From: Fibrobacterota bacterium
Lineage (GTDB): Bacteria > Fibrobacterota > Chitinivibrionia > Chitinivibrionales > FEN-1185
DNA: 64,000 nt
Reading direction: 5' to 3'
NCBI GenBank assembly: GCA_003165595.1
Contig: PLWQ01000028.1
Location: 243,144 to 307,143 of the forward strand
The position numbers were made by a program, and so were the translations under genes. Position 1 is the stretch's first letter; each line of letters starts with the position of its first letter. Below, piece by piece: positions 1 through 64,000 of this stretch. A model generated the notes under the pieces. That model ran no database searches and was not told the origin of the DNA. It saw nothing but the letters and a program-made list of their open reading frames with translations.

Positions 1-461
1 TTTCCCGCAAAATCGGGCACAAGTACCTCCACCGACACGTCCGGCAACTCCCGCCTCATGCGTGTAATGACCTCCGCGAATTGGCCAGCGCCGCCGTCGG
101 CAAGGTCGTCGCGCGTCACCGACGTTATGACGGCATGGGTTATTCCCATGCGAGCCACAGCTTCCACCACGCGGCGCGGTTCGTCTTTGTCAACAGGGGC
201 GGGCGAGCCGTGCCCTATGCCGCAAAATCCGCAGTTGCGCGTGCACGTGTCGCCCAGAATAAGAAACGTGGCCGTGCCGCGTCCAAAGCACTCACCCTGG
301 TTGGGGCACCTGGCCTCGGCGCACACCGTATGCAGGCGGCTGTCGGAAAGTCTCTGCGAAAGCCTGTTTGCCGTTCCCGAGGCTGCAAGGGGGCGCTTTA
401 GCCAGGGCGGCAGCCTGCGGCGCTCGGCGGGACGAGGTGCGCAGACGTTCGGATCAATCAT
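1..461 (-). CDS. lipA: Lipoyl synthase LipA, N-terminal part (runs off the left edge)
   Basis: Radical SAM enzyme that inserts two sulfurs into protein-bound octanoate to make the lipoyl cofactor. The visible product starts MIDPNVCAPRPAERRRLPPW. It contains CAEARCPNQGECF, the auxiliary Fe-S cluster motif of LipA, then CTRNCGFC, the CxxxCxxC radical SAM motif, then ITSVTRDDLADGG, a signature LipA stretch. Roughly the first 153 residues are present and the C-terminus lies outside the window. The ATG start overlaps the rpoN stop by 8 nt, so the gene is probably co-transcribed and translationally coupled with rpoN. Identification is firm. Confidence 0.93.
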   Translation of the reverse strand, partial: MIDPNVCAPRPAERRRLPPWLKRPLAASGTANRLSQRLSDSRLHTVCAEARCPNQGECFGRGTATFLILGDTCTRNCGFCGIGHGSPAPVDKDEPRRVVEAVARMGITHAVITSVTRDDLADGGAGQFAEVITRMRRELPDVSVEVLVPDFAG

Positions 462-1902
462 ACTTCTGCCTCATGCGTGCGGGAAGGATCCTCTGCTGCT
501 CCCTGTATTTTGCCACCGTTCTTCGCGCCACCGAGAAGCCCTCGCGCGACAGAATGTCGGACAGTTTCTGATCGCTCATCGGCTTCTTGGTATTTTCGTT
601 TTCCACAAGCTCACGTATGCGATTGCGTATTTTTTCTGCCGAGACGTCATCGCCGGCAAGATCCTGGCCCATGGATTCGGTGAAGAAATACTTGAGTTCG
701 TAAATGCCATAGGGCGTCTGGACATATTTGTTGCTCGTGACACGGCTCACCGTTGAAATATGCATGCCTACCATGGTGGCAATGTCCTGAAGCTTGAGCG
801 GATTGAGGTTGGGCGGTCCTTTTTCAAAGAAATCCCTTTGCCGCTCGACTATAGCCGACATCACCCGCAGCATGGTTGTGCGGCGCTGTTCTATGGATCG
901 AACGAGCCACGCGGCACTGTTGAGCTTTTCCCGTATGTAATTCTTCACTTCCTTCTTGGCGGGCCCGCCGCGCTTGATCAGCTGCATGTACGACCGGTTG
1001 ATGTGGAGCATGGGCACGTTGCGGTCGTTGATCATCACCATAAATTCGCCGTCTACCTTTTCCACGACGAGGTCGGGAATTATGGTGGAGGGATTTTCTC
1101 CGGTAATGAGGGAGCCGGGCTTCGGATGAAGCGTCTTGATCTCGTCGATTGCGGCCTGAACTTCGTGAACGTCAACGCCGCACTGCCTGGCAATCTCGGG
1201 CAACTTGAGTTTTTCGAACAACTCCCAAGTCTCAACGATAATCCGCATTGCGAGGGAATTCTCTTTGTGCTTGGCAATCAGCTGGAGCTTGAGGCATTCC
1301 TGCAGGGAGCGGGCGCCAAGGCCCGGCGGCTCCATGGTCCATATCACCTTGAGGGCTTCCTCGACCTCAGCCTCGGAGATGCCGAGAAAATCCGCGATAT
1401 CTTTGAGGGAAAGCCGGAGATAGCCGTCCGGTTCCAGGCTGTCGATGAGAAACGTCACGAGAAGTTTTTGTTTTTCCTCCGGATTCTTGTCGTTGAGTTG
1501 AGTCATGAGGTGCTCTTCGAGCGACACCTGACTCACGGGCTGAGGTTCCCAGTGCTCCTTGTTCGGGTCGGTCTCCTCGCTTACCCTGCTGCCCATGTCG
1601 AATCCCTCTTCGAGGTATTCTTCCCAGTTGACATCGTCTTCGGTGACCTCAAGTTCCTTCTCATCTTCCTTCTCCGATGCCTCGTCTTTCAGGTCCTCTT
1701 CTTTTTCTTTCTCTTCCTGTTCGTCCTGTTCCTGCTCGGCTTCGAGCTCGTCGGATGCTTCCAGAACCGGATTCATTTCGAGTTCCGTCTTGAGCATCTG
1801 CTCAAGCTGCAGGGTATTCACCTGCAACAGCTTGAGCGATTGTATCATTTGGAAAGACAGCTTCTGCTGAAGCCGCATCGATAAATCGAGACCAAGATTC
1901 AT
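454..1902 (-). CDS. rpoN: RNA polymerase sigma-54 factor RpoN
   Basis: Alternative sigma factor that recognises -24/-12 promoters and needs an AAA+ activator to open them. The 482 residues match the family length. The N-terminus (MNLGLDLSMRLQQKLSFQMI and the following Leu/Gln-rich part) is activator-responsive region I. Residues of about 45-95 are a very acidic, Glu-rich region II. The C-terminus holds the RpoN box ARRTVAKYRE close to the end. It lies downstream of lptB, an arrangement also common in proteobacteria, but here a 750-bp gap containing repeats separates them, so it may have its own promoter. A PAS/AAA+ activator of this factor is encoded at 49.6-51.9 kb. Confidence 0.95.
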   Translation of the reverse strand: MNLGLDLSMRLQQKLSFQMIQSLKLLQVNTLQLEQMLKTELEMNPVLEASDELEAEQEQDEQEEKEKEEDLKDEASEKEDEKELEVTEDDVNWEEYLEEGFDMGSRVSEETDPNKEHWEPQPVSQVSLEEHLMTQLNDKNPEEKQKLLVTFLIDSLEPDGYLRLSLKDIADFLGISEAEVEEALKVIWTMEPPGLGARSLQECLKLQLIAKHKENSLAMRIIVETWELFEKLKLPEIARQCGVDVHEVQAAIDEIKTLHPKPGSLITGENPSTIIPDLVVEKVDGEFMVMINDRNVPMLHINRSYMQLIKRGGPAKKEVKNYIREKLNSAAWLVRSIEQRRTTMLRVMSAIVERQRDFFEKGPPNLNPLKLQDIATMVGMHISTVSRVTSNKYVQTPYGIYELKYFFTESMGQDLAGDDVSAEKIRNRIRELVENENTKKPMSDQKLSDILSREGFSVARRTVAKYREQQRILPARMRQKYD

Positions 1903-2094
1903 TGAACGTCCATCCTGTACTGGCTAAGCGAAATAGGGCAATACATCAAATATCGTGCCACATCAAATTTAGTATATAATATCGCATGGGAAACAGAAAA
2001 TAAAATTTTGGAAAGGCCGTGAAATCCGGATGGGCGCGGACCGGGAATGTAGATTGTGGATTGAATGAATGAGGTAAAATCAAAATAAGGATTT

Positions 2095-2234
2095 GGGCGT
2101 TCCCCTCGCTACGCTCGGGTCGGCCCTCCCTCCGGGCTCGGCCGGTTGGCCTCGGTGCCGCCTGCCGCTATGGCCTGCGGCCGCGGTCAGGCGGCCCTGC
2201 GCTCTCCAGCGCACCCTGCGGTCCTGCCTAACGC
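2095..2234 (+). repeat. Dispersed repeat family A, copy A1
   Basis: A 140-bp GC-rich element starting GGGCGTTCCCC and ending CCTAACGC, so its ends form a short inverted repeat (GCGTT/AACGC). It contains internal hairpins such as CCCTCGCTACGCTCGGG. Its right half matches copy A2 (4629-4792) and, in reverse complement, copy A3 (63898 to the right edge), including the shared blocks CTCCGGGCTCGGCCG and GCGCACCCTGCGGTCC. It lies in the lptB-rpoN gap. No ORF or transposase is associated. Confidence 0.85.
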
Positions 2235-2392
2235 ATGCGTGCCCGCGTCGACTCCAAATAGCTGCTAAAGAAGATTGCGAAAAGACCTTGCGGAATCAAA
2301 TAGTCATGTATTTGTCATGCGGAAATTAACAAGGATGTTGGCACATGTGAAGTGGTCAAGTACGGTTTGCAAAGGGAATGTAACGGGGAGTT

Positions 2393-2575
2393 TCTTGCGC
2401 CAGGGGCGACGGAGGGGGCGCCAGAGCGCATTGCCGGCCGACCCGGCCGACAGGCATAGGGCGGACCGGCAACGAGGCGAATCGCCGAGCCCGGAGAGCC
2501 GGAGCACAGGATGTGCGGAGACCACGCACGAAGTGCGCCCCAGGGTGCCGAGCGGGACGCGAAGCATGGACAAAG
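2393..2575 (-). repeat. Dispersed repeat family A, diverged inverted copy
   Basis: This GC-rich stretch aligns with the reverse complement of copy A1 over blocks such as AGAGCGCA, CAGGC-ATAG-GCGG and CGCCGAGCCCGGAG, with many substitutions and extra sequence on the right. With A1 it forms an inverted pair separated by about 160 bp, which could fold into a large structure in RNA or DNA. The outer boundaries are approximate. Confidence 0.6.
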
Positions 2576-2653
2576 AACCGGTGCCTCACGGCAGGCGCCC
2601 AACTGCTTGGCCAGATTTCCAGATAGACTGCACTTCTATCCTAAAAATTATCA

Positions 2654-3441
<788 letters not shown>

Positions 3442-3445
<4 letters not shown>

Positions 3446-4605
3446 GGTGGTGTTTCCTTTTTTGCGGCCGGTTTGGCCTTTTCTCGAATGTTGCTGTCTG
3501 CGGGCGGCCTGGTCGGCGCGGGCTGGGGCGCGTAGAACCCGCGCACACTGCCCGACAGTTTTACATGCGTTGCCTTGCCTTTTGCAAACGAGACCGTGAT
3601 GCTGTCGCCGCTCGCCTCGTTGCGTCCCCGTCCGTCCTTTTCTTCCACGTTGTAAATGCTCCGGGCGTTGCCCCACACCTTGACGCGTGATACTTCACCG
3701 TGAGCGTTGAACGACACGGTCATAAGCTTGCCGTACGCCTCGTTGGTGGCGAGCGGGTTCTTTATGGGGTAATACTTGCTTTTGACATTGCCAAATGCCC
3801 ACATCGAGTCGATCTTCCCGGAATCGGTAAGGAACATGGAAATGCTGTCGCCCAGCAAATGTGTGAGCGTCGTGTCCGACGCTCCATATTCTTTGTACTG
3901 CCCGTGGGAAGACCCTTTCACCTTCACCCGTTGCAGGTGCTTCTTTGTGAACATCAGGTCCACGGAGTCTCCGGAAAGCGAGTCGGTTTCGTAGGCGATC
4001 CTCGGGATCTGCCTAAGCAGCGCCCTGCCGGAGTCCGGGTAGTAAAACGCCGCTTCGGAACGCGTAAACAACTTGCCCTTGGACACGGTGACGTTTTCGT
4101 AGACCGACGCCTTCTTGATGGAATCGTCGTAGGTCATCTTCTTCCCCCGGATGTCGAGCGTGTCGTGCGCGGCGGTATCGTAAAATATGAACTGCGGGTG
4201 TCCTTCCACGACAAGAAACTTCTTGTCCAGATAATACGTACCGTGGTCGCCCTTGAGTTTCACTCGTTCCTTCACATCGTAGAAGTCCAGGCGGCCGTCG
4301 GCAATGAGCCATTTCTTGTTTTTGTCGTAGTCCATGCGGTCGGAGGTGATTGTCTGGTTGGGCCGGGTGACGCGCACGTTGTCGGAAAAGGACACTGTGC
4401 CCCGGCTCTTCCACCACTTTGCATTTTGCGACTTGATCACCGCGTCGTCGTAAAGGAACACCACGTTCCCCGTGAGTGTGGAAATCATTTCGCCGTCTTT
4501 GGACATCGTGTTGACGTCGGAGTTGGCGGATTTCAATATAAGGTCAGTTGACTTTGGGAATGCCATTGTCAATAAAACCAGGATAATCATGAATGTTTTT
4601 TGCAT
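3442..4605 (-). CDS. lptA: LptA/OstA-like periplasmic LPS-transport protein
   Basis: Predicted periplasmic bridge protein of the Lpt system. After a short signal peptide ([16 protein letters not shown]) come repeated OstA-type beta-strand units, for example [40 protein letters not shown] and [18 protein letters not shown]. At about 387 residues it is roughly twice the length of E. coli LptA, as is common for OstA-domain proteins of FCB bacteria. The chosen ATG (MQKTF) has AGAAG just upstream; an ATG 12 nt earlier (MRRPMQ) is possible. The reading frame stays open further upstream only because repeat A2 happens to be open there. It overlaps lptB by 4 nt. Confidence 0.85.
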
Positions 4606-4628
4606 TGGTCTTCTCATGAATAGATGCT

Positions 4629-4792
4629 GGGCGTTCCCCCGCTTCGCGGGGTCGGTCATAACACGCCCTTCCTGTTTGGGCGTGTTGAATCTCCGGGCTC
4701 GGCCGACGGCCTCGGTACCGCACTGCCCTATGCGCCTGCGGCGCGGGTCAGGCGGCACTGCGCTCCAGCGCACCCTGCGGTCCACCTAACGC
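4629..4792 (+). repeat. Dispersed repeat family A, copy A2 with nested hairpin insert
   Basis: A 164-bp copy with the same ends as A1 (GGGCGTTCCCC and CCTAACGC). A perfect hairpin CCCCGCTTCGCGGGG sits near the left end. Relative to A1 it carries about 30 extra bases containing the inverted repeat AACACGCCC...GGGCGTGTT. It lies immediately upstream of the lptA start, splitting lptC from lptA in what would otherwise be a continuous lpt operon. Confidence 0.85.
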
Positions 4793-5067
4793 GAAAATCG
4801 GCATACAGAGCTTTGCCGATTGCGGTCGGTGTTATTTGTCAATAGCCCAGATGTTCCGAATCTTCCACGGTCGTCCACTTATGTTGTCTTCGACCCGCAG
4901 TTCGGTATTCATTTCACGGCTCTCCGCGGGTGCCCCCGAGCCGAAGCTTGACTCTTGCAACTACTCTCTCAAGGGGTGCACCCAGGAGGGGGCAGCGGAA
5001 GAACGCGCGAAGCGCGGGCTGGAGCGATGGGGAAACTTCCCCCCTTTAATATTCTTAAAAACAAACT
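4793..5067. other. lptC-lptA gap with a palindrome-rich stretch
   Basis: No gene is evident. The section at about 4970-5046 is purine-rich, with the hairpins ACGCGCGAAGCGCG and GGGGAAACTTCCCC followed by a short T run. It looks like a small structured repeat or a leaky terminator on the plus strand. Together with repeat A2 it makes a 460-bp gap between lptC and lptA. Confidence 0.45.
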
Positions 5068-5664
5068 CTAAAATTCATCCCCTTGCTCCGCCCGCTCCTT
5101 GAAATTCGGGAACCTGCCGCTCACGTCGTGCTCGAACTTCCACCAGGAGAAGTCTTCCGCTGCGTCAAGACCTTTGCCCTGCAGCACGTCGCCCTTGAGA
5201 GTTTTGATCTGCACGTAATCGCTTGAGGTCACGCGGTGCGTCTTGAGGTTCCAGTACAGACGCTGCGACGTGACGCGTATGCCGTTTTCCGCCTTTACAT
5301 AGGCGTTGCCCCAGACGCAAAAGAGCTGCATGGCGCCGTCGGTGGTGCCGGAGTCGGACAGGACATACATGATTTCCTTGCCCAGCGAGTCGTACACGTG
5401 AAGTTTTACCGGATTCGCCACCACATGGCCGGTATCGGACATGAACTTCTTCATGTGCTTGGACTCGAGCTTCCACTGCATACGGCCACCGTTGTAGTAC
5501 GACATGACGGTGGTGTCGAGTTCCTGGAAGGGATGATCGATGAACGTGTCGGATACGGGCACCGATTCCTTCTTTGGTCCGCATGCCGCGAGAAGCGCCG
5601 CGGCCGCAATCGCCGGGAGAAGACGGAAACGTCGCGCTACAGCACATGTCGTGAGTGGTTTCAT
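5068..5664 (-). CDS. lptC: LPS export protein LptC
   Basis: Inner-membrane-anchored periplasmic protein that receives LPS from LptFG and passes it to LptA. The product is 198 residues, close to the family norm. The N-terminus ends in a lipoprotein-like box LLAACG (Cys28), so it may be lipid-anchored rather than held by a plain TM helix as in E. coli. The rest has LptC-type beta strands, including a WGNAYVKAENGIRVTSQRLY segment typical of the fold. The ATG overlaps the upstream acyltransferase stop (ATGA). Assignment rests on fold-like motifs plus position beside lptA and lptB. Confidence 0.85.
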   Translation of the reverse strand: MKPLTTCAVARRFRLLPAIAAAALLAACGPKKESVPVSDTFIDHPFQELDTTVMSYYNGGRMQWKLESKHMKKFMSDTGHVVANPVKLHVYDSLGKEIMYVLSDSGTTDGAMQLFCVWGNAYVKAENGIRVTSQRLYWNLKTHRVTSSDYVQIKTLKGDVLQGKGLDAAEDFSWWKFEHDVSGRFPNFKERAEQGDEF

Positions 5665-6647
5665 TTGTCTAGCATTGCCTCGATGTTCGGAGTGTTGCGG
5701 TATTCCGGGTCGGACGGCTTTCTCCTCCACCGTTTGTGCATCCACACCCATTGTTCCGGATATGCCATGATTGTTTCACCGATCGCTGTGTTGATTTTCT
5801 CCACGTTTCTCACTAGCTCAGCGTCGCTCCCCTGCTCGGTCTCCAGGGCAATCTTTCGCACAAAAACGCGGTGAATGTCGCCGGTATCGCGCGCCGTGGT
5901 GATCACGAACACCGGCAGGTTGCGGCGCATGGCGAGTTTTACGGTGGCGCTCGGCGTATACGCGAGCAGTCCGAGAAAATGCGCGAACACGCCGTCGACA
6001 TTCGTGTCCTGGTCCAGAAGCACGCCAAAGAGCCGGCCCTCCGAAAGAAGCTTGAGAAACTTGCGCAGATTTTCGGTCCGGTGAAGATATACGATATTCT
6101 CACCGGAGCGCTGGCGTTTAACAAGCTCGTCGATGCGGCGGTCGTACAATTCCCTGCCGATGGCGAAGCAGGCAAACCCCTGCGTCGCAAAATAGTGCAG
6201 AAGCATCTCGAAACAGCCGGTGTGCGCGGTGATGGTGAGCACGCCCTGCTTCCGGTTGTAGGCGTCCCACACCGGCGAGAGGTCGTCGCTGTGAACCATT
6301 TTGTCAAGCTGCGCCTTGTCCTTCTGCGACAGGTACAGCGCATCGAACAGGTTCTTTCCAAGGTTGACGTACACCCCGCGCGCCCTGCGGCCAATTTCAC
6401 GTTCTGTCAATTGCGATCCGAACACCAGCCGCAAATGCTCTTTGCACCACCGGCGATCTTTGGTGGGAAGCAGGTAAAAGAGGCCACCGAGAAACCCGAA
6501 CAAGGCTAGCCCTGGCCTGCGCGGGAACACCGGCCACAGCGCTGCGACCAGCAGCACTATGGTGTACACGACGTCGTTCTTGAACTGCCTGATGAGGTTG
6601 TTGATAGTTGTACCCGCCGTCTGTGCGCAGTAAACAACCACGGCCAC
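5661..6647 (-). CDS. LpxL/HtrB-family lipid A acyltransferase
   Basis: Predicted inner-membrane acyltransferase adding secondary acyl chains to lipid A. The catalytic HX4E motif is present as HTGCFE (His142, Glu147), preceded by a hydrophobic N-terminal segment and followed by LLDQDTNVDGVF and the C-terminal WVWMHKRW typical of the family. Length of about 328 is normal. The start is uncertain: the GTG used here lies inside a 9-bp-stem palindrome (6637-6657) belonging to a dispersed repeat, and no ATG exists in frame until deep in the gene. Family-like sequence begins around FKNDVVYTIVLL. It overlaps lptC by 4 nt. Confidence 0.85.
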   Translation of the reverse strand: MAVVVYCAQTAGTTINNLIRQFKNDVVYTIVLLVAALWPVFPRRPGLALFGFLGGLFYLLPTKDRRWCKEHLRLVFGSQLTEREIGRRARGVYVNLGKNLFDALYLSQKDKAQLDKMVHSDDLSPVWDAYNRKQGVLTITAHTGCFEMLLHYFATQGFACFAIGRELYDRRIDELVKRQRSGENIVYLHRTENLRKFLKLLSEGRLFGVLLDQDTNVDGVFAHFLGLLAYTPSATVKLAMRRNLPVFVITTARDTGDIHRVFVRKIALETEQGSDAELVRNVEKINTAIGETIMAYPEQWVWMHKRWRRKPSDPEYRNTPNIEAMLDK

Positions 6648-6722
6648 AGGCCGTGGTCCATGCCGGAAAGGGCAAAAGACATAAGTGTCTCAGTGCTGAA
6701 AGCACTGCACTACCTTACCCTT
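6637..6722 (+). repeat. Repeat family B-like short copy at the acyltransferase 5' end
   Basis: It begins with the perfect inverted repeat ACCACGGCC-ACA-GGCCGTGGT (6637-6657). It continues with GGAAAGGGCAAAAGACATAA, a second stem CAGTGCTGAAAGCACTG and CACTACCTTACCCTT. The order (stem, then GGCAAA-GACATAA, then stem, then CTACC-TACC) matches the right half of copy B1 at 13457-13526. The strand given is that of the matching order. It reaches into the annotated start of the acyltransferase. Confidence 0.6.
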
Positions 6723-6790
6723 AAAAAGCGGCAGCGTTAAAACTCCCGAAGGGATTTCCGCTAATCTCTTACGCGGGCAATGAATCGCGA

Positions 6791-9700
6791 CTATGCGCCG
6801 CTCACGCGGATCTGCACGTCGGCCTTGAAATCGTCGATCTCGATCGCCTCCGCGCCGGCGCTCTTGTCAAGGTCCCACGCAAGAGACACGGCAAGGGTCT
6901 CTCCGCACACGTAGTCGCGGAACTTGTCAAGGGCCGCAACAAGCGGCCGTGGTCCGGCGCAGCGGATGGTGATGCGGTCGGTAACGTTGAGGGCCGCGTT
7001 CTTGCGCATGGTCTGGATTCGGTTGACAAATTCACGCGCCAGGCATTCCTCGCAGAGCTCGGGGGTGACCTCGGTGTCGAGCGCAACCGTGATGTCTCCC
7101 TGCGTCTCCACTTCCACGCCAGGCCGTTTGCTGCGCCGCACTTCGATGTCGTCCATGACGACGGCGTGACCCGCCGCCTCGCGCGTTTCACCCAGTTCCA
7201 GCCCGTGAATGTCGGCTGCCGTAAACGACTCGATGATCTTTGCCGCTTCCTTCATCTTTGGGCCCAGCGCCTTGCCCAGGCGCTTGAAATTCGCTTTGGC
7301 CGACAGCGACACGACGGATGTCTCGTCCGCTTCGAACCGCACCGATTTCACATTGAGTTCTTCTTTGAAAAGCGTCTCCATATCCTGCATGAGGCCGCGC
7401 TTCCCGTTGTTGCGAATCACAACCACAAGCTCCGAAAGCGGCTGGCGCGTCTTGAGGTTGAACCGGGACCGAAGCGCCCGCGCCATGGTGACCACGGACC
7501 GTGCACAGCGCATCTTCTCGTCGAGCGCAGCATCGAACAGCGCCGCGTCTCCGGCCGGGTACGGCGCGCAGTGCACGCTGCCGGAGGCCGGGCCGGTTCG
7601 TCCGCCGGTAAGGTTGCGGTATATCGCTTCGGTGAGGAATGGAAGGAACGGCGCCATCACCTTGGAGAACTCCACCAGTACCCAGTACAGCGTGGTGTAA
7701 GCGTCGTTCTTGTCGGCGTCGTTCTCGCTCTTCCAGAATCGCCTGCGCGAACGCCGTATGTACCAATTGGTGAGATTGTCGATAAAGTCAACCAGCAGCG
7801 GCACGACTTTGTACAGGTTGTATTCTTCCATCTCTTTGTTTACAGATGCAACTAGCCCCGACAAAAGCGAAACGATCCAGCGGTCCAGCTCATGGGAGCT
7901 CGAAGGCCTCGCGTTCTCCGGCGGCGTCCAACCGTCAACGTTTGCGTACGTCACAAAGAACGTGTAGGCGTTCCAGAAGGGCAGGAGCACCGCGCGCGAC
8001 ATCTCGAGCACGCCGTTTTCCGAGAACCGCAGGTCTTCCGCTTTCACCGCAGGTGAATTTATGAGAAAGAGGCGCAGCGCGTCCGCGCCGAGCCTGCCGA
8101 GGACCTCTTCGGGCGGCGCGTAGTTCTTGAGCCGCTTGGACAGCTTCTTGCCGTCCTCCGAAAGGATGATGCCGTTGACAATAACATTCCTGAACGCGCT
8201 TTTCCCGAACAGCGCCGACGACAGCACGGTAAGCGTGTAGAACCAGCCGCGTGTCTGGTCGAGCCCCTCGGCGATAAAATCCGCGGGAAAATTGCCGTCG
8301 AACTGCGTCCGGTTTTCAAACGGATAATGGCTTTGCGCATACGGCATGGACCCGGATTCGAACCAGCAGTCGAGCACCTCGGGCGTGCGGGTCATGGTCT
8401 TCCCGCATTTCGGGCAGGCCAGGCTCAGCTTGTCGATAACGTGCCGGTGCAGATCGTTGTCCGGAATCTCGCCGAACGCCACCGGCACGCCATTCTTTCC
8501 GGCGGCAATCCGTTTCCACTTTTCGGCCACGGCGACCCGGACTTCCGCCGCCGCTTCCGCATGGCTCTTTTGGCCGGCAGCCGGACTGCCGGATCCGGCG
8601 AGCGCGTGGAGCTGGTCGCAATTGCCAACGCATTCCCGGTGACCGCACTCACACAGCCATACCGGAATGGGCGTTCCCCAGTACCGGTTGCGGGAGATAT
8701 TCCAGTCGGGCGCGCTTTCGATGCCCTTGCCGAAACGTCCGTTTTGCAAATGGGCGGGAACCCAATGGATAGTCTGGTTGTTGGCGAGCATGTTCTGCTT
8801 GAGCGGTTCTATCTTCATGAACCACGTGGTGATGGCCTTGTAGATGAGCGGCGAATCGCAGCGGTAGCAATGCGGGTATCGATGCTCGAGCGTGGAACGG
8901 TGCACCAGCCTGCCCATCGCCTTGATGCGCTTTATGATGTCGGCGTCCGCGTCGAATACGAGCCTTCCCGCATACTCGGGAATGTCGGCCGTGAATTTTC
9001 CCTCTTCGTCAACGGGGCACACGATGGGAAGATCCAGCTTCTTCCCCACCGCAAAGTCGTCTTCGCCGAATGCGGGCGCGATGTGCACGACACCGGTGCC
9101 GTCTTCCGTCGACACGAAGTCGGCGCAGGCGATGGAAAAAAACTTTTCGGATGCCTTTGCAAAGTAGTCAAACAGCGGCACGTAGCGCAGGCCTTGCAAC
9201 TGCTCCCCGGAAACTTCCTCAATCACGGTGTAAAGCGACGGGTCTTTGTAATAGGCCGCAATGCGGTCTTTGGCGATAATGAACGTGGAATCGCCGTCCT
9301 TTACTTTAAGGTATCGAATCCGCGGCCCTACGGCGCACGCCACGTTGCTGGGCAGGGTCCAGGGCGTTGTGGTCCACACCAGAAGCTTGGTTGCGGGATC
9401 GCCGACAAGTGGGAAACACACCGTAATGGACGGGCTCTGGACGTCCTTGTACCCTTCGTTCATTTCGAAATTGGACAGGGGGGTTGCGCAGCGCGGGCAG
9501 TACGGTTGCACCCGGAATCCTTGATAAATAAGATCCTTCTTCCACATTTCGGAAAACACCCACCAGATGCTCTCCATGTACGGCGGATCCATGGTGCGGT
9601 ACTGGTTGTCGAAATCCACCCACCTGCCCATGCGCTCGACAACCGTACGCCATTCGGAGGTGTACCGCAGCACGATGGAGCGGCATATTTCGTTGAACAC

Positions 9701-10054
9701 GTCTATGCCCCACACGTCCTCGATGGCATGCTTGCTGATGCCGTGCGCCTTCTCAACTTCGTTTTCCACGGGCAGGCCGTGGCAGTCCCACCCGAAGCGC
9801 CGCGAAACATACCTGCCGCGCATGGTCCAGTACCGCGGCACGATGTCCTTGAGCGTGCCGGCAAGCAGATGGCCGTAATGCGGCAGTCCCGTGGCAAAAG
9901 GCGGCCCGTCGAAAAACACGAACGGAGCTTTCCCTTTTGTCATGTCGAGGCTCCGGGCGAAGGTGTTGTCGCCTTCCCAGAAAGCAAGCACCTCGTCTTC
10001 GATTGCCGGAAAACTTATTTTTGCGGACACGGGCTTGAAGGCGGGTTGCGTCAT
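6791..10054 (-). CDS. ileS: Isoleucine--tRNA ligase, long (type 2-like) form
   Basis: Class I aminoacyl-tRNA synthetase charging tRNA-Ile. The 1087 residues contain the HIGH-type motif HYGH (59-62) in GLPHYGHLLAGTLKDIVP, the KMSKS-type motif KLSKR near residue 637, the editing-domain region and the anticodon-binding part with NWYIRRSRRRFW. The HYGH-LLAGT sequence and length fit the eukaryote-like type 2 IleS group rather than the E. coli type, a group known to include mupirocin-insensitive enzymes. Its ATG overlaps the stop of the purine phosphorylase gene (ATGA), so the two are probably one operon. Confidence 0.95.
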   Translation of the reverse strand: MTQPAFKPVSAKISFPAIEDEVLAFWEGDNTFARSLDMTKGKAPFVFFDGPPFATGLPHYGHLLAGTLKDIVPRYWTMRGRYVSRRFGWDCHGLPVENEVEKAHGISKHAIEDVWGIDVFNEICRSIVLRYTSEWRTVVERMGRWVDFDNQYRTMDPPYMESIWWVFSEMWKKDLIYQGFRVQPYCPRCATPLSNFEMNEGYKDVQSPSITVCFPLVGDPATKLLVWTTTPWTLPSNVACAVGPRIRYLKVKDGDSTFIIAKDRIAAYYKDPSLYTVIEEVSGEQLQGLRYVPLFDYFAKASEKFFSIACADFVSTEDGTGVVHIAPAFGEDDFAVGKKLDLPIVCPVDEEGKFTADIPEYAGRLVFDADADIIKRIKAMGRLVHRSTLEHRYPHCYRCDSPLIYKAITTWFMKIEPLKQNMLANNQTIHWVPAHLQNGRFGKGIESAPDWNISRNRYWGTPIPVWLCECGHRECVGNCDQLHALAGSGSPAAGQKSHAEAAAEVRVAVAEKWKRIAAGKNGVPVAFGEIPDNDLHRHVIDKLSLACPKCGKTMTRTPEVLDCWFESGSMPYAQSHYPFENRTQFDGNFPADFIAEGLDQTRGWFYTLTVLSSALFGKSAFRNVIVNGIILSEDGKKLSKRLKNYAPPEEVLGRLGADALRLFLINSPAVKAEDLRFSENGVLEMSRAVLLPFWNAYTFFVTYANVDGWTPPENARPSSSHELDRWIVSLLSGLVASVNKEMEEYNLYKVVPLLVDFIDNLTNWYIRRSRRRFWKSENDADKNDAYTTLYWVLVEFSKVMAPFLPFLTEAIYRNLTGGRTGPASGSVHCAPYPAGDAALFDAALDEKMRCARSVVTMARALRSRFNLKTRQPLSELVVVIRNNGKRGLMQDMETLFKEELNVKSVRFEADETSVVSLSAKANFKRLGKALGPKMKEAAKIIESFTAADIHGLELGETREAAGHAVVMDDIEVRRSKRPGVEVETQGDITVALDTEVTPELCEECLAREFVNRIQTMRKNAALNVTDRITIRCAGPRPLVAALDKFRDYVCGETLAVSLAWDLDKSAGAEAIEIDDFKADVQIRVSGA

Positions 10055-10875
10055 AGCGACTGCAGCACCTTGTCGATAAGGGAAACGAGTTTGGGCTCGG
10101 CTCCGTTGGCGTTGGCGATGATTTTCTTTATGTCGACCGGCTCAAGGGCGTCAGGCAGGCAGGAGTCGGTGATCACCGAGAGCCCCAGCACCGAGAGTCC
10201 GCAGTGAACCGCGGCAACCACTTCCGGCACGGTGCTCATGCCGATCGCGTCTGCGCCGATCGTCTTGAGCATGCGGTATTCGGCCCGCGTCTCCAGGCAG
10301 GGGCCAGGCATAGCGGCGTACACACCGAACGCCAGCGGAATCCTGTTATCCAGAGCGACCCTGCGGCACAGCTCGATGAGTTCCCTTTTGTAAGGCTCCG
10401 ACATGTCCGGATACTGTGGGCCGATGCGATTGTCGTTTTGCCCGATAAGCGGGTTGCTGCCAAGAAGGTTGATGTGGTCGGTTATCACCATGATGGTTCC
10501 GGGCGGGAACAGCGGGTTCAAGCCGCCCGCCGCGTTCGAAACTACGAGGCTGCGAACGTTCATAAACTTCATGACCCGCACGGGGAACACGATCTGCTGC
10601 ATCGTGTATCCCTCGTAGAAATGAAATCTCCCCTGCATGGCCATCACCGTCTTGCCGCCGAGCGTTCCCATGATAAGCCTGCCGGCGTGCGTCTCAACCG
10701 TCGACACGGGAAAATGCGGAATCGTTTCGTAGGGAATGACCGACTCAACCTTCATGGAATCCACGAGCCTTCCCAAACCCGTACCCAGAATGATCGCGTA
10801 GTCCGGCTTAACGGTCGTTTTCTTTTCGATAAACGTTTTTGCCTCAATTATCATGTCGTACGTTGTCTTGGACAT
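10051..10875 (-). CDS. Purine nucleoside phosphorylase (trimeric PNP family)
   Basis: Cytoplasmic enzyme for phosphorolysis of purine nucleosides in salvage. The 274 residues start at MSKTTYDM, chosen because GGAAGGA lies about 8 nt upstream. Visible family motifs are the phosphate loop GTGLGR, GRFHFYEGY, SNAAGGLNP, PGPCLETRAEYRML and GMSTVPEVVAA. The purine-contact Asn seen in the human enzyme is Asp here (SVITDSC), while the Glu (CLETRAE) is kept, so base preference cannot be assumed. It overlaps ileS by 4 nt. The symbol (punA or deoD2-like) is left open. Confidence 0.88.
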   Translation of the reverse strand: MSKTTYDMIIEAKTFIEKKTTVKPDYAIILGTGLGRLVDSMKVESVIPYETIPHFPVSTVETHAGRLIMGTLGGKTVMAMQGRFHFYEGYTMQQIVFPVRVMKFMNVRSLVVSNAAGGLNPLFPPGTIMVITDHINLLGSNPLIGQNDNRIGPQYPDMSEPYKRELIELCRRVALDNRIPLAFGVYAAMPGPCLETRAEYRMLKTIGADAIGMSTVPEVVAAVHCGLSVLGLSVITDSCLPDALEPVDIKKIIANANGAEPKLVSLIDKVLQSL

Positions 10876-10974
10876 GCGAAAATCCTTCCTCAAGTTTCTG
10901 CGTGTGCGCGTTTGTGCAGCGGTGCAGGACAAGCAGAATAAAATAATCCATGGGAGGCCAAATTCGGGCATATC

Positions 10975-11100
10975 AGGGAAGAAAGAAGAGGAAGAGTCCA
11001 CCAAAGAGGCTTAGAGACCACAGAGTAGCAGAAATGGGGACTCACCGCAAAGGCGCAAAGAATGCAAAAGAAAAAACGTCCAGAAAGGGAAAACGGCGGC
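10975..11100. repeat. Degenerate CACAGAG / CGCAAAGGCGCAAAG repeat relic
   Basis: The segment carries CCACCAAAGAGGCTTAGAGA, ACCACAGAGTAGCAGA and CACCGCAAAGGCGCAAAGAA in order. This resembles the short purine-rich ACCACAGAG...CACCGCAAAGGCGCAAAG sequences that recur in many environmental bacterial genomes. It lies between the PNP gene and the retropepsin-like gene, and no gene is visible in it. Assignment is by sequence likeness only. Confidence 0.5.
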
Positions 11101-11140
11101 GGGGTTCACAATTACCCAATAGGAGTGAACTCCGCGGCAA

Positions 11141-11503
11141 TTACTTGAGGGGCTTGGCCGTCATCTTGAGGAGTTTCTTAGTACGCGGATCGACTCCGAT
11201 GCCGGTATTTTCCAGCGCAACGACGCCGAGGATGGGGTCGGCTTTTTCCGGTCCAAAAATCACCTGCGCCACGGTTTCGGCGCCCATAAAGGAGACGCGC
11301 GCAAAGCCGTACGCGTATTCGACGGGAGTTCCGTCGGCGAGCTCATACACCGATTTCCCCTCGGGCTTGACGCCGGCTTTCCTGAGTTTGCTTGCGGGCG
11401 CAAGGCAATCAACGGCCCCGGTGTCCACGAGAAATTCGTCATCGTAAGGTTTGTGGCTTTTCGCAAGATCTCGGATTGTGACCGAGACGCTGGTCAGACC
11501 CAT
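11141..11503 (-). CDS. Retropepsin-like (clan AA) aspartyl protease family protein
   Basis: Small single-domain aspartic-protease-like protein of 120 residues. The active-site motif DTG is at residues 27-29 within FLVDTGAVDCLAP, and the C-terminal strand PILGVVALENTGIGVDP resembles the second hydrophobic-Gly motif of retropepsins. With one DTG it would have to act as a homodimer. There is no signal peptide. The start is supported by GGAGG about 5 nt before the ATG. Members of this family are frequent in cyanobacteria, FCB phyla and others with unknown substrates. It is apparently monocistronic. Confidence 0.75.
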   Translation of the reverse strand: MGLTSVSVTIRDLAKSHKPYDDEFLVDTGAVDCLAPASKLRKAGVKPEGKSVYELADGTPVEYAYGFARVSFMGAETVAQVIFGPEKADPILGVVALENTGIGVDPRTKKLLKMTAKPLK

Positions 11504-11608
11504 GTGCCCTCCATTGACCTAATATACTATTGCACCAAGCGACCGCGGCATTATTAGCCGGCTGGCTTGCCCCGGGTTGATAATCGCCCCATTCTCCGCA
11601 TCTATCAG

Positions 11609-11878
11609 TTATCCCTTTATCCTCGCAAACAAAGAATCCATCGTCAGCCCTATTACGCTAACCACCTTGTTCTTCGACGTTTGTCCCCGCACTATCGACA
11701 TGCACGATTTGGGCACGTCAAGAGCATCCGACAACAGCTCAATGAGGGCAGCGTTGGCCTTTCCTTCCACCGGCGAGGCGTGTACCCATGCGCGCAGGGT
11801 TCCATGTTCGGTGATCTCGATTTTTTGTTGCTTTGCACCGGGCTTGAGCCGGACGCTCACAGTGCATGACGGGGGCAT
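11609..11878 (-). CDS. DUF167 / UPF0235 (YggU-like) family protein
   Basis: An 89-residue protein with the family pattern: VSVRLKPGAKQQKIE at the N-terminus, then WVHASPVEGKANAALIELL and a C-terminal GQTSKNKVVSV. Structures in the family show a small alpha/beta fold; the molecular role is not established. It starts 3 nt after the divIVA stop and follows yggS and divIVA, the same order as in many bacterial yggS-ylmH-divIVA clusters, so it is very likely the last gene of that operon. Confidence 0.85.
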   Translation of the reverse strand: MPPSCTVSVRLKPGAKQQKIEITEHGTLRAWVHASPVEGKANAALIELLSDALDVPKSCMSIVRGQTSKNKVVSVIGLTMDSLFARIKG

Positions 11879-11881
11879 AGC

Positions 11882-12439
11882 TTACAGGTCCATGCCCGAA
11901 GCCAGATTGGGCTGGGGAGGAATTTCCTCCATGGTCTCATCGTCGATGGTTTCGATTGACGACTTGCGGTCCGCGTGCGTTCCCCCCCGTAAATCGTCGC
12001 TGATAACGCCGAGCAGTTCGAGCTGGGTCTTGAGCATGGCGCGGAAGCGCGCGAGGAAACTGTCCCGCTGGTTCTTGAGCGACACGATCTCGCTTTCGAG
12101 CTCGTGCACACGGCGCCGGGAGTCGTCCTCGTAGCGCCCCGCGCGGATCTGGGCGTCCTTGAGGATGAGCTCGGCCTCCTTCTGGGCGTTGAGACGCGCA
12201 TCGTCGGTGGCTTTCTGGGCGGTGAGCAGGGTATCGTTCAGGGTCTTTTCGATCTTGACATAATGATCGACCCTCTGTTCCAAGTTCTTCACCTGGGTCT
12301 GGAGGTCGTTGTCCTGCTTGATGATCGCTTCGAATTCGGACGCGACCATCTCGAGGAAGCTGTTCACATGGTCCGGGTCGAACCCCCACAAGATCTTGTG
12401 GAACGGCTGCTTCCTGATGTCAAGCGGCGTTATCCTCAT
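11882..12439 (-). CDS. divIVA: DivIVA-domain protein
   Basis: Coiled-coil membrane-curvature protein linked to cell division and pole organisation in bacteria that carry it. The N-terminal DivIVA lipid-binding domain is clear (MRITPLDIRKQPFHKILWGF followed by DPDHVNSFLEMVASEFE). A long coiled coil with heptad-like Leu/Val spacing follows to about residue 145 and the tail is acidic. It is 185 residues long. It sits between yggS (upstream, about 200 bp gap) and the DUF167 gene (3 nt gap). A sigma-70-like promoter is visible about 120 bp upstream. Confidence 0.9.
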   Translation of the reverse strand: MRITPLDIRKQPFHKILWGFDPDHVNSFLEMVASEFEAIIKQDNDLQTQVKNLEQRVDHYVKIEKTLNDTLLTAQKATDDARLNAQKEAELILKDAQIRAGRYEDDSRRRVHELESEIVSLKNQRDSFLARFRAMLKTQLELLGVISDDLRGGTHADRKSSIETIDDETMEEIPPQPNLASGMDL

Positions 12440-12559
12440 ACGCTGTCTCCTGTTCGGCGGCGACGGACGCCGCCTTTGATTGTCCGGCTTTCCTTCTCAC
12501 TGTGCTTCAACGCGCTGCGCTCTGCGGTCGTGGTACGCGCCGGCGGTCTTTGGTCATAA

Positions 12560-12589
12560 AATATATCGTGAAGCCGGGCTGGTTGACAA
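12560..12589 (-). promoter_or_regulatory. Putative sigma-70 promoter of divIVA-DUF167
   Basis: On the minus strand TTGTCA (12589-12584) is followed after 18 bp by TATATT (12565-12560). Each hexamer matches consensus at 5 of 6 positions. It lies in the yggS-divIVA gap and would give a leader of about 110 nt before the divIVA ATG. Confidence 0.5.
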
Positions 12590-12643
12590 CGCAAACAGGT
12601 AGGGCTCGCCCATCCGGCGGTTGACGATGGTCGGCGCCGGGCG

Positions 12644-13339
12644 CTATCGCGGCGGGTATTCCCTGTTTCCCAGCAGCATCGTGCCCACCCGGATCATGGT
12701 GGACCCTTCTTCGATAGCCCATTCAAGATCCGAGCTCATGCCCATTGAAAGCTCGACACGGGGCGCCAGATGCGAGCACGTTTCTCCAAGCGACCGGAGC
12801 AAGGAAAACGACGCCCGGGTCTGCTCCTCGGCAGCGGACAGCGGGCCGATGGTCATGAGTCCGCAAAACTCAAGGTTTGATGAGCGCGAAATATGCGCCG
12901 CAAGATCGAGGCATTCTTCGGGCGCGCAGCCGGACTTTGTTTCTTCGGCCGACGTCTTCACTTGCACGAGCGCCCTAATTCGCTTTTGACAAGAATCGGC
13001 CGCGCCGTTCACCTTGTCGGCCAGCCGGACGCTGTCGATGGACTGGATCCAGGACACGAGCGGGACCACCTTGTTCACCTTGTTGGCCTGGAGGTGGCCA
13101 ATAAGGTGCATTTCGAAGGCACCGCTCAAGAGCGGGACCTTGGCCTCAATTTCCTGCACCCGATTTTCACCGATATCGCGTATGCCTGCGTCGATGACCG
13201 TCTGCGCGATTTCCGCAGGGTGCGTCTTCGTCACCACAACGATCCGCACGTCTGAAGGGTTCCTGCCGCATCGACGGCAGGCCGCAGCCACGCGATCCAG
13301 GAGGTTCTGATAGCGGGAGATGAAAATACTCGCGTCCAT
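12644..13339 (-). CDS. YggS-family PLP-binding protein (pyridoxal phosphate homeostasis)
   Basis: PLP-binding protein related to the barrel of alanine racemase; known members keep free PLP balanced and have no racemase activity. The PLP lysine is Lys38 in VVVTKTHP. Other family motifs are GENRVQE, HLIGHLQANKVN, LMTIGP and LSMGMSSDLEWAI followed by GSTMIRVGTMLLG. At 231 residues it has the usual length. It is the first gene of the yggS, divIVA, DUF167 set. Confidence 0.92.
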   Translation of the reverse strand: MDASIFISRYQNLLDRVAAACRRCGRNPSDVRIVVVTKTHPAEIAQTVIDAGIRDIGENRVQEIEAKVPLLSGAFEMHLIGHLQANKVNKVVPLVSWIQSIDSVRLADKVNGAADSCQKRIRALVQVKTSAEETKSGCAPEECLDLAAHISRSSNLEFCGLMTIGPLSAAEEQTRASFSLLRSLGETCSHLAPRVELSMGMSSDLEWAIEEGSTMIRVGTMLLGNREYPPR

Positions 13340-13385
13340 GGAAAGCAGGCCTTATTTGCAAATAGGAAAAGCGCCGCACTGCGCA

Positions 13386-13556
13386 GCCGATTGAAAGACC
13401 CCGCAGCACCACGACTACGACTGCATACAGCACTACAGGAGTAGACGCTCCTGCGAACCTGCGGGAAAAAGGCAAACGACATAATGCAAAGCGCGAAGCG
13501 CAACTACCATACCTTAGGGAACGAAGTGACAATGCGCTCGCAGTGGGATTCAGAAA
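13386..13556 (+). repeat. Dispersed repeat family B, copy B1
   Basis: From 13391 (TTGAAAGACCCCGCAG) to 13465 it matches copy B2 at 53724-53800: about 31 bases from ACCCCGCAGC onward are identical, then one mismatch, then 18 more identical bases ending GGAGTAGACGC. CCCGCAG...CTGCGGG closes a large stem. It continues with GGCAAACGACATAATG, the hairpin AAGCGCGAAGCGC, CTACCATACCTTAGGG and ends GGGATTCAG. Strand is arbitrary. It occupies the 330-bp gap between yggS and the divergent glycosyltransferase gene; nothing else is visible there. Confidence 0.8.
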
Positions 13557-13670
13557 ATAATTTGGGCGGAGGCCTGGTTTGCCGCAATTCCCTTTTGTGC
13601 GGTGGGAAGCAATGCTTTTCAGTTATTTTTATCTGCGTCATGCCACCTTAGCCGACCGGGTCGCCACACT

Positions 13671-14717
13671 ATGCCGTCACGCACCATTCTTCATTTCTCC
13701 ACGGGTAAGCGACTCCGCGGCGGGGAACGCCAGGTGGAATTCCTGCATGCGGGCCTTGCCGGCGCCGGCGTGCGTAGCGTTCTGGTGTGCAGAAAGGGCG
13801 GCAGCCTTGCCGCCCGGAATTTGTCCGACACGATCCCGCTTTCGTGGCACGGAGAATGGGACGCACGGGGGCTGGCCGGGTTCATCAGCGTTTGCAAACG
13901 CCAGAACCCCGCCCTCATTCACAGCCACGACGGTCATTCGCTGGCGCACGCATCGGTTGCCGGAGCGCTGCTCGGGCTGCCGGTGGTACACACGCGACGC
14001 GTGATGTTTCCGCTTCGTACCTCGTTGTTCTCCCAGTGGAAATACGGCAAATGCAAGGCGATTATCGGCGTCTCCGAAGCAGTAGCGCGCGCCTGCAAAG
14101 AGGCCCTTCCGGGCGTGCGCGTACACATCGTGCACGACGGGGTCGACTGGACCGCGCGCGCGATGTCCCGAAGTGATGCGAGAAAGGCGCTGCGGATCGG
14201 CGAGAACGCATTTGCGATCGGGTCCGTGGCTCACTTCACAAAAGAGAAGGAGCTGCCGGTTCTCGTCTCCCTGGCGGAAACGATCCGGACCCGCAGCCCC
14301 GCAGCATGCATCGTGTGCATAGGACCGGTGGAAAAAGCGGCGCTCAGGGTTCCTCCGAACATGATCTTTGCCGGTTATCGGGACGACGCCGCATTGTACT
14401 ACCCCGCCTTCGACGCCTACGTTTCGGCATCACCGCACGAGGGCCTGGGCAGCGCGCTGCTCGACGCCGTGGTACGCGACATACCGTGCGTGGCGGTGGA
14501 CGGCGGCGGAACACGGGACATGTTTCCGGACGGACGGGAGCTTCTGAAACCGGGGGATTTCTCCGGTCTGGTTTCCGCCGTAACGCAAATGATTGACGAC
14601 TACGAAACAGCTTGCGCCTCGGCCGCATCCTGCGGCAAGCATGCACGCGAGGTGTTTTCCAGGCAGGCAATGGTCCAGCGGACCATGGAAGTTTACAAAA
14701 CGGTGGCGGCGCTCTAG
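13671..14717 (+). CDS. GT4-type glycosyltransferase
   Basis: Predicted cytoplasmic or peripheral-membrane sugar transferase of the GT-B fold. The start MPSRTILHFSTG is chosen because homology-like sequence begins there. A Gly-rich N-terminal loop (GKRLRGGERQVEFL) and a C-terminal donor-site segment ASPHEGLGSALLDAVV with the EX7E-like arrangement of GT4 enzymes are visible. At 348 residues it has normal length. It is the first gene of a surface-glycan region and is followed 73 bp later by a GT2-like gene on the same strand. Donor and acceptor sugars cannot be told from sequence. Confidence 0.85.
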   Translation: MPSRTILHFSTGKRLRGGERQVEFLHAGLAGAGVRSVLVCRKGGSLAARNLSDTIPLSWHGEWDARGLAGFISVCKRQNPALIHSHDGHSLAHASVAGALLGLPVVHTRRVMFPLRTSLFSQWKYGKCKAIIGVSEAVARACKEALPGVRVHIVHDGVDWTARAMSRSDARKALRIGENAFAIGSVAHFTKEKELPVLVSLAETIRTRSPAACIVCIGPVEKAALRVPPNMIFAGYRDDAALYYPAFDAYVSASPHEGLGSALLDAVVRDIPCVAVDGGGTRDMFPDGRELLKPGDFSGLVSAVTQMIDDYETACASAASCGKHAREVFSRQAMVQRTMEVYKTVAAL

Positions 14718-14790
14718 CGGATATGCCGCACACGTGGGGCTCGAGCAGCCTGATTCGCAGGCTTCCTTGTCGAAGCCAGAAGAGGCATTC

Positions 14791-15696
14791 ATGAAGATTT
14801 CAGGTTTCTCATACGCAAAGAACGCCGATTCCCTGGGCTATCCGGTTGCCGAGTCAATACGGTCGATTCTTCCGGTATGCGATGAATTCATCGTTGCCGT
14901 GGGCAAGGGAGATTCCGGCGACCGCACGCGGGACCTTATCCTCGAAATAGGCGACCCGAAGATCCGGATCATCGATACCGTCTGGCCCGCCTGGGAAAAG
15001 ACAAACGACCATATCTTCCGACAGCAGGCCAACCTGGCCCTTGCGGCATGCACCGGCGACTGGTGTTTTCACATACAGTGCGACGAAGTGGTGCACGAAA
15101 ACGATTTGCCCCATATTCGGAAGCGCTGCGAAAATCTGCTGGCCGACGCTACGGTTGAGGCAATGCTTTTCCATTGGATCCACTTCTGGGGCGACTACGA
15201 ACACTACCAGGTGAACCACCGATTTTTCAAGAAAGACATCCGCATTGTCCGCAACCGCATCGGCGCCGAATCGTACATAGATTCGCAGTCGTTCAGGATA
15301 GCCGGCAGGAAGATGCGGGCCGTGCAGCTTGACGCACGGATATTCCACTATAACATGGTGCGGCCGCCCCGCCTGATGCGCTCCAAGCAGCTTGCGATGG
15401 CGGAAGTGTATTTTGGGAAAGACGCGACCCTCGACCGTTACAAGGCTGCTCCGCCCGAATTCGATTATGGACCGCTCAACCGTCTTCCGCGCTTTACCGG
15501 CACGCATCCGGCGGTGATGGCCGACAGAATAGGCCGTTTCGACTGGGCGAAGAGTCTTGACCACAAGGGAGAGAGCCCGGCCAGGTTCGATCACGACCGG
15601 CCTAAATACAGGATCCTCACCTTTCTTGAGCAGCGCCTTTGCGGCGGCAGATCAATTGGCGGGTTTAACAATTTCAAGCTCTTGAAAAGGAAATAG
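14791..15696 (+). CDS. GT2-like glycosyltransferase
   Basis: A 301-residue protein beginning MKISGFSYAKNADSLGYPV, with AGAGG just before the ATG. It has GT-A fold features: an N-terminal strand followed by FIVAVGKGDSGDRTRD, then DWCFHIQCDEVVHENDL, where QCDE replaces the usual DXD. The middle part WIHFWGDYEHYQVNHRFFKKD resembles LPS-core glucosyltransferase-like members of GT2. It probably acts in the same glycan pathway as the preceding GT4 gene. The specific linkage is unknown. Confidence 0.75.
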   Translation: MKISGFSYAKNADSLGYPVAESIRSILPVCDEFIVAVGKGDSGDRTRDLILEIGDPKIRIIDTVWPAWEKTNDHIFRQQANLALAACTGDWCFHIQCDEVVHENDLPHIRKRCENLLADATVEAMLFHWIHFWGDYEHYQVNHRFFKKDIRIVRNRIGAESYIDSQSFRIAGRKMRAVQLDARIFHYNMVRPPRLMRSKQLAMAEVYFGKDATLDRYKAAPPEFDYGPLNRLPRFTGTHPAVMADRIGRFDWAKSLDHKGESPARFDHDRPKYRILTFLEQRLCGGRSIGGFNNFKLLKRK

Positions 15697-15827
15697 AGTT
15701 TTGCGGGCAGCGCACCATGACGTGGTGCGAAAGGGCGCGGAGGGATGGTGGTCGGCAGTGCGCCATTTTGTCAAGATGCTCCGAGGAGACCATGCACCGG
15801 CGATCCGCCGCCGTACCCCGTGGCTCC

Positions 15828-17453
15828 CTAATGCGCCAGTCCCTGCACTGCCCGGAAGTCTTCGGGCTTTCCCCACCGTTCGATTGTTTCTTTGCTGTGG
15901 GGCACTGCTGCCGACAAATGATACAGATGATATTGAACGGCCCTGCGCGCAATGGTCCTTATTCTGATGCCCGCGCGCTTGAGGCGGTTCGACAGATTAT
16001 TGTCTTCCAGCCCTCTTCCGGTGATGGCCTCTTCGTATCCGTTGACACGATAATAGTCGCCCTTGAAAAGGGAGAAGTTGCTGCCGAGGATGCAATAATT
16101 GCTTGCCCGCGCGCGGCGCCAATAATCTTCCGCCAGCGACACGGCAGGCAGCCTGAACCCGTGCTTGCCGCTCGTTCCCTGGGCATGGCCGAGCCAGAAC
16201 GACGGCCGTTCAATGCGGCCGGTCTCCACGTCGGCGAGGGTTAATCTTCCGGTAAACTCTTCGTCAAGCATTACCCGCCTTCCCGACAGAACCGTACCCG
16301 CTTTCCTGCAGCGGAAATGATCCTCCAGAAACCGACGGTGAAGAATACAGTCGCCGTCTACAAACACCAGATAGGCGGCACGCGACCGGACAACCGAGGC
16401 ATTGGCGATTATCGTCTTTCTGAATCCCTTGTTCTCCTGGCGCACATGCTGCGGCGGGTACGGGAGGCACGGGGCGAATTTTCGAATCACCGCTTCCACC
16501 TCCGGGCCCGAGCCGTCGTCCGCGATCACCACCTCGAAATCCCCGAACGTCTGGTTCCGCAGGCTCGCCAGGACTTTCTCAAGGGCATCGGGCCTGTTAT
16601 AGACCGCCACGATTATTGACAAAGAGGGAATTCGCGCGTATGCCAGGTCTGCGGCCGGATATGCTTCTTCCAGGGGAACGGTCGGATGCGTGCAGGCATA
16701 GGGCGTTCTCACGCTCCTCGTGGTCGCCCGCACGAAATGGTGAACGAACACCTCGCCGCAGATCATGGGCTGGCGCACCGGCGCACCCTCGACCTGTGCC
16801 TTGACACAGCGCAACAAGATGTCGAAATCCGCGGCGGTCACCCGCTGGTTCCACGGCCCCATCCGGTCGAACAGGTCACGGCGCGCGACAAGCGCGAACC
16901 CGGAAATGCCCGGATACATGAAATGCGAAAACGACTTCGCCCGCTGCGCGGCAAAAGCGTCCCAGTCGCCGTACATACGAAGGATGTTTCCCATCAGGTC
17001 CTCGGCCAGGTACTTCTTGCCCGTGGCGGCCCGGGCCCGCTGCAAGGCGCTTATCCGCTTCCATTTCCTCATGTACCGGCTAATGACGGACGGCTCTTCG
17101 AGCGTTTCGCAACCGCACGCCGAAATAACGTCGAGGCCGTATTCTCCGGCGCGCTCGATAAGAACCTTGTCCCAGTCCCTGGAAAGACAGATGTCGTTGT
17201 TGAGGAAGGCAACATACTCGCCGCTGGATTCCGCCAAACCCTGATTTTGCGAGCAACCGTAGCAGCGGTTGGTCTCGTTACGCACAACCCGGCCGCCATG
17301 CGCCCGGAAAAGGTCGCCGGAGCCGTCGCTGGATGCGTTGTCGATGGCAATGAGTTCGTAGGGGTGATATGTATACTTTTCGAGTGATTCCAGGAAAAGC
17401 CTGTTGTGCTCTATTTGATTATGCACCGCGGTAATAACGGAGAGCTTTCTCAC
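15828..17453 (-). CDS. Tandem GT2-GT2 glycosyltransferase
   Basis: A 541-residue fusion of two GT-A domains. Domain 1 (about 1-265) starts LSVITAVHNQIEHNRLFLES and has AIDNASSDGS and AFLNNDICLS, as in rhamnosyl/WcaE-like GT2 proteins. Domain 2 (about 280-541) starts LSIIVAVYNRPDALEKVLAS and has VIADDGSGPE, FVDGDCILHRRFL and GRGLEDNNLSNRL. Domain 2 is a close paralogue of the stand-alone protein at 18129-18971. The GTG start has AAAGGA upstream. A bifunctional enzyme adding two sugars is plausible but unproven. Confidence 0.85.
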   Translation of the reverse strand: MRKLSVITAVHNQIEHNRLFLESLEKYTYHPYELIAIDNASSDGSGDLFRAHGGRVVRNETNRCYGCSQNQGLAESSGEYVAFLNNDICLSRDWDKVLIERAGEYGLDVISACGCETLEEPSVISRYMRKWKRISALQRARAATGKKYLAEDLMGNILRMYGDWDAFAAQRAKSFSHFMYPGISGFALVARRDLFDRMGPWNQRVTAADFDILLRCVKAQVEGAPVRQPMICGEVFVHHFVRATTRSVRTPYACTHPTVPLEEAYPAADLAYARIPSLSIIVAVYNRPDALEKVLASLRNQTFGDFEVVIADDGSGPEVEAVIRKFAPCLPYPPQHVRQENKGFRKTIIANASVVRSRAAYLVFVDGDCILHRRFLEDHFRCRKAGTVLSGRRVMLDEEFTGRLTLADVETGRIERPSFWLGHAQGTSGKHGFRLPAVSLAEDYWRRARASNYCILGSNFSLFKGDYYRVNGYEEAITGRGLEDNNLSNRLKRAGIRIRTIARRAVQYHLYHLSAAVPHSKETIERWGKPEDFRAVQGLAH

Positions 17454-17501
17454 ACCGGCGTCCTTTCCCGAAAAGCAACTGCCTGCCGATTATCAATGGG
17501 G

Positions 17502-17541
17502 AAACACAAAGGCGCCGGTATTGGTCGGCGCCTTTGTGTTT
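17502..17541. terminator. Strong hairpin, likely intrinsic terminator
   Basis: AAACACAAAGGCGCC and GGCGCCTTTGTGTTT form a 15-bp stem around a short loop. It lies just after the stop of the minus-strand outer-membrane protein gene at 17564 and before the GT2-GT2 gene. The T-rich 3' arm makes it a plausible terminator in either direction. Confidence 0.75.
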
Positions 17542-17563
17542 GCGGACAACGATCACCGTGCAG

Positions 17564-18073
17564 CTAGAACTTGAAGCTTATTCCTCCATCAAGGTATCCG
17601 AACCCGCCGCAGTCCTCGAGGAACAGGCAGAATTTCGGAGAAAAATGCCAGCGCGCACCAAGGTACTCGCGAACCCAGAAATCAGGCGGATTGCCATCCA
17701 ATGAGGGTCCGATCCACGTGGTAAGACCGCCATAGACATCGATTTTATCTCGAACCTTGATTTTGTCCTGCAAAACAGCAAGGTTGAAAGGATGAAAGGC
17801 TGCTCTTGCGAGAAACGTCAGGTACGTCGGTGAAAAGTAGTATGTGCGGAAACCAATTCCACCACCGCCAGAAATAGCATCTGTGAACGCATAGTCGAAT
17901 GCCCCGGACACTCCGAGAGGATACATTGGTAGCGGAATTCCCACATCGATATACTTGTCGCCCTTGGCGTAGCAGCTCCCCGAACTTGTGGCCCAGTCGG
18001 CGGCCACGGCGTTTGTTGACAAAACCAGACATCCTGTCAGCGCGGTGCACACCAGCAACACCAGCTTCTTCAC
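17564..18073 (-). CDS. Small outer-membrane beta-barrel-like protein, unknown function
   Basis: A 169-residue protein with a signal peptide (MKKLVLLVCTALTGCLVLST, cleaved near NAVAA) and a body of alternating, Gly/aromatic-rich strands such as GAFDYAFTDAISGGGGIGF. It ends in Phe (GGISFKF), as outer-membrane barrels commonly do. The size suggests an 8-strand barrel. It sits within the glycan region but is closed by its own terminator, so it is probably independent. No specific family was recognised. Confidence 0.7.
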   Translation of the reverse strand: MKKLVLLVCTALTGCLVLSTNAVAADWATSSGSCYAKGDKYIDVGIPLPMYPLGVSGAFDYAFTDAISGGGGIGFRTYYFSPTYLTFLARAAFHPFNLAVLQDKIKVRDKIDVYGGLTTWIGPSLDGNPPDFWVREYLGARWHFSPKFCLFLEDCGGFGYLDGGISFKF

Positions 18074-18128
18074 GGAAAACCCCCTTATCTAAGAGTTAAC
18101 GGCTGTAAGAATAGGAATATACAATTTT

Positions 18129-18971
18129 TCACCGGCCGGCACTCTTTTTCACCAATCCCTTTTCGGCCCACGCCTGTTTGGGAAAGCAATACTCAAGGAT
18201 CAATTCCCGGGAGTGCGGCACCGGATCCGCTTTGTGGAACAGATGATATTGGAGCGCAATGCGGGTAATCGACCGGACGACCACGCCGGACAGCTTGAGC
18301 CGCGCCCGGAGATTGTCGTCCTCGACGCCCCGGCCTATGATGCCCTCATCGTAGCCATTGACGGAATAGTAATCTTCCTTGAAGAGGGAAAAGTTGCTGC
18401 CGTACATCGAATAGCCCTTTTTCTTCAGGTTCGAGAACGGCTGAAGGATCGGTAAATACAATCCGTGCTTGCGCTCCGCCTTTTCGCAGTTGTTCCACCA
18501 GAACCACGGTTTTTCCATCCGGCCCGAGGCGATATCGTCGTTGGAGAGACTTTCCGTTATGTCCCTGTCGAGCGTCACCCGCCTGCCTGCAAGCGCAACA
18601 CCCCTGGCGCGATGCCGGAAATGGCTTTCGAGGAATTTCCTGTGCAGGATGCAGTCGCCGTCAATAAACACCAGGTAATCGGCATGGGCTGCGGCAACCG
18701 CCTTGTTGGCGATGATGGTCTTGCGGAATCCCTGATCCTCATGCCACACGTGCACAGCCGGCCAACGCATCCGCGTCGAATACCGGCCGATGAGCTCTGC
18801 GATCAGGGGTCCGGATCCGTCATCCGCCACTACAATCTCGAAATCCGTGAATGTCTGATTTTCCAGCGACAGAAAGATCTTTTCGAGAAAATCGGGCTTG
18901 TTGTAGACCGCGATAATGAGCGAGAGGAGCGGCTTGCTGCCCGGCGCAGCCGGTGCGATTTTCTTGTTCAT
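18129..18971 (-). CDS. GT2 glycosyltransferase, paralogue of the GT2-GT2 second domain
   Basis: A 280-residue GT-A protein. The N-terminus LLSLIIAVYNKPDFLEKIFL, the nucleotide-binding VVADDGSGP, the DXD-like FIDGDCILHRKFLE and the acceptor-side GRGVEDDNLRARL match the second half of the protein at 15828-17453 nearly motif for motif. This supports a local duplication. The family includes chondroitin/K4-polymerase-like GT2 enzymes, but the donor is unknown. Its ATG overlaps the stop of the GT-D gene (ATGA), so the two form a translationally coupled pair. Confidence 0.88.
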   Translation of the reverse strand: MNKKIAPAAPGSKPLLSLIIAVYNKPDFLEKIFLSLENQTFTDFEIVVADDGSGPLIAELIGRYSTRMRWPAVHVWHEDQGFRKTIIANKAVAAAHADYLVFIDGDCILHRKFLESHFRHRARGVALAGRRVTLDRDITESLSNDDIASGRMEKPWFWWNNCEKAERKHGLYLPILQPFSNLKKKGYSMYGSNFSLFKEDYYSVNGYDEGIIGRGVEDDNLRARLKLSGVVVRSITRIALQYHLFHKADPVPHSRELILEYCFPKQAWAEKGLVKKSAGR

Positions 18972-19717
18972 GCTTCACCGCAATTCTTCTTGATCCGGTT
19001 AGACCAGTCTTCCGAGGCATAGCCGCCGCGCGATTTGACACCCACGTAGACGTCCCACAGGGAACCGAAATCGATGAGCCAGGAGGTTGCGCCCATGTCC
19101 GGATACAACCGGTGAATAAGCACATTGGCGGTCATGGACGCCGAAAACGCAAATACCGCGGGGCCGGATTTCGCGTAGTACTGGCGCACCTGCCGCTCGG
19201 TTTCGCGCCGGGCGGTGTAACAGTTCTTGAGCGGTATTTCTATGAAATGGTCGTAGGGAAACAGCTTGCGGTTTACTTCGCGCAAATGCGCCGGGCCGAT
19301 CACCACCACCTTCATGGCCCGCAGTTGCTTTACGAGAGGGAAGAGCGTCGCGTCATTGTTCGCGTAGTGGAACACGTCGGCGTCCTGCCAGTCTATCGAA
19401 ACCGAATTCGCCTCCAGGAACGAACGGATCTCCGTGCCCATGTCGCGGATGGCACGGTATTGCATGCCGCACCAATAGGCCGGGCGGGACGCAAGCGCTT
19501 CGCGCAGGTCCGCGCCGAGCTCGGGGAAAAACGCGTGGCCGTCGCAGTTTTCTCCAGGGCGGCCAAGAATCGCGTTCCATTCGCCGTCGCCGAACCGGGA
19601 AAACGAAAACGGCGCGCCTTGAGCCAGTGCGGATACGTAATGCGACACAGGCAGTCGCTTGACGCGCACGAGGGAGCCGGGAAGATATTTCTGGCGGAAT
19701 CTTGTGACAGACCTCAA
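18968..19717 (-). CDS. GT-D-fold glycosyltransferase (DUF1792-like)
   Basis: A 249-residue protein with FSFSRFGDGEWNAIL near residue 38. The RFGDGE motif marks the GT-D fold first described for the streptococcal DUF1792 glucosyltransferase, where the DXE motif binds metal and UDP-sugar. The C-terminal LIDFGSLWDVYVG is also typical. The start is a TTG with AGAGG about 7 nt upstream. It overlaps the downstream GT2 gene by 4 nt and probably works on the same glycan. Confidence 0.8.
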   Translation of the reverse strand: MRSVTRFRQKYLPGSLVRVKRLPVSHYVSALAQGAPFSFSRFGDGEWNAILGRPGENCDGHAFFPELGADLREALASRPAYWCGMQYRAIRDMGTEIRSFLEANSVSIDWQDADVFHYANNDATLFPLVKQLRAMKVVVIGPAHLREVNRKLFPYDHFIEIPLKNCYTARRETERQVRQYYAKSGPAVFAFSASMTANVLIHRLYPDMGATSWLIDFGSLWDVYVGVKSRGGYASEDWSNRIKKNCGEA

Positions 19718-19847
19718 ACGTTTTCCTCTATGTGAATCAAGCGAGTCTTCGCTTAACCGCCACGTAAAGGCTCGGCGGTGATTGTTATGGACGGATGGGC
19801 CCGGGCATCAAAATACATTTCCCCGGCGTCCGGCGGCATGCCTGCGG

Positions 19848-20672
19848 TCACGCGGATCGGACAAAACGGATGGCGACCGGAAAATGGCAACGGCTGGGGC
19901 TCGCCGCGTAGAGGTCTGTATTGTCAATTTCGAATCCGGCGCAGTAACGCCGGTTGACCTGTTCGGCGGAAATTTCCAGATTATCCGTCGAGCTCTCCTC
20001 CTGAACGCGGTTGAGCGGGTTGTTGAACACACACGGCTTTGGGGTCGCAAGCAACCGGCCGCGCCGCCATACGATCAGCTTGCGTTTCGCCCGGTTAAGC
20101 GCGCCTTCCAGCGAATTGGGCGCTTTGAAATCCAGGCATGGCAGGAGCCGGGCAAGCAGATCGCGCGAGTAGATAGAGGCGTCGAGGCAGAAAGGATACA
20201 GGTGGAACCCGCGGGGTTTTATAAGATACGCCCATTTCCACTCGACATAGTCGGGCGTGCGCCGAAGTTGGGGCAGGCGTTTTTCCCATTCGGGATAGGC
20301 GACGAGCGAAAGCGCGCAATGACGCGCTGCGGAAAACGCACCGACCGCGGCCGCAGCGTCAAAGGTCCTGAAGAAAACATCGTCGTCCACGAGCGTGAGC
20401 ACCAGAGATCCCGCAGGCAGCGAGGAAACGAGTGAAATGCAATCGTTTCGAAACGATTGTTCCTCCACCCACGTGACGCCAGGGATAAGATTCCGCGACG
20501 CGGCACGCTCGTACCCTTGCCGAAAAGACGGGTTTGAAGCCTTGTACAGAACGCTTGTCCCGGCCAGAGGAACCGCAACATGGTCACGCATGCTGCGCAG
20601 CAGGCTGTCTACCTGTGCGGCTCGGTCTTTGGAGAAAATTATCGCATGGAGCAAGGGCTCGTGGGCCAACAC
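19848..20672 (-). CDS. Glycosyltransferase-like protein of the surface-glycan cluster
   Basis: A 274-residue protein starting at a GTG with GGAG upstream. HAIIFSKDRAAQVDSLLRSM and TLVDDDVFFR (a DXD-like DDD) indicate a GT-A fold related to GT2, but no precise family was recognised. EWKWAYLIKPRGFHLYPFC and a C-terminal part without motifs follow. It is divergent from the methyltransferase-like gene and co-directional with the GT-D/GT2 pair. The link to glycan synthesis is from context and the DXD-like motif. Confidence 0.65.
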   Translation of the reverse strand: MLAHEPLLHAIIFSKDRAAQVDSLLRSMRDHVAVPLAGTSVLYKASNPSFRQGYERAASRNLIPGVTWVEEQSFRNDCISLVSSLPAGSLVLTLVDDDVFFRTFDAAAAVGAFSAARHCALSLVAYPEWEKRLPQLRRTPDYVEWKWAYLIKPRGFHLYPFCLDASIYSRDLLARLLPCLDFKAPNSLEGALNRAKRKLIVWRRGRLLATPKPCVFNNPLNRVQEESSTDNLEISAEQVNRRYCAGFEIDNTDLYAASPSRCHFPVAIRFVRSA

Positions 20673-20759
20673 TATTCTCTCTCCCCGGTGCCCCGTGCGC
20701 CACCGCGTTGACGGGAAATACTATATTTTTTGCACGTTTGGTTAAAAGAGGAATCCTGC

Positions 20760-21440
20760 ATGTTCGACTATGTCCTGCTTCAATTCCTGCGCCTGCGCGG
20801 CGAGCGCCGCTATCGTCTCGCAAAAAACCGTCTTTACCGGCAGCGTGACTACTGGCATTGGCTTGCGGAAGGCAAGCCAGCGGCGGTCCCGCATATTGTC
20901 AAGCAAATGGCCGTCAAAGAGCATGCCCGGCGGTTCGGGACCCGCATCTTTATTGAAACCGGCACATATTTGGGGGAAATGGTTGACGCTGTGCAGCCCC
21001 TCTTTTCCCGCGTATTTTCCATTGAACTTGCGGACGGGTTCTTTCGGGAGGCCCGGCACTATTTCCGGTCCCTGCCGCATGTTACCATCGTGCACGGCGA
21101 CAGCGGATCGCGGCTCCCCGAGATTATCTCATCGGTCAATGAGCCCGCGCTGTTCTGGCTCGACGGCCATTATTCCGGCGGCGACACGGGGCAGGGTAAG
21201 CAGGATACTCCAATTGTCGCGGAGCTGCGCGCCATCCTTGACCACCCCGTAAAAAGCCACGTCATCCTCATCGACGATGCGCGCTGCTTTACCGGCGCTG
21301 CCGGCTATCCTGCGCTCCGCACGGTCTTCGACCTGGTGCAGCCGAAAGAACGAGAGCTGCGCATGGAAGTCCTGGACGACATGATTCGCATTTTTCCGGA
21401 CATCGATCCGCTGGAGACCTTCCCTCGCCCGGTCCATTGA
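20760..21440 (+). CDS. Class I SAM-dependent methyltransferase-like protein
   Basis: A 226-residue protein starting MFDYVLLQFLRLRGERRYRL, with AGAGGA about 7 nt before the ATG. IFIETGTYLGEMVDAVQ resembles the glycine-rich SAM-binding loop (E-TGTYLGE) and VFSIELADGFFREARHYF the following acidic strand. FWLDGHYSGGDT is a metal/substrate loop seen in cephalosporin hydroxylase/FkbM-like methyltransferases. It likely methylates a sugar in the adjacent glycan pathway, which is inference from location. Confidence 0.65.
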   Translation: MFDYVLLQFLRLRGERRYRLAKNRLYRQRDYWHWLAEGKPAAVPHIVKQMAVKEHARRFGTRIFIETGTYLGEMVDAVQPLFSRVFSIELADGFFREARHYFRSLPHVTIVHGDSGSRLPEIISSVNEPALFWLDGHYSGGDTGQGKQDTPIVAELRAILDHPVKSHVILIDDARCFTGAAGYPALRTVFDLVQPKERELRMEVLDDMIRIFPDIDPLETFPRPVH

Positions 21441-21474
21441 TGCGGGGGAGCCCCGCGCACCGGAAACAACCGCG

Positions 21475-23313
21475 TCATACGCCGGCATGCCCCGCAAACT
21501 GGATATCGTGAAGGTACTTATATCGTTTGTCAATTTTGATGAGTTCGGCGTGCGTGCCTTGTTCCGTGATTCTTCCGTTTTCGAGCACCAGGATCCTGTC
21601 GGCGCGGGCGATGGTCGACAGGCGGTGGGCAACCACGAGCGCAGTGCGGTTCTTCATCAGGTTGTCTATCGCGCTCTGTACCAGCCGCTCCGATTCGGTG
21701 TCCAGCGCCGAGGTTGCCTCGTCGAGGATAAGGATGTGGGGGTTCTTAAGCAATGCGCGCGCAATGGCAAGGCGCTGGCGCTGCCCGCCGGAAAGCATCA
21801 CGCCGCGTTCGCCGATCACCGTTGCGAGACCGCCGGGCATCTTCTCGATAAACTCCCATGCCTGCGCGGCCTTGGCCGCCTCAATAATTTCTTCGACCGG
21901 GGCGCCGATTATGCCGTACGAAATATTGTTCTGCACGGTGTCGTTGAACAGCACCGTCTCCTGCGACACGATGCCGAACAGGCTGCGCAGGCCCACCAGG
22001 TCGAACTCTCTAGTGTCAACACCATCTATGGTGATGGACCCGCCCGAGATGTCGTAGAAACGCGGGAGCAGATCCAGTATGGTTGTCTTGCCGCTGCCGC
22101 TTGACCCGACGAGCGCAACCACCTGGCCTTTCGCAACAGAAAAGCTCATGTCGTGGATCACTTCGTCTTCGCAACCGGGATAGGTAAAGCGCACGTTGGA
22201 AAACCGGATTTCCCGTTCGAATTGCGGCGCCTTGCTCGAAGCAACGGCCGTCAGTTTCTCCGGCGGCGTATCGAGAATTGCAAAAACCCGGTCGGCGGCG
22301 GCGAGTCCGGACTGGATCGAGTTGTTTACCTGTGAGAGCGATTTGAGCGGTTGGAACATGAAGAAGAGGAACGCCAGAAATTGAATCAAGTCTTCGCCGG
22401 AAAAACCTTTTCCCATGAGAACGTCGCGGCCTGCCAGCCACAGCAGTGCCCCAACCATAAAGATGCCGAGCGTTTCGGTGAGCGGGCTCGACAAGGCATT
22501 AAACACCTGTGAGCGGAAGCAGGTCCTGGTGAAACGCCTGTTCTCTGCCTTGAATTTCGCCTCCTCGGCCTCGTTCATATTGAACATCTTGACGACGCGG
22601 ATGCAGCTTACCGTCTCGTTCATGATCGACGAAAGCCCGGATATGATCTCGAGCGAGCGCCGGCTCCTGCGGCGGACGGTCTTTCCGATTTGCACCACCA
22701 GGACGCCGAGAATCGGATAGATGGCGAACACAAACAGCGTGAGTTTGGGGTTCTTGATGATGAGGATGGTTATAAAGAATATAAGCCGCAGCGGATCGGT
22801 AACGATTTTCTCAAACGTTCCGGTCATGGAGTTGTTGATCGCCGCAATGTCGTTGAACATGAGCGAAATGATATTACCGGACCGGTTGCGGTCGTAATAG
22901 GTTACCGGCAGCACCAGGGCGTGGGAATACAGGTGGTTGCGCATGTCGCGCGTGACGAAGAAGTTCAGGTTGCCGGTGACGATTCCCTTGATATATGCGC
23001 AAACATTCTTTGCGAGGAAGAACAGGATCAGGCACAGACACACAAACTTGAGCATGTCGAAAACATTGTCTCTCTTTACAAGGAGATAGGTCCAGTATTT
23101 CAGGATTTCGTTGGCGTTGTTGATGGTAAACTCGGGCCGCACCATAACGAGTGTTTCCGGTTTGAAAATCGCCTTGATGAGCGGGCCAAAAAACCACAGC
23201 GACAGGGACTCGAACGTCACCACCAGAAGCGAAAGCACCACCGTAAGCACGAGCAAGGGGACATACGGCTTCAGGTAGCCGAGCATGCGGAAATACACTT
23301 TGACCTGGTTCAT
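21475..23313 (-). CDS. MsbA-type ABC exporter (lipid A/glycolipid flippase family)
   Basis: Half-transporter fused from a six-helix membrane domain (about 1-330) and an ATPase domain (about 360-600); 612 residues, the usual MsbA size. Visible motifs are Walker A GSSGSGKTT, Q-loop FGIVSQETVLF, signature LSGGQRQRLAIARAL, Walker B ILILDEATSALD and the switch His in VVAHRLSTI. The start MNQVKVYF follows AAGGA. MsbA proteins flip lipid A-core across the inner membrane, but similar proteins export other glycolipids. Its place next to glycosyltransferases would fit either. Confidence 0.85.
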   Translation of the reverse strand: MNQVKVYFRMLGYLKPYVPLLVLTVVLSLLVVTFESLSLWFFGPLIKAIFKPETLVMVRPEFTINNANEILKYWTYLLVKRDNVFDMLKFVCLCLILFFLAKNVCAYIKGIVTGNLNFFVTRDMRNHLYSHALVLPVTYYDRNRSGNIISLMFNDIAAINNSMTGTFEKIVTDPLRLIFFITILIIKNPKLTLFVFAIYPILGVLVVQIGKTVRRRSRRSLEIISGLSSIMNETVSCIRVVKMFNMNEAEEAKFKAENRRFTRTCFRSQVFNALSSPLTETLGIFMVGALLWLAGRDVLMGKGFSGEDLIQFLAFLFFMFQPLKSLSQVNNSIQSGLAAADRVFAILDTPPEKLTAVASSKAPQFEREIRFSNVRFTYPGCEDEVIHDMSFSVAKGQVVALVGSSGSGKTTILDLLPRFYDISGGSITIDGVDTREFDLVGLRSLFGIVSQETVLFNDTVQNNISYGIIGAPVEEIIEAAKAAQAWEFIEKMPGGLATVIGERGVMLSGGQRQRLAIARALLKNPHILILDEATSALDTESERLVQSAIDNLMKNRTALVVAHRLSTIARADRILVLENGRITEQGTHAELIKIDKRYKYLHDIQFAGHAGV

Positions 23314-23460
23314 CGGGTGTTTCCTTTTCCGGGCGTAAGATGCGCCAGCGGTACGGAGAAAATACCTCAAAGGGGGAATACCATCAATAGATTAACAAGC
23401 GAAGTTAGTAGAGCCGGACATGGAACCGATACTATATTATTTGATCCGCGCGCTGGTGGT

Positions 23461-23494
23461 GAAGACGCCCCGCAGCAAGCTGCGGGGCGTCTTC
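23461..23494. repeat. Perfect 15-bp inverted repeat between divergent genes
   Basis: GAAGACGCCCCGCAG and CTGCGGGGCGTCTTC flank a 4-nt loop. The structure would be very stable in RNA or as a cruciform. It lies between the divergent MsbA-like gene (start 23313) and the barrel gene (start 23605) and lacks the T run of an ordinary terminator. Confidence 0.8.
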
Positions 23495-23524
23495 CATCCC
23501 TAAGGAAGAAGAAATTTATAGTCG

Positions 23525-23574
23525 TTTGCTAACCCCGAAGTAAGCTTCGAGGAATACGCAAACTTTGGGATTCA
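23525..23574 (+). repeat. Fragment similar to the 3' end of repeat family B
   Basis: The stretch contains CCCCGAAGTAAGCTTCGAGG and then CGCAAACTTTGGGATTCAGC. The block CGCAAACTTTGGGATT recurs exactly at the end of copy B2 (53847-53862), and GGGATTCAG at the end of copy B1. It lies just upstream of the barrel-protein gene at 23605. Orientation follows B2. Confidence 0.55.
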
Positions 23575-23604
23575 GCACTGCGGCAACACATCCGGAGCGA
23601 GCCT

Positions 23605-24324
23605 TTGAAAAAGGACTGCCTGAGCAAACTTGCCGGCCCGATTCTCCTCTGTGGTTCCTTTCTGGCAATGGGCCAGCAGCCCGCGTATGAGTTTTCGTCC
23701 CGGCAGTTTTATGCGGCGGCGCTTCTTGGCTACGATGCCCGCGCCGGTTACATCGATCTCGAAAGCGTGCAGAAAAGCGTCGCTGTTTCCAAGCCGGACC
23801 TCGTTTCCTATGGGCTCACCGGCGGGTTTCGCTTTCCCATCAACCGGTTGTTACGCGTGCAGCTGGGGCTCACTTTCGATATAGGCAGCGCAACTGATGA
23901 TACCCTGTTTACCGCCATAACCTCTCTTGACAAATACTTCTACTATCACGGATCCATCGAGCCGTCGCTCCACTGCGCGCTTGCGCCGCCGTCGTGGCGC
24001 GCGGTGCCTTTTATCGCCGTGGGCGCCGGCATCAATGCGGTGTGGGTGAACGAACGCACGTTCTTTGCAGGCAATCCGAGCCAGGAAGTGATTTACACCG
24101 ATCGGTACTATGTGAATCAGGTGTCCTGCGCGGCGAGCGCGAGCGCGGGCCTGGGGCTCGATGTGAGGCTCGGAAGCAACATGGCACTCACCCTTGTCTC
24201 CACGATGCGCTGGCTGTATCCGGTTTCTTACGACGTAAAGGAAGACTTCCCGCTGTACGACATGCACTACACGGAGACGCTGTACGGCAACGTAACGTGG
24301 CTCGGGGTGACGTTCCGGATATAG
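23605..24324 (+). CDS. Outer-membrane beta-barrel-like protein, unknown function
   Basis: A 239-residue protein from a TTG start with GGAGCG about 7 nt upstream. A signal peptide (KLAGPILLCGSFLAMG) is followed by strands rich in Gly, Tyr and aromatic residues, for example FYAAALLGYDARAGYIDL and VSYGLTGGFRFPINRLLRVQ. It ends VTWLGVTFRI, fitting an OMP barrel that terminates with an aromatic/aliphatic pattern. Around 8-10 strands are expected. It converges with rsmE (9 bp apart). Confidence 0.65.
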   Translation: MKKDCLSKLAGPILLCGSFLAMGQQPAYEFSSRQFYAAALLGYDARAGYIDLESVQKSVAVSKPDLVSYGLTGGFRFPINRLLRVQLGLTFDIGSATDDTLFTAITSLDKYFYYHGSIEPSLHCALAPPSWRAVPFIAVGAGINAVWVNERTFFAGNPSQEVIYTDRYYVNQVSCAASASAGLGLDVRLGSNMALTLVSTMRWLYPVSYDVKEDFPLYDMHYTETLYGNVTWLGVTFRI

Positions 24325-24333
24325 GGAGCGGGG

Positions 24334-25103
24334 CTAGCGTTTCGCGGGAGGAGCGACGGCCATGCTTCTCACTCCTGCGCACAGCACCACGGCGGCGAGC
24401 TCGGTGCGAAGCCGGTTATCCGAAAGGGAGACCAGGCCTGCCCCTGCGGACGCAAACTGTGCCATTTCCTTTGGGGAATATCCTCCCGGCGGGCCGACAA
24501 AGCACGACACGAACTGCGTGCCCCGCAGGCGTTCTCCACTGGAAAACAGCGGGGCGCCGCTCTCGTCGGCAACCAGCGCCGGACATCCTTTGGCCGCCTC
24601 AAGCGATTCTTGCAACGAAACAGGGGGCGCAAGCTGCGGCAACCATGCACTGCGCGCCTGTTTGATGCCAGCAATCATCTTCTTGCGCAGTCTCCCCTCT
24701 TGCTTCTCCCAGGCCTGCCACCAGGGGGCCTGACAATATTCGCACACAACAGGAACAATGGACGCAGCGCCGAGCGCAGCCAGGTTCTGCACAAGCTCCC
24801 CGAATTCTTCCTTGTCGCACAGCCCCGCGCAGACCCGAACCTCGGGCGCGCTTTTCGGCTTGTTCTCCGTCCTCTTTACGAAAAGCTGAGCGCCATCGCC
24901 GGATTGCCTGGCCACGCTGCAGTCGTACACGTTGCCCTTGCCGTCGGTGACGCACACGGTTGCGCCCGGCGCCGACCGAAGCGCGAGAAAAGCGTGGCGG
25001 CATTCCTCTTTGTCGAGGAAAGCCGCGCCGTTCTCAATGCGCGAGGAAAAAAAAAGAAAGTGCGATGGATCCGTGACTGCTTCTCCGGCTCATGGACCAA
25101 CAC
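24334..25103 (-). CDS. rsmE: 16S rRNA m3U1498 methyltransferase RsmE with an apparent frameshift
   Basis: SPOUT-class methyltransferase acting on U1498 of 16S rRNA. The intact frame to the stop shows the SAM-knot motifs FVGPPGGYSPKE and LSDNRLRTELAAVVL. Going upstream, that frame continues through IENGAAFLDKEECRHAFLAL but meets a stop before any usable start codon. The expected N-terminus (SRIHRTFFFF) is in another frame, and the join falls exactly in a run of nine T on the coding strand (25047-25055). Adding one T restores TFFFFSSRIENG, a normal RsmE start. The 25103 start is provisional. Causes could be an assembly error, a real mutation or slippage. Confidence 0.8.
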
Positions 25104-25189
25104 ATTGACGCGCGCGTGCGGATGGGCGGCGTCGCACTCGCGGCCGCCGCGGCTTAGCGCAGGCGCGAAACCTCTGCTACGCGCAAACG

Positions 25190-25384
25190 CTAATCTTCAA
25201 CAACAATCGCCTCTACCGGGCAGTTTGCCGCTGCTTCGCGGCATTTGTCCTTGAGTTCCGCGGGTACACGATCCATTGCCGTTTTTGCGATGTCGAATTC
25301 GTCGTCCATCACAAAAACTTCCGGACACGTGTCCACGCACAGGCCGCACCCGATGCAAAGATCCTTTTTTATCGTTGCCTTCAT
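25190..25384 (-). CDS. Small [4Fe-4S] ferredoxin
   Basis: A 64-residue low-potential electron carrier. Cys10, Cys13, Cys16 and Cys20 form CIGCGLCVDTCP, and Cys48 and Cys55 follow (NCPVEAI). The pattern fits a single-cluster ferredoxin using the first three Cys plus Cys55, with Cys20 and Cys48 free to form a disulfide. The start MKATIKKD has GGAGG upstream. It follows hcp by about 50 bp and has its own promoter-like sequence. It probably donates electrons to Hcp, which is inference from position. Confidence 0.9.
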   Translation of the reverse strand: MKATIKKDLCIGCGLCVDTCPEVFVMDDEFDIAKTAMDRVPAELKDKCREAAANCPVEAIVVED

Positions 25385-25413
25385 AGTACACCTCCAGCAC
25401 CGAAGTTTCGAAC

Positions 25414-25442
25414 AATATACTTTGCGTCGCAAACCGTGTCAG
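25414..25442 (-). promoter_or_regulatory. Putative ferredoxin promoter with operator-like palindrome
   Basis: On the minus strand CTGACA (25442-25437), a 17-bp spacer and TATATT (25419-25414) make a good sigma-70-type promoter, overlapping the 3' end of hcp. The spacer contains TTTGCG-T-CGCAAA (25421-25433), a perfect 6-bp inverted repeat placed where a repressor would block RNA polymerase. Confidence 0.55.
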
Positions 25443-27064
25443 CCAAGAATAGCGGCCATGTCCTGTGCCGCCGTGGTGATGGGCTTGATGTCGAATTTCT
25501 GCACCAGAAACGCCAGCACGTTGGGCGAAACGAACGCGGGCAGCGACGGCCCCAGCCGTATTCCCTTGACGCCGAGCGACAACAGCGACAGGAGCACGGC
25601 CACAGCCTTCTGCTCGTACCACGACAGCACGAACGAGAGCGGAAGCTCGTTTACCGAGCAATTGAACGCCTGCGCAAGCGCCTGTGCAATCACCACCGCC
25701 GAATATGCGTCGTTGCATTGCCCCACGTCAAGATAGCGCGGTATTCCCTCGATGGCGCCGAAGTCTTGCGTGTTGAAACGGAATTTGCCGCAGGCCAGGG
25801 TTATGATAACGCAGTCTTTGGGCACGCTCGCCGCAAACTCGGTGTAATAGTTGCGCCCCGGCTTCGCTCCGTCGCAGCCGCCGATCACAAAAAACCGCTT
25901 GATGGCGCCGCGCTTCACGGCATCCACTACTTTTCCCGCAATGGAAAGCACCGTATTTCGGGCGAATCCCGTGGGCATGATTTTGCCCTCGGTATCGGCG
26001 GCAAATCCGCCCAGTTGCTTTGCCTTCGCAATAACCTGCGAAAAGTCCCGGTTTACAACGTGCGTAACGCCGGGCCAGCCTACCAGGTTGCAGGTAAATA
26101 CCCTGTCTTTGTAGCTGTCGCGCGGCTTCTGAATGCAGTTTGTCGTAAAAAGGAACGCTGCCGGAACATTGTCGAACTCCTTCTGCTGGTTCTGCCAGGC
26201 AGTGCCGAAATGACCGGCAAGGTGCTTGTATTTACGAAGCCCCGGGTATCCGTGCGCAGGCAGCATTTCGCCGTGCGTGTACACGTTCACGCCCGTGCCT
26301 TGGGTCTGTTTGAGCAGCGCTTCTAGGTCGAGAAGGTCGTGACCGCTCATCACCACGGCGGGCCCCTGTTTCCGGCCCGTCGGCACGTGCGCCGGTTCGG
26401 GGTGGCCAAAGCGGGAAGTATGGCCTTCGTCAAGCAGTTGCATGGCGCGGATATTCACCGTCCCGCATTCGAGGACCAGCCCGGCCAGGTCGTCTACCGT
26501 TGGACCGGGCAGGTTGAGCGCGGCCAGCGCCTTGTGCATGAAGGCAAAAACCGTGTCGTCTTTCTTTCCCAGAATAAGCGCATGGTCGACATAGGCGGCA
26601 AGCCCCTTGAGCCCGTAAAGCAACAAATGTTCAAGCGAGCGGATGTCCGGATCATTGCTAAAATTGAGTATGGTAAGCTGCGGGGCCTGGCTCAGACAGT
26701 CTGCAGCGGTTTTCCCTGGAGCAAAGGATGCTGCCTCGGGCGCATTGCTTCGTTTCTGCGGGGGAACCATGGCAAGCAGCTTCTGGCGAACCGTTTCTCC
26801 CCGGGCAATCCATTGCATGAGCTGGTCCGCGTCGAAATCGACGTTGGTAATGGTGGAGAACAATGCCTCGGCCGTGTAGGTATTCACCGTGTCGTCGGAT
26901 GCACCGAGTTCCCTCGCAGTGTGCGCAAGCCAGCCGGTGCCCTTGAGCTGATGGACCATCAGGTCCTGAAGTCCGGCAATATCCTGTTGCTTTCCGCATA
27001 CTCCCGCGTTCGTGCAACCCTGGCCGCCTACCGTCTGTTCGCATTGGTAACAAAACATGCTCAT
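25439..27064 (-). CDS. hcp: Hydroxylamine reductase / hybrid-cluster protein Hcp
   Basis: Fe-S-O hybrid-cluster enzyme; known members reduce hydroxylamine and NO and protect anaerobes from nitrosative stress. The 541 residues start with MSMFCYQCEQTVGGQGC and have the Cys5/Cys8/Cys17/Cys23 pattern (Cx2Cx8Cx5C) of strict-anaerobe Hcp. Later hybrid-cluster ligands are visible in NCIQKP, CDGAKPGRNYY and TLACGKFRFN. Cytoplasmic. It is third in a cluster of an Fe-S protein, a Cys-rich mini-protein, hcp and a ferredoxin whose upstream region carries an FNR/DNR-like box. Confidence 0.95.
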   Translation of the reverse strand: MSMFCYQCEQTVGGQGCTNAGVCGKQQDIAGLQDLMVHQLKGTGWLAHTARELGASDDTVNTYTAEALFSTITNVDFDADQLMQWIARGETVRQKLLAMVPPQKRSNAPEAASFAPGKTAADCLSQAPQLTILNFSNDPDIRSLEHLLLYGLKGLAAYVDHALILGKKDDTVFAFMHKALAALNLPGPTVDDLAGLVLECGTVNIRAMQLLDEGHTSRFGHPEPAHVPTGRKQGPAVVMSGHDLLDLEALLKQTQGTGVNVYTHGEMLPAHGYPGLRKYKHLAGHFGTAWQNQQKEFDNVPAAFLFTTNCIQKPRDSYKDRVFTCNLVGWPGVTHVVNRDFSQVIAKAKQLGGFAADTEGKIMPTGFARNTVLSIAGKVVDAVKRGAIKRFFVIGGCDGAKPGRNYYTEFAASVPKDCVIITLACGKFRFNTQDFGAIEGIPRYLDVGQCNDAYSAVVIAQALAQAFNCSVNELPLSFVLSWYEQKAVAVLLSLLSLGVKGIRLGPSLPAFVSPNVLAFLVQKFDIKPITTAAQDMAAILG

Positions 27065-27123
27065 GGCTCGCCTTCACTTTCTGTTGAATGAACTGTGGTG
27101 AAACTCTTTGCCGCTATTTTCCG

Positions 27124-27348
27124 CTACGTAAACTTAACGCTGGATTCCGCCTCCGCTCTGCACCGATCTGCAAACCTGCACCAGGTGAAGCAGGATTGTG
27201 TCGCGTTCTCGGCTGTCCACCCGCATACCCCGCATTTCGCATTCGGGTCCGTGGAAAACACCTCAACCTCGCCGCCGCACGCGGGACATTTCTGTGTCGC
27301 CAGCGTGGGCGTCCTCATGTTGTCCGAACCGGGGCACCGGGGCGGCAT
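27124..27348 (-). CDS. Cys-rich zinc-ribbon-like mini-protein
   Basis: A 74-residue protein with CPACGGEVEVF (Cys21, Cys24) and CGVCGW (Cys39, Cys42), then SCFTWCRFADRC (Cys53, Cys57, Cys63). Two CxxC pairs suggest a zinc ribbon; the second Cys set could bind metal or Fe-S. Short proteins with the CxxCGGEVEVF...CxxCG...C-WC layout recur beside ferredoxin and Hcp genes in anaerobes. It starts 1 nt after the upstream Fe-S gene stop, so it is translationally coupled. A start ten codons later (MRTPTLAT) is possible. Function unknown. Confidence 0.7.
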   Translation of the reverse strand: MPPRCPGSDNMRTPTLATQKCPACGGEVEVFSTDPNAKCGVCGWTAENATQSCFTWCRFADRCRAEAESSVKFT

Positions 27349-27349
27349 G

Positions 27350-28192
27350 TTAGATCCACTCCTCGCTCTGTTTCTTTCCGTCAATGCCGATCACCACGCT
27401 CTTTACCCGGATCTTTCTCGAAGCCTTGCCCACGGCCTTCTGTGCCATTGCAAGCAGTCCTCTGCAGCACGGCACTTCCATGGTGAGGACGGTGAGCGAG
27501 TTGATTTTTGCGTCATCAACGAGCGATACGATCTTTTTCAGGTATTCGTCCTGGCCCTCGTCAAGCTTCGGACACGCTATTGCCAGGGCCTTGCCTGCAA
27601 GCCAGTCTTTGTGGAAATCGCCGTAGGCGTACCCGACGCAGTCGGCGGATACCACAACGTGGGCCCCCTGGTATGCCGGCGCCAGGGGCGACATCAGATG
27701 AAGCTGAACAGGCCAATGGGACAACCGCGACGGTCTTTCCGGTATGTCGCTCTTGTCTTCAACAACCGTGCCACTCCTTTCAATATTGCGAAACGCACTG
27801 CCGGGACAGCCGCTGTGAACCGGCAAATGCTGTGTTTGAGAATCCGGCATCGCTGTGTTTTGCGATTTCAGAAATTCCAACGCCTCATTATAGAATGCTA
27901 TTTGATTGTGCGATTTGAGGTGTTCCAGATGAGCGGTAACCACGTTCTTGCCTTGCTTCACGATGTTGGCCATTACCCGCCCTTCATCGTATGGTTCCGC
28001 CTCACGCTCCTCCGTGGCGATCGCGCCTTCCGGGCAATGGCCGATGCAGGCGCCTAAACCGTCGCAAAACAAGTCGCTTATGAGCCGCGCTTTGCCGTCC
28101 ACTATCTGCATTGCACCCTCCGGGCAATTCGGGATGCAAGCCCCGCAGCCGGTGCATTTCTCCGCGTCAATGCTGATAATTGTTCGCTTCAT
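27350..28192 (-). CDS. Ferredoxin-domain iron-sulfur protein of the hcp operon
   Basis: A 280-residue cytoplasmic protein. The N-terminus carries two cluster motifs, Cys13/16/19/23 in CTGCGACIPNCP and Cys43/49/53 in CDGLGACIGHCPEGAI. The remaining 200 residues have VVVSADCVGYAYGDFHKDWL and TMEVPCCRGLLAMAQKAV, whose conserved Cys suggest a further redox or metal site. Such proteins are commonly encoded with hcp and are thought to feed it electrons. The ATG has a strong AGGAGG ribosome site. First gene of the cluster, 67 bp after an FNR-like box. Confidence 0.85.
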   Translation of the reverse strand: MKRTIISIDAEKCTGCGACIPNCPEGAMQIVDGKARLISDLFCDGLGACIGHCPEGAIATEEREAEPYDEGRVMANIVKQGKNVVTAHLEHLKSHNQIAFYNEALEFLKSQNTAMPDSQTQHLPVHSGCPGSAFRNIERSGTVVEDKSDIPERPSRLSHWPVQLHLMSPLAPAYQGAHVVVSADCVGYAYGDFHKDWLAGKALAIACPKLDEGQDEYLKKIVSLVDDAKINSLTVLTMEVPCCRGLLAMAQKAVGKASRKIRVKSVVIGIDGKKQSEEWI

Positions 28193-28258
28193 TTTTCCTC
28201 CTTGCTGCAGTTATTCCGTCTGCAACCATTAATATTGCATGCCGGGGAAGCGGCGGCA

Positions 28259-28272
28259 TTGATCCAGGTCAA
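28259..28272 (-). promoter_or_regulatory. FNR/DNR-like operator upstream of the hcp cluster
   Basis: The minus strand reads TTGAC-CTGG-ATCAA, 9 of 10 half-site positions of the FNR/DNR consensus TTGAT-N4-ATCAA. A -10-like TATTAA lies at 28229-28234. Its centre is about 34 bp from the box centre, close to the spacing of class II CRP/FNR activation. The regulator (an HcpR/DNR-type protein) is not in the window. Confidence 0.65.
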
Positions 28273-28320
28273 GAAATTGAAAGATTCTTCGGATGCCGCT
28301 GGCGGAAGGACCTTGCGGCT

Positions 28321-31300
28321 TCACCGGACATACAGCCGAAGCAGGCTGTCGAGCCTGCCGCTCAGCTTTTGGGCACCGAGATAACCGAGGTGATTGGGGT
28401 CCTGCGCCTCGTTGTCCGCGTAATCGTGGTTGCCGTCGTTGTTGGCGTCATAGAAATGGACAAACGGGTTTGCCCGGCACAGGCTGTCGAGCCATTGCGT
28501 TATAAGACCGTATGTCGCGCGCGACGGCCCATACCTGCCTTCGGACAACGTGTATTTGTAGAGAGGATTCTCCGGGTAATGGACTACGATAAGACTCACG
28601 CCGTGCGCGGCCAGCGTGTCGGCTGCGGCCGCAACCGTGCGAAGGTTGGTCTGGACGAACGTGTCGCCGATTGAGTAGTCGCCTTTGTCAATAATCGTGT
28701 CGCCCCAGCCGCTGCCGGCGGCATGGACTTTTGCGTAGCCGGTTGAGTCGAAGTCGGGCCATGATGCCGGCCCGAATGCGGCGATCTTCGATGCCACCGG
28801 CGAAGGAATTCCCGCTTTCCAGAAGCCGTTGTTCTTGTCGAACTGGAATCCCTGGGAATCGTACAGGCCGTCGAGGTACGGGGCGCTCCAATAATAGTTG
28901 CTGTTGAGGAACCCGGGGTCGAGGTCCATGATGACCGCCTTGAGCGGCGAATGCGGCAGGAAATAGTCCTGGGCGAACACCTCGGAGAGCAGTATCTCTC
29001 CCATGAACGCGGCCATGTTTACCGCGGAAAAGGAATGTATCGCCGAGGGATCGACGCCGAAATACGCCGGAGAACTTCCCACAATTGCAACCTGGAACGC
29101 CGCGCACCGCTTCCAGAAAAGTTTGAGCTTTTCGGTCAGCTGGGTCTGCGCGCCGGAATTAGCCTCCACGGGCACATCGTACTTTGCAAAATCCACATAC
29201 GGGTCCGGAAGCTCGGAAACCTGGGTCGGGTCGATCCATAGATACGGATCGTGCAGCCCGTCTCCCTGTGCCACCTTGAGATACGAGGAATCCTTGAGCG
29301 AGACAAGAAACAACGCTCCCGCGGAGCCTGAGCTCTGGTTCATGGCCACGGCCGCCGCGAAACCAGGATGATTCGACCACTTGACATAGTCCCATTCCGC
29401 GTAGCCGGCGGGCTTCTCGAACCATTTTTGCACGTGGCTCGGGCACGAAACGCAGGAATTGCACACGAAGATTATCGCATGAAATCCATAGGGCTTTCCA
29501 ACGACGGTGCTCACCTGCGTATAGCCGAAATCGAGAAACATGAGCTGGTCCGGGGTGACGATGCTTGGCGAAATCGACAGGTTGCACACCTGCGCGGTGT
29601 CGTCGCGTCCCGAATAGGGGGGCAAAAAATACCTGATCCTGTTGTCGATTGAGTAATCGTACAAATAGGCGTTGGGATAGCCCGTGGCAAGGTAGCGTCC
29701 GTTAGTTGACCGCCCGCCGTAGTAGGAGCCCTTGGCGGTGATGACTTCCGGTGCGCCGGCAATCTTCCCGGCGCTCAGCCGCCAGAGCATGGTGCGCTGG
29801 GTGATCCACGACGGCAGATTGTCCATGGTGGAGGCCTCGGCGCATACCAGGCAGGTATCGCCGGTCAACGTATCGACCCACCAGTATGGCAGGTAGGCTG
29901 ACGCCGACGCCGGGGTCCGGTCTCGCGGCCCGGCGGTGTCGCAAAGCTTCCACAGCGTCGTCTGCGAGGGCGACGAGAATCCGATATCTCTGGATCCGTA
30001 TGCCACGTATGAGCCATTGGCGGATATCCTTGGACCATATGCCGGGGTGGAATCCGCAAGCACGCGCACGGCTGGCGCAGCGGACGTAAAGTCGAGGTAG
30101 CATACTTTTCTATGAATATTGTCATCTTTGACAAAGGCAATTTTGATCGCCGACGTCCCCACCAGCGCGATGAGGTCCGATTTGGCGCAGGTGACGGTGA
30201 TGCCCAGCGTGTCGCTCGCCTTCGCGGGCGGCGTCGCCGTTGTGTCGGCGAAGAACACGCCCAGGGCCGTGCGAAAACCGATGTGCGGGCTGGTGACAAG
30301 CGCCGGCGCCGGATATGGCTCGATGCGTCCGCTGGAGCGCAGGAACGTGACGCCGAGGGCAAAGCATCCGCCGCGCACCGGCCGCTGATACGATGCTTGG
30401 AATTGTTCGAGCGTGAGATTGGTGGGCACCACCGGATTTACAATGAGGGAATCGCCGTACGGCGCGAGCGTGTCGTCTACCAATTCCGATACGTTGCCCG
30501 CCATATCGTAGAGGCCGAAGGCATTGGGACGCGTGCGGCCCACCTGGTGCGTGGCGTTGCCGGAGTTTGCAGAGTACCACGCATAGGCCCCGGCCGAATC
30601 GGCGGAGCTGTCGCCCCAGAAATAATCCGACGTCGAGCCGCCGCGGCACGCGTATTCCCATTCGGCTTCGGTGGGAAGCCGGTAGCCCATGCGATCGAAA
30701 TGGACGGCGAGGTTTTCGAGCATGTAGGGACATGTTCCCGCCAGCGGGCACACGGCGTCGTAGGTGTACACCGTATCGTATCCGTCAACTTTGCTGCGGG
30801 CATTGCAGTATCGCGCCGCGTCGTACCAGCTCACGTAGTACACCGGAAAGCTGTCGCCCACGCCGAACGTCCCCTGCGTGGCATTGGCCGTTGACGGGTT
30901 CGTTCCCATGAGGGCGCGGTACATGCCTTGCGTCACTTCACATTTGTCCATATAGTAGGAATAGGTGAGCCGCACCCGATGCGGCGGACGCTCGATGCTG
31001 CTTGAGAGGGCGCTTCTGGAGCCCATCTCAAACCCCGCGCCGGACGGCCTGATCTGCACCATCTGAGCCGAGGAAGGCTGCCGGGCAAAGCGGCCGCTCA
31101 CGCTCACGTTTTTGGAGGCAATGATTCTGAGCGGGTTGTCTGTTGAACGAACGCTGCCGAAGAACCCTGTAAAGACGTATCCGGGGCTTGCCTGCGCGGT
31201 AATCACCACTTCGCTTCCCAAAGGCACTTTTTCGTCGCGCGGAAAAACCGAGACGGTGCCGTTGGAATCGGCGGTCGCGGAGACCGTCACGGTCGCGACG

Positions 31301-31440
31301 CGGGGAGGCGAGAACTGATCGAATGCGCAGGACACAAACAGGAGCGATGCCGAGAGCAGGATCCGGCTGGAGGCTGCGCTGCCGTTTACCTTGCGGCGTA
31401 AAGGGATCATAGCCGGAGTACGTTTGTTCGTCTCAATCAT
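28321..31440 (-). CDS. Large lipoprotein of Fibrobacter paralogous family TIGR02171 type
   Basis: A protein of about 1039 residues, start chosen at MIETNKRTPA (AGG upstream). The lipobox LLFVSC puts the lipid-anchored Cys at about 38, followed by an Ig/PKD-like part (VTISATA-type strands). A formylglycine-generating-enzyme-like (SUMF) domain spans roughly 130-390, with FEMGS, YYMDKCEVTQGMYRALMG, RLPTEAEWEYACRGG and GLYDMAGNVSELVDD. The second half resembles a TolB-like propeller (KIAFVKDD, GPRISANGSYVAYGSRD) and ends in a GDSL/SGNH-like part (VVHYPENPLYKY, DPNHLGYLGAQKLSGRL). This layout matches the F. succinogenes paralogous family TIGR02171, of unknown function. Probably surface-exposed. 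Confidence 0.8.
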   Translation of the reverse strand: MIETNKRTPAMIPLRRKVNGSAASSRILLSASLLFVSCAFDQFSPPRVATVTVSATADSNGTVSVFPRDEKVPLGSEVVITAQASPGYVFTGFFGSVRSTDNPLRIIASKNVSVSGRFARQPSSAQMVQIRPSGAGFEMGSRSALSSSIERPPHRVRLTYSYYMDKCEVTQGMYRALMGTNPSTANATQGTFGVGDSFPVYYVSWYDAARYCNARSKVDGYDTVYTYDAVCPLAGTCPYMLENLAVHFDRMGYRLPTEAEWEYACRGGSTSDYFWGDSSADSAGAYAWYSANSGNATHQVGRTRPNAFGLYDMAGNVSELVDDTLAPYGDSLIVNPVVPTNLTLEQFQASYQRPVRGGCFALGVTFLRSSGRIEPYPAPALVTSPHIGFRTALGVFFADTTATPPAKASDTLGITVTCAKSDLIALVGTSAIKIAFVKDDNIHRKVCYLDFTSAAPAVRVLADSTPAYGPRISANGSYVAYGSRDIGFSSPSQTTLWKLCDTAGPRDRTPASASAYLPYWWVDTLTGDTCLVCAEASTMDNLPSWITQRTMLWRLSAGKIAGAPEVITAKGSYYGGRSTNGRYLATGYPNAYLYDYSIDNRIRYFLPPYSGRDDTAQVCNLSISPSIVTPDQLMFLDFGYTQVSTVVGKPYGFHAIIFVCNSCVSCPSHVQKWFEKPAGYAEWDYVKWSNHPGFAAAVAMNQSSGSAGALFLVSLKDSSYLKVAQGDGLHDPYLWIDPTQVSELPDPYVDFAKYDVPVEANSGAQTQLTEKLKLFWKRCAAFQVAIVGSSPAYFGVDPSAIHSFSAVNMAAFMGEILLSEVFAQDYFLPHSPLKAVIMDLDPGFLNSNYYWSAPYLDGLYDSQGFQFDKNNGFWKAGIPSPVASKIAAFGPASWPDFDSTGYAKVHAAGSGWGDTIIDKGDYSIGDTFVQTNLRTVAAAADTLAAHGVSLIVVHYPENPLYKYTLSEGRYGPSRATYGLITQWLDSLCRANPFVHFYDANNDGNHDYADNEAQDPNHLGYLGAQKLSGRLDSLLRLYVR

Positions 31441-31635
31441 TTTGGCCTGCATAAGAGACGGTGCCGGACACTCGTGGTTGCGCTTGCGCCTTGTCGGAAC
31501 GAAAATACATCGTTGAGTGACGTCAGGGAACATGGTCGCCCGGCGCAACGCTCCGCCACCCACCCCGATTTACAAAATGTATATTCTCGGTTGCATCCTC
31601 CTCTCGTCGATCTGGTCCTATGGCAAGGATTGGCC

Positions 31636-33078
31636 GTGCCCGGACAGGAAAAGCTCAATCTTCTGCATCTGACGAAAGGCTCCGTCTTGTACGGCGCCTC
31701 AGACGTGATCTTTGCTCTTGTACGGTTCTTTCTCGTGGCGGTGTATACCCGCATCCTCGCTCCCGCCGAATTCGGAACCTACGCGATTATCTCGGCCACG
31801 CTCCAGTTCGTCTGCGTCGTGGTTCCCCTTGGTTTGCCTTCCGCGCTGATGGTGAAGTTCAAGGAAGACGATCCGAAGGAAATGGCCTCACAGAAAAACA
31901 CCGCGATGCTCCTTCTGCTCCAGGTGTGCATCGGGCTTGGAGCGGCCTTTTTCGCATGCTCCCGGATTCTGTTTACAGCCACCGCTGTTTCGACCCTGGC
32001 TGCCTGGCTGATTCTCTGGGGTGCTTCCGATACGTTAAGCATGGTGCCCAAGGCTTCGCTTCGCTTCAACCAGAAGATCGTGTCGTTCAGCGCTGCGCGA
32101 ATCTTCAGGGTGCTTGTGATGGTGGGGGTGCTCCTGTGGCTTGTAGAGATTCGCTGTACCGGGCTTGGCGCAATCGTTATTTCCGAAGCCGTGGCGGCGG
32201 CGGCCGAGCTCCTGTTTTGCTGCATATTCGACCGGTTCCTTCCCGGACCGGCCCCGCTGTGGGGCCTGGCATCGCTGGTCGGGCTCGGCATTCCGCTCAC
32301 CGCTGTCGGGCTGGGCGTCTTCCTGAACGACCTTTCGGACAGATACGTGGTTTTTCTTCTTCTTGGGAATCAGGCAAACGGGTTCTACGCTGCCGCCGCA
32401 AAGATTGCCGTACTCGGTTCCTTTTGCGCCGAGGCGTTCAATTCCATGTGGTTTCCCTATTTCTTCAGATTTGCCCAGAAGAAGGAATATCAGCAGGGGG
32501 AATTGCGCGATTTTTCAGCGAAACTCGTGATGCTTTTCGCCGCCCTTATCGGGCTTTTGTGCATTGTGCTCCCCAGGCTGGTTACCTTGCGGTTATTGGG
32601 CCGCTATTTTATTTCTCCGGCGTATCACGGTGTCGCGCTGCTTGTCGCGCCCCTCACCCTTGTTTACTTTTTCAAAATGGCGATGTACGTAGCGACGCCC
32701 GTCCTCACCTTTAAGAGGAAAATCCTGCAACTTTCCACGATCAGCTGGGTTGCCGCCGGCCTTAATATCGCGGCGAACGTGGTCTGGTGCCGGGTTTTCG
32801 GAGAGGCTCATTTGTATGCAGCGCTCACGGCGATTGCGTTCATGACGTCGCTCTCCTACGGTGTGTGCATGGTCTGGGTTTCAAGCGCGGCAGGCCTGTT
32901 TTCGCCGCGCGCCTGGTTATTGTCGCCGATGGCTCTTTTTTCCGTTGCGTTGCTTGTGCCGGCTTTTGTGCCCCTTCCCCTCATTTTTCGGATGGCACTG
33001 TGGCTCGCGGTTGCCGCGGTTCTCTATGGGAACCAATTTGCAAACAGCAATGTCCTGAGAAGGCTGCTGAGCGAATAA
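31636..33078 (+). CDS. Wzx-like polysaccharide flippase (MOP superfamily)
   Basis: An integral membrane protein of 480 residues with about 12-14 hydrophobic helices, predicted to flip lipid-linked oligosaccharides across the inner membrane. The N-terminus LTKGSVLYGASDVIFALVRF with TRILAPAEFGTYAII is characteristic of the polysaccharide-biosynthesis MOP family. The GTG start is chosen for AAGGA 7 nt upstream and because the membrane domain begins right after it. It starts divergently from the TIGR02171-like gene. It fits with the glycosyltransferase genes at 13.6-21 kb and 35.5-39 kb. Confidence 0.88.
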   Translation: MPGQEKLNLLHLTKGSVLYGASDVIFALVRFFLVAVYTRILAPAEFGTYAIISATLQFVCVVVPLGLPSALMVKFKEDDPKEMASQKNTAMLLLLQVCIGLGAAFFACSRILFTATAVSTLAAWLILWGASDTLSMVPKASLRFNQKIVSFSAARIFRVLVMVGVLLWLVEIRCTGLGAIVISEAVAAAAELLFCCIFDRFLPGPAPLWGLASLVGLGIPLTAVGLGVFLNDLSDRYVVFLLLGNQANGFYAAAAKIAVLGSFCAEAFNSMWFPYFFRFAQKKEYQQGELRDFSAKLVMLFAALIGLLCIVLPRLVTLRLLGRYFISPAYHGVALLVAPLTLVYFFKMAMYVATPVLTFKRKILQLSTISWVAAGLNIAANVVWCRVFGEAHLYAALTAIAFMTSLSYGVCMVWVSSAAGLFSPRAWLLSPMALFSVALLVPAFVPLPLIFRMALWLAVAAVLYGNQFANSNVLRRLLSE

Positions 33079-33317
33079 CGGGAGCAGGGGAATGCGGCAG
33101 GCGAGGTCTTTGGATGACAAAGCACTCTTGCAAGAAAGAAATACCAAACCGTGATTCTTAATCGTAATGTGTACTGTGTCCCGTGCGGGTCAAATGCGCA
33201 ATGCGACCAACGTGGCATTCACAAGAGGCGCCGCAGGAATTAAATTATCGACTTTGATGTTGCCTGTAAAGCGGTCATCAAAATTTTCCGCCATTTCACC
33301 TGGATAGAACTTCTTTC

Positions 33318-35561
33318 ATGAAGAAACATTCTGGAGCCTATGCCTTTCTCGGGTGCGTTTGCCTGATTCTTGCCGGCGGCGCCCTGCGTTGGATCAATGC
33401 AGGGACAATCCTCAAGCAATTCGGCTCCTTCAAGGCCGTCAATGCCGTTGTTCCGGCAGGCAATCAACTGTGGCTTGCGACGTCGGGCGGTGTTGTCCGG
33501 TACGACAAGACAACCGGCGCGACAAAAGTCTATTCGGCTATTTCCGACATTCCCGACATGAATCTTACCGCCGGCGTCATTGACAACACCGGAGACCTCT
33601 GGTTCGGAAGCGCATCCGGGTTCCTCACGCATTGTCATCCGCAAACCGAGACGTTCACGTCGTACAACGCACTCGCCACCGCCGTACCCAGCTGGCAAAT
33701 CAGTTGCATCGTGCGAAGCGGCGGGTTCCTGTTCATCGGCACCCAGAAGGGAATCGGCGTTTTCAACATCGGGAGGCAATCATTTCAGAACGTAACGCAG
33801 TTCGGCTCCGCCACCTCCGACAGCGTGTCGGACATTCGGGTATTCGGGGACACCATCGCGGCGGTTCTTCCGGGTGGCCTCGTCTACACCGTGGTACCTG
33901 ATTTCCAGAACGCAATTTTTTCCGATCCGGGAATATGGAATTTTGTTCCCTCGTCAGGCGTGGTGGGAGTAGTCCGCCAGGCCGACAGCCTGCTGTCCAG
34001 CCCCAGGATTTCGGCGCAAATCGGGTCGAACCTCTGGCAATATGCCGGGGGAGACAATGCGCTGCTGCTTAACGGCGCCCTTGTGAACAATTTCGGTTCT
34101 CCTGTAACCGGCGTTGCGCCCCTTGGCGATTCGCAGGTTGCCGTCGGCACGCGGAGTTCATTCTGGTACCTGTGCAACCTGAAGAAACAGACCTTTTTGC
34201 AGCATATGATCAACGGCCCTGAAGATTCGTATACAAAAGGATGCGCCGTTGACCAGAATGGCGTGCTCTGGTTCGTGCCCTACGATATGACCAACGGCAT
34301 CGGCCAGTTTGACGGCAAGAGCTGGACTAGTTTGACCAACGATAATACGCCGAGCCTCCCCCCCATGGGCGCCGGTCCGTTTATTTGCAAAAACGCCGTC
34401 ATGGTGACCTCGCAGAACGATATCTGGGTATCAACGTTCGGTTATGGCGCAAAATGGTTCAACCGGCTCACGGGAAGGTGGTCGTCGTACGAGGACTCCC
34501 ATTCGCCCTATTATGCCCATTACGATCAGCCGTCTCCGATCGTGCGGTGGGACCCGGACTCGGTAAAGAACTGGTGGAGCTTTGTTTCGTCGACCTGCGA
34601 AGACTCTCTCGGCTACATCTGGCTGGCAAACAACAAGGCCATCACGGGAAATTTCCTTGACGTCCGGAAGCCCCGCGACAATTCGGTCTGGCGCAGCTTC
34701 AATATCAATCCGCTCGGGTACGGGACCAATCCGCTCATTACCGGGCCAATGGCCGCAAACCAGGATCGGGCCGCAAATACCCAGTATATTTACGTCGGAT
34801 TCAACAGGCAGGCAGACTATTCCGGCGGCGGGCTCCTCATCCTGAGCTATTCATCGCTGGCAAACCCCCTCGATACTCAGACCCAGATGCGGGTCCAACT
34901 GTACGAGCAGCAGATATCGGTAACGGGATTTGCGGTTGTCAACGACACGCTCGTGTGGGTCTCGGCCGAGGACGGAATTTACCGGATAACGCACAACGAC
35001 ACAGCGACCATTACCAAGGTCTCCACGGTTACATCGACCGCCATCTTTGAGGCAATCGCCGTGGGTACAAACGGCAAGCCCGTGTTCTGCAAGGACAAGG
35101 ACCTTTACATGTACAACGACGACGATTCCTCGCTCACCAATCTCACGAGGTGCGGTACCCTGGGCACGCCCGTAAACTGGATAACGCTCGACAAGAAGAC
35201 CGGCGTGTACTGGGTCGCTGCGACGTCCGGCTTGTACCGGTTCGACGCGGGCGACACCGGCGTAACGCAAACCGGCGCCGCGGCGGGGACCATCGACGTC
35301 TATCCGAATCCCATGTCGCGGACGTATCTGCGGAACCAGCACCCGATCCGATTTGCCAGGTTGACCACGCAAAATCCCCAGGTCCGCATCTACGATGCAT
35401 CCGGCACGCTTGTGCGCATTCTTGCTGCCGTCAATACCAGCATCATCAACTGGGACGGCACCAATACCGCCGGAAGGGTCGTGATTCCAGGTGCGTATTT
35501 CTACCAGGCGAATTCTCAAAACGGAAAATTGTGCAGGGGAAAGATCTTCGTTATTCCGTAG
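33318..35561 (+). CDS. PorZ-like beta-propeller protein with T9SS-type C-terminal domain
   Basis: An exported protein of 747 residues. After a signal peptide come propeller blades of the two-component-regulator type: LWLATSGGVVRYD, LWFGSASGFLTH, LFIGTQKGIGVF, DIWVSTFGYGAKWFN and VYWVAATSGLYRFD. The end (IDVYPNPMSRTYL, VRIYDASGTLVRIL, INWDGTN, GAYFYQANSQNGKLCRGKI) is a type A-like T9SS sorting or FlgD-like domain. Size and order resemble PorZ (about 776 residues in Porphyromonas gingivalis), which recognises A-LPS for the PorU attachment complex. A PorU homologue lies 5 kb away. It could instead be an ordinary T9SS cargo. Confidence 0.7.
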   Translation: MKKHSGAYAFLGCVCLILAGGALRWINAGTILKQFGSFKAVNAVVPAGNQLWLATSGGVVRYDKTTGATKVYSAISDIPDMNLTAGVIDNTGDLWFGSASGFLTHCHPQTETFTSYNALATAVPSWQISCIVRSGGFLFIGTQKGIGVFNIGRQSFQNVTQFGSATSDSVSDIRVFGDTIAAVLPGGLVYTVVPDFQNAIFSDPGIWNFVPSSGVVGVVRQADSLLSSPRISAQIGSNLWQYAGGDNALLLNGALVNNFGSPVTGVAPLGDSQVAVGTRSSFWYLCNLKKQTFLQHMINGPEDSYTKGCAVDQNGVLWFVPYDMTNGIGQFDGKSWTSLTNDNTPSLPPMGAGPFICKNAVMVTSQNDIWVSTFGYGAKWFNRLTGRWSSYEDSHSPYYAHYDQPSPIVRWDPDSVKNWWSFVSSTCEDSLGYIWLANNKAITGNFLDVRKPRDNSVWRSFNINPLGYGTNPLITGPMAANQDRAANTQYIYVGFNRQADYSGGGLLILSYSSLANPLDTQTQMRVQLYEQQISVTGFAVVNDTLVWVSAEDGIYRITHNDTATITKVSTVTSTAIFEAIAVGTNGKPVFCKDKDLYMYNDDDSSLTNLTRCGTLGTPVNWITLDKKTGVYWVAATSGLYRFDAGDTGVTQTGAAAGTIDVYPNPMSRTYLRNQHPIRFARLTTQNPQVRIYDASGTLVRILAAVNTSIINWDGTNTAGRVVIPGAYFYQANSQNGKLCRGKIFVIP

Positions 35562-36666
35562 CCCCGCCACCGGCAAGCCTCCGGGCGACAGCGGGCATCG
35601 ATTCCCGCATGTAGCCAAGCATTGTCTCCCACACCCTCGCATACGAATGATGTTCCTGCACCCATGGCCTGCCGCGCGCGCCCGCAGCCGTGCGGTATTC
35701 CTTGTCGTCAATGAGCCTCAGGAGAACGTCGTGGAGCGTATCGCCGGTGGCGAGCACAAAGGGGTGATCGGCAAGGAATGACGCGTACTCCGGCGTGAAC
35801 TCGGTGACGGTAGGGATGCACATGGCAAGTGTTTCGAGGGAATTGACGCCGTACCCCGTTCCGCCGAAGTTGCCGATCTGCTCAATTGCTATATGAGATC
35901 GCGCCTTTTCCGCAAGAACGGTGTCGCGGCTCACGCCCGTAAGGATTGCATACTCGATGTCGCGCTCCCTGGAAAGTCTTTTGAGCACAGGCTCAATAAG
36001 GTGTGTTCCCTTTGCCGCCGGGTTTGACGGCGCATGAATGATGCGGATTCTTGCGCCGGGGCTCGCCGCCCGCGGCAGAGAGGAGCAGTCGTAGGGCAGT
36101 GCCAGATATTTCAAATTCGGATGCAGGGAGAGCAGGTCGAATTCACTGGTGAGATTGAGGCTGCTTGCCTCGTCGACGGCCCGCACGATCCCACGGCCGC
36201 GGATGTCCGGGCCGTGGTAGTGGCACACAATGGGTTTGCCGATGGCGCGAAGTTTCTTTACCCAACGCGAATCGCGGAAGAAATCAATTCCGCCGTGAAA
36301 ATGGTAGATGTCGAATCCGTACAGACCGTACTGCCTTGCCAGTCCGGAGAATTCGGGGGCGCGCCATTCGTCGCGCAGAGCGACCCATGCCGCTTCCAGC
36401 GCACCGGCCGGTTTGTACTCGTATGTCACACCGTGCGCGGCCTGCTCCGCGATACGCCGCTGTGCCTCGGCTTCACGCCTGCGCCGGATTTCGCGCAGCC
36501 ACCAGGGATCAAACAATTGCTTGTTGAGGCATATGTCCTCCGGCATGTTTCCCCGGTGTTTGTACAACGTGAGCAGGCGGCCCGAATGGCCCATCGCCTC
36601 GTACACTTTGCAAAATGTCAAGGGGACATTCACGGTATTGAAATAGGAGAAGTGCAGGCTTCTCAC
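35551..36666 (-). CDS. GT4-like glycosyltransferase
   Basis: A 371-residue GT-B protein. GFDIYHFHGGIDFF and VCHYHGPDIRGRG correspond to the N-terminal Rossmann domain. IRIIHAPSNPAAKGTHL and EQIGNFGGTGYGVNSLETLAMCIPTV give the donor-binding domain, with a substituted EX7E motif. The GTG start overlaps the preceding glycosyltransferase stop (GTGA). It is the last of three overlapping GT4 genes and converges with the PorZ-like gene, sharing 11 bp of 3' end. Confidence 0.82.
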   Translation of the reverse strand: MRSLHFSYFNTVNVPLTFCKVYEAMGHSGRLLTLYKHRGNMPEDICLNKQLFDPWWLREIRRRREAEAQRRIAEQAAHGVTYEYKPAGALEAAWVALRDEWRAPEFSGLARQYGLYGFDIYHFHGGIDFFRDSRWVKKLRAIGKPIVCHYHGPDIRGRGIVRAVDEASSLNLTSEFDLLSLHPNLKYLALPYDCSSLPRAASPGARIRIIHAPSNPAAKGTHLIEPVLKRLSRERDIEYAILTGVSRDTVLAEKARSHIAIEQIGNFGGTGYGVNSLETLAMCIPTVTEFTPEYASFLADHPFVLATGDTLHDVLLRLIDDKEYRTAAGARGRPWVQEHHSYARVWETMLGYMRESMPAVARRLAGGGATE

Positions 36667-37841
36667 CGGGGTGTTCCCTTCATGGCTTTTTCCATGAAAT
36701 CAACGTATATCTTCTTCTCATTCTCCCAGCAGAACCGCTCGGCCGCGGCGCGGCAGTTGGCGCGGTAGACTGCAAGGTCCGGGAACACCGCGAGGAATTC
36801 GGCGAGTGCAGCGCGTATGCCCTCTACGCTCGACGGCGACACCACCCATCCCAGTTTCCATTCACGCACTACGCGCGAGATTTCCGGACCGTCGCTTGCG
36901 ATCACCGGGATTCCGGCGTTCACATAATCGAACAACTTACTCGGAAGCGTAACCGTCATGTTGATGCCGCGCATCTCGTGAATCACTTGCCCTAGCTGGG
37001 CGTCCTTGAGATAGTAGACGAACTCGTCGCTCTTCACCGGGTCTGCAAAATGCACCCGGGCCGAAAGGCCGCGGTGCGCAGCCTCGCTGCGCAGCGCTTC
37101 TTTGTATTCCCCGGCCCCCACGAGCGCAAAATGCAGCGGCGTGAGAGGCTCCATGGCGCACACAAGGGGAAGAAGGCCGCGGTTTTCCGCGATCTCTCCC
37201 TTGTAAATAACGAGGGGGAGGTCGGCCGGAATCCCGAACAGTCTCCTGAGGCGACCGTCCGGGGCGGCCGCATAGTCGCTCTTGTTGGGCACATTAAGGA
37301 TCGTTGCGGTATGGGAAAGTCCGTAATCACGCCTCAAAAACCGTTCCGTGGTGTTGCACACGGCGGCAACGTTCTGCGCTTGAGCGATGCCGAGCCATTC
37401 GAGCATGAACCACACGCGGCGCATCACGGGTTTGGCCACAAGCTGGTCCACGCCCTGAAAATATTCCAACGAAAAATAATTGTACCGCGCCCGGTGAAGC
37501 CCGGCCGCGATCCTGGCAGGCACAAGCGCGGGCGGATCAACCGCCTCATACAACCGCGCCTTCAGACGGAGCAGCACCGCCAGGAGAGAAAAGAAATAGC
37601 GAAGGAAGAAGATCTTCCCGCGTGTGGAGCCGGCCTCAATAGTAATAGGATAGGTGTCTATGCCGGGCCAGGCCGGGTCGCCCTGGCCTGGCCGTCCTTC
37701 CCACGAAACAAGCGCCACCCGGTATCCTTTTTCGACAAGGGCCGACGCCTGGCGGTGGAAAAACGGATAGAACCGGGCATCGGCCAGATGGACGATGCAC
37801 ACATCGTAGCGGTTCCGCGAAATCGGTTTAGAAACGAGCAT
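36663..37841 (-). CDS. GT4 glycosyltransferase
   Basis: A protein of about 392 residues from MLVSKPISRNRYDVCIVHLA. GT-B features: DVCIVHLADARFYPFFHRQA, VIYKGEIAENRGLLPLVCAM (donor domain start) and GINMTVTLPSKLFDYVNAGI with PVIASDGPEISRVV, the family's nucleotide-sugar site. The chosen ATG overlaps the upstream gene by 14 nt; in-frame starts further upstream would overlap more and were not used. It is the middle gene of the three-gene GT4 set. Confidence 0.85.
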   Translation of the reverse strand: MLVSKPISRNRYDVCIVHLADARFYPFFHRQASALVEKGYRVALVSWEGRPGQGDPAWPGIDTYPITIEAGSTRGKIFFLRYFFSLLAVLLRLKARLYEAVDPPALVPARIAAGLHRARYNYFSLEYFQGVDQLVAKPVMRRVWFMLEWLGIAQAQNVAAVCNTTERFLRRDYGLSHTATILNVPNKSDYAAAPDGRLRRLFGIPADLPLVIYKGEIAENRGLLPLVCAMEPLTPLHFALVGAGEYKEALRSEAAHRGLSARVHFADPVKSDEFVYYLKDAQLGQVIHEMRGINMTVTLPSKLFDYVNAGIPVIASDGPEISRVVREWKLGWVVSPSSVEGIRAALAEFLAVFPDLAVYRANCRAAAERFCWENEKKIYVDFMEKAMKGTPR

Positions 37842-39042
37842 GGGTTCGCTTGCTTGACATAAGTGATTGGTAGACCGCATCCACTGCTGCAAAATGTTTG
37901 CCGTACGAGAAGGTTTTGGCCGCATGTGCACGGCCGGCGCCGCCGAGTTTGTTTCTGAGTCCGGCGTCGGTTGCGAGAAGCACCACCTTGCGCGCGGCTT
38001 CGGCGACGTCGAATTGCCTCACAAGAAATCCTTGCTCGCCGTCCACAAAACATTCGCTTACGCCGCCTGAGTCAAAGGCAACCACGGGCACCGCCATGGC
38101 CATTGCCTCGAGAATGACGCCGCCCAGGCCTTCCTGATAGTTAGGAAGATGCACGAACACCGTGGTGTGAGACAGCAACGCGGGAATTTCTTCGTGCGGC
38201 ATCTGGCCGGTGATGGTTATCAGGCGGTTGAGTCCCAGCTCCAGCATCAGGTCTTTCACGGCCTGATAGTAGCTCTCGTGGCCCGGCTGCTTGTCGCCCA
38301 CGATAAGATACTGCAGGCGGCCCGGAGCGGCTTTTTCGCACAGCGCGGCCATGCGGATAAAATGTTCGTGGCCCTTTACACGAAGGAACTTCGCTACGGT
38401 GACCACGGCGAGCCTGCCGGGGTCGATCGTGGGAGGACGGGGAAACGAGCGTGAGGCGCCGAAAAGGCGCGGATCGGGACCGGGGTCGTATACCACCGCC
38501 GCCCGTCGGTCTCCAACGCTGCGTTTCACTGCTTGCGAAATGCACACGACGGCGCCGGCAAACATCCGGCTCCACAGGCGGAACGCGCAGCGCCCGGAAC
38601 GTGTTTCTATGCTTCGCCTCACGTGCGCCACCACGCGGGCGCCCGATGCCGCCGCGCACGGGTAAAACGGCGCGTCGATGATATCGGAAAAATGGACAAG
38701 CGCAAACCGTCCCTTGCGCATGAAGCACGTCACGCGCACAAGCGCTCCCGGCAGCGTCAGGCAGAACAAGAGGAAACCCACTCCCCGCCTTGGAGAGCGC
38801 ATTCGCGCAAAGGGAACGATGGATACCGGGACCGCGGCTGCCTTGAGCCGATCAACGAATTCGCCCGATTCCGGGAATACGGCATGCACCTGGTATCGCG
38901 GGTCCTGAGCATAGTGGGTGATGAGCGCATAGGTGCAGATGGGCATGCCGGTATCGAATGAAGCGACCGACGAGAAGAAGCAGATTCTCGTTTTTGCAGG
39001 CTCTTTGACTATGGAGTGCGTGGCGGACCTTGATCCAATCAT
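37828..39042 (-). CDS. GT4 glycosyltransferase
   Basis: A protein of about 404 residues from MIGSRSATHS, start supported by GGAG 8 nt upstream. N-domain: ICFFSSVASFDTGMPICTYA and FALVHFSDIIDAPFYPCAAA. C-domain: TVAKFLRVKGHEHFIRMAAL, ITGQMPHEEIPALLSHTTVF, LPNYQEGLGGVILEAMAMAV with PVVAFDSGGVSE, a textbook GT4 EX7E region. It is the first gene of three overlapping GT4 genes that probably assemble the glycan handled by the Wzx-like protein. Sugars unknown. Confidence 0.88.
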   Translation of the reverse strand: MIGSRSATHSIVKEPAKTRICFFSSVASFDTGMPICTYALITHYAQDPRYQVHAVFPESGEFVDRLKAAAVPVSIVPFARMRSPRRGVGFLLFCLTLPGALVRVTCFMRKGRFALVHFSDIIDAPFYPCAAASGARVVAHVRRSIETRSGRCAFRLWSRMFAGAVVCISQAVKRSVGDRRAAVVYDPGPDPRLFGASRSFPRPPTIDPGRLAVVTVAKFLRVKGHEHFIRMAALCEKAAPGRLQYLIVGDKQPGHESYYQAVKDLMLELGLNRLITITGQMPHEEIPALLSHTTVFVHLPNYQEGLGGVILEAMAMAVPVVAFDSGGVSECFVDGEQGFLVRQFDVAEAARKVVLLATDAGLRNKLGGAGRAHAAKTFSYGKHFAAVDAVYQSLMSSKRTHARF

Positions 39043-39112
39043 CCGGTTTCTCCAGCAGAAAATATACATTCCCGTTGGCCGCAGTCACGGGTCCGGCCTC
39101 TGCGCGTCCCAC

Positions 39113-39155
39113 CTCGAAAAAAAGAGGCCACGCCCGTTCCCGGGCCTGGCCTCCT
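39113..39155 (-). terminator. Intrinsic terminator after the Arg/Pro-rich membrane protein gene
   Basis: On the minus strand GAGGCCAGGCCCG, a GAA loop region and CGGGCGTGGCCTC form a hairpin with one mismatch, followed by TTTTTTT. It starts about 40 nt after the stop of the gene at 39197 and before the GT4 gene set. Confidence 0.8.
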
Positions 39156-39196
39156 GCAAATTGCCGTCATGCGCGGTTCGCGCGCGTCAATAGGGC

Positions 39197-40087
39197 TTAT
39201 CTCCCGAAATGAATCGGCTGAGCCTCTCCCTCGCCCGAGTCGCTTGACTCGGGGGAAGCGCTCCGGGGCGGATTTCCCTGCTGACCCTCGACGTGGGGAG
39301 CCAGCGGTGGGGCAACGGCACCTATGGCCGGTTGACTCGACGGATTGGCGTTGGCCGCACCCGCAGCGGCCTGCTCTTCGGCGGTAAGGATTCTCCTGCG
39401 CACCAGCACTTTTCTGCCGTGAAGCACCTCGGTATTCTCGGGAACGATCGCCACCGGTTCTTTGGCGGCAACCGGCTGGCTGGGAGCAATGATCTGGGGC
39501 CGCGGCGGCGCAATCTCGGGCGGAGGAGAAAAGGGCGCCGGCGCAGTCGCCGCGGGTGGCTGGCTCATGGCCGGGGGTAGATCGGTCTGTGGCGGCCTGT
39601 CCATTTCCGGGGCCCGGTTTCTGTCTCTAAACTGGTTGCCCTGGGGGCGGTTGTGCCTGTCCCTGTCTCTTCTCCGAAAATCGTCGTCTCTTCCCCTGTT
39701 TGGTCTGTTGTTGTTCTGATCTGGTCTTCTCTGGGAATTCTGAGGCGTGGAAACAACGTCCTTTATTTGCTTCCTGGCGTTTTCCTGGTCGCGCTCCGCG
39801 TTCTTGAGCCTGAGATTTATGTCTCGCAGAGATTTCTCCACATGATCGACCGGCTGCGGTTCCGGCGGCGTGAAAGGCTTTGGTCTCTGATCCATCACGG
39901 GCTTCTTGTTGAAGCGGTTGTCATCACGTCTCTTTCTGAAGTCCCGGTTGTCGTTGACAACGGGCGGGACTGCCGCAGGTTCGGGCTTTGCAACCGGCTT
40001 CTTGCCGGAAACAATAAGCACGATTGAAATTATCTGCAGGATGATTATAATAACAGACGCTGTTACTACTATCGTTGCTAAATCCAT
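39197..40087 (-). CDS. Membrane-anchored low-complexity protein, unknown function
   Basis: A 296-residue protein with one N-terminal TM helix (LATIVVTASVIIIILQIISI) and no cleavage site. A short coiled-coil-like stretch follows (VEKSLRDINLRLKNAERDQE), then an Arg/Asp/Asn-rich region with repeated RD and RP pairs (about 115-165), a Pro-rich region (165-215) and a short basic segment VLHGRKVLVRRRILTAEEQA. The Arg/Asn-rich part suggests RNA or nucleic-acid binding or phase separation at the membrane. No family recognised. It ends with a clear terminator; a much smaller protein with similar topology lies upstream. Confidence 0.75.
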   Translation of the reverse strand: MDLATIVVTASVIIIILQIISIVLIVSGKKPVAKPEPAAVPPVVNDNRDFRKRRDDNRFNKKPVMDQRPKPFTPPEPQPVDHVEKSLRDINLRLKNAERDQENARKQIKDVVSTPQNSQRRPDQNNNRPNRGRDDDFRRRDRDRHNRPQGNQFRDRNRAPEMDRPPQTDLPPAMSQPPAATAPAPFSPPPEIAPPRPQIIAPSQPVAAKEPVAIVPENTEVLHGRKVLVRRRILTAEEQAAAGAANANPSSQPAIGAVAPPLAPHVEGQQGNPPRSASPESSDSGEGEAQPIHFGR

Positions 40088-40444
40088 AAGTACGAAACTC
40101 CATAAGGTTTGAAAAAAGGGTTTTGTTATCCAGCTGTTGCATCTTCACTGCTGCAGGGCCTCTGGTATTGAGTGCGACATAGTATGCACGCACTTCACTT
40201 GCATTATGTCCTTTCCTCGCTCTTCACACACCTGCTGCCGGACACTACGCGCAGGGCGCGGTAATCGATGCGTGGCGCATCTGCTTGAAACGGTACTGTT
40301 GCCTGCAAACCTCCTTTCTTTTTTGTCAAACGGCGGCACCGCCAATGATGCCGCACCACTTTTTTGTCAAAGATCCAAGGGAAAGTCGCGCGCATTCGGA
40401 TCGGCCGCTCTGGAACCAATCAAGACTCGGCCTTCGCCTGGCGG
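40088..40444. other. Intergenic stretch with repeat-like motifs
   Basis: No gene is evident. On the minus strand 40168-40213 reads GGAAAGGACATAATGCAAG and then GCATACTATGTC. This resembles the GGCAAA-GACATAATGC hairpin motif of repeat family B (13469-13500 and 6672-6700), so it may be a decayed copy. TTTTTTGTCAAA occurs twice (40320-40360), flanking CGGCGGCACCGCC. Nothing else was recognised. Confidence 0.4.
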
Positions 40445-40633
40445 TTATTTTTTGGGCTCATTGGGACTCTTAGGGGTTTCCCGGGGCGCACCGGAGATCT
40501 CATTGGTACTCTTGATGATGGCGGCCAACTCGTTGATCTTCTTCGTCGCCAGGTAGATTTTGCTCCAAAGGAAAATAAGAACGAGGAGGAAGAAAAAGAA
40601 GTTGATTATCCAGATTATTCTGACAATTTCCAT
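40445..40633 (-). CDS. Small single-pass membrane protein
   Basis: A 62-residue protein with one strong TM helix (IIWIINFFFFLLVLIFLWSK) followed by a helical stretch YLATKKINELAAIIKSTNEI and a Lys/Pro-rich tail. Topology (N-terminal helix, short coil, charged Pro-rich tail) is like a miniature of the 296-residue protein just downstream, so a functional or evolutionary link is possible. No strong ribosome site was seen. Function unknown. Confidence 0.5.
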   Translation of the reverse strand: MEIVRIIWIINFFFFLLVLIFLWSKIYLATKKINELAAIIKSTNEISGAPRETPKSPNEPKK

Positions 40634-40680
40634 AATACGCTATTAATAAAAAACATTATGTGACATCCCGCGAGGCCTTG

Positions 40681-40869
40681 TCACTCCTTAAGATACGTCT
40701 CGGGACTCGCGAGACGCAAGAATTTATCGGCAAGCAACCACTCTGCTTGGAGGCCGTGAAACCAAAGTGCTGCGGCGCGCATCGGCCAGAGGGAATTCCA
40801 ATCCGGCAGGGTCGGCATGCGAAATTGGCACCCGGTCCTTTTGCTGCACAGGGCAATCCGCCGGTACAA
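40681..40869 (-). CDS. Possible small ORF after porU
   Basis: A 62-codon frame directly downstream of porU. The part MPTLPDWNSLWPMRAAALWF with GLQAEWLLADKFLRLASPET looks more protein-like than chance (Trp/Leu-rich amphipathic helices). No good ribosome site or family is visible; it could be the remnant of a longer gene. Low confidence. Confidence 0.25.
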   Translation of the reverse strand: MYRRIALCSKRTGCQFRMPTLPDWNSLWPMRAAALWFHGLQAEWLLADKFLRLASPETYLKE

Positions 40870-40873
40870 CTTG

Positions 40874-43800
40874 TTACCGTGGCGGATTGATCGCCAACTT
40901 CTCTATCGGACTCTTGACAACTTTCTGTTGGACCCTGTCTTCGGCAATCACCTGGTACAAATAGACGCCGGGCGAAAGCTTGTGGCCGAAATCGTCTCTT
41001 CCGTCAAACGGTTCTCCGCGTTTGACGTCCTTGAATACTCTCACCAGCCGTCCCGACAGCGTGAACAATCTGATGGTAACAATCACCCGTTCTTCTTCGG
41101 TCTGGGTCACCGTCTTGGACAAATCGAAGTAAAAATTGCTCACCTGCCCCATGGGAACCGGGTTCGGATAGGTAAACACATGATACAAGGCAAGCTCGTC
41201 TTCGGTGGTGACCTCAAGAGCGACGCCCCTCTTTGCCACATTTCCAAGAAGGTCCTGCGCGGTGATATTGATGGTATAGGAGCCCAGCGGTACGGTTCCC
41301 GCGTCGAAGGTCCAGTTTGCGGTACCGCGGCGGTAGTCTCCCTGCCCAAACTGGAATTTGTGGTTGATATTGGTGCGCGCGATAACGCCCGGCACCTCAA
41401 ACGTTATCCCCTCATTGGGCCCGGAGGACACTGCGTCGATACCGCTGGAGTCGTACATGTCTATCTCAAGTGTCAAGGGGAGCGGCGCGGAGATCTTGTC
41501 GGTGGACGTTGCGCCCATGCTCGACGCCGCTGCCGCGGTCGCGGACGCTCCCTGGTACACCGGCCGGATCGAGATTGACGGGCCGACGGTATCGGTGATT
41601 TTTGTGGAGGCAAAACCGTGAAACAGGTAATTGCTGTTGCTGCCGAGCGCGACGCTGTCGGCGATCCAGCCGTACCCCGTGAGCCGGATGCCCGAAGTGT
41701 TGAAGGTGACATTCTTGGGCAGCAGGATCTGCTGTTGGAACACGCCATTAACAATCTGCGTCTGCCCTGCAAAAATCGGAGTCCCGGGCATTTTGTATAT
41801 GGGATTGTTTCCCGTGAGGGCCTGGCCGCCGTCCTTGCGCGTGGTGGCATAAGCAGGATTGAACAGGGTAATTTGCACCTTGGCGTTGCCGGCGGCGCCG
41901 AACTGCAGGTCGGCGGTTCCATTTTTCCTAAGGACTGCCCCGCGTATCGTTACCGGCTGCAAAGCCTTGAGCGTGTCCTTGAGCACGGCGCCGTTATTGT
42001 CGACAACGGTAAAGGAGATCGTGCGAGCCGGCCTCATCAGGTGTATGGACGGGTCGCCCAGGTATGAATACACTTTCTGGTTGTCGTCGGGGCCGGAATT
42101 CTTTGCCAGCGTAAGGGCTTCGCCGAGGCTTCTGGCTCCGCTGTCGCTGGTGTCAAAACAGAAAGTGAAAAAGTTCCCCGCAAGCTTTTCGTTGTCGGAG
42201 GCGTAGGCCTCACGAGTGGCCGAGATCGTGCTGATCGCGGCGCTGTTGGCCGCAAGAACGCAATATTCGGCCAGACACCGTTTTGTGCCGGGTTGATCGA
42301 ATTTGCCTACCGAGCACGAGAAAGCGGAAATAAGGGGGTACTCGCCGTTATTCTGCAGGTTGCCGATATCCTCGGCCATAAAAATGTGTTCGTCGGCCCA
42401 CACATTGTCGGCCCCGTGACCGAAATAGTTGACATATGCCACGCCGTTGTTTATCCCGTTGATGAGCGCCTGCTTGGCTTCGGGCTTTTCGTGCTGGGCG
42501 TTCCAGGGGTATTCGAACAAGTAGTCTTTTCGTACGTCGATGGCGGGACGCAAATGCTCCACAAGGGAGTCGACCATCTCTGACGACTCCTCGTGTTGCG
42601 TGCCGAGCTGGTCCACTTTGTTTCCCTGCATGTCGTCGTCGGCGACAAGCAGCATCCGGTTGCGCCACGCGCCGAAATCCGCGACCGACGGGTCCTCCGT
42701 CTGGATGATTTTGTCAACCGCTTGCGAAGCGTCCTGCGCCGTTCTGCAGGGAATGCGGCCCAGGAAACAATCGGGCGTTGAGGCCGGCGAGGCGGCATTG
42801 TCGCCCGGATCAAGGTACACAAAGAAATCTTCAACGCATTTGTCGCTGAATTCCGCCACCGGGATAAAGCAGGTGTCTCGCGTGGCAATATTTCGATAGT
42901 CGTAGTGACCGCCTCCCATGAACACGACATAGTCGAACGAGGAGTTCTGAGCGTGCACGTATTCCAGGCAATTTCGCAATGCGGAAGGGTCGGTATTGCT
43001 CCCCGAGAACTGGTCGTAAATGTCGGTTATTGAAATTGCCTTGGGGTTGCCGAACCGGCCGATGTTTCTCTTGTGCCGCGCAAGCCGCTGGGCCTGCACC
43101 ATGAAGTTGGGGTGGGTGACAATGAGGTAATCGATGGGCGTCGACAGAGAGCGAAGGTCCCGCACGGTAAAGTCCGTGCCGCTCTTGGGACCAACAAGCG
43201 TTAGCGTGGGGGAACCGCCGATCGCCTGCTGTGTGCAAACGTAGTACCGCACGCCGATCCCTGCCGTGTCGGTCCATTCGTAGGTTCCACCGCTCCGTAC
43301 CGTGTCCACGAGCGACATCGAAGCATCGGCGTTGCCGATTCTTATGATGTAAACCAGATCCGAGGGAAGTCCGGAAAGCCTGTATCGCACCAGGCCCGAG
43401 TCTTCCGGCGAAAACACGGTGAGGGAGGGCTGGTTTGTCATTGTGAGCTTTTCCATGTACCGGAATTCAACCTGTTTCAACTCAACGGTGTCGCTCTTGC
43501 CCGCGTTTATAGAAAGAACAAGACCGCTGCCGGGGCTGTACGTAAAGGGAGACCACGTGCCATATTGGCCTTGGGTGGATATGGCGGAGCCGCCGTAGAG
43601 TATCGTAAGGTTCGGCGATCCCGTCATGTATCCCGAGATAACCTGCAGGCTGCAGGGCGCCGCTGCATCGGCCAACGGAAGCACCGGATTGTCAATTGGG
43701 AACGACGGCATGTAGTAGGTGAGACTTGTCCAGGCCCATTCGAGGCCGCCATCGCCGCCCTGGGTGAGGGACGGCCAGACGGATTTCTTCAGGAGCAGGT

Positions 43801-44932
43801 GGCTCTTGAACGAGGTGAGAGTGTCTTGCGCCGGGGCAGAAACAGGCGCCATCCTGGCGAGAGACAGTCCGGAGTCGCTCTTGATTGCAATCCAGTAATG
43901 GCGATAATCGTCGTAGTGGTCGATTTTGTAGGTGAAGCGACGCGGCGCGACCGTGGTATCGTACAGCCAGTCGGATATGCTGCTGACGTAGGCAAGCAGG
44001 TAATCGCCGGCGTCAAGCGTATCGTTCTTGTTGGCGTCGAACCGCGCGAGGGGCACTTCGCTCAGGCCATCGGGAATCTGGTCGGGCGTCGGCGTCTGTG
44101 TCGGCAATTCCCCCTTGCATGAGGCATACAGGGCTACCCGGCTGATGCGGGGCGAATAGCCGAGCAGCGAGATGATGTCGCTGCCGCGCAATTTGATGAC
44201 TCCGTTTTCGTTGATTGTTCCCTCGTTGTAGCCGCTGTGGCCGTCGCCGACCGAAAAGGTTATCATGGACTGGGATGTTGACAAAGGGTATTGCTTGGCG
44301 GAGGCCCGCTTGGCGGAAGGCGCGGCCGCAGCCCACCCCGCGGCCACCGAATAGTTGAGCACCAGACTTCTCAGCATGTGTGCATAATCGGATTTCGGCG
44401 ACGTGGCGGCGGGGGCCGTTTGGGCCGCAGGAAACTCGATTGTAATTTCCGCTTTGTCGAGAACCTGTGCGGAGGAGCCTTTCGCCGCTGAGACAACCGG
44501 CCTCAGGATGAGCTGCGCGCAACGCATCCGGCCGAACTGCGCGTACGTAACATCGGATATCCAGGGGCCGGAGAAATGGAGGCCCGGGAATCGCGGACCG
44601 GTTTTTGGAGCATTCCTCACGCGCAGCGGACTGCGCAGCGGTTCCACATGCGAGGAAACCTGACCCATCCGCACCGAAATTGCGCCCCGGGCAGGCACGC
44701 CCACGTGCAGGGAAAACGCCGGTACAATGGCTTCGCCGTTTTCGCCCAGGTCCACGTTCGAGCCGGAAAACTCAATGGCCGACGCGGCCGCGCCGGTCGG
44801 GATTACCCGAAGATTGTCGGTTGTCCATTGAAAGGTAAGCCTTTTGGCGGAATTCTCAGTCACTCGGATTGACGAAAATGACGCTCCGAAACATCCCAGG
44901 CAAAGCATCAACGCGAACATGCGGGTCAGCAT
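40874..44932 (-). CDS. porU: Type IX secretion system sortase PorU (C25 gingipain-like)
   Basis: An outer-membrane-associated cysteine protease of 1352 residues. In Bacteroidota PorU removes the C-terminal signal of T9SS cargo and joins the mature protein to A-LPS. A signal peptide (MLTRMFALMLCLGCFGASFS) is present. The C25 catalytic pair is visible: His839 in YVNYFGHGADNVW and Cys873 in ISAFSCSVGKFD, in the usual His-then-Cys order. Before it lies YLIVTHPNFMVQAQRLARHK, typical of the family. The C-terminus VFTYPNPVPMGQ, VTIRLFTLSGRLV and LSPGVYLYQVIAEDR is a CTD, as in PorU itself. The match is strong, and no other T9SS core gene (porKLMN, porV, sov) is in view. Confidence 0.9.
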   Translation of the reverse strand: MLTRMFALMLCLGCFGASFSSIRVTENSAKRLTFQWTTDNLRVIPTGAAASAIEFSGSNVDLGENGEAIVPAFSLHVGVPARGAISVRMGQVSSHVEPLRSPLRVRNAPKTGPRFPGLHFSGPWISDVTYAQFGRMRCAQLILRPVVSAAKGSSAQVLDKAEITIEFPAAQTAPAATSPKSDYAHMLRSLVLNYSVAAGWAAAAPSAKRASAKQYPLSTSQSMITFSVGDGHSGYNEGTINENGVIKLRGSDIISLLGYSPRISRVALYASCKGELPTQTPTPDQIPDGLSEVPLARFDANKNDTLDAGDYLLAYVSSISDWLYDTTVAPRRFTYKIDHYDDYRHYWIAIKSDSGLSLARMAPVSAPAQDTLTSFKSHLLLKKSVWPSLTQGGDGGLEWAWTSLTYYMPSFPIDNPVLPLADAAAPCSLQVISGYMTGSPNLTILYGGSAISTQGQYGTWSPFTYSPGSGLVLSINAGKSDTVELKQVEFRYMEKLTMTNQPSLTVFSPEDSGLVRYRLSGLPSDLVYIIRIGNADASMSLVDTVRSGGTYEWTDTAGIGVRYYVCTQQAIGGSPTLTLVGPKSGTDFTVRDLRSLSTPIDYLIVTHPNFMVQAQRLARHKRNIGRFGNPKAISITDIYDQFSGSNTDPSALRNCLEYVHAQNSSFDYVVFMGGGHYDYRNIATRDTCFIPVAEFSDKCVEDFFVYLDPGDNAASPASTPDCFLGRIPCRTAQDASQAVDKIIQTEDPSVADFGAWRNRMLLVADDDMQGNKVDQLGTQHEESSEMVDSLVEHLRPAIDVRKDYLFEYPWNAQHEKPEAKQALINGINNGVAYVNYFGHGADNVWADEHIFMAEDIGNLQNNGEYPLISAFSCSVGKFDQPGTKRCLAEYCVLAANSAAISTISATREAYASDNEKLAGNFFTFCFDTSDSGARSLGEALTLAKNSGPDDNQKVYSYLGDPSIHLMRPARTISFTVVDNNGAVLKDTLKALQPVTIRGAVLRKNGTADLQFGAAGNAKVQITLFNPAYATTRKDGGQALTGNNPIYKMPGTPIFAGQTQIVNGVFQQQILLPKNVTFNTSGIRLTGYGWIADSVALGSNSNYLFHGFASTKITDTVGPSISIRPVYQGASATAAAASSMGATSTDKISAPLPLTLEIDMYDSSGIDAVSSGPNEGITFEVPGVIARTNINHKFQFGQGDYRRGTANWTFDAGTVPLGSYTINITAQDLLGNVAKRGVALEVTTEDELALYHVFTYPNPVPMGQVSNFYFDLSKTVTQTEEERVIVTIRLFTLSGRLVRVFKDVKRGEPFDGRDDFGHKLSPGVYLYQVIAEDRVQQKVVKSPIEKLAINPPR

Positions 44933-45224
44933 GAGACTTTTTTCCCTTTTGTGCCAGGTGAGATAGCGTGCTAAAACAAAAAACTCCTCAACCCCTCAAA
45001 GTATCGGCAGAGGCTCATTCTCCCCCGCACCTAAACTCGATCCTCCGAGAGTACGTTTCAAAATACTTATTTAATGCGGGAAAATGGAGATTCTCCGGGT
45101 CAAGGCCAGTCCAAAAGCCTCTTTCGGCTTTCCCTGGGCCGCGAAGCGGGCGGGACGTGCGGGGCGAATGCAGCCCGATGTTCGGGATTCCCGGCTCGGT
45201 TCTGGAAATGTATCTTGCTTTGCG

Positions 45225-46115
45225 TTAGAACACGAACGTCAGGATAAATCCGACAAGACAGGCGCCGGCGATGCATCCGGATACCAGACCGTCGCCGTTG
45301 TTCTTCGGCTTGCGGAAGTTGTAGAAATACACGGACGCGCCACCGCAAGCGCACGCTCCCGCGAGGGTGGCGATGCGCAGCGCATTGGTGAGCCCCGACG
45401 GCTGGTCCGATTTGTTAACACCCGCCGATGGAAAATTGACGATCACGTTCTCCATACGATGAGGCCGGACGGTCACGTCCTGGCCCATACGTTCGCCTTC
45501 ATGTTTTAAGAAGAGCCTGTGTGGACCGGCAAACAGGTTCTCGATTACTTTCGGCGACGTGCCTGCGTACGCGCTGTCCACGTAGATTTGCGCCTGCGAG
45601 GGATTGGTTCTCACGTACAACGAACCGGCGTCTACGCGTTTGAGGATTTCGGGCCGCACATCCTCGGGAAGGGGGCAAACCAGGGCGATGCGCGCCGCAA
45701 CGGTCGCGGCAAATTGGTCCGGAGAGAGGCTGTCGGGCCTGTCGAACCTGTAGAAGAAGCAGATTATGCCGCTGCCGGCATCATAGAGGGTAAGAGTATA
45801 TCGCCGCCCGCCAACTTCGGGGGAGAGCGATCCGATGAGAACGCGTGTGGCGCCCGTGGCCATCCCGATTGCGACAATTTCGGGCGCACGGACGGCGGTA
45901 TCGGACGGCGGGGCAATTCTTCTTTGTGAGCTGTCAAGATACAACGAAGGGTAGTGGGAAATTGCGGCGAGAGAATCGGACACCATCTTTGCGAAGAGGG
46001 AACACTCCGCCGGCATTCCCGGCGGTATCCGAAAAGGAAGTACGGCAAAGCCGGCCGCGCCGGCGTTTCCGCACAACAGCAGCAAGGAAATCACCGGAAA
46101 CAATAGTGCGCGCAT
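45225..46115 (-). CDS. PEGA-domain envelope protein
   Basis: A 296-residue protein with a signal peptide (MRALLFPVISLLLLCGNAGA). An N-terminal domain of about 150 residues resembles TolB/CsgG-like nucleotide-free envelope domains (FAVLPFRIPPG, MATGATRVLIGSL). A PEGA domain follows (SLYVRTNPSQAQIYVDSAYA, GTSPKVIENLFAGPHRLFLK). Two C-terminal hydrophobic helices end in FILTFVF. PEGA domains are beta modules of surface or periplasmic proteins. It is upstream of porU on the same strand, separated by about 290 bp with only a weak hairpin (45113-45132). Confidence 0.75.
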   Translation of the reverse strand: MRALLFPVISLLLLCGNAGAAGFAVLPFRIPPGMPAECSLFAKMVSDSLAAISHYPSLYLDSSQRRIAPPSDTAVRAPEIVAIGMATGATRVLIGSLSPEVGGRRYTLTLYDAGSGIICFFYRFDRPDSLSPDQFAATVAARIALVCPLPEDVRPEILKRVDAGSLYVRTNPSQAQIYVDSAYAGTSPKVIENLFAGPHRLFLKHEGERMGQDVTVRPHRMENVIVNFPSAGVNKSDQPSGLTNALRIATLAGACACGGASVYFYNFRKPKNNGDGLVSGCIAGACLVGFILTFVF

Positions 46116-46242
46116 TTTGTTCGCTATGTCTCCCCATCATCAAGTATACTTTCCTTCACAAAAATAGTTAACACCCTCCGTGCGTGGGGACCTTTTGACT
46201 GCCTTGTCCGGATGCCGGCGTGGTGAGGAGGTCCCCTCGCCC

Positions 46243-47454
46243 TTGAAAACGAATCGGGTTCAAATGGAAACGAAGCTGAAGGTCGAAAAAATGGTCCATG
46301 GAGGATTCGGGCTTTGTCGTACGGACAACGGCGTCGTGTTTGTTTCCGACGGCCTGCCAGGCGAGACCGTGCGCGCCGTTGTGGAAAGGCCGGTCGGCGG
46401 CCAGGCGCATGCGTCGGCTCTCGAGATTCTGGTACCTTCGCCTTTCCGCAGGAAGCCGGCATGCCCCCTCGCAGGAATCTGCGGCGGCTGCGACTGGCTG
46501 CATATTGAATACAAGGCGCAAGTGACGATGAAGCTGGAGATCTTTCGGGAATGCCTCAAGCGAATCGGAAAAATCGATGACGCGCCGGAGATCACCGTTT
46601 GTGAATCGCCGGAGTTTGAATACAGGAGGCGGGTGCAATTCAAGGTGGATCAACTGAGGAACACGGCCGGGTTCTTCAGGAGAAAATCATCGGAGGTTGT
46701 GGCCATAGCGCATTGCCCGATTCTGTTCGGAGAGCTCAATAACCTTTTGGCTCATTTGCCGTCGTGCATGGCTGCGCTGCCAAAGGGCATAGCACAGTTG
46801 AAAGCAATTTGCGGCACGGGCGCGAAGATCGCGGCCAACAGCTCGATCTTCCCTGCCGTTGCGTCGTCGCCCGTCCTGCCGGGATGCACCGTGCCAACAA
46901 CGGAAATTGAAACCCAGGGGCGTCGATTCGTCGTGGACGGCGAGAGCTTTTTCCAATCGAACCGGTTCCTTTGCGGCACAATGGGCCAGTGGGCGGCGGA
47001 CCTGCTTGAGGGTGAGACGCTGTGGGACCTGTTCGGCGGATCAGGCTTCTTCTCCGTGTTTCTCGGGAAACGCTTTGGGAAAGGCGTATTGGTGGACAAC
47101 GAGCAGTGCCACATTGCTGCGGCACGAAAAAACCTTCAGGCGAACGGCATCGCCGGGATCACCACCGAGGCGACGACAGCGGCGCAATTCCTCTGTGCCT
47201 CAGCGCAAGCCAAAGACCGTCCTGAATGCATTGTCGTTGATCCTCCGCGGGAAGGGCTTCAAAAAAACGTTCGCGAACTTCTTGCCGCCGTCGCGCCTTC
47301 GACGCTGTTGTATGTTTCGTGTGACCCTGCCACGCAGGCGCGGGACGCGGGGTTTCTCATAAAGAAATGCGGCTATGCCATTGACAAGGCCGCACTCTTC
47401 GACTGCTACCCGCAAACACATCATCTCGAAACCATGCTTCTCCTGCGACGGTGA
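46243..47454 (+). CDS. RlmD/TrmA-family rRNA (uracil-C5)-methyltransferase
   Basis: SAM-dependent RNA m5U methyltransferase. It starts with a TRAM-like domain (LKVEKMVHGGFGLCRTDNGV). Cys residues for a [4Fe-4S] cluster sit in CPLAGICGGCDWLHIEYKAQ and later HCPIL. The catalytic end has LWDLFGGSGFFSVFLGKRFG, VVDPPREGL and the nucleophile loop LYVSCDPATQARDAGFL. At about 403 residues it matches RlmD/RlmCD lengths. A TTG with AGGAGGT 10 nt upstream is used; the ATG 21 nt later (METKLKV) is the alternative. It is the only plus-strand gene between porU and folK. Exact target uridine unknown. Confidence 0.88.
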   Translation: MKTNRVQMETKLKVEKMVHGGFGLCRTDNGVVFVSDGLPGETVRAVVERPVGGQAHASALEILVPSPFRRKPACPLAGICGGCDWLHIEYKAQVTMKLEIFRECLKRIGKIDDAPEITVCESPEFEYRRRVQFKVDQLRNTAGFFRRKSSEVVAIAHCPILFGELNNLLAHLPSCMAALPKGIAQLKAICGTGAKIAANSSIFPAVASSPVLPGCTVPTTEIETQGRRFVVDGESFFQSNRFLCGTMGQWAADLLEGETLWDLFGGSGFFSVFLGKRFGKGVLVDNEQCHIAAARKNLQANGIAGITTEATTAAQFLCASAQAKDRPECIVVDPPREGLQKNVRELLAAVAPSTLLYVSCDPATQARDAGFLIKKCGYAIDKAALFDCYPQTHHLETMLLLRR

Positions 47455-47469
47455 CGCCTTGGGGTTGTT

Positions 47470-47745
47470 CTACAATCCTCCCCGCAGCCGTTCCAGCGCC
47501 ACCACACGGCCAACAGGCCGTTTGTCCGACAATCCGTTGTGCTCCGGATGTGCTAGCCTGTAGTACACGGCCTTTACAAAAGGCGCCGGACTCTCCGCTG
47601 CCCTGTCGACATCCGGGTTGGACAGATATTCGATAGCGCGCGTCGCCTGGGGATCATAGGGGACCGCATGGAAGAACAATCCGTTTGATGCATAGATCGC
47701 CCCCCCTGCAAGGGCTGCAAAAGCAAGGAACGATAGTTTTTTCAT
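47470..47745 (-). CDS. Small exported protein, unknown function
   Basis: A 91-residue protein with a signal peptide (MKKLSFLAFAALAGGAIYAS) and a 65-residue mature part without known motif. It includes PYDPQATRAIEYLSNPDVDR and FVKAVYYRLAHPEHNGLSDK. AAAGGGG precedes the ATG. It converges with the RlmD-type gene 15 bp away. Probably periplasmic. Confidence 0.6.
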   Translation of the reverse strand: MKKLSFLAFAALAGGAIYASNGLFFHAVPYDPQATRAIEYLSNPDVDRAAESPAPFVKAVYYRLAHPEHNGLSDKRPVGRVVALERLRGGL

Positions 47746-48278
47746 TGTGCACCCCTTTCTCGTCGCTGTTTCTGCGTACTTATATTAAGTGAACAAACTT
47801 CGTGCCATCAAATCTGGTTTTTATGATAACAGTCTTTCTTATAGAGAGTTACAAGCTATTTCTCTTGGTGAAGGTCCACGGCCCAAGACGCCTATCTTTT
47901 GTTGAGCAGATTCTCGCAGTTGGCTACTTGATCTGATTGTCATCATAATTTAATAATCGACAATTGCTTATGATCTTGAGTAGCGCCTTTCGCCGTTTTG
48001 AGAAGTTTCTGATTTCGGGTCCGATCGTTCCGTTTTTGTCCGATTTTGCATCAATTGGCATAAGTACTTGATTTGGTTGGTACTAGAATGATATTCGAGC
48101 GCGGATTGTTTCAAAATGAGATTTTCGCTTGGGATCCATAGTTGCGCAGTGTATTCATTTTGTGTAGCCCAGTCCAAAGAGTCGTTCTTTAACGCCATGC
48201 GGAAAAACATGTCGACAGCGAAGGAATCTACTAATTTAGAAGAATCGCGCCCTTCGCAGTCCGTCGAGGCTACAAGCC
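47746..48278. other. AT-rich gap of unclear origin
   Basis: About 530 bp that are visibly richer in A/T than the surroundings. A minus-strand frame at 47968-48210 would encode 80 residues (MFFRMALKNDSLDWATQNEY...) with codon use unlike the neighbours and no recognised family or ribosome site; it was not called as a gene. The segment may be acquired or decayed DNA. Regulatory signals for folK are not obvious. Confidence 0.4.
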
Positions 48279-48683
48279 GTGAACAATGCTATAATCAGCG
48301 CCGGATCAAACATCGATCCGGCCAGCAATATTGACAAGGCAGAAGACCTGTTGCGACGGGACCTGAAGGTTGTCGCCTGCGCAGGTCGGCTCACCACAAA
48401 ACCCGTGGGATATGCGGACCAGCCGGATTTTGTCAATACCGCGTTTCAGGTGGAAACTGCTCTTGATGCCGCTGCGCTTTCGGCGTATCTGAAGGGCGTT
48501 GAATCCTCGCTGGGACGTGTCCGCACTTCAAACAAGTTCGGACCCCGCACCATCGACCTTGACATAGTGGTATTCAACGGAACAATCGTCGACGAGGACG
48601 TGTACGAAAGGGATTTTCTGGCATCGCTGGTTCTCGAGCTCTCGCCGGAGCTGGCAAACCTTCTAATTCGGCGGCCCCTCTAG
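48279..48683 (+). CDS. folK: Folate enzyme HPPK (2-amino-4-hydroxy-6-hydroxymethyldihydropteridine pyrophosphokinase)
   Basis: Transfers pyrophosphate from ATP to hydroxymethyldihydropterin in folate synthesis; cytoplasmic. The 134 residues show IISAGSNIDPASNID at the N-terminus, TTKPVGYADQPDFVNTAFQV and the Mg/ATP motif GRVRTSNKFGPRTIDLDIV. It is shorter than E. coli FolK (159) at the C-terminus but has the catalytic core. The GTG start follows GAGG. It stands 66 bp before the NDK-like gene. Confidence 0.92.
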   Translation: MNNAIISAGSNIDPASNIDKAEDLLRRDLKVVACAGRLTTKPVGYADQPDFVNTAFQVETALDAAALSAYLKGVESSLGRVRTSNKFGPRTIDLDIVVFNGTIVDEDVYERDFLASLVLELSPELANLLIRRPL

Positions 48684-48748
48684 GCGCGGAACAATTTATT
48701 TTATGCGGGGCATTCTCGCGCTCACACTCACAAAGAAGGATATCTTCC

Positions 48749-49489
48749 ATGCAGCACAACCCAACCGATCAGACGCTCGTTCTTATCAAACCCGACGCGC
48801 TCAAGAACTCCCTTACCGGCTATGTTCTGTCCCTATTGTCGGAATTCCATACCGGCCTGCGGTTTGCCGGAGTAAAAGTCGTTCATGTCAACCGCATGCT
48901 CGCGGAAGAGCATTATGCGGAACACCGTGGCAAGGTCTTCTACGCTTCGCTCATCGATTACATCGAAGGCCGCCTTCATTACACAGACGATGCATGGAAG
49001 CGCCGGGTGATTGCACTTATGTACCAGGGCCCCGACGCCATCAAGAAGATACGCGACATCGCCGGGCCCACCAACCCCCTCAATGCGCGTGATAAAAGAC
49101 CCGGATGCATCAGGTCGCTGGGGACGCTCGCGCCAATCAAGGATGAGGCCGGGAACACCCTTGGCGAGCGCATGGACAACCTCATTCACGCTTCGGCAAA
49201 TGAAGCCGATGCAGAGCGCGAAATAAAGCTGTGGTTCAGGCCGAACGACATTCCGCCCGCCATGCAGCCTTTTGCGACCACCGAAAGCGACGAGCACTAC
49301 TATTACCGTGAAAGCAAGCTGTTCACCTCGCACGAACCCGGCAGCGCCTGCATTCTCGCCCCCGGCGACATTGCATGGAAAACGGATTTCGAGGCTCTGC
49401 AATTAATTTGCAAAGGGAAACAGGCTGCGTGCACGGTGGAAGCGGTAGTGGCGAAATACCTGATCAACGAGAAGTGGGAAGAGGAATAG
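48749..49489 (+). CDS. Nucleoside-diphosphate kinase-like protein with C-terminal extension
   Basis: Contains the NDK core: LVLIKPDALKNSLTGYVLSL, an HYAEHRGKVFY segment and the catalytic-His region DNLIHASANEADAEREIKLW (the NxIHxSD-like loop with Ala-Asn replacing Ser-Asp). At 246 residues it is about 100 longer than a standard NDK. About 25 extra residues sit before the active site (GPTNPLNARDKRPGCIRSLG) and a tail of about 80 follows (HYYYRESKLFTSHEPGSACI, ALQLICKGKQAACTVEAVVA). It may still transfer phosphate among NTPs, but the altered active-site neighbourhood leaves room for a different role. Confidence 0.75.
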   Translation: MQHNPTDQTLVLIKPDALKNSLTGYVLSLLSEFHTGLRFAGVKVVHVNRMLAEEHYAEHRGKVFYASLIDYIEGRLHYTDDAWKRRVIALMYQGPDAIKKIRDIAGPTNPLNARDKRPGCIRSLGTLAPIKDEAGNTLGERMDNLIHASANEADAEREIKLWFRPNDIPPAMQPFATTESDEHYYYRESKLFTSHEPGSACILAPGDIAWKTDFEALQLICKGKQAACTVEAVVAKYLINEKWEEE

Positions 49490-49579
49490 CAGCCGACGAC
49501 TTAGTGCGTCGGGATGCCGATCCTGTTCTGCAGAAAAGCGCTTATTTTCGCGGCCCGTCGGCACAATATTTGTCGTGAT

Positions 49580-49597
49580 GCGCCGACAAGTCGGCGC
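49580..49597. terminator. Hairpin between convergent genes
   Basis: GCGCCGAC-AA-GTCGGCGC is a perfect 8-bp stem followed by TTCT on the plus strand. A smaller hairpin CCGACG...CGTCGG lies at about 49494-49513. They sit between the NDK-like gene and the convergent sigma-54 activator gene. Confidence 0.55.
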
Positions 49598-49604
49598 TTC
49601 TAAT

Positions 49605-51872
49605 TCACTCCTCAACCACAGAATCCTTATCAATCCCCAGCTTGCGCAATTTCCTAAAAAGTGTCGCCTTGTGAATCCCCAGCTTTTGCGCCGTTTTTAT
49701 CTTGCTCCCGCCCATCTCGGCCAGTACGCTTGTGAGATAGAGCTTCTCCAGTTCGTCAAAGTCCTTGACATGAGATATTGCCTTCAATCCCGCTCCGGAC
49801 GCTCCGCCGCGAAACTGCGGCGGCAGATGGGCCGTTCCGATCTCCGGCTCGGTGCAAAAGACGAACGCATGCTCGATGGCATTTTCCAGTTCACGGATAT
49901 TGCCGGGAAAATCGTATGACAGAAGCGCGTTGAGCGCGTCCCGGGAGACGGCTTTGATCTCTTTGTTGTAGCGCGTGTTGAAACGCTCGACAAAATGCTC
50001 GCACAGCAGGGGAATATCGCTGCGCCGGTCGCGCAGGGGCGGAAGCTTGATGACCAGGATGTTGATCCGGTAGTACAGATCTTCCCGAAACTCGCCTTTC
50101 TTCACTTTTGCCGGAAGATCCTTGTTGGTGGCCGCAACTATGCGGACGTCAACCTTGACCGCCGCGGTGCTTCCAAGCGGCTCAAACGTCTTTTCCTGGA
50201 GCACGCGGAGGAGCTTGGCCTGCATGGCGGCCGAAATGTCGCCGATTTCGTCGAGGAAAACCGTGCCGCCGTTTGCGCGGGAAAATATGCCCGGCTTGTC
50301 TTTCTTTGCGTCTGTAAATGCTCCCGCCTTGTACCCGAAAAGTTCGCTTTCCAGGAGATTGTCCGGGAGCGCCGAACAGTTTATGGCCACAAAAGGCTTG
50401 TTCTTGCGGGGGCTCAGTTCGTGAAGGGAGCGCGCCACCAGCTCCTTGCCCGTGCCGCTTTCTCCGGTAACCAGGGCCGTTGCCGGCGTCTGGGCAACGA
50501 CGGGAAGGATGTCGAATATCTCCTTCATGAGCGGGCTGCGGCTCACCATGTTGTGAAAACTCGCCCGGTCCATGATCTCCTTTCGCAAGTTAGCGATAAC
50601 ATGCCGGGCCTCTTCCGTTTCCTCGCGGGCCTGCTTGAGGCGTGCCTCGTCGGCTTTCCTTTTTTCGGTGGCGTCCTGAACCTGCACCAGGTACATCCCG
50701 GACGCTCCTGCCTTTTTGTCGAGAGGTGTGAGGTGCCACAGGTAGAAACGGTCGCCGGTCCCCTTGTTCTGTTCCGGCCCAAACGACATTTTGGTTTCGT
50801 GTTCGACGCTGTCGCCGGCCGCCAAGGCCGTCTGCTTGTCGCTTGGCAGGGCCAGCGTGGCAAACAGGTCGAAGGGCACATCGGACGGCTGCGCGTTACT
50901 CGGTATGCCGAACATAGCGGAGAGCGCGTTGTTCATTTCCGTGAGCCTGCCCGACGCGTCGCACACCGCAATTCCGATGGGCGACCACGAGACGATGCTC
51001 TTGAACCGCTTTTCGCTTTCCCTCAGTTTTTGCTCCGCAATCACGCGGCCGGTTATGTCGATGATGCACATCCGCATGCCGGTGATCCGATTGCCCGTTG
51101 AAATAGGCGAAGAATTGACAAGCAGATGCAGCACCGCGCCGTCCTTGCGCGTAAGGGTATACTGGCCCGGGTTGCCGAAGTCGCCGTGGTAAATGTTGTG
51201 GATGTCCTTCCTGGCGCGCTCGTGGTCGGCCGGCGAGATGAGGTCGAAGAGATGCACGCCCCGCTTGAAATCGTCCTGCGTGAGCAGGAACGTGTCGAGC
51301 CCCTTCATGTTCGTGTATGTCAATTTCATGTCGTTGTCCCACTCGCAGATGCTGCCGGGGAGCAGCTGGGCCGTGTCGCGGAACCGGTGCTCGCTGGCGC
51401 GCAGTTCCGCCTCGGCACGCGCGCGGTCGGTGATGTCGGTGAGCGAGATGAGGCTGCGCCGCGTGCCGGGGATCATGCCGACGCTGATGAGGATGTTGCG
51501 GACTCCGCCGTCCTTTTGCAGCAGGACGAATTCGTATTCGCTGGGCACGTCGGCATCACCCTGCCTGCGTTTCTTGAAATACTCGGTCATCCGATCCCGG
51601 TCCTGCCGGGCAACATAATCGGCAAACGGTTTCCTGCTTTTCATTTCGGCCTGGCTGTACCCGGTAATGATCTCGGTTTTGTGGTTTCCGGCGGATATGG
51701 TCATGTCCTCTTCGAGGACGAGCATCGCCGTGCCGGTGGATTCCAGGGCCGCATTATACAGTTCCTCTTGTTTGCGCACTGCTTCACGCATTCGCTCCGC
51801 ATCAACCTGCGTAGCGCTGAGTTCCTGCACCTTTTGCACAAGTTCTTCTTTTGTCATTGCGTCAAAGTTCAT
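49605..51872 (-). CDS. PAS-domain sigma-54-dependent transcriptional activator
   Basis: An enhancer-binding protein of 755 residues. A short coiled coil leads into three PAS sensor domains (about 35-410), marked by repeated PAC-type segments such as YEFVLLQKDGGVRNILISVG and GQYTLTRKDGAVLHLLVNSS. The AAA+ domain has Walker A GESGTGKE (about 469), the RpoN-contact loop GAFTDA (a common variant of GAFTGA), Walker B GTVFLDEIGD and the arginine-finger region LYYRINILVI. A Fis-type HTH (KTAQKLGIHKATLFRKLRKL) is at the C-terminus. There is no REC domain, so PAS ligands or redox are the likely input. It works with RpoN (454-1902). Confidence 0.93.
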   Translation of the reverse strand: MNFDAMTKEELVQKVQELSATQVDAERMREAVRKQEELYNAALESTGTAMLVLEEDMTISAGNHKTEIITGYSQAEMKSRKPFADYVARQDRDRMTEYFKKRRQGDADVPSEYEFVLLQKDGGVRNILISVGMIPGTRRSLISLTDITDRARAEAELRASEHRFRDTAQLLPGSICEWDNDMKLTYTNMKGLDTFLLTQDDFKRGVHLFDLISPADHERARKDIHNIYHGDFGNPGQYTLTRKDGAVLHLLVNSSPISTGNRITGMRMCIIDITGRVIAEQKLRESEKRFKSIVSWSPIGIAVCDASGRLTEMNNALSAMFGIPSNAQPSDVPFDLFATLALPSDKQTALAAGDSVEHETKMSFGPEQNKGTGDRFYLWHLTPLDKKAGASGMYLVQVQDATEKRKADEARLKQAREETEEARHVIANLRKEIMDRASFHNMVSRSPLMKEIFDILPVVAQTPATALVTGESGTGKELVARSLHELSPRKNKPFVAINCSALPDNLLESELFGYKAGAFTDAKKDKPGIFSRANGGTVFLDEIGDISAAMQAKLLRVLQEKTFEPLGSTAAVKVDVRIVAATNKDLPAKVKKGEFREDLYYRINILVIKLPPLRDRRSDIPLLCEHFVERFNTRYNKEIKAVSRDALNALLSYDFPGNIRELENAIEHAFVFCTEPEIGTAHLPPQFRGGASGAGLKAISHVKDFDELEKLYLTSVLAEMGGSKIKTAQKLGIHKATLFRKLRKLGIDKDSVVEE

Positions 51873-52115
51873 TTGAGGCTCCCTGAAAAGGGTCGTTGCA
51901 TGCCGAGGAAGCCGGCCCGATTACGGTGCCGGGCTCATGGCCGGAATCGGATCGAAGGGTGAACCGGGAATATGTCAACCGGCTGCCACCATCCTAAAAT
52001 AGAATGTCACTTGCGCTTTGACAAGGGTTGCGGCGCAGGGCCATTTTTATTCTGCCCGGCAGTGTAGTATTTTGCTTGTAGAGGGTGCCGCACGAACCCT
52101 GGACACGGAGAAATT

Positions 52116-52634
52116 ATGGACAGAAGAATCGTCGATCTGCTCGGCACCATTCACGCGGAAGCATCGTTTTTGCTCCTCGCCGAGAAGGACTATTGCGGCC
52201 AGGACTTTGTGCTCGAAACCTGCGCAGGCTGCCAGTGTTTTTTCGCCTGTGAGTCGATCACGCGCGGAAACCGGCTGCTTTCGGATCTCAGAGGCGAACA
52301 AAGCGCACAAGGAGCGGACATGAACAGAGAGGTGTTCGAGACAAAGTGCCAGCTCGTTCTGGACTGGGCCCGTTCCGAAGTGAGGCATTTCGGTGAATTC
52401 TCCTCCTCGGCCGAGGACATGAAGAAGGCCCGGGAGCTGGCGGATACCATAGCCGACGTGGAGCCCTATATCAAGGCGTCGTTTGCGCTCACCGATACCA
52501 TCAAGACCATGATCGGCGAATACCGCATTATGATTGAACTTCTCGACAAGAAGCTTCCCAAGTGGCGGGAGAATTTCTCCTTCGACAAGACCTGCGCCGA
52601 GGCCGAGGCCCTGGTGAATAAGATCCTCTGTTGA
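52116..52634 (+). CDS. Cys-containing helical protein, unknown function
   Basis: A 172-residue soluble protein with GGAG 6 nt before the ATG. A cysteine cluster CAGCQCFFAC (about 37-46) may bind metal or an Fe-S cluster. The rest is predicted helical and charged (DMKKARELADTIADVEPYIK, IKTMIGEYRIMIELLDKKLP), ending in Cys. No family recognised. The radical SAM gene follows 130 bp later on the same strand, but co-transcription is not certain. Confidence 0.6.
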   Translation: MDRRIVDLLGTIHAEASFLLLAEKDYCGQDFVLETCAGCQCFFACESITRGNRLLSDLRGEQSAQGADMNREVFETKCQLVLDWARSEVRHFGEFSSSAEDMKKARELADTIADVEPYIKASFALTDTIKTMIGEYRIMIELLDKKLPKWRENFSFDKTCAEAEALVNKILC

Positions 52635-52763
52635 CGGCAGAGGGCGTTGACTCGTCAAGACGGAAGGGTTGGGTTTGTGATTCGTTTGGAATGGGGCTCA
52701 ACATTCTCGTTGCTCTCTCCTCGCTTCTCAATTCCGGCTTTCCCGGCTTAGAATTCGTCCATT

Positions 52764-53651
52764 GTGAAATCATTCAAACGCACCTACATCGAAATCACCA
52801 ACGCCTGCAACCTGTCGTGCGCGTTTTGCCCGGGCACGTCGCGCCGCGTCGCATTCATGAATCCCGGCATGTTCGACACCGTGCTTGGTAGGCTGGGACG
52901 GCATGCCACGCACCTGTATTTCCACGTTCTGGGCGAGCCGCTCCTGCACCCCGCTCTTGCCGAGTTTCTGGACATTGCCCACAGGCACGAAAAGCCCGTG
53001 AACCTCACCACCAACGGAATTCTTATTGGTAACTCCGGTTCCGCAATTCTGGGCAAACCCGCGTTACGGCAGGTGACGTTTTCCCTGCACAGTTTCCATC
53101 CGGAAAATCCGGCCGCCGACATCCACGACTATCTTGACCCGATCTTTGCATTTGTCCACGCGGCAAAGGATCGGCACATCATCCGGCTAAGGGTGTGGGA
53201 CAAAGATGCGCTGCCCGACAACGGTTTGCGCCAGGCGATGCTCCATGCAATTGCCGGCGAGTTCGGGCTTTTGCCGGAAGTGCGGACCGGCCTCGGGTCG
53301 GCGGACGCGGTTTGCCTCGGTACAAACGTATTTCTTAATGCCACAAGTCGCTTCGAGTGGCCCCATCTTGCGGGGCCGGACCAGGGCGGCCGCGGCTTTT
53401 GCCTGGCGCTGCGCGAGCAGATCGCGGTGCTCGTTGACGGCACCGTGGTTCCGTGCTGCCTTGACAAAGACGGCAGCATGGCGCTTGGAAACATCCTTAT
53501 GCAATCCATGGCCGAAATTGTTGCGTCCGATCGCGCCCGGCGTATTTACCTGGGCTTTTCAAAGCGCACAGCGGTTGAAGACCTCTGCAGGCATTGTTCC
53601 TACCGGCTGCGGTTCGACGGCAGTCGAGCCCGCGAGAATAGGGAAGCTTGA
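52764..53651 (+). CDS. Radical SAM/SPASM-domain protein
   Basis: A 295-residue protein. Cys15, Cys19 and Cys22 in CNLSCAFC bind the SAM-cleaving [4Fe-4S] cluster. HVLGEPLLHPALAEFLDIAH and LTTNGIL follow the radical SAM barrel pattern. The C-terminus has CCLDKDG, ALGNILMQSMAEIVASDRAR and CRHCSYRL, a SPASM-type auxiliary cluster site. GTG start. Such proteins modify peptides or cell-surface components. No precursor peptide was recognised nearby, so the substrate is open. Confidence 0.88.
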   Translation: MKSFKRTYIEITNACNLSCAFCPGTSRRVAFMNPGMFDTVLGRLGRHATHLYFHVLGEPLLHPALAEFLDIAHRHEKPVNLTTNGILIGNSGSAILGKPALRQVTFSLHSFHPENPAADIHDYLDPIFAFVHAAKDRHIIRLRVWDKDALPDNGLRQAMLHAIAGEFGLLPEVRTGLGSADAVCLGTNVFLNATSRFEWPHLAGPDQGGRGFCLALREQIAVLVDGTVVPCCLDKDGSMALGNILMQSMAEIVASDRARRIYLGFSKRTAVEDLCRHCSYRLRFDGSRARENREA

Positions 53652-53656
53652 CCTTC

Positions 53657-53686
53657 TTGCAGGGTTTTCGCCGCGCATTGTATAAT
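53657..53686 (+). promoter_or_regulatory. Putative sigma-70 promoter of the exported helical-repeat protein gene
   Basis: TTGCAG (53657-53662), an 18-bp spacer and a perfect TATAAT (53681-53686). It would give a leader of about 185 nt that includes repeat copy B2 before the start at 53877. Confidence 0.6.
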
Positions 53687-53723
53687 GATGTTTGTCGTTA
53701 TTCCCTTTGGGGCGCGGGTCGCA

Positions 53724-53868
53724 TTGAAGAACCCCGCAGCACCACGACTACGACTGCATACAACACTACAGGAGTAGACGCGACAGCGAACCTTCGGGGA
53801 CCGCGATTACAACCGGATGTACACCCCAGTGAGCAGCCTGCAATCCGCAAACTTTGGGATTTAAGGAC
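53724..53868 (+). repeat. Dispersed repeat family B, copy B2, in an mRNA leader
   Basis: TTGAAGAACCCCGCAGC and the following 60 bases match copy B1 (13391-13465) with few differences. Closing-stem halves CCCCG...CGGGG are kept although the bases differ, which suggests paired structure. The 3' end CGCAAACTTTGGGATT is shared with 23553-23568. The element lies between the promoter and start codon of the gene at 53877. Confidence 0.8.
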
Positions 53869-53876
53869 AAAGTATC

Positions 53877-55565
53877 GTGCGTTGTTCTGATTTCGTAATG
53901 CTTCACTTTTGCGTTACCGCAAAAACGCTTAAACGGCGGGTGCGTGCGCTGGCGCTTGTGCTGCTTTCCTTCGCGTCTCTGCCCGGAGGCCGCGCCGTAA
54001 ACCCTTTCGGTTCGCTTCACGCTGCTCAACGGGCCTATATTTCGAAGGACTATGTGGACACGGTGGTCCAGCAGGCCTTCAATTCTCTCAATGAAGCGAT
54101 GAGCATTCCGGGTGCCGATTTTAAGCACAGGGCGGCGATCGAGGACGCGCGCCGCGTTGCAAAAAGGCTCAAATCGCTGGCAGAAGGCGATCCTAATGCG
54201 CAGTATATCCTGTTCCGGGCAGGCGAGCTGGAACAGCAGCTGTGGCTCGAGGAGAACGACCTTGATTTGCAGAAGACCCGCGAAGTGCAGAAACTCAAGA
54301 ATGCCTGTATTGACACATTCAACATAGAACTCGGGAAGAAGCGCCCCGATTTTGCGAACCTCGGTCGCCTTGTTGCCAGGATCGACGCGTTCAAAGATCC
54401 GGACAAGGCCGACGAAATGCGGCGCTCCCAGGCGCAGCGGAAGACAAACGTGTCACGGGAGCTCACCTATCGCTTTGAGCGGGCGTTTGCAAACGGCGAT
54501 CTCGACACCGCGCGCAAGGAATTGGATTACTGCTCCCGAAACCGGGCATTTCTTGCGCTCACCGATGCTTCGTACAACGCACTATCGGATCGGATCCGCC
54601 TGCAATCGGAAGCCGTGAGGAAAAGGCCGTCTCTGGAAGCCGACCTCAAGCGCGGCCGGGATTGTCTTACCAGAAATCAACTTCGCGAGACCTGGGCCGC
54701 GGTCGGGTCGGTGCGCTCCAGCCTGGACCAGATACGGGGAGGCTTGCCGCTGAGCACCTGGAGTTCCCTGGAAACACAGTGGAAATCGTTGCGCGCCGGC
54801 GCATCCCGCAAGGACGATTCGCTCGTGGCTTCGGTGGTGGAACTGTACGCTTCCAAGGGCGAAGACGCTGCCCTGGCCTACATCGACAAAGTACTCAAGA
54901 AGCTCGGGGTGTCTGAGGAAAAGGTGGCCGCGGCAAGCACCTATGTGCTGAGTCACGGCGCGCATCCGGTAAAGCGTGATTCGCTCATCGATCGCGAAGT
55001 TGATGAGATGTCGGCCGCAAAAAGCGGTACCGAAATAAACATCGACGGCATCCGGGAACGCGCGAAACAGAAGGCCAAGGCAAAGGCCGACAGCATCCGG
55101 ATTGCGGATGAGCGCAACACCGAAGCCCTTGTCCTGGAAATCTATTCCTTGCTCGAACGCGGCAAAATCGATGATGCGTTTACAAGGTTCAACGCCAACC
55201 TCGTGGCGCTTGAAACCTACGTCAACAAGGACGCACTGGGCACGCTTTCGACGTCCGTGTCCCAGGCATACAGCCAGTGGCGCGATGAGAAAGCCGGCCT
55301 CGACCGCATGATCGCAACGGTCGCGCCGGCCACTACTACTAACGATCTCAAGGATGACCGGGAAAAAGCGGCCGGCCATATTTCGCAGATCTATGCAATG
55401 CTCGAAAAGGGAAAGACCCGCGATGCCTACGAACATTTCACCAGGTACCGCGACAAACTGAAACAGTATGTGTGCAAAGAGGCGTTCGACATGGTGGAAT
55501 CGACGGTGACCCAGGCCTGGGGCGCGGCGGAGAATCTGGACAAGTTACGCGCGGAGAAAAAGTAA
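53877..55565 (+). CDS. Exported helical-repeat protein, unknown function
   Basis: A 562-residue protein starting at GTG with AAGGA 9 nt upstream (ATG at 53898 is the alternative). A signal peptide (KRRVRALALVLLSFASLPGG) precedes a mature part that is almost all charged alpha helix. The last third holds two clear copies of a repeat of about 50 residues: LEIYSLLERGKIDDAFTRFN, then about 110 residues later ISQIYAMLEKGKTRDAYEHF, each followed by a Y-V-KEA segment. An earlier, weaker copy starts near DLKRGRDCLTRNQLRETWAA. TPR-like scaffolding in the periplasm is a guess. No family recognised. Confidence 0.7.
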   Translation: MRCSDFVMLHFCVTAKTLKRRVRALALVLLSFASLPGGRAVNPFGSLHAAQRAYISKDYVDTVVQQAFNSLNEAMSIPGADFKHRAAIEDARRVAKRLKSLAEGDPNAQYILFRAGELEQQLWLEENDLDLQKTREVQKLKNACIDTFNIELGKKRPDFANLGRLVARIDAFKDPDKADEMRRSQAQRKTNVSRELTYRFERAFANGDLDTARKELDYCSRNRAFLALTDASYNALSDRIRLQSEAVRKRPSLEADLKRGRDCLTRNQLRETWAAVGSVRSSLDQIRGGLPLSTWSSLETQWKSLRAGASRKDDSLVASVVELYASKGEDAALAYIDKVLKKLGVSEEKVAAASTYVLSHGAHPVKRDSLIDREVDEMSAAKSGTEINIDGIRERAKQKAKAKADSIRIADERNTEALVLEIYSLLERGKIDDAFTRFNANLVALETYVNKDALGTLSTSVSQAYSQWRDEKAGLDRMIATVAPATTTNDLKDDREKAAGHISQIYAMLEKGKTRDAYEHFTRYRDKLKQYVCKEAFDMVESTVTQAWGAAENLDKLRAEKK

Positions 55566-55614
55566 TTGCCGACAAGAGTGGTATTTATCCTCTTATCAAC
55601 GATGCCCGGCCCTC

Positions 55615-57585
55615 TCACAACCTGAACCCGACTCTTACTCCGAGCGATATGCCGAAACGTTCCAGGAAGATCGGCAGCCTTGCCATGTCGTAGTCCCAGT
55701 AGTATTCCCGCACGTTGGGCCAGTCGAAAATATTGGTGACCTCTACATACCCGTCGTATCGCGTGAGGAACCGGTTGTCTTTGACAGGCTCGCTCACCTG
55801 CATCTTGAGATCGACCCGCCGGTACAGCGGTTCGCGGGAAAAGTCCTTTGCATACTCCGGCATGGAGTCGGTCCGGATTATTTCGCGGTACGGCAGGCCT
55901 GCGGAGAAGAACCCGATCAGAAAAAACTGGAGCCTGTCGGAAAGAACGCTGTACCTGAGTATTGACTTTTGCGACCACGGCACGTTCCATTCGTATCCGG
56001 CCTGGCCGCCCGGATACTGCCGGACGCCCCGGTTTACATCCAGAAACAGCGTGAGCGTCCAGTGTTCCAGCGGCGAGATCGTTGCGGAGGAAGAAATTCC
56101 CTCCACGAGCAGCGGACTTTCGAGAGACTGGTCCCACACGAGGTTCCCGGGCACGAGCGAGCGGGCGGCGCAACGGTCTTTCCACGTGATGTACGCGCTT
56201 GCCGCAAGATTTGCCCACGCCGCGGGCATGAGCTCGTAGTTTGACGAAAGCGAATAGTTCTTCTGCAGTTCGCCCCTGTAGCTGTACGATGGCAGGCCGC
56301 GAATGTCGGGCCGCGAGGTTGTGATGCCGCCCGAAAGACCCATTGACGAATGATCGAGCTGCATCCGCGCCCACAGGCCGGGGTCCGCAAACATCTCGTG
56401 CCACGGTGCAATGCCGCCGCAAAGAAGGTTGGCGCCTGCGCTGAGCCTGCCGGCTTCGCGGGTGGCGCCGACGTGGACCGTTACCTCGGTCTCCTTGCCG
56501 GCCGCGGCCGAGGCCGATTGACTGTCGGCCGCGGACATTTTCCCCGAAGCGGGGTTGGGAAGAATGGTCTGGCTGCCCGTCCAGTCCAGGCGCTCCAGTT
56601 GAACCGCGGCGTCGTAGTACGACGACCCTTTCCTTACGAACGAAAATGCCGCTCGCACGGTGGCGTTGGTCCGCTCCACCTGCAGCAGCGGGACTATTTC
56701 CACATATTTCTTTCCTTCGTAGTAGTGTTGCTGCGACGCGCCTGCCGAAACCGACAGGATGCCGCTACGGAGCGTGTCCTGCGCCGAAGCGGCCGCAACT
56801 CCCCACGGAACGGTCATGCCGGGTCCGTGGATGGACGGCCGGTAAACGTCGTAGGCATAGAGCGCATATTCCCTTATCGCAATGCGGTTGAGCGCATTGG
56901 TCCCGGTGTACACGAGATCGCCGAACGTTGACGGCATGCCGTAGCCGAGCGCCGCCTGTTCGGAACTCAGGGAATTGAGGCCGAGAAAGCTGATCTTGTA
57001 AGCGTCGGTGTTGGTAAAGGAAAGCTGGGAGATGTCCGCGCCTTTACGGAACGGAAGGGACAGCGAGATATCCTGCGACAGCGTGCCCATGCCTGCGGAA
57101 ATTTCGGGCCGTGGAATAAGGCGCGGGTCTGCGGGCCGGCTGATGCCGGGATCGCAGGAGATCACCGACGACGAAGCGTCGGAATACCTTCCGGACATCC
57201 TGTCGGTGATCACGCGGAAGTCGCTTACCGTGGTAATCATGGTGGCGCTATGGTCGCAGAATGTGCTGTTTGAAAAATGGGAGGGCGCAAACATCGGGAC
57301 ATCATACATCCGGAAAGAATTGTCCAGCGGGCTTTGTCCGCGGATAAGCAAGGACGATCCGGCTTCCGGGACCTGATTGACGCCCGGCTTGAGCACGATG
57401 ATTTTGTCGATGTCGTCGGTGAGGCCGGTCCTGGTCTCTTCTTTTTCAACATCGACGCGCTCCGAGGTCTGGCTCCGTGTGCCCTTTACGACGAGCTTGT
57501 CGACGGTGGCCGAAGAGGTATCGGCTTGCGGCCACGCCTGAGCCGCGATTCCCAATGAAAACAGGAGAAGATTGCGTCGTTTCAT
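55615..57585 (-). CDS. TonB-dependent-receptor-like outer-membrane protein
   Basis: A protein of about 656 residues starting MKRRNLLLFSLGIAAQAWPQ (signal peptide). Plug-domain features follow: VDKLVVKGTRSQ, IDKIIVLKPGVNQVPEAGSS and LLIRGQSPLDNSFRMYDVPM. The rest is an extended beta-barrel with many aromatic strand ends, ending ISLGVRVGFRL. It takes up or exports a ligand across the outer membrane, substrate unknown. The D-apionate-lactonase-like gene lies 238 bp upstream on the same strand. The gap between them holds no gene. Confidence 0.75.
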   Translation of the reverse strand: MKRRNLLLFSLGIAAQAWPQADTSSATVDKLVVKGTRSQTSERVDVEKEETRTGLTDDIDKIIVLKPGVNQVPEAGSSLLIRGQSPLDNSFRMYDVPMFAPSHFSNSTFCDHSATMITTVSDFRVITDRMSGRYSDASSSVISCDPGISRPADPRLIPRPEISAGMGTLSQDISLSLPFRKGADISQLSFTNTDAYKISFLGLNSLSSEQAALGYGMPSTFGDLVYTGTNALNRIAIREYALYAYDVYRPSIHGPGMTVPWGVAAASAQDTLRSGILSVSAGASQQHYYEGKKYVEIVPLLQVERTNATVRAAFSFVRKGSSYYDAAVQLERLDWTGSQTILPNPASGKMSAADSQSASAAAGKETEVTVHVGATREAGRLSAGANLLCGGIAPWHEMFADPGLWARMQLDHSSMGLSGGITTSRPDIRGLPSYSYRGELQKNYSLSSNYELMPAAWANLAASAYITWKDRCAARSLVPGNLVWDQSLESPLLVEGISSSATISPLEHWTLTLFLDVNRGVRQYPGGQAGYEWNVPWSQKSILRYSVLSDRLQFFLIGFFSAGLPYREIIRTDSMPEYAKDFSREPLYRRVDLKMQVSEPVKDNRFLTRYDGYVEVTNIFDWPNVREYYWDYDMARLPIFLERFGISLGVRVGFRL

Positions 57586-57823
57586 AATGACAAATCGCGA
57601 AACAGCGGCGCCTGACCGCAAAGGAGCAGCAACGCATCGCCGCATGCGGGAAGAATAGAGGTTGACGAATTTGACTTTTGCAGGAATACGCTCGTGGTAC
57701 GGGATTATTCTCCGTTTTGTCGGAACGGTTCTCCTGCACCATCGAGACGAGCAGGGACCGGTATGCAGGATTTGGTAGAAAGGCGCCTGAGCGTGTTGCG
57801 TAGTGCGAACCTTCGCGCCGCGT

Positions 57824-59710
57824 TTATTCCATCGCGTCAAGCGTTGCGACAGCGTACGCCGGGAGCCGCAGCTCGCAAGCGCCGCCCGAAGCCGTCACCT
57901 TCCTGCCGCCCTTGCGAAACGCGTGCGGCTGAGCGCAGGCCAGGTCAAATGATCCGGCGTCGAGCCTGCGCATCCGCAGATTCCCGGGGAGGCGACGCAA
58001 GACAACGGTGCGCGGATCCGGCGTTGTATTGGCGACAAGATAGCGGCGCCGACCGGCTTTTTCGAGTACGCATCCGTCAACGCGACGTCGGTCCTGCGAT
58101 TCCAGCGGCCGCAACCGGCCACCCGCAAACTCGTTAACGTCGGCAATCACATGAAACAGGGGGAATACGCGGCGTCCGCCCCGTTCCATGATGCCGCAGT
58201 CGCCCGCGGCCTCGAAATAGGTAACGCTTGAAGCGCCACCCATAGCAGAACGGATTATGCTGCCCAGCGTCCACACCCCGCCGAGCAGCGATTTCTGGCG
58301 GCCGTCCGGCCCGTGGTCTTTGCGGGGCGCCGATGGATTGCCGCGCGGCCGCAGCGTGACCGGACTCACGATGATCGCCTTTCCCGGATACCGGTGATGC
58401 GCGGTGAGGAGGGCGTCATGCTGGCCTTCCAGATTGTCGATGATGACCGCGTCGTCGAACGTATGCACCTGCGGGTTGACGGAATAGCAAATACCTAGCG
58501 CTTCGCGCCACGCCGGTTTGTTCCTGTTGATTTCCACGAAATAGCCGTCGGTTCCGGCGACAATGCCGGCCGTGCGAAGGATTTTGCGGGCTGCAGCGCG
58601 AAACTTTGCGACCGTTTCACGCGTGGTCACTTTTTCGCCTAAGCGGAACAGCAGGACCCGCGTCACACGCGCGGCAACGGCGGCGGGGATCCGGGCGTCT
58701 TCTCCGATTGACCGCGCGTCTTTGCGAAAGTAAAGCGCCAATTCCAGCGGCAGGTTCACGGCGCGCGCGTTGCGGGCAGCCATGGTGAGAGCGCGCGAGG
58801 CGCCGGCAGTGTCGAACCTGATGTTTGTGCGCAGATGCGAGAACCCGCACGCGCCGATCAGGCTCGTCTCCTGCGCGGAAAGCGGCCCGGATGTTTCGCG
58901 GAGAGATGTCCCGATTTCCGGGATCGCATATGATCTTTGAGAAAAGCGTGCCGTATTTTCGGCCGCGGCACGAAGATTAACTGGTGTTGCAACTTTGGAC
59001 GAAACCCTCAACACTATTCGCTGTCGATAGAGATCCCCCTTTTTCACACGAAACGGTATGTTGCTGGTGAGCGGCGGGCAATACACTTTGAACGAGGCAT
59101 CGGTCCAGTTCCGCTGGTCCTCCATTTCAAACGTGTCGCCTTCGAAACGGAGTTCGGCGGCAGTTCGCGCGCCGAAGTCCGCGCGCAAGGCGCGCAGGTC
59201 TTTGAGCGGCTGATGCGGGCTGATGAGCGCACCGGGGAGCCGGCCGGTGACGTGCGTTCCATCTGTCAATTCGGCCTTGCAGCGGATATTTTTCCATTCC
59301 TTGAGCGGCAGAAGCACGCAGAACCCGATTCGGTTCGTTTCAAAGGTAGAGAGCGCTTTTCCGTGGAGGACAAACGAAACCGTGCCGTTGTCGTCGCCCT
59401 CGATTGTTGCCCGCCAGACAAAATCAATTTTGTCCCGTTTGTGGCGGCACCCGAATTCGATGCGAAACGAGGCCGGCGTACGCCGTATGGAAAGGCCGAG
59501 AATTTCGGGCCTCGTTGTGTTCCAGTATTTGTCGCGGACCGCGACATAGATGCGCCGGACTATCTCCCTGCCGTGCAGAGCGCAATTGCGCACTTCGCCG
59601 TTGCAATATGAGAGCGTGAGTTCTCCGGCGGCAAGCGCCTTTGGTTGGTCCGGCGGCAGCGGGGAGCCGTGAAGCGCGATGTTGCGCAGGGCGGGCGTGG
59701 AGGGGGTCAT
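57824..59710 (-). CDS. D-apionate lactonase-like protein (ApnL family)
   Basis: A 628-residue protein from MTPSTPALRN. The N-domain carries GREIVRRIYVAVRDKYWNTT, ETNRIGFCVLLPLKEWKNIR, LISPHQPLKDLRALR and FEGDTFEMEDQRNWTDASFK. The last is the most conserved stretch of the family typified by ApnL, which hydrolyses D-apionolactone in apiose (plant-cell-wall sugar) catabolism. A TIM-barrel middle and a beta C-domain follow. There is no signal peptide, so it is cytoplasmic. Family assignment is from memory of the motif; the substrate here is inferred. The upstream stretch of open frame lies antisense to the kinase gene and is not coding. Confidence 0.7.
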   Translation of the reverse strand: MTPSTPALRNIALHGSPLPPDQPKALAAGELTLSYCNGEVRNCALHGREIVRRIYVAVRDKYWNTTRPEILGLSIRRTPASFRIEFGCRHKRDKIDFVWRATIEGDDNGTVSFVLHGKALSTFETNRIGFCVLLPLKEWKNIRCKAELTDGTHVTGRLPGALISPHQPLKDLRALRADFGARTAAELRFEGDTFEMEDQRNWTDASFKVYCPPLTSNIPFRVKKGDLYRQRIVLRVSSKVATPVNLRAAAENTARFSQRSYAIPEIGTSLRETSGPLSAQETSLIGACGFSHLRTNIRFDTAGASRALTMAARNARAVNLPLELALYFRKDARSIGEDARIPAAVAARVTRVLLFRLGEKVTTRETVAKFRAAARKILRTAGIVAGTDGYFVEINRNKPAWREALGICYSVNPQVHTFDDAVIIDNLEGQHDALLTAHHRYPGKAIIVSPVTLRPRGNPSAPRKDHGPDGRQKSLLGGVWTLGSIIRSAMGGASSVTYFEAAGDCGIMERGGRRVFPLFHVIADVNEFAGGRLRPLESQDRRRVDGCVLEKAGRRRYLVANTTPDPRTVVLRRLPGNLRMRRLDAGSFDLACAQPHAFRKGGRKVTASGGACELRLPAYAVATLDAME

Positions 59711-59721
59711 GCACAAGCCTT

Positions 59722-59750
59722 TTGAATAACGGGATCCCATTGTGTATAAT
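59722..59750 (+). promoter_or_regulatory. Strong sigma-70 promoter of the histidine kinase gene set
   Basis: TTGAAT (59722-59727), a 17-bp spacer and a perfect TATAAT (59745-59750). Transcription would start near 59757, about 55 nt before the kinase ATG, and diverge from the lactonase-like gene. Confidence 0.75.
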
Positions 59751-59810
59751 ATAGCAGTACGCGCCGCCCAAACCAAAGGCCGCGCCCCTTCTTGGACCCC
59801 CAGGAAACCT

Positions 59811-60959
59811 ATGGCGAATTTTCGCTTGATATTTGGCAAAAATAACCGCAAGCCCATGCTCGTGCTTCTGGCGATTTTGGCTGTGTTCGTGCCGGTGCAA
59901 TCCCTTCTTCTCCTGGTGATGGGGGACGACGCCACGCTGTCGATATCGACCGTGCCGATTTTGTTTTCCGGCTGGTTCCTGGGACCGTGGTGGGCGGTTG
60001 CCGCGGGCGCGGGCATGACAATATGTTTTGTTCTTGTTAAGGTATTGTCGCTCGGGCTTAATGCATGGTTCGACATCGCGGTGGGCGGCGCGTCTATCGT
60101 TATCTTTACGCTTATCGGGGTGGCCATCGGCAGGGTGGAACAGCTCAACAGGCTCCTTCGCCAGCAGCTTGAGGCGCGAAGAATCGCCGAGGCGGCCCTT
60201 GAATCCCGGACGCAGCAGCTTGCGCGATCCAACAAGGAACTCGAACAGTTCGCCTATATCGCTTCACACGACCTGCAGGAGCCGCTCAGAAAAATCTCCG
60301 CTTTCGGTTCCAGGCTTGCCTCAAAATATTGCGACGTGCTGGGCGAGCAGGGCGTCGATTACGTGACCCGGATGCAAAACGCGGCCGTTCGCATGCAGAG
60401 CCTCATTGACGGGCTGCTTTCCTACTCCCGGGTCACCACCAAGGCCCAGCCGTTTTCACGCGTCGATCTCCACGTTATTGCGGCCGACGTGCTTGTGGAC
60501 CTCGAAACCAAGATCAAGGACACCGGCGCAACGGTGCGCACCGACGTGGCCGCGGTCATCGATGCCGATCCTTTGCAAATGCGGCAGCTGTTTCAGAACC
60601 TCGTGGGCAACGCGCTCAAGTATCACGCGGCCGACGTGTCGCCCGTAATTGACATTCGAGTATCATTGACGGACAAGGAATGCATCATTACCGTGGTAGA
60701 CAACGGCATCGGCTTTGAGCAGCAGTACGCAGAGCAGATCTTCGGGGTGTTTACCCGCCTTCACGGCCGCAGCAGCGAGTACGAAGGATCGGGCATTGGG
60801 CTTTCGGTATGCAGGAAAATCGTCGACCGACACGGCGGGACCATTGGCGCCCGGTCGGAGCCCGGCAAGGGTGCAACATTTACGGTACGCCTTCCGTCCT
60901 CCCATGCGCAGCCGATGGATCTTCATTCCAATCCCGGCACTGGTAACGTATATTCTTGA
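59811..60959 (+). CDS. Membrane sensor histidine kinase
   Basis: A 382-residue kinase. About four TM helices (residues 15-107) form a small membrane sensor without a periplasmic domain. A coiled coil (110-145), the HisKA domain with phospho-acceptor His153 in FAYIASHDLQEPLRKISAFG and a HATPase with N box FQNLVGNALKYHA and G boxes VVDNGIGFE and GSGIGLSVCRKIV follow. The H-box type is that of phytochrome-like kinases, which commonly pair with single-domain Rcp1-type regulators such as the one encoded next. AGGA lies upstream of the ATG. Confidence 0.93.
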   Translation: MANFRLIFGKNNRKPMLVLLAILAVFVPVQSLLLLVMGDDATLSISTVPILFSGWFLGPWWAVAAGAGMTICFVLVKVLSLGLNAWFDIAVGGASIVIFTLIGVAIGRVEQLNRLLRQQLEARRIAEAALESRTQQLARSNKELEQFAYIASHDLQEPLRKISAFGSRLASKYCDVLGEQGVDYVTRMQNAAVRMQSLIDGLLSYSRVTTKAQPFSRVDLHVIAADVLVDLETKIKDTGATVRTDVAAVIDADPLQMRQLFQNLVGNALKYHAADVSPVIDIRVSLTDKECIITVVDNGIGFEQQYAEQIFGVFTRLHGRSSEYEGSGIGLSVCRKIVDRHGGTIGARSEPGKGATFTVRLPSSHAQPMDLHSNPGTGNVYS

Positions 60960-60999
60960 TAGGTGCGGCCCGTGTGTTTTCCCGGTCAAGGAGCAGTTC

Positions 61000-61452
61000 A
61001 TGGACCAGAAAAAAAGCTCTGTTGTCATTCTCATGGCCGACGACGACGAGGACGATCGTCTCATGGCCAAGGAGGCCTTTAGCGAGGTAAAACTCCTCAA
61101 CCACTTCTACACGGTTGAAAACGGCGAGGAGCTGATGAATTACCTCACCCGCAAGGGAAAATACGCCGACCCGGCGCTTTCCCCCCGCCCGGGCCTTGTA
61201 CTGCTCGACCTCAACATGCCGAAGAAGGATGGCCGCCAGGCGCTTGCGGAAATCAAGGCCGATCCGGCGCTGCGCCATATTCCCATTGTGGTGCTTACCA
61301 CCTCGAAGGCCGAGGAAGATATCCTCCGGTCGTATGACCTCGGCGTAAATTCGTTTATTGTGAAGCCGGTTACCTTTGACCAGCTCGTCGACATCATGAA
61401 AACGCTTACCAAGTACTGGTTCGAAATCGTGGAGCTTCCGCCCCAGGCATGA
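61000..61452 (+). CDS. Single-domain response regulator (Rcp1/CheY-like)
   Basis: A 150-residue REC domain with no output domain. The acidic cluster is Asp14-Asp16 (MADDDEDD), the phospho-acceptor Asp70 in LVLLDLNMPKKDG, then VLTTSKAEEDI and the conserved Lys in FIVKPVTFDQL. AAGGAG precedes the ATG. It lies 40 bp after the kinase gene, so it is very likely its cognate partner. With no DNA-binding part it probably acts by phosphorelay or protein contact, for example on the REC-PP2C protein encoded next. Confidence 0.93.
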   Translation: MDQKKSSVVILMADDDEDDRLMAKEAFSEVKLLNHFYTVENGEELMNYLTRKGKYADPALSPRPGLVLLDLNMPKKDGRQALAEIKADPALRHIPIVVLTTSKAEEDILRSYDLGVNSFIVKPVTFDQLVDIMKTLTKYWFEIVELPPQA

Positions 61453-61531
61453 CCGGGATTCTCCGGATTTAAGATGCGATTACCGGGATTTTAACAGTGG
61501 AAGATTTTTCATCCGATTCGTAAGGTATTAA

Positions 61532-62728
61532 TTGTCTATGGACCAGAGACCCACCATCCGCGTCTGCCTTGTCGATGATGACGAGGACTATTACGTGATC
61601 ACCCGCGATCTCCTCGCGGAGATTCCCTCATACGCTTTTGAGATCACCTGGATCAACACCTACGAACGTGCGATCGAAGAAATAGCGCGCTCGTCCTTTG
61701 ACGTGCTGGTGTTCGATTACCGGCTGGGAGCGAAGAACGGGCTCGATCTGCTGCGGCAGGTGCTTGCCAAAGGGGTGCGCGCGCCCGTGATCATGCTTAC
61801 CGGCCAGGGCGACCGTGAAATCGACATGGAAGCGATGAAGGCCGGCGCGGCGGACTATCTTGTCAAAGGGAAAATCGACGCCGTGCAGTTTGAGCGCTCG
61901 ATCCGGTACTCCATGGAGCGGTTTTCGACGCTCGAACAGCTCCGTGCCTCCCGGGACTCGCTCCGGACCACATCCCAGCAGCTCGAAAAGGCGCTCGGCA
62001 GCATCAACGAAGAACTCGAGACCGCCAAGCGCATGCAGAAATCGCTCTTGCCCCAGACCTTTGACGCGTTTCCCGGCGTCGAATTCTCGGGCGTGTATCT
62101 GCCCAGCGGCGCGGTGGGCGGCGACATGTACGATGTTGTCCAGATCGACGACACGCACGTCGCCTTCCTCATGATCGACGTGTGCGGCCACGGCGTGCCG
62201 GCCGCGCTCATCACGGCAATGACAAAAGTCTCCTTTACACGGTATATTCTCAAGAATGATTCTCCCAAGTCAATATTTACCCAGGTGAACGCGGAGCTGT
62301 GCCGCTTTATGCCGGAAGGCAGGTATGTGACCGGTTTTCTGGCGATTCTCGACCTTACAACCAAGGTGCTTGCGTTTTCACGCGCAGGCCATCCTCCTGC
62401 CATGCACGCAAGCGCGCTCAACCGGACCGTGGATTACCTTACCACCGGCGCTCCCCTCATCGGGTGCTTCGTGGACAGCCAGTTTGAGGAAACCACGACC
62501 AGCGTCGCGGCCGGCGACACCATTGTTTTCTATACCGACGGCGTTGCGGAAAGCCAGAACAAGTCGGGGCTGCGCTATCCCATGCAGCGCGTTGAGGAAA
62601 TTATCGTTGCGGAAGGGAAAAAGCCCGCCCGGGAGATAAGCGCCGCCATCATCGATTCGCTCAAGGAATTCGCCGGCAGCGAGCCGCAGGCGGATGATGT
62701 GACGGTGCTGGTGGTGAAAATTTTATAG
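61532..62728 (+). CDS. REC-PP2C (RsbU/SpoIIE-type) phosphatase
   Basis: A 398-residue protein with an N-terminal REC domain (Asp15-Asp17 in LVDDDEDY, acceptor Asp62 in VLVFDYRLG), a coiled coil (about 130-170) and a C-terminal PP2C-type serine phosphatase. Metal-site motifs are visible in GAVGGDMYDVVQ, MIDVCGHGVPAALITAM, FYTDGVAES and QADDVTVLVVKIL. Such proteins usually dephosphorylate an anti-sigma-factor antagonist, but none is encoded nearby. The TTG start has AAGG 6 nt upstream; the ATG two codons later is the alternative. It is third in the kinase set. Confidence 0.92.
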   Translation: MSMDQRPTIRVCLVDDDEDYYVITRDLLAEIPSYAFEITWINTYERAIEEIARSSFDVLVFDYRLGAKNGLDLLRQVLAKGVRAPVIMLTGQGDREIDMEAMKAGAADYLVKGKIDAVQFERSIRYSMERFSTLEQLRASRDSLRTTSQQLEKALGSINEELETAKRMQKSLLPQTFDAFPGVEFSGVYLPSGAVGGDMYDVVQIDDTHVAFLMIDVCGHGVPAALITAMTKVSFTRYILKNDSPKSIFTQVNAELCRFMPEGRYVTGFLAILDLTTKVLAFSRAGHPPAMHASALNRTVDYLTTGAPLIGCFVDSQFEETTTSVAAGDTIVFYTDGVAESQNKSGLRYPMQRVEEIIVAEGKKPAREISAAIIDSLKEFAGSEPQADDVTVLVVKIL

Positions 62729-62780
62729 TTCTTTGCGAGGAAATAAGGATAAAGAATTGGGAGATCACAAACGACTCTCT

Positions 62781-63029
62781 ATGAATGACACCAGCAGACT
62801 ATCAGATCAAATCCTCACCGCGGGGTACGGAGCGATGTCCTCTGCCCGTAAGCTTCAACAGGTTGTCGAGCTCACACAATCGGCCCAGACAATGGCGCTC
62901 ACCCGGCTTCGCAGCCAATACGGGCCCATGAGCGAGCGCGAGGAGACTCTCCGGCTTGCCGCGCTCTGGCTGCCACGGAAGGACATGATACGGTTTCTCA
63001 ACTGGGACCCGGTGGAAAAAGGATATTGA
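62781..63029 (+). CDS. Small helical protein paired with a nucleotidyltransferase
   Basis: An 82-residue protein (MNDTSRLSDQILTAGYGAMS...) with SARKLQQVVELTQSAQTMAL, TRLRSQYGPMSEREETLRLA and a C-terminal FLNWDPVEKGY. Small proteins with this layout are found directly before MNT/AbiEii-like nucleotidyltransferase genes, and the stop here abuts the next ATG with no gap. Earlier TTG starts (62733, 62757) are possible. A toxin-antitoxin or regulatory role is inferred from the arrangement only. Confidence 0.7.
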   Translation: MNDTSRLSDQILTAGYGAMSSARKLQQVVELTQSAQTMALTRLRSQYGPMSEREETLRLAALWLPRKDMIRFLNWDPVEKGY

Positions 63030-63611
63030 ATGCCTCTATCCGACCCGCTCAGCGTTGTAAGAAAAGCAACGAATATTTTTGAAAAGGCCGGGATCAGGTA
63101 CCTTGTTGGAGGGTCTCTTGCAAGTTCGTTGCATGGGATACCGCGGTCAACCCAGGACGTTGATATCGTTGCGGATCTGAATGTACAGCAGGTCGAAAAT
63201 ATCCTGCCCTTGCTTTCCGAGCATTTTTATGTCGACGAGGAAATGGCGAAAGACGCGGTGATGCGACGGTCGTCCTTCAATGTTATAGACAGGGAGCTGC
63301 TGTACAAACTGGATATTTTCGTACTATCCGACGACGCGCTTGCCGAAACCGAAATGAAGCGCCGGGTCGGGTACCGCCTGGCTGATTCGGACGACCAGAC
63401 CATGTATGTCTGCAGCGCCGAAGACATTGTCGCCCACAAACTGTATTGGTACAGGCTTGGCGACGGAGTGTCCGAACGTCAGTGGAATGACGCGTTGAAC
63501 GTCGTGAAAGTGCAGCGCGAACATCTGGACATGGATTATTTGACAAGAACTTGCTCGGCGCGCGGCGTTGGGGACCTTCTGGAAAAACTGCTTAAGGAGT
63601 ACAAGACATAG
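63030..63611 (+). CDS. Nucleotidyltransferase-fold protein (MNT/AbiEii-like)
   Basis: A 193-residue protein. IRYLVGGSLASSLHGIPRST followed by QDVDIVADL is the GG-S-X-D-X-D pattern of pol-beta-type nucleotidyltransferases, with both metal Asp residues present. KLDIFVLSDDAL gives the third acidic position, and AEDIVAHKLYWYRLGDGVSE resembles the C-terminal helix of AbiEii-type toxins. It probably transfers a nucleotide to RNA, protein or a small molecule. Coupled to the preceding small gene (stop and start adjoin). Confidence 0.82.
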   Translation: MPLSDPLSVVRKATNIFEKAGIRYLVGGSLASSLHGIPRSTQDVDIVADLNVQQVENILPLLSEHFYVDEEMAKDAVMRRSSFNVIDRELLYKLDIFVLSDDALAETEMKRRVGYRLADSDDQTMYVCSAEDIVAHKLYWYRLGDGVSERQWNDALNVVKVQREHLDMDYLTRTCSARGVGDLLEKLLKEYKT

Positions 63612-63683
63612 GAGCCTGCAGAAATCGCCGGAAAAACCTTGCGATCCTCCCGGCGAATGCCTTGGCAAACAAGAATCAAACTC

Positions 63684-63845
63684 CTATTTCCCGTACATCT
63701 CGAATTCCCACACCGAGTAACCAAACCCCGTTGTGCTGGCGATTCCGTACATTGTGATGTATCGGTACGAACCGCTGAACCCGGTCATGTCGTCGGTGCG
63801 CGCGCCAATTGAGCCGTATCCTTGGAATTCACCGAATACCTTAGG
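63684..63845 (-). pseudogene. C-terminal fragment of a discoidin/CBM32-like domain
   Basis: About 52 codons ending in a stop: GSYRYITMYGIASTTGFGYS followed by VWEFEMYGK. This is the typical last part of an F5/8 type C (discoidin, CBM32-like) carbohydrate-binding domain, which is normally about 130 residues. No start or earlier part of the domain is present; the frame runs back into repeat copy A3 instead. It looks like the remnant of a secreted carbohydrate-active enzyme truncated near the repeat. Confidence 0.6.
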
Positions 63846-63897
63846 AGACCGTTCTTGCAAGTGCCATCTTGTCAAATGGGCATTGAACCTCTGCCCA

Positions 63898-64000
63898 GCG
63901 TTAGGTGGACCGGCGGGTTTGCAAGAGCAAAGTGCCGCCCGACCACGGCCCGCAGGGCCATAGTGGCGGTGCGGCACCGAGGCCTTGGCCGAGCCCGGAG
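63898..64000 (-). repeat. Dispersed repeat family A, copy A3 (cut by the right edge)
   Basis: It starts GCGTTAGGTGGACC and continues with CAGGGCCATAG, GCGGCACCGAGGCC and GGCCGAGCCCGGAG to the edge. It matches the reverse complement of copies A1 and A2 from their right end. Its start lies about 50 bp from the discoidin-domain fragment. Confidence 0.85.

Follow-up and report, generated by a model that had tools for sequence, protein, structure and literature searches.

PorZ relatives encoded among surface-sugar genes in Fibrobacterota suggest how a secreted-protein anchor may be made

Introduction

Could a locus outside Bacteroidota both make the glycan anchor of T9SS cargo and encode proteins that use it? 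The sugar that anchors cargo is known for a small number of Bacteroidota, P. gingivalis, T. forsythia and P. intermedia, and differs among them, as far as the parts of the literature drawn on here go. In Fibrobacterota the question is testable, since Fibrobacter, a cellulose degrader whose cellulases are proposed to be attached in this way, belongs to the phylum. The sections of the Fibrobacter succinogenes T9SS study used here propose covalent outer-membrane attachment of cellulases carrying the C-terminal domain (CTD) (Raut et al. 2019, PMC6851124). They share CTD-bearing cargo with the system described below and, unlike the present analysis, contain no anchor-glycan locus; PorU and SprA have no occurrences in that paper's main text. 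The window analysed here is a stretch of 64,000 nucleotides from a Fibrobacterota bacterium (contig PLWQ01000028.1), in which a preliminary description had noticed PorU and a PorZ-like protein within 12 kb of each other, with glycosyltransferases (GTs) between.

The block and its PorU sortase

That arrangement holds: PorU (40874-44932, minus strand) and the PorZ-like gene (33318-35561, plus strand) flank three GT genes, all on the minus strand. Two are clear GT4 genes by Pfam, at 36663-37931 and at 37828-39069, the latter with a true start that is probably further in; the third, at 35551-36666, encodes a glycosyltransferase-like protein with sub-threshold GT matches only. Also on the minus strand, a 296-aa protein (39197-40087) has a hydrophobic stretch at its N-terminus, no family match in profile searches, and homologues near PorU in genomes G017 and G031. 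The Wzx-like flippase, a polysaccharide biosynthesis protein (31474-33078, plus strand; PF13440, PF01943), does adjoin these genes as had been claimed, from outside the 33318-44932 block that the preliminary description named. Most of the block is kept in G017, the second genome of the window's genus, so the arrangement is more than chance. The glycosyltransferase-like copy there has 72.5% identity and the Wzx-like gene is conserved, while the GT4 gene at 37828-39069 is absent from the G017 block. A promoter and terminator scan of the locus returned nothing useful.

Profiles and alignments identify the 1352-aa protein as a PorU sortase. It scores 507.9 bits against NF033707 (E 4.9e-152), exceeding the equivalog cut-off of 420, and phmmer aligns it to PorU 6za2 at E 1.9e-40, including the GHG and Cys regions. 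The C25 domain (PF01364) covers residues 602-964, at about 42041-43129, and a C-terminal sorting-type domain lies at about 40913-41170. The His/Cys pair is indeed kept: His839 (42416-42418) and Cys873 (42314-42316) are present as in all 30 rows of an alignment of 23 distinct C25 proteins. NF033707 finds matches at E 0.001 in 119 of 120 genomes of the phylum, 32 of them over the cut-off, and also weakly matches 2 of 14 control genomes. PorU and the PorZ relative are both present in Fibrobacterota, a phylum outside Bacteroidota. A PorU search of genome contigs gave three loci, from MAGs labelled Fibrobacter sp. (one) and Chitinivibrionales bacterium (two), and the window's own genome has a second PorU.

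The proximity of PorU to PorZ is a narrower matter. By eye, from the listed positions, it is seen only in the two genomes of the window's genus, G000 and G017; linkage as a phylum trait was therefore rejected. On the single contig of G032 the two genes are 2 Mb apart. Assemblies are often fragmented; both genes are on short contigs in G053, from the window's family, and may be linked there. No GT was detected within 6 kb of PorU in any of nine other PorU loci, a set that includes the second PorU of the window's genome.

A divergent PorZ relative

The 747-aa protein has an N-terminus that looks like a signal peptide by eye and a T9SS CTD at about 35298-35531 (TIGR04183, 26.2 bits, above the cut-off of 23). 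Its match to NF052228 (T9SS_PorZ) is significant at E 8.7e-22, with 77.3 bits against a cut-off of 260. Reg_prop (PF07494) is above its threshold (28.4 bits, cut-off 20.4) and the PorZ_N_b_propeller family PF21544 below it (21.9 bits, cut-off 27). As a sole query, the window protein does not retrieve PorZ from the PDB. A1, a profile of 17 members of the PorZ-like family, finds PorZ 5m11 at E 1.3e-39, second to the sensor propeller 4a2l, and one 104.9-bit stretch of the 5m11 match spans the last blades and the CTD. All 17 members match NF052228, none over its cut-off among the matches listed; Reg_prop is found in 15 of them, the TIGR04183 CTD in 13 and PF21544 in 2. A structure predicted without an alignment had a pLDDT of 35.6, too low for fold searches, so that kinship with PorZ rests on sequence profiles. 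On these grounds the protein is a divergent PorZ relative, which bears out the claim that a PorZ-like protein is encoded near PorU.

Could it instead be a surface lectin, secreted by the T9SS, built of Reg_prop repeats and binding its own co-encoded glycan, outside the PorU attachment complex? The scores under the PorZ equivalog cut-off (reached in none of the 120 phylum genomes, where scores are far below it), the 4a2l top match, a CTD of the kind that cargo carries and the lack of linkage to porU in the genomes compared beyond the genus would all fit. The distribution of the family speaks for a core component, however. A1 matches 119 of 120 genomes at E 1e-8 or better, including all 83 good ones. 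The match is near-full-length as a single stretch in 95, with at most one such stretch per genome among the matches listed. The contiguous match to the last PorZ blades plus CTD, and the block shared with porU in the window's genus, also argue against the lectin, which we consider unlikely. Reg_prop sensor propellers of the BT4663 type (PDB 4a2l) share the propeller repeats; unlike them, PorZ-like proteins carry a T9SS CTD at the end (13/17 by TIGR04183).

Glycan genes accompany porZ

If PorU is rarely seen near PorZ, are the glycan genes tied to either? Outside the window's genus, a GT is found within 6 kb in 29 of 43 PorZ loci, as compared to 2 of 40 random loci; the 43 are the 45 PorZ loci minus those of the window and G017, and the GT seeds came from the window. 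For the random loci 40 of the 45 genomes were used, in most cases taking the opening 14.5 kb of contig C2; some of these loci are much shorter. Among loci of at least 8 kb the difference is 28 of 33 versus 2 of 30 (Fisher p 1.5e-10). GTs were not detected in 14 of the 43 PorZ loci, several of which are on short contigs. Nine of 12 families have them near porZ; f11 and f12, each represented by a single short contig, do not, and f7 falls outside the sample. Pfam gives the same picture, with 15 group-1 and 14 family-2 GT proteins among 130 PorZ neighbours and at most one of each among 130 random-locus proteins. The neighbours were proteins of 130-900 aa within 3 kb of PorZ in 35 loci, leaving out the window, G017 and eight second members of a genus; of the resulting 178 proteins, 130 from 29 loci were scored, and those left out were 14 rows of a 678-aa family, 2 others and the last 32 in the list. 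On the random side, 130 of 139 proteins, themselves drawn from 297, were scored.

Of the three GTs in the window, both GT4 proteins cluster with GTs of porZ loci in other families: that of 36663-37931 with those of f6, f8 and f10, and that of 37828-39069 with those of f3 and f5. In at least ten loci porZ and a GT, Wzx or FemAB gene lie on the same strand with gaps of 2-50 bases, and these short gaps suggest that porZ and the adjacent genes form operons. Wzx was mapped around porZ with three seeds; a profile built from the window's copy only had no match there. The linked genes change between families. In f10, 4 of 5 loci have LpxK close to porZ; in f8, 5 of 12 have an LpxA-type gene there; GT9 and GSCFA genes are also among the neighbours. 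DegT family matches number 3 among the 130 scored neighbours, and none of ten neighbours chosen by eye as possible DegT or sugar enzymes matched DegT at E 1e-10. For the 678-aa family, which lies upstream of porZ, one representative has no match in Pfam, NCBIfam or the PDB.

GT9, GSCFA, LpxA-type and LpxK genes serve the envelope in general, and this, together with their turnover between lineages, would suit a general LPS or O-antigen island in which porZ, and in one genus porU, sits by history and takes no part in a shared pathway. We regard this as quite improbable: GTs accompany porZ in nine of the twelve families and are rare or absent at random and PorU loci, and the short same-strand gaps point to operons. 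The position of porZ in surface-sugar loci of many relatives suggests how the sugar anchor of secreted proteins may be made.

A FemAB-type transferase beside porZ

How might such a glycan acquire an acceptor for cargo? Of 22 genomes with a strong match to a FemAB-type transferase, 15 have it no more than 7 kb from porZ, always on the porZ strand; when any match at E 1e-6 or better is counted, the figure is 17 of 42. Strong means 290 bits, a threshold set after viewing the list, and comprises 21 genomes plus G063, where the gene is cut by the contig end. The arrangement recurs in several genera of the window's order; near porZ in the window's genome and in G017 there is no FemAB match. According to the portions of PMC7468200 used here, VimA of P. 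gingivalis also matches TIGR03019 and is thought to transfer Ser or Gly to the linking sugar. With its TIGR03019-like FemAB, the porZ neighbourhood may parallel the Wbp/Vim linking-sugar pathway. It differs in that the porZ-linked proteins, likened to VimA through TIGR03019, score 42-69 bits against that profile's cut-off of 260, and in that no match of this kind is close to porZ in the window's genome.

TIGR03019 takes its name from the XrtA system, and 24 of the 120 genomes, the window's own included, have an exosortase match. The FemAB-type enzyme and the GTs might then be part of an exosortase/PEP-CTERM exopolysaccharide system, or act in peptidoglycan bridging. This is very unlikely, since among the 22 genomes carrying the porZ-type FemAB an exosortase match is missing from 13 and lies on a separate contig in the other 9, while the FemAB matches that do share exosortase contigs (G017, G019, G058, G075, G078 and G082) are weak and not of the porZ type.

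An attachment model and its secretion machinery

The remaining T9SS components bear on whether PorU and the PorZ relative could serve in attachment. SprA/Sov is over its cut-off in 12 of 12 genomes searched, the window's own included, so the absence of sov, which would have counted against the preliminary description, is not seen. PorV-family barrels are matched in the same number, again including the window's genome, 11 over the cut-off. CTD-bearing cargo is present too: scoring 150 of 210 candidates from the genome gave at least 106 matches to TIGR04183 (E 0.001 or better), PorU and PorZ included. Profiles for GldL/PorL (0/12 genomes), GldM/PorM (0/9) and GldN/PorN (0/9) found nothing, in a search set with no genome known to hold them.

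We think it probable that PorU and the PorZ relative carry out attachment in a Fibrobacterota T9SS whose anchor-glycan locus is lineage-specific, a function deduced from the genes and their company. Cargo with a C-terminal sorting domain would leave through SprA/Sov; the PorU His/Cys pair would cleave the domain off, and PorU may then join the freed C-terminus to an amino group of a surface glycan. PorZ would bind and hold this glycan, most likely an LPS, which GT4, GT2 and Wzx products of the porZ neighbours may make or assemble; in relatives LpxK, LpxA or the FemAB-type transferase could also take part, the last perhaps adding the acceptor amino acid. The glycan made near porZ would thus be the cargo anchor. 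The proposal of an anchor-glycan locus outside Bacteroidota stands in so far as PorU, a PorZ relative, SprA and the PorV family occur with glycan genes and PorZ loci beyond the genus are rich in GTs. It does not extend to PorU, for which membership in a glycan locus was observed in the window's genus only (0/9 other PorU loci have a GT within 6 kb), and the window has no FemAB/VimA-class match near PorZ.

A fuller version is tentative: a porZ-centred locus builds a lineage-specific LPS-type anchor, with its acceptor amino acid added by a FemAB/VimA-class transferase in the window's order and by other means elsewhere; the pathway is genetically tied to PorZ and not PorU; and the T9SS has no recognisable PorLMN motor and has PorV barrels with a propeller of their own. 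Either way, the linkage of porZ to GT, flippase, lipid A and FemAB genes names concrete candidates for the Fibrobacterota anchor glycan.

The P. gingivalis PorU-PorZ-PorQ-PorV complex with A-LPS is alike in its PorU sortase with a His/Cys pair and CTD, its propeller-plus-CTD PorZ, SprA and PorV-family proteins, and the surface-glycan genes implicated. It is unlike in that the Fibrobacterota PorZ relative is far under the PorZ cut-off and the GldL/M/N profiles are silent in the Fibrobacterota genomes searched (no known holder in the set). In the Fibrobacterota neighbourhoods covered here, moreover, porZ is placed in glycan loci in many lineages.

One further gene borders the block, a TIGR02171-family-like lipoprotein with an FGE-sulfatase domain (28321-31563, minus strand; 403.6 bits, cut-off 544), whose true start is probably further in. 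It matches TIGR03525 (GldK/PorK) at 84.9 bits against a cut-off of 350, which its FGE-sulfatase domain may explain, and its family is found near PorZ in 4 of 45 loci.

Genes of the PorU-PorZ block

The window's genome (5.39 Mb in 42 contigs) encodes a PorU (40874-44932, - strand) that scores 507.9 bits against the NF033707 equivalog (cut-off 420) and aligns to the solved P. gingivalis PorU 6za2 at E 1.9e-40. The His/Cys pair pointed out in the preliminary description is present as His839 and Cys873, and is likewise kept in all 30 compared rows (23 distinct C25 proteins). Between PorU and porZ lie three glycosyltransferase (GT) genes (35551-36666, 36663-37931 and 37828-39069, all - strand), one of them with sub-threshold matches only, and the gene of a family-less 296-aa protein (39197-40087, - strand), while on the far side of porZ come genes for a Wzx-like protein (31474-33078) and for a lipoprotein resembling TIGR02171 (28321-31563). 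The GTs lie on the same strand as PorU and the 296-aa gene, and porZ is convergent to this group. The intervening GTs and adjacent Wzx-like gene had been named in that description, whose genes are real and whose theme is right.

The window's genome holds a second full-length PorU (63.6% identical) and further C25 proteins of 1586 and 661 aa (loci L041:9440-13531, L042:5824-10584 on contig 14 and L043:9240-11225 on contig 23); all three extra C25 proteins have the His/Cys pair. Small proteins of the 296-aa type (39197-40087 here; L051:17136-18050) carry a hydrophobic stretch near the N-terminus together with a conserved block, SLRDINL, and the motif HGRK, and occur near PorU in the window's genome, in the second genome of its genus (G017) and in G031. 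A second group of GT genes, one GT4 and two GT2, occupies 13602-23370, some 8 kb ahead of the porZ block, and includes a gene (21475-23370) that by eye resembles an ABC exporter.

Identity of the PorZ-like protein

The best NCBIfam match of the PorZ-like protein (33318-35561, + strand) is NF052228, T9SS_PorZ, with 77 bits where the cut-off is 260, so that, judged as an equivalog, it is not PorZ. The profile is matched by all 17 phylum proteins from which our own profile, A1, was built, and its cut-off is reached in 0 of 120 phylum genomes. Reg_prop is over its Pfam cut-off in the window protein and the type IX secretion system (T9SS) sorting domain just over. Searched against the PDB, A1 finds the BT4663-type sensor propeller 4a2l (4e-44) and PorZ 5m11 (1.3e-39), the latter match including one 104.9-bit stretch across the last blades and the C-terminal sorting domain (CTD). 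The sensor propeller is expected beside PorZ, because PorZ resembles BT4663 in structure according to the available text of PMC8545088. The window protein alone found no PorZ in the PDB, and its single-sequence AlphaFold model was unusable. A1 is matched at E 1e-8 or better in 119 of 120 phylum genomes, including 83 of 83 good ones; the listed match is a single near-whole-profile stretch in 95 genomes and in the others is broken up, weak or located at contig ends. The nearby PorZ-like protein of the preliminary description is upheld by kinship to PorZ and fails as an equivalog; judged by kinship, sequence architecture and distribution, the protein is the best candidate for PorZ.

Linkage of porZ to glycan genes

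Neighbours within 6 kb of porZ were clustered across 45 genomes, the window's included. The largest clusters are GT4 (20 loci), GT2 (16), GT9 (9), GSCFA (9) and FemAB-like (8), followed by a further GT (7), Wzx (5), LpxA-type (5) and LpxK (4). For GT9, GSCFA, LpxK, LpxA-type and FemAB, Pfam bore out the assignment of one representative. As a control, GT profiles seeded from the window only were iterated on the pooled loci, and their matches were then counted in 43 PorZ loci from beyond the genus, in 40 loci picked at random from 40 of these genomes, and in 9 PorU loci. A GT lies within 6 kb in 29/43 PorZ, 2/40 random and 0/9 PorU loci (1.06, 0.06 and 0 GTs per 10 kb). Where flanks reach 8 kb the counts are 28/33 PorZ versus 2/30 random loci (Fisher p 1.5e-10, the genomes being partly related and hence not independent). 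Pfam counts for 130 porZ neighbours give Glycos_transf_1 in 15 and Glycos_transf_2 in 14, against at most 1 each among 130 random-locus proteins, where neither is among the 25 families listed, the smallest with one member. GT-bearing porZ loci occur in families f2, f3, f4, f5, f6, f8, f9 and f10 besides f1; the single loci of f11 and f12 have no GT near porZ (f7 is outside the set).

Among 36 GT4 proteins placed in one tree, the 36663 GT groups with GTs from porZ loci of f6, f8 and f10 (100/100), and the 37828 GT with those of f3 and f5 (100/99); the program warned of long branches, the f6 member among them. Three GTs of the 36663 group lie 2-10 bases from porZ. For the 35551 protein the sole close relative is the one in G017.

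In G017 porU, the 296-aa gene, two GTs, porZ, wzx and the lipoprotein gene follow one another as in the window (50-73% identity); the 37828 GT is missing there and a 998-aa gene is added. In the other genomes, as far as their fragmentation lets one see, the listed PorU and PorZ places are by eye far apart or on different contigs, and porU adjoins an Obg GTPase-like gene (by eye) in 4 of the 7 other loci examined in the window's order. The anchor-glycan locus originally proposed is upheld in its porZ-GT linkage (29/43) and not, at the other PorU loci compared, in its inclusion of PorU (0/9). The strong evidence comes from the recurrent porZ-glycan linkage and not from how close PorU and PorZ lie, which was seen in a single genus.

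Of five f10 loci, three have LpxK no more than 20 bases from porZ and a fourth has it at 1 kb; of 12 f8 loci (f8 being presumed Fibrobacteraceae), 5 have an LpxA-type gene no further than 6 kb from porZ. The presence of these genes near porZ suggests that the anchor may be of LPS type.

Other neighbours recur as well. In f8 porZ is immediately preceded, on its own strand, by an ECF-sigma-factor-like gene, in most cases accompanied by a divergent DsbD-like gene (L055, L056, L082, L085, L086, L089, L091 and L102; one representative of each assigned by Pfam). In the window's order a 678-aa family with no known domain (14 loci, for instance L078:4199-6232) and a STAS-domain protein (12 loci, for instance L078:6760-7329) lie upstream on the opposite strand.

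A FemAB-type transferase near porZ

In several genera of the window's order porZ is followed by GT2 and/or GT4 or Wzx and then femAB. Against TIGR03019 (cut-off 260) six of these FemAB proteins score 42-69 bits, and a PDB search with their profile brings up aminoacyl-tRNA-dependent peptide synthases (E 3.8e-5). The available portions of PMC7468200 report that VimA also matches TIGR03019 and that vimA exchange between species altered the linking-sugar amino acid in P. gingivalis; those of PMC11969387 give the Prevotella intermedia linking sugar as an N-alanyl deoxyhexose. A FemAB match of some kind occurs in 42 of 120 genomes, 21 of them strong (over 290 bits). With G063, whose match is cut by a contig end, these form a set of 22, in which FemAB lies within 7 kb of PorZ in 15, always on the same strand, and on another contig in 7, two of those PorZ contigs being under 5 kb. 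Weaker matches are near PorZ in 2 of 20 genomes (G031 and G069), on the opposite strand, and the window's genome and G017 have weak matches only, away from porZ. An XrtA system would be a poor explanation of this FemAB set, because an exosortase match is missing in 13 of the 22 genomes and on another contig in the other 9.

Type IX secretion and the proposed mechanism

The sov and porV homologues sought after the preliminary description are present in the window's genome: SprA is over cut-off in 12/12 genomes searched, this one included, and PorV-family proteins are matched in 12/12 (11/12 over cut-off). Its CTD proteins, also to be listed, number at least 106 by TIGR04183 (E ≤ 0.001, from 150 scored among 210 candidates). 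Fibrobacterota genomes match SprA, PorU and PorV-family profiles, yet those for GldL (0/12 genomes), GldM (0/9) and GldN (0/9) are silent, which, with no positive-control genome, does not show absence; a T9SS with another motor is possible. A possible T9SS in Fibrobacterota is already in print (PMC11285876, in the text available), and for F. succinogenes it has been proposed that CTD-bearing cellulases are covalently attached (PMC6851124, likewise). The available parts of PMC9127263, PMC8754138, PMC11205867, PMC11969387, PMC11285876 and PMC11700989 describe no Fibrobacterota anchor-glycan locus.

The data show the gene identities and the porZ-glycan linkage; from these we infer what the substrate and product are and in which order the steps run. 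If the P. gingivalis scheme applies, PorU would remove the CTD and join the cargo to an amino group of a glycan held by PorZ, and the porZ locus would build this glycan. The window locus represents a new form of a known system; its function is putative.

In 11/12 genomes a PorV-family barrel protein (open frame 737-900 aa) matches its family as two segments separated by about 400 residues (L045:7065-9449 on contig 20 of the window's genome; also L038, L039 and L040), and the inserted part carries Reg_prop-type propeller repeats in 4/4 proteins checked. This barrel-propeller fusion recalls the PorQ-PorZ pair.
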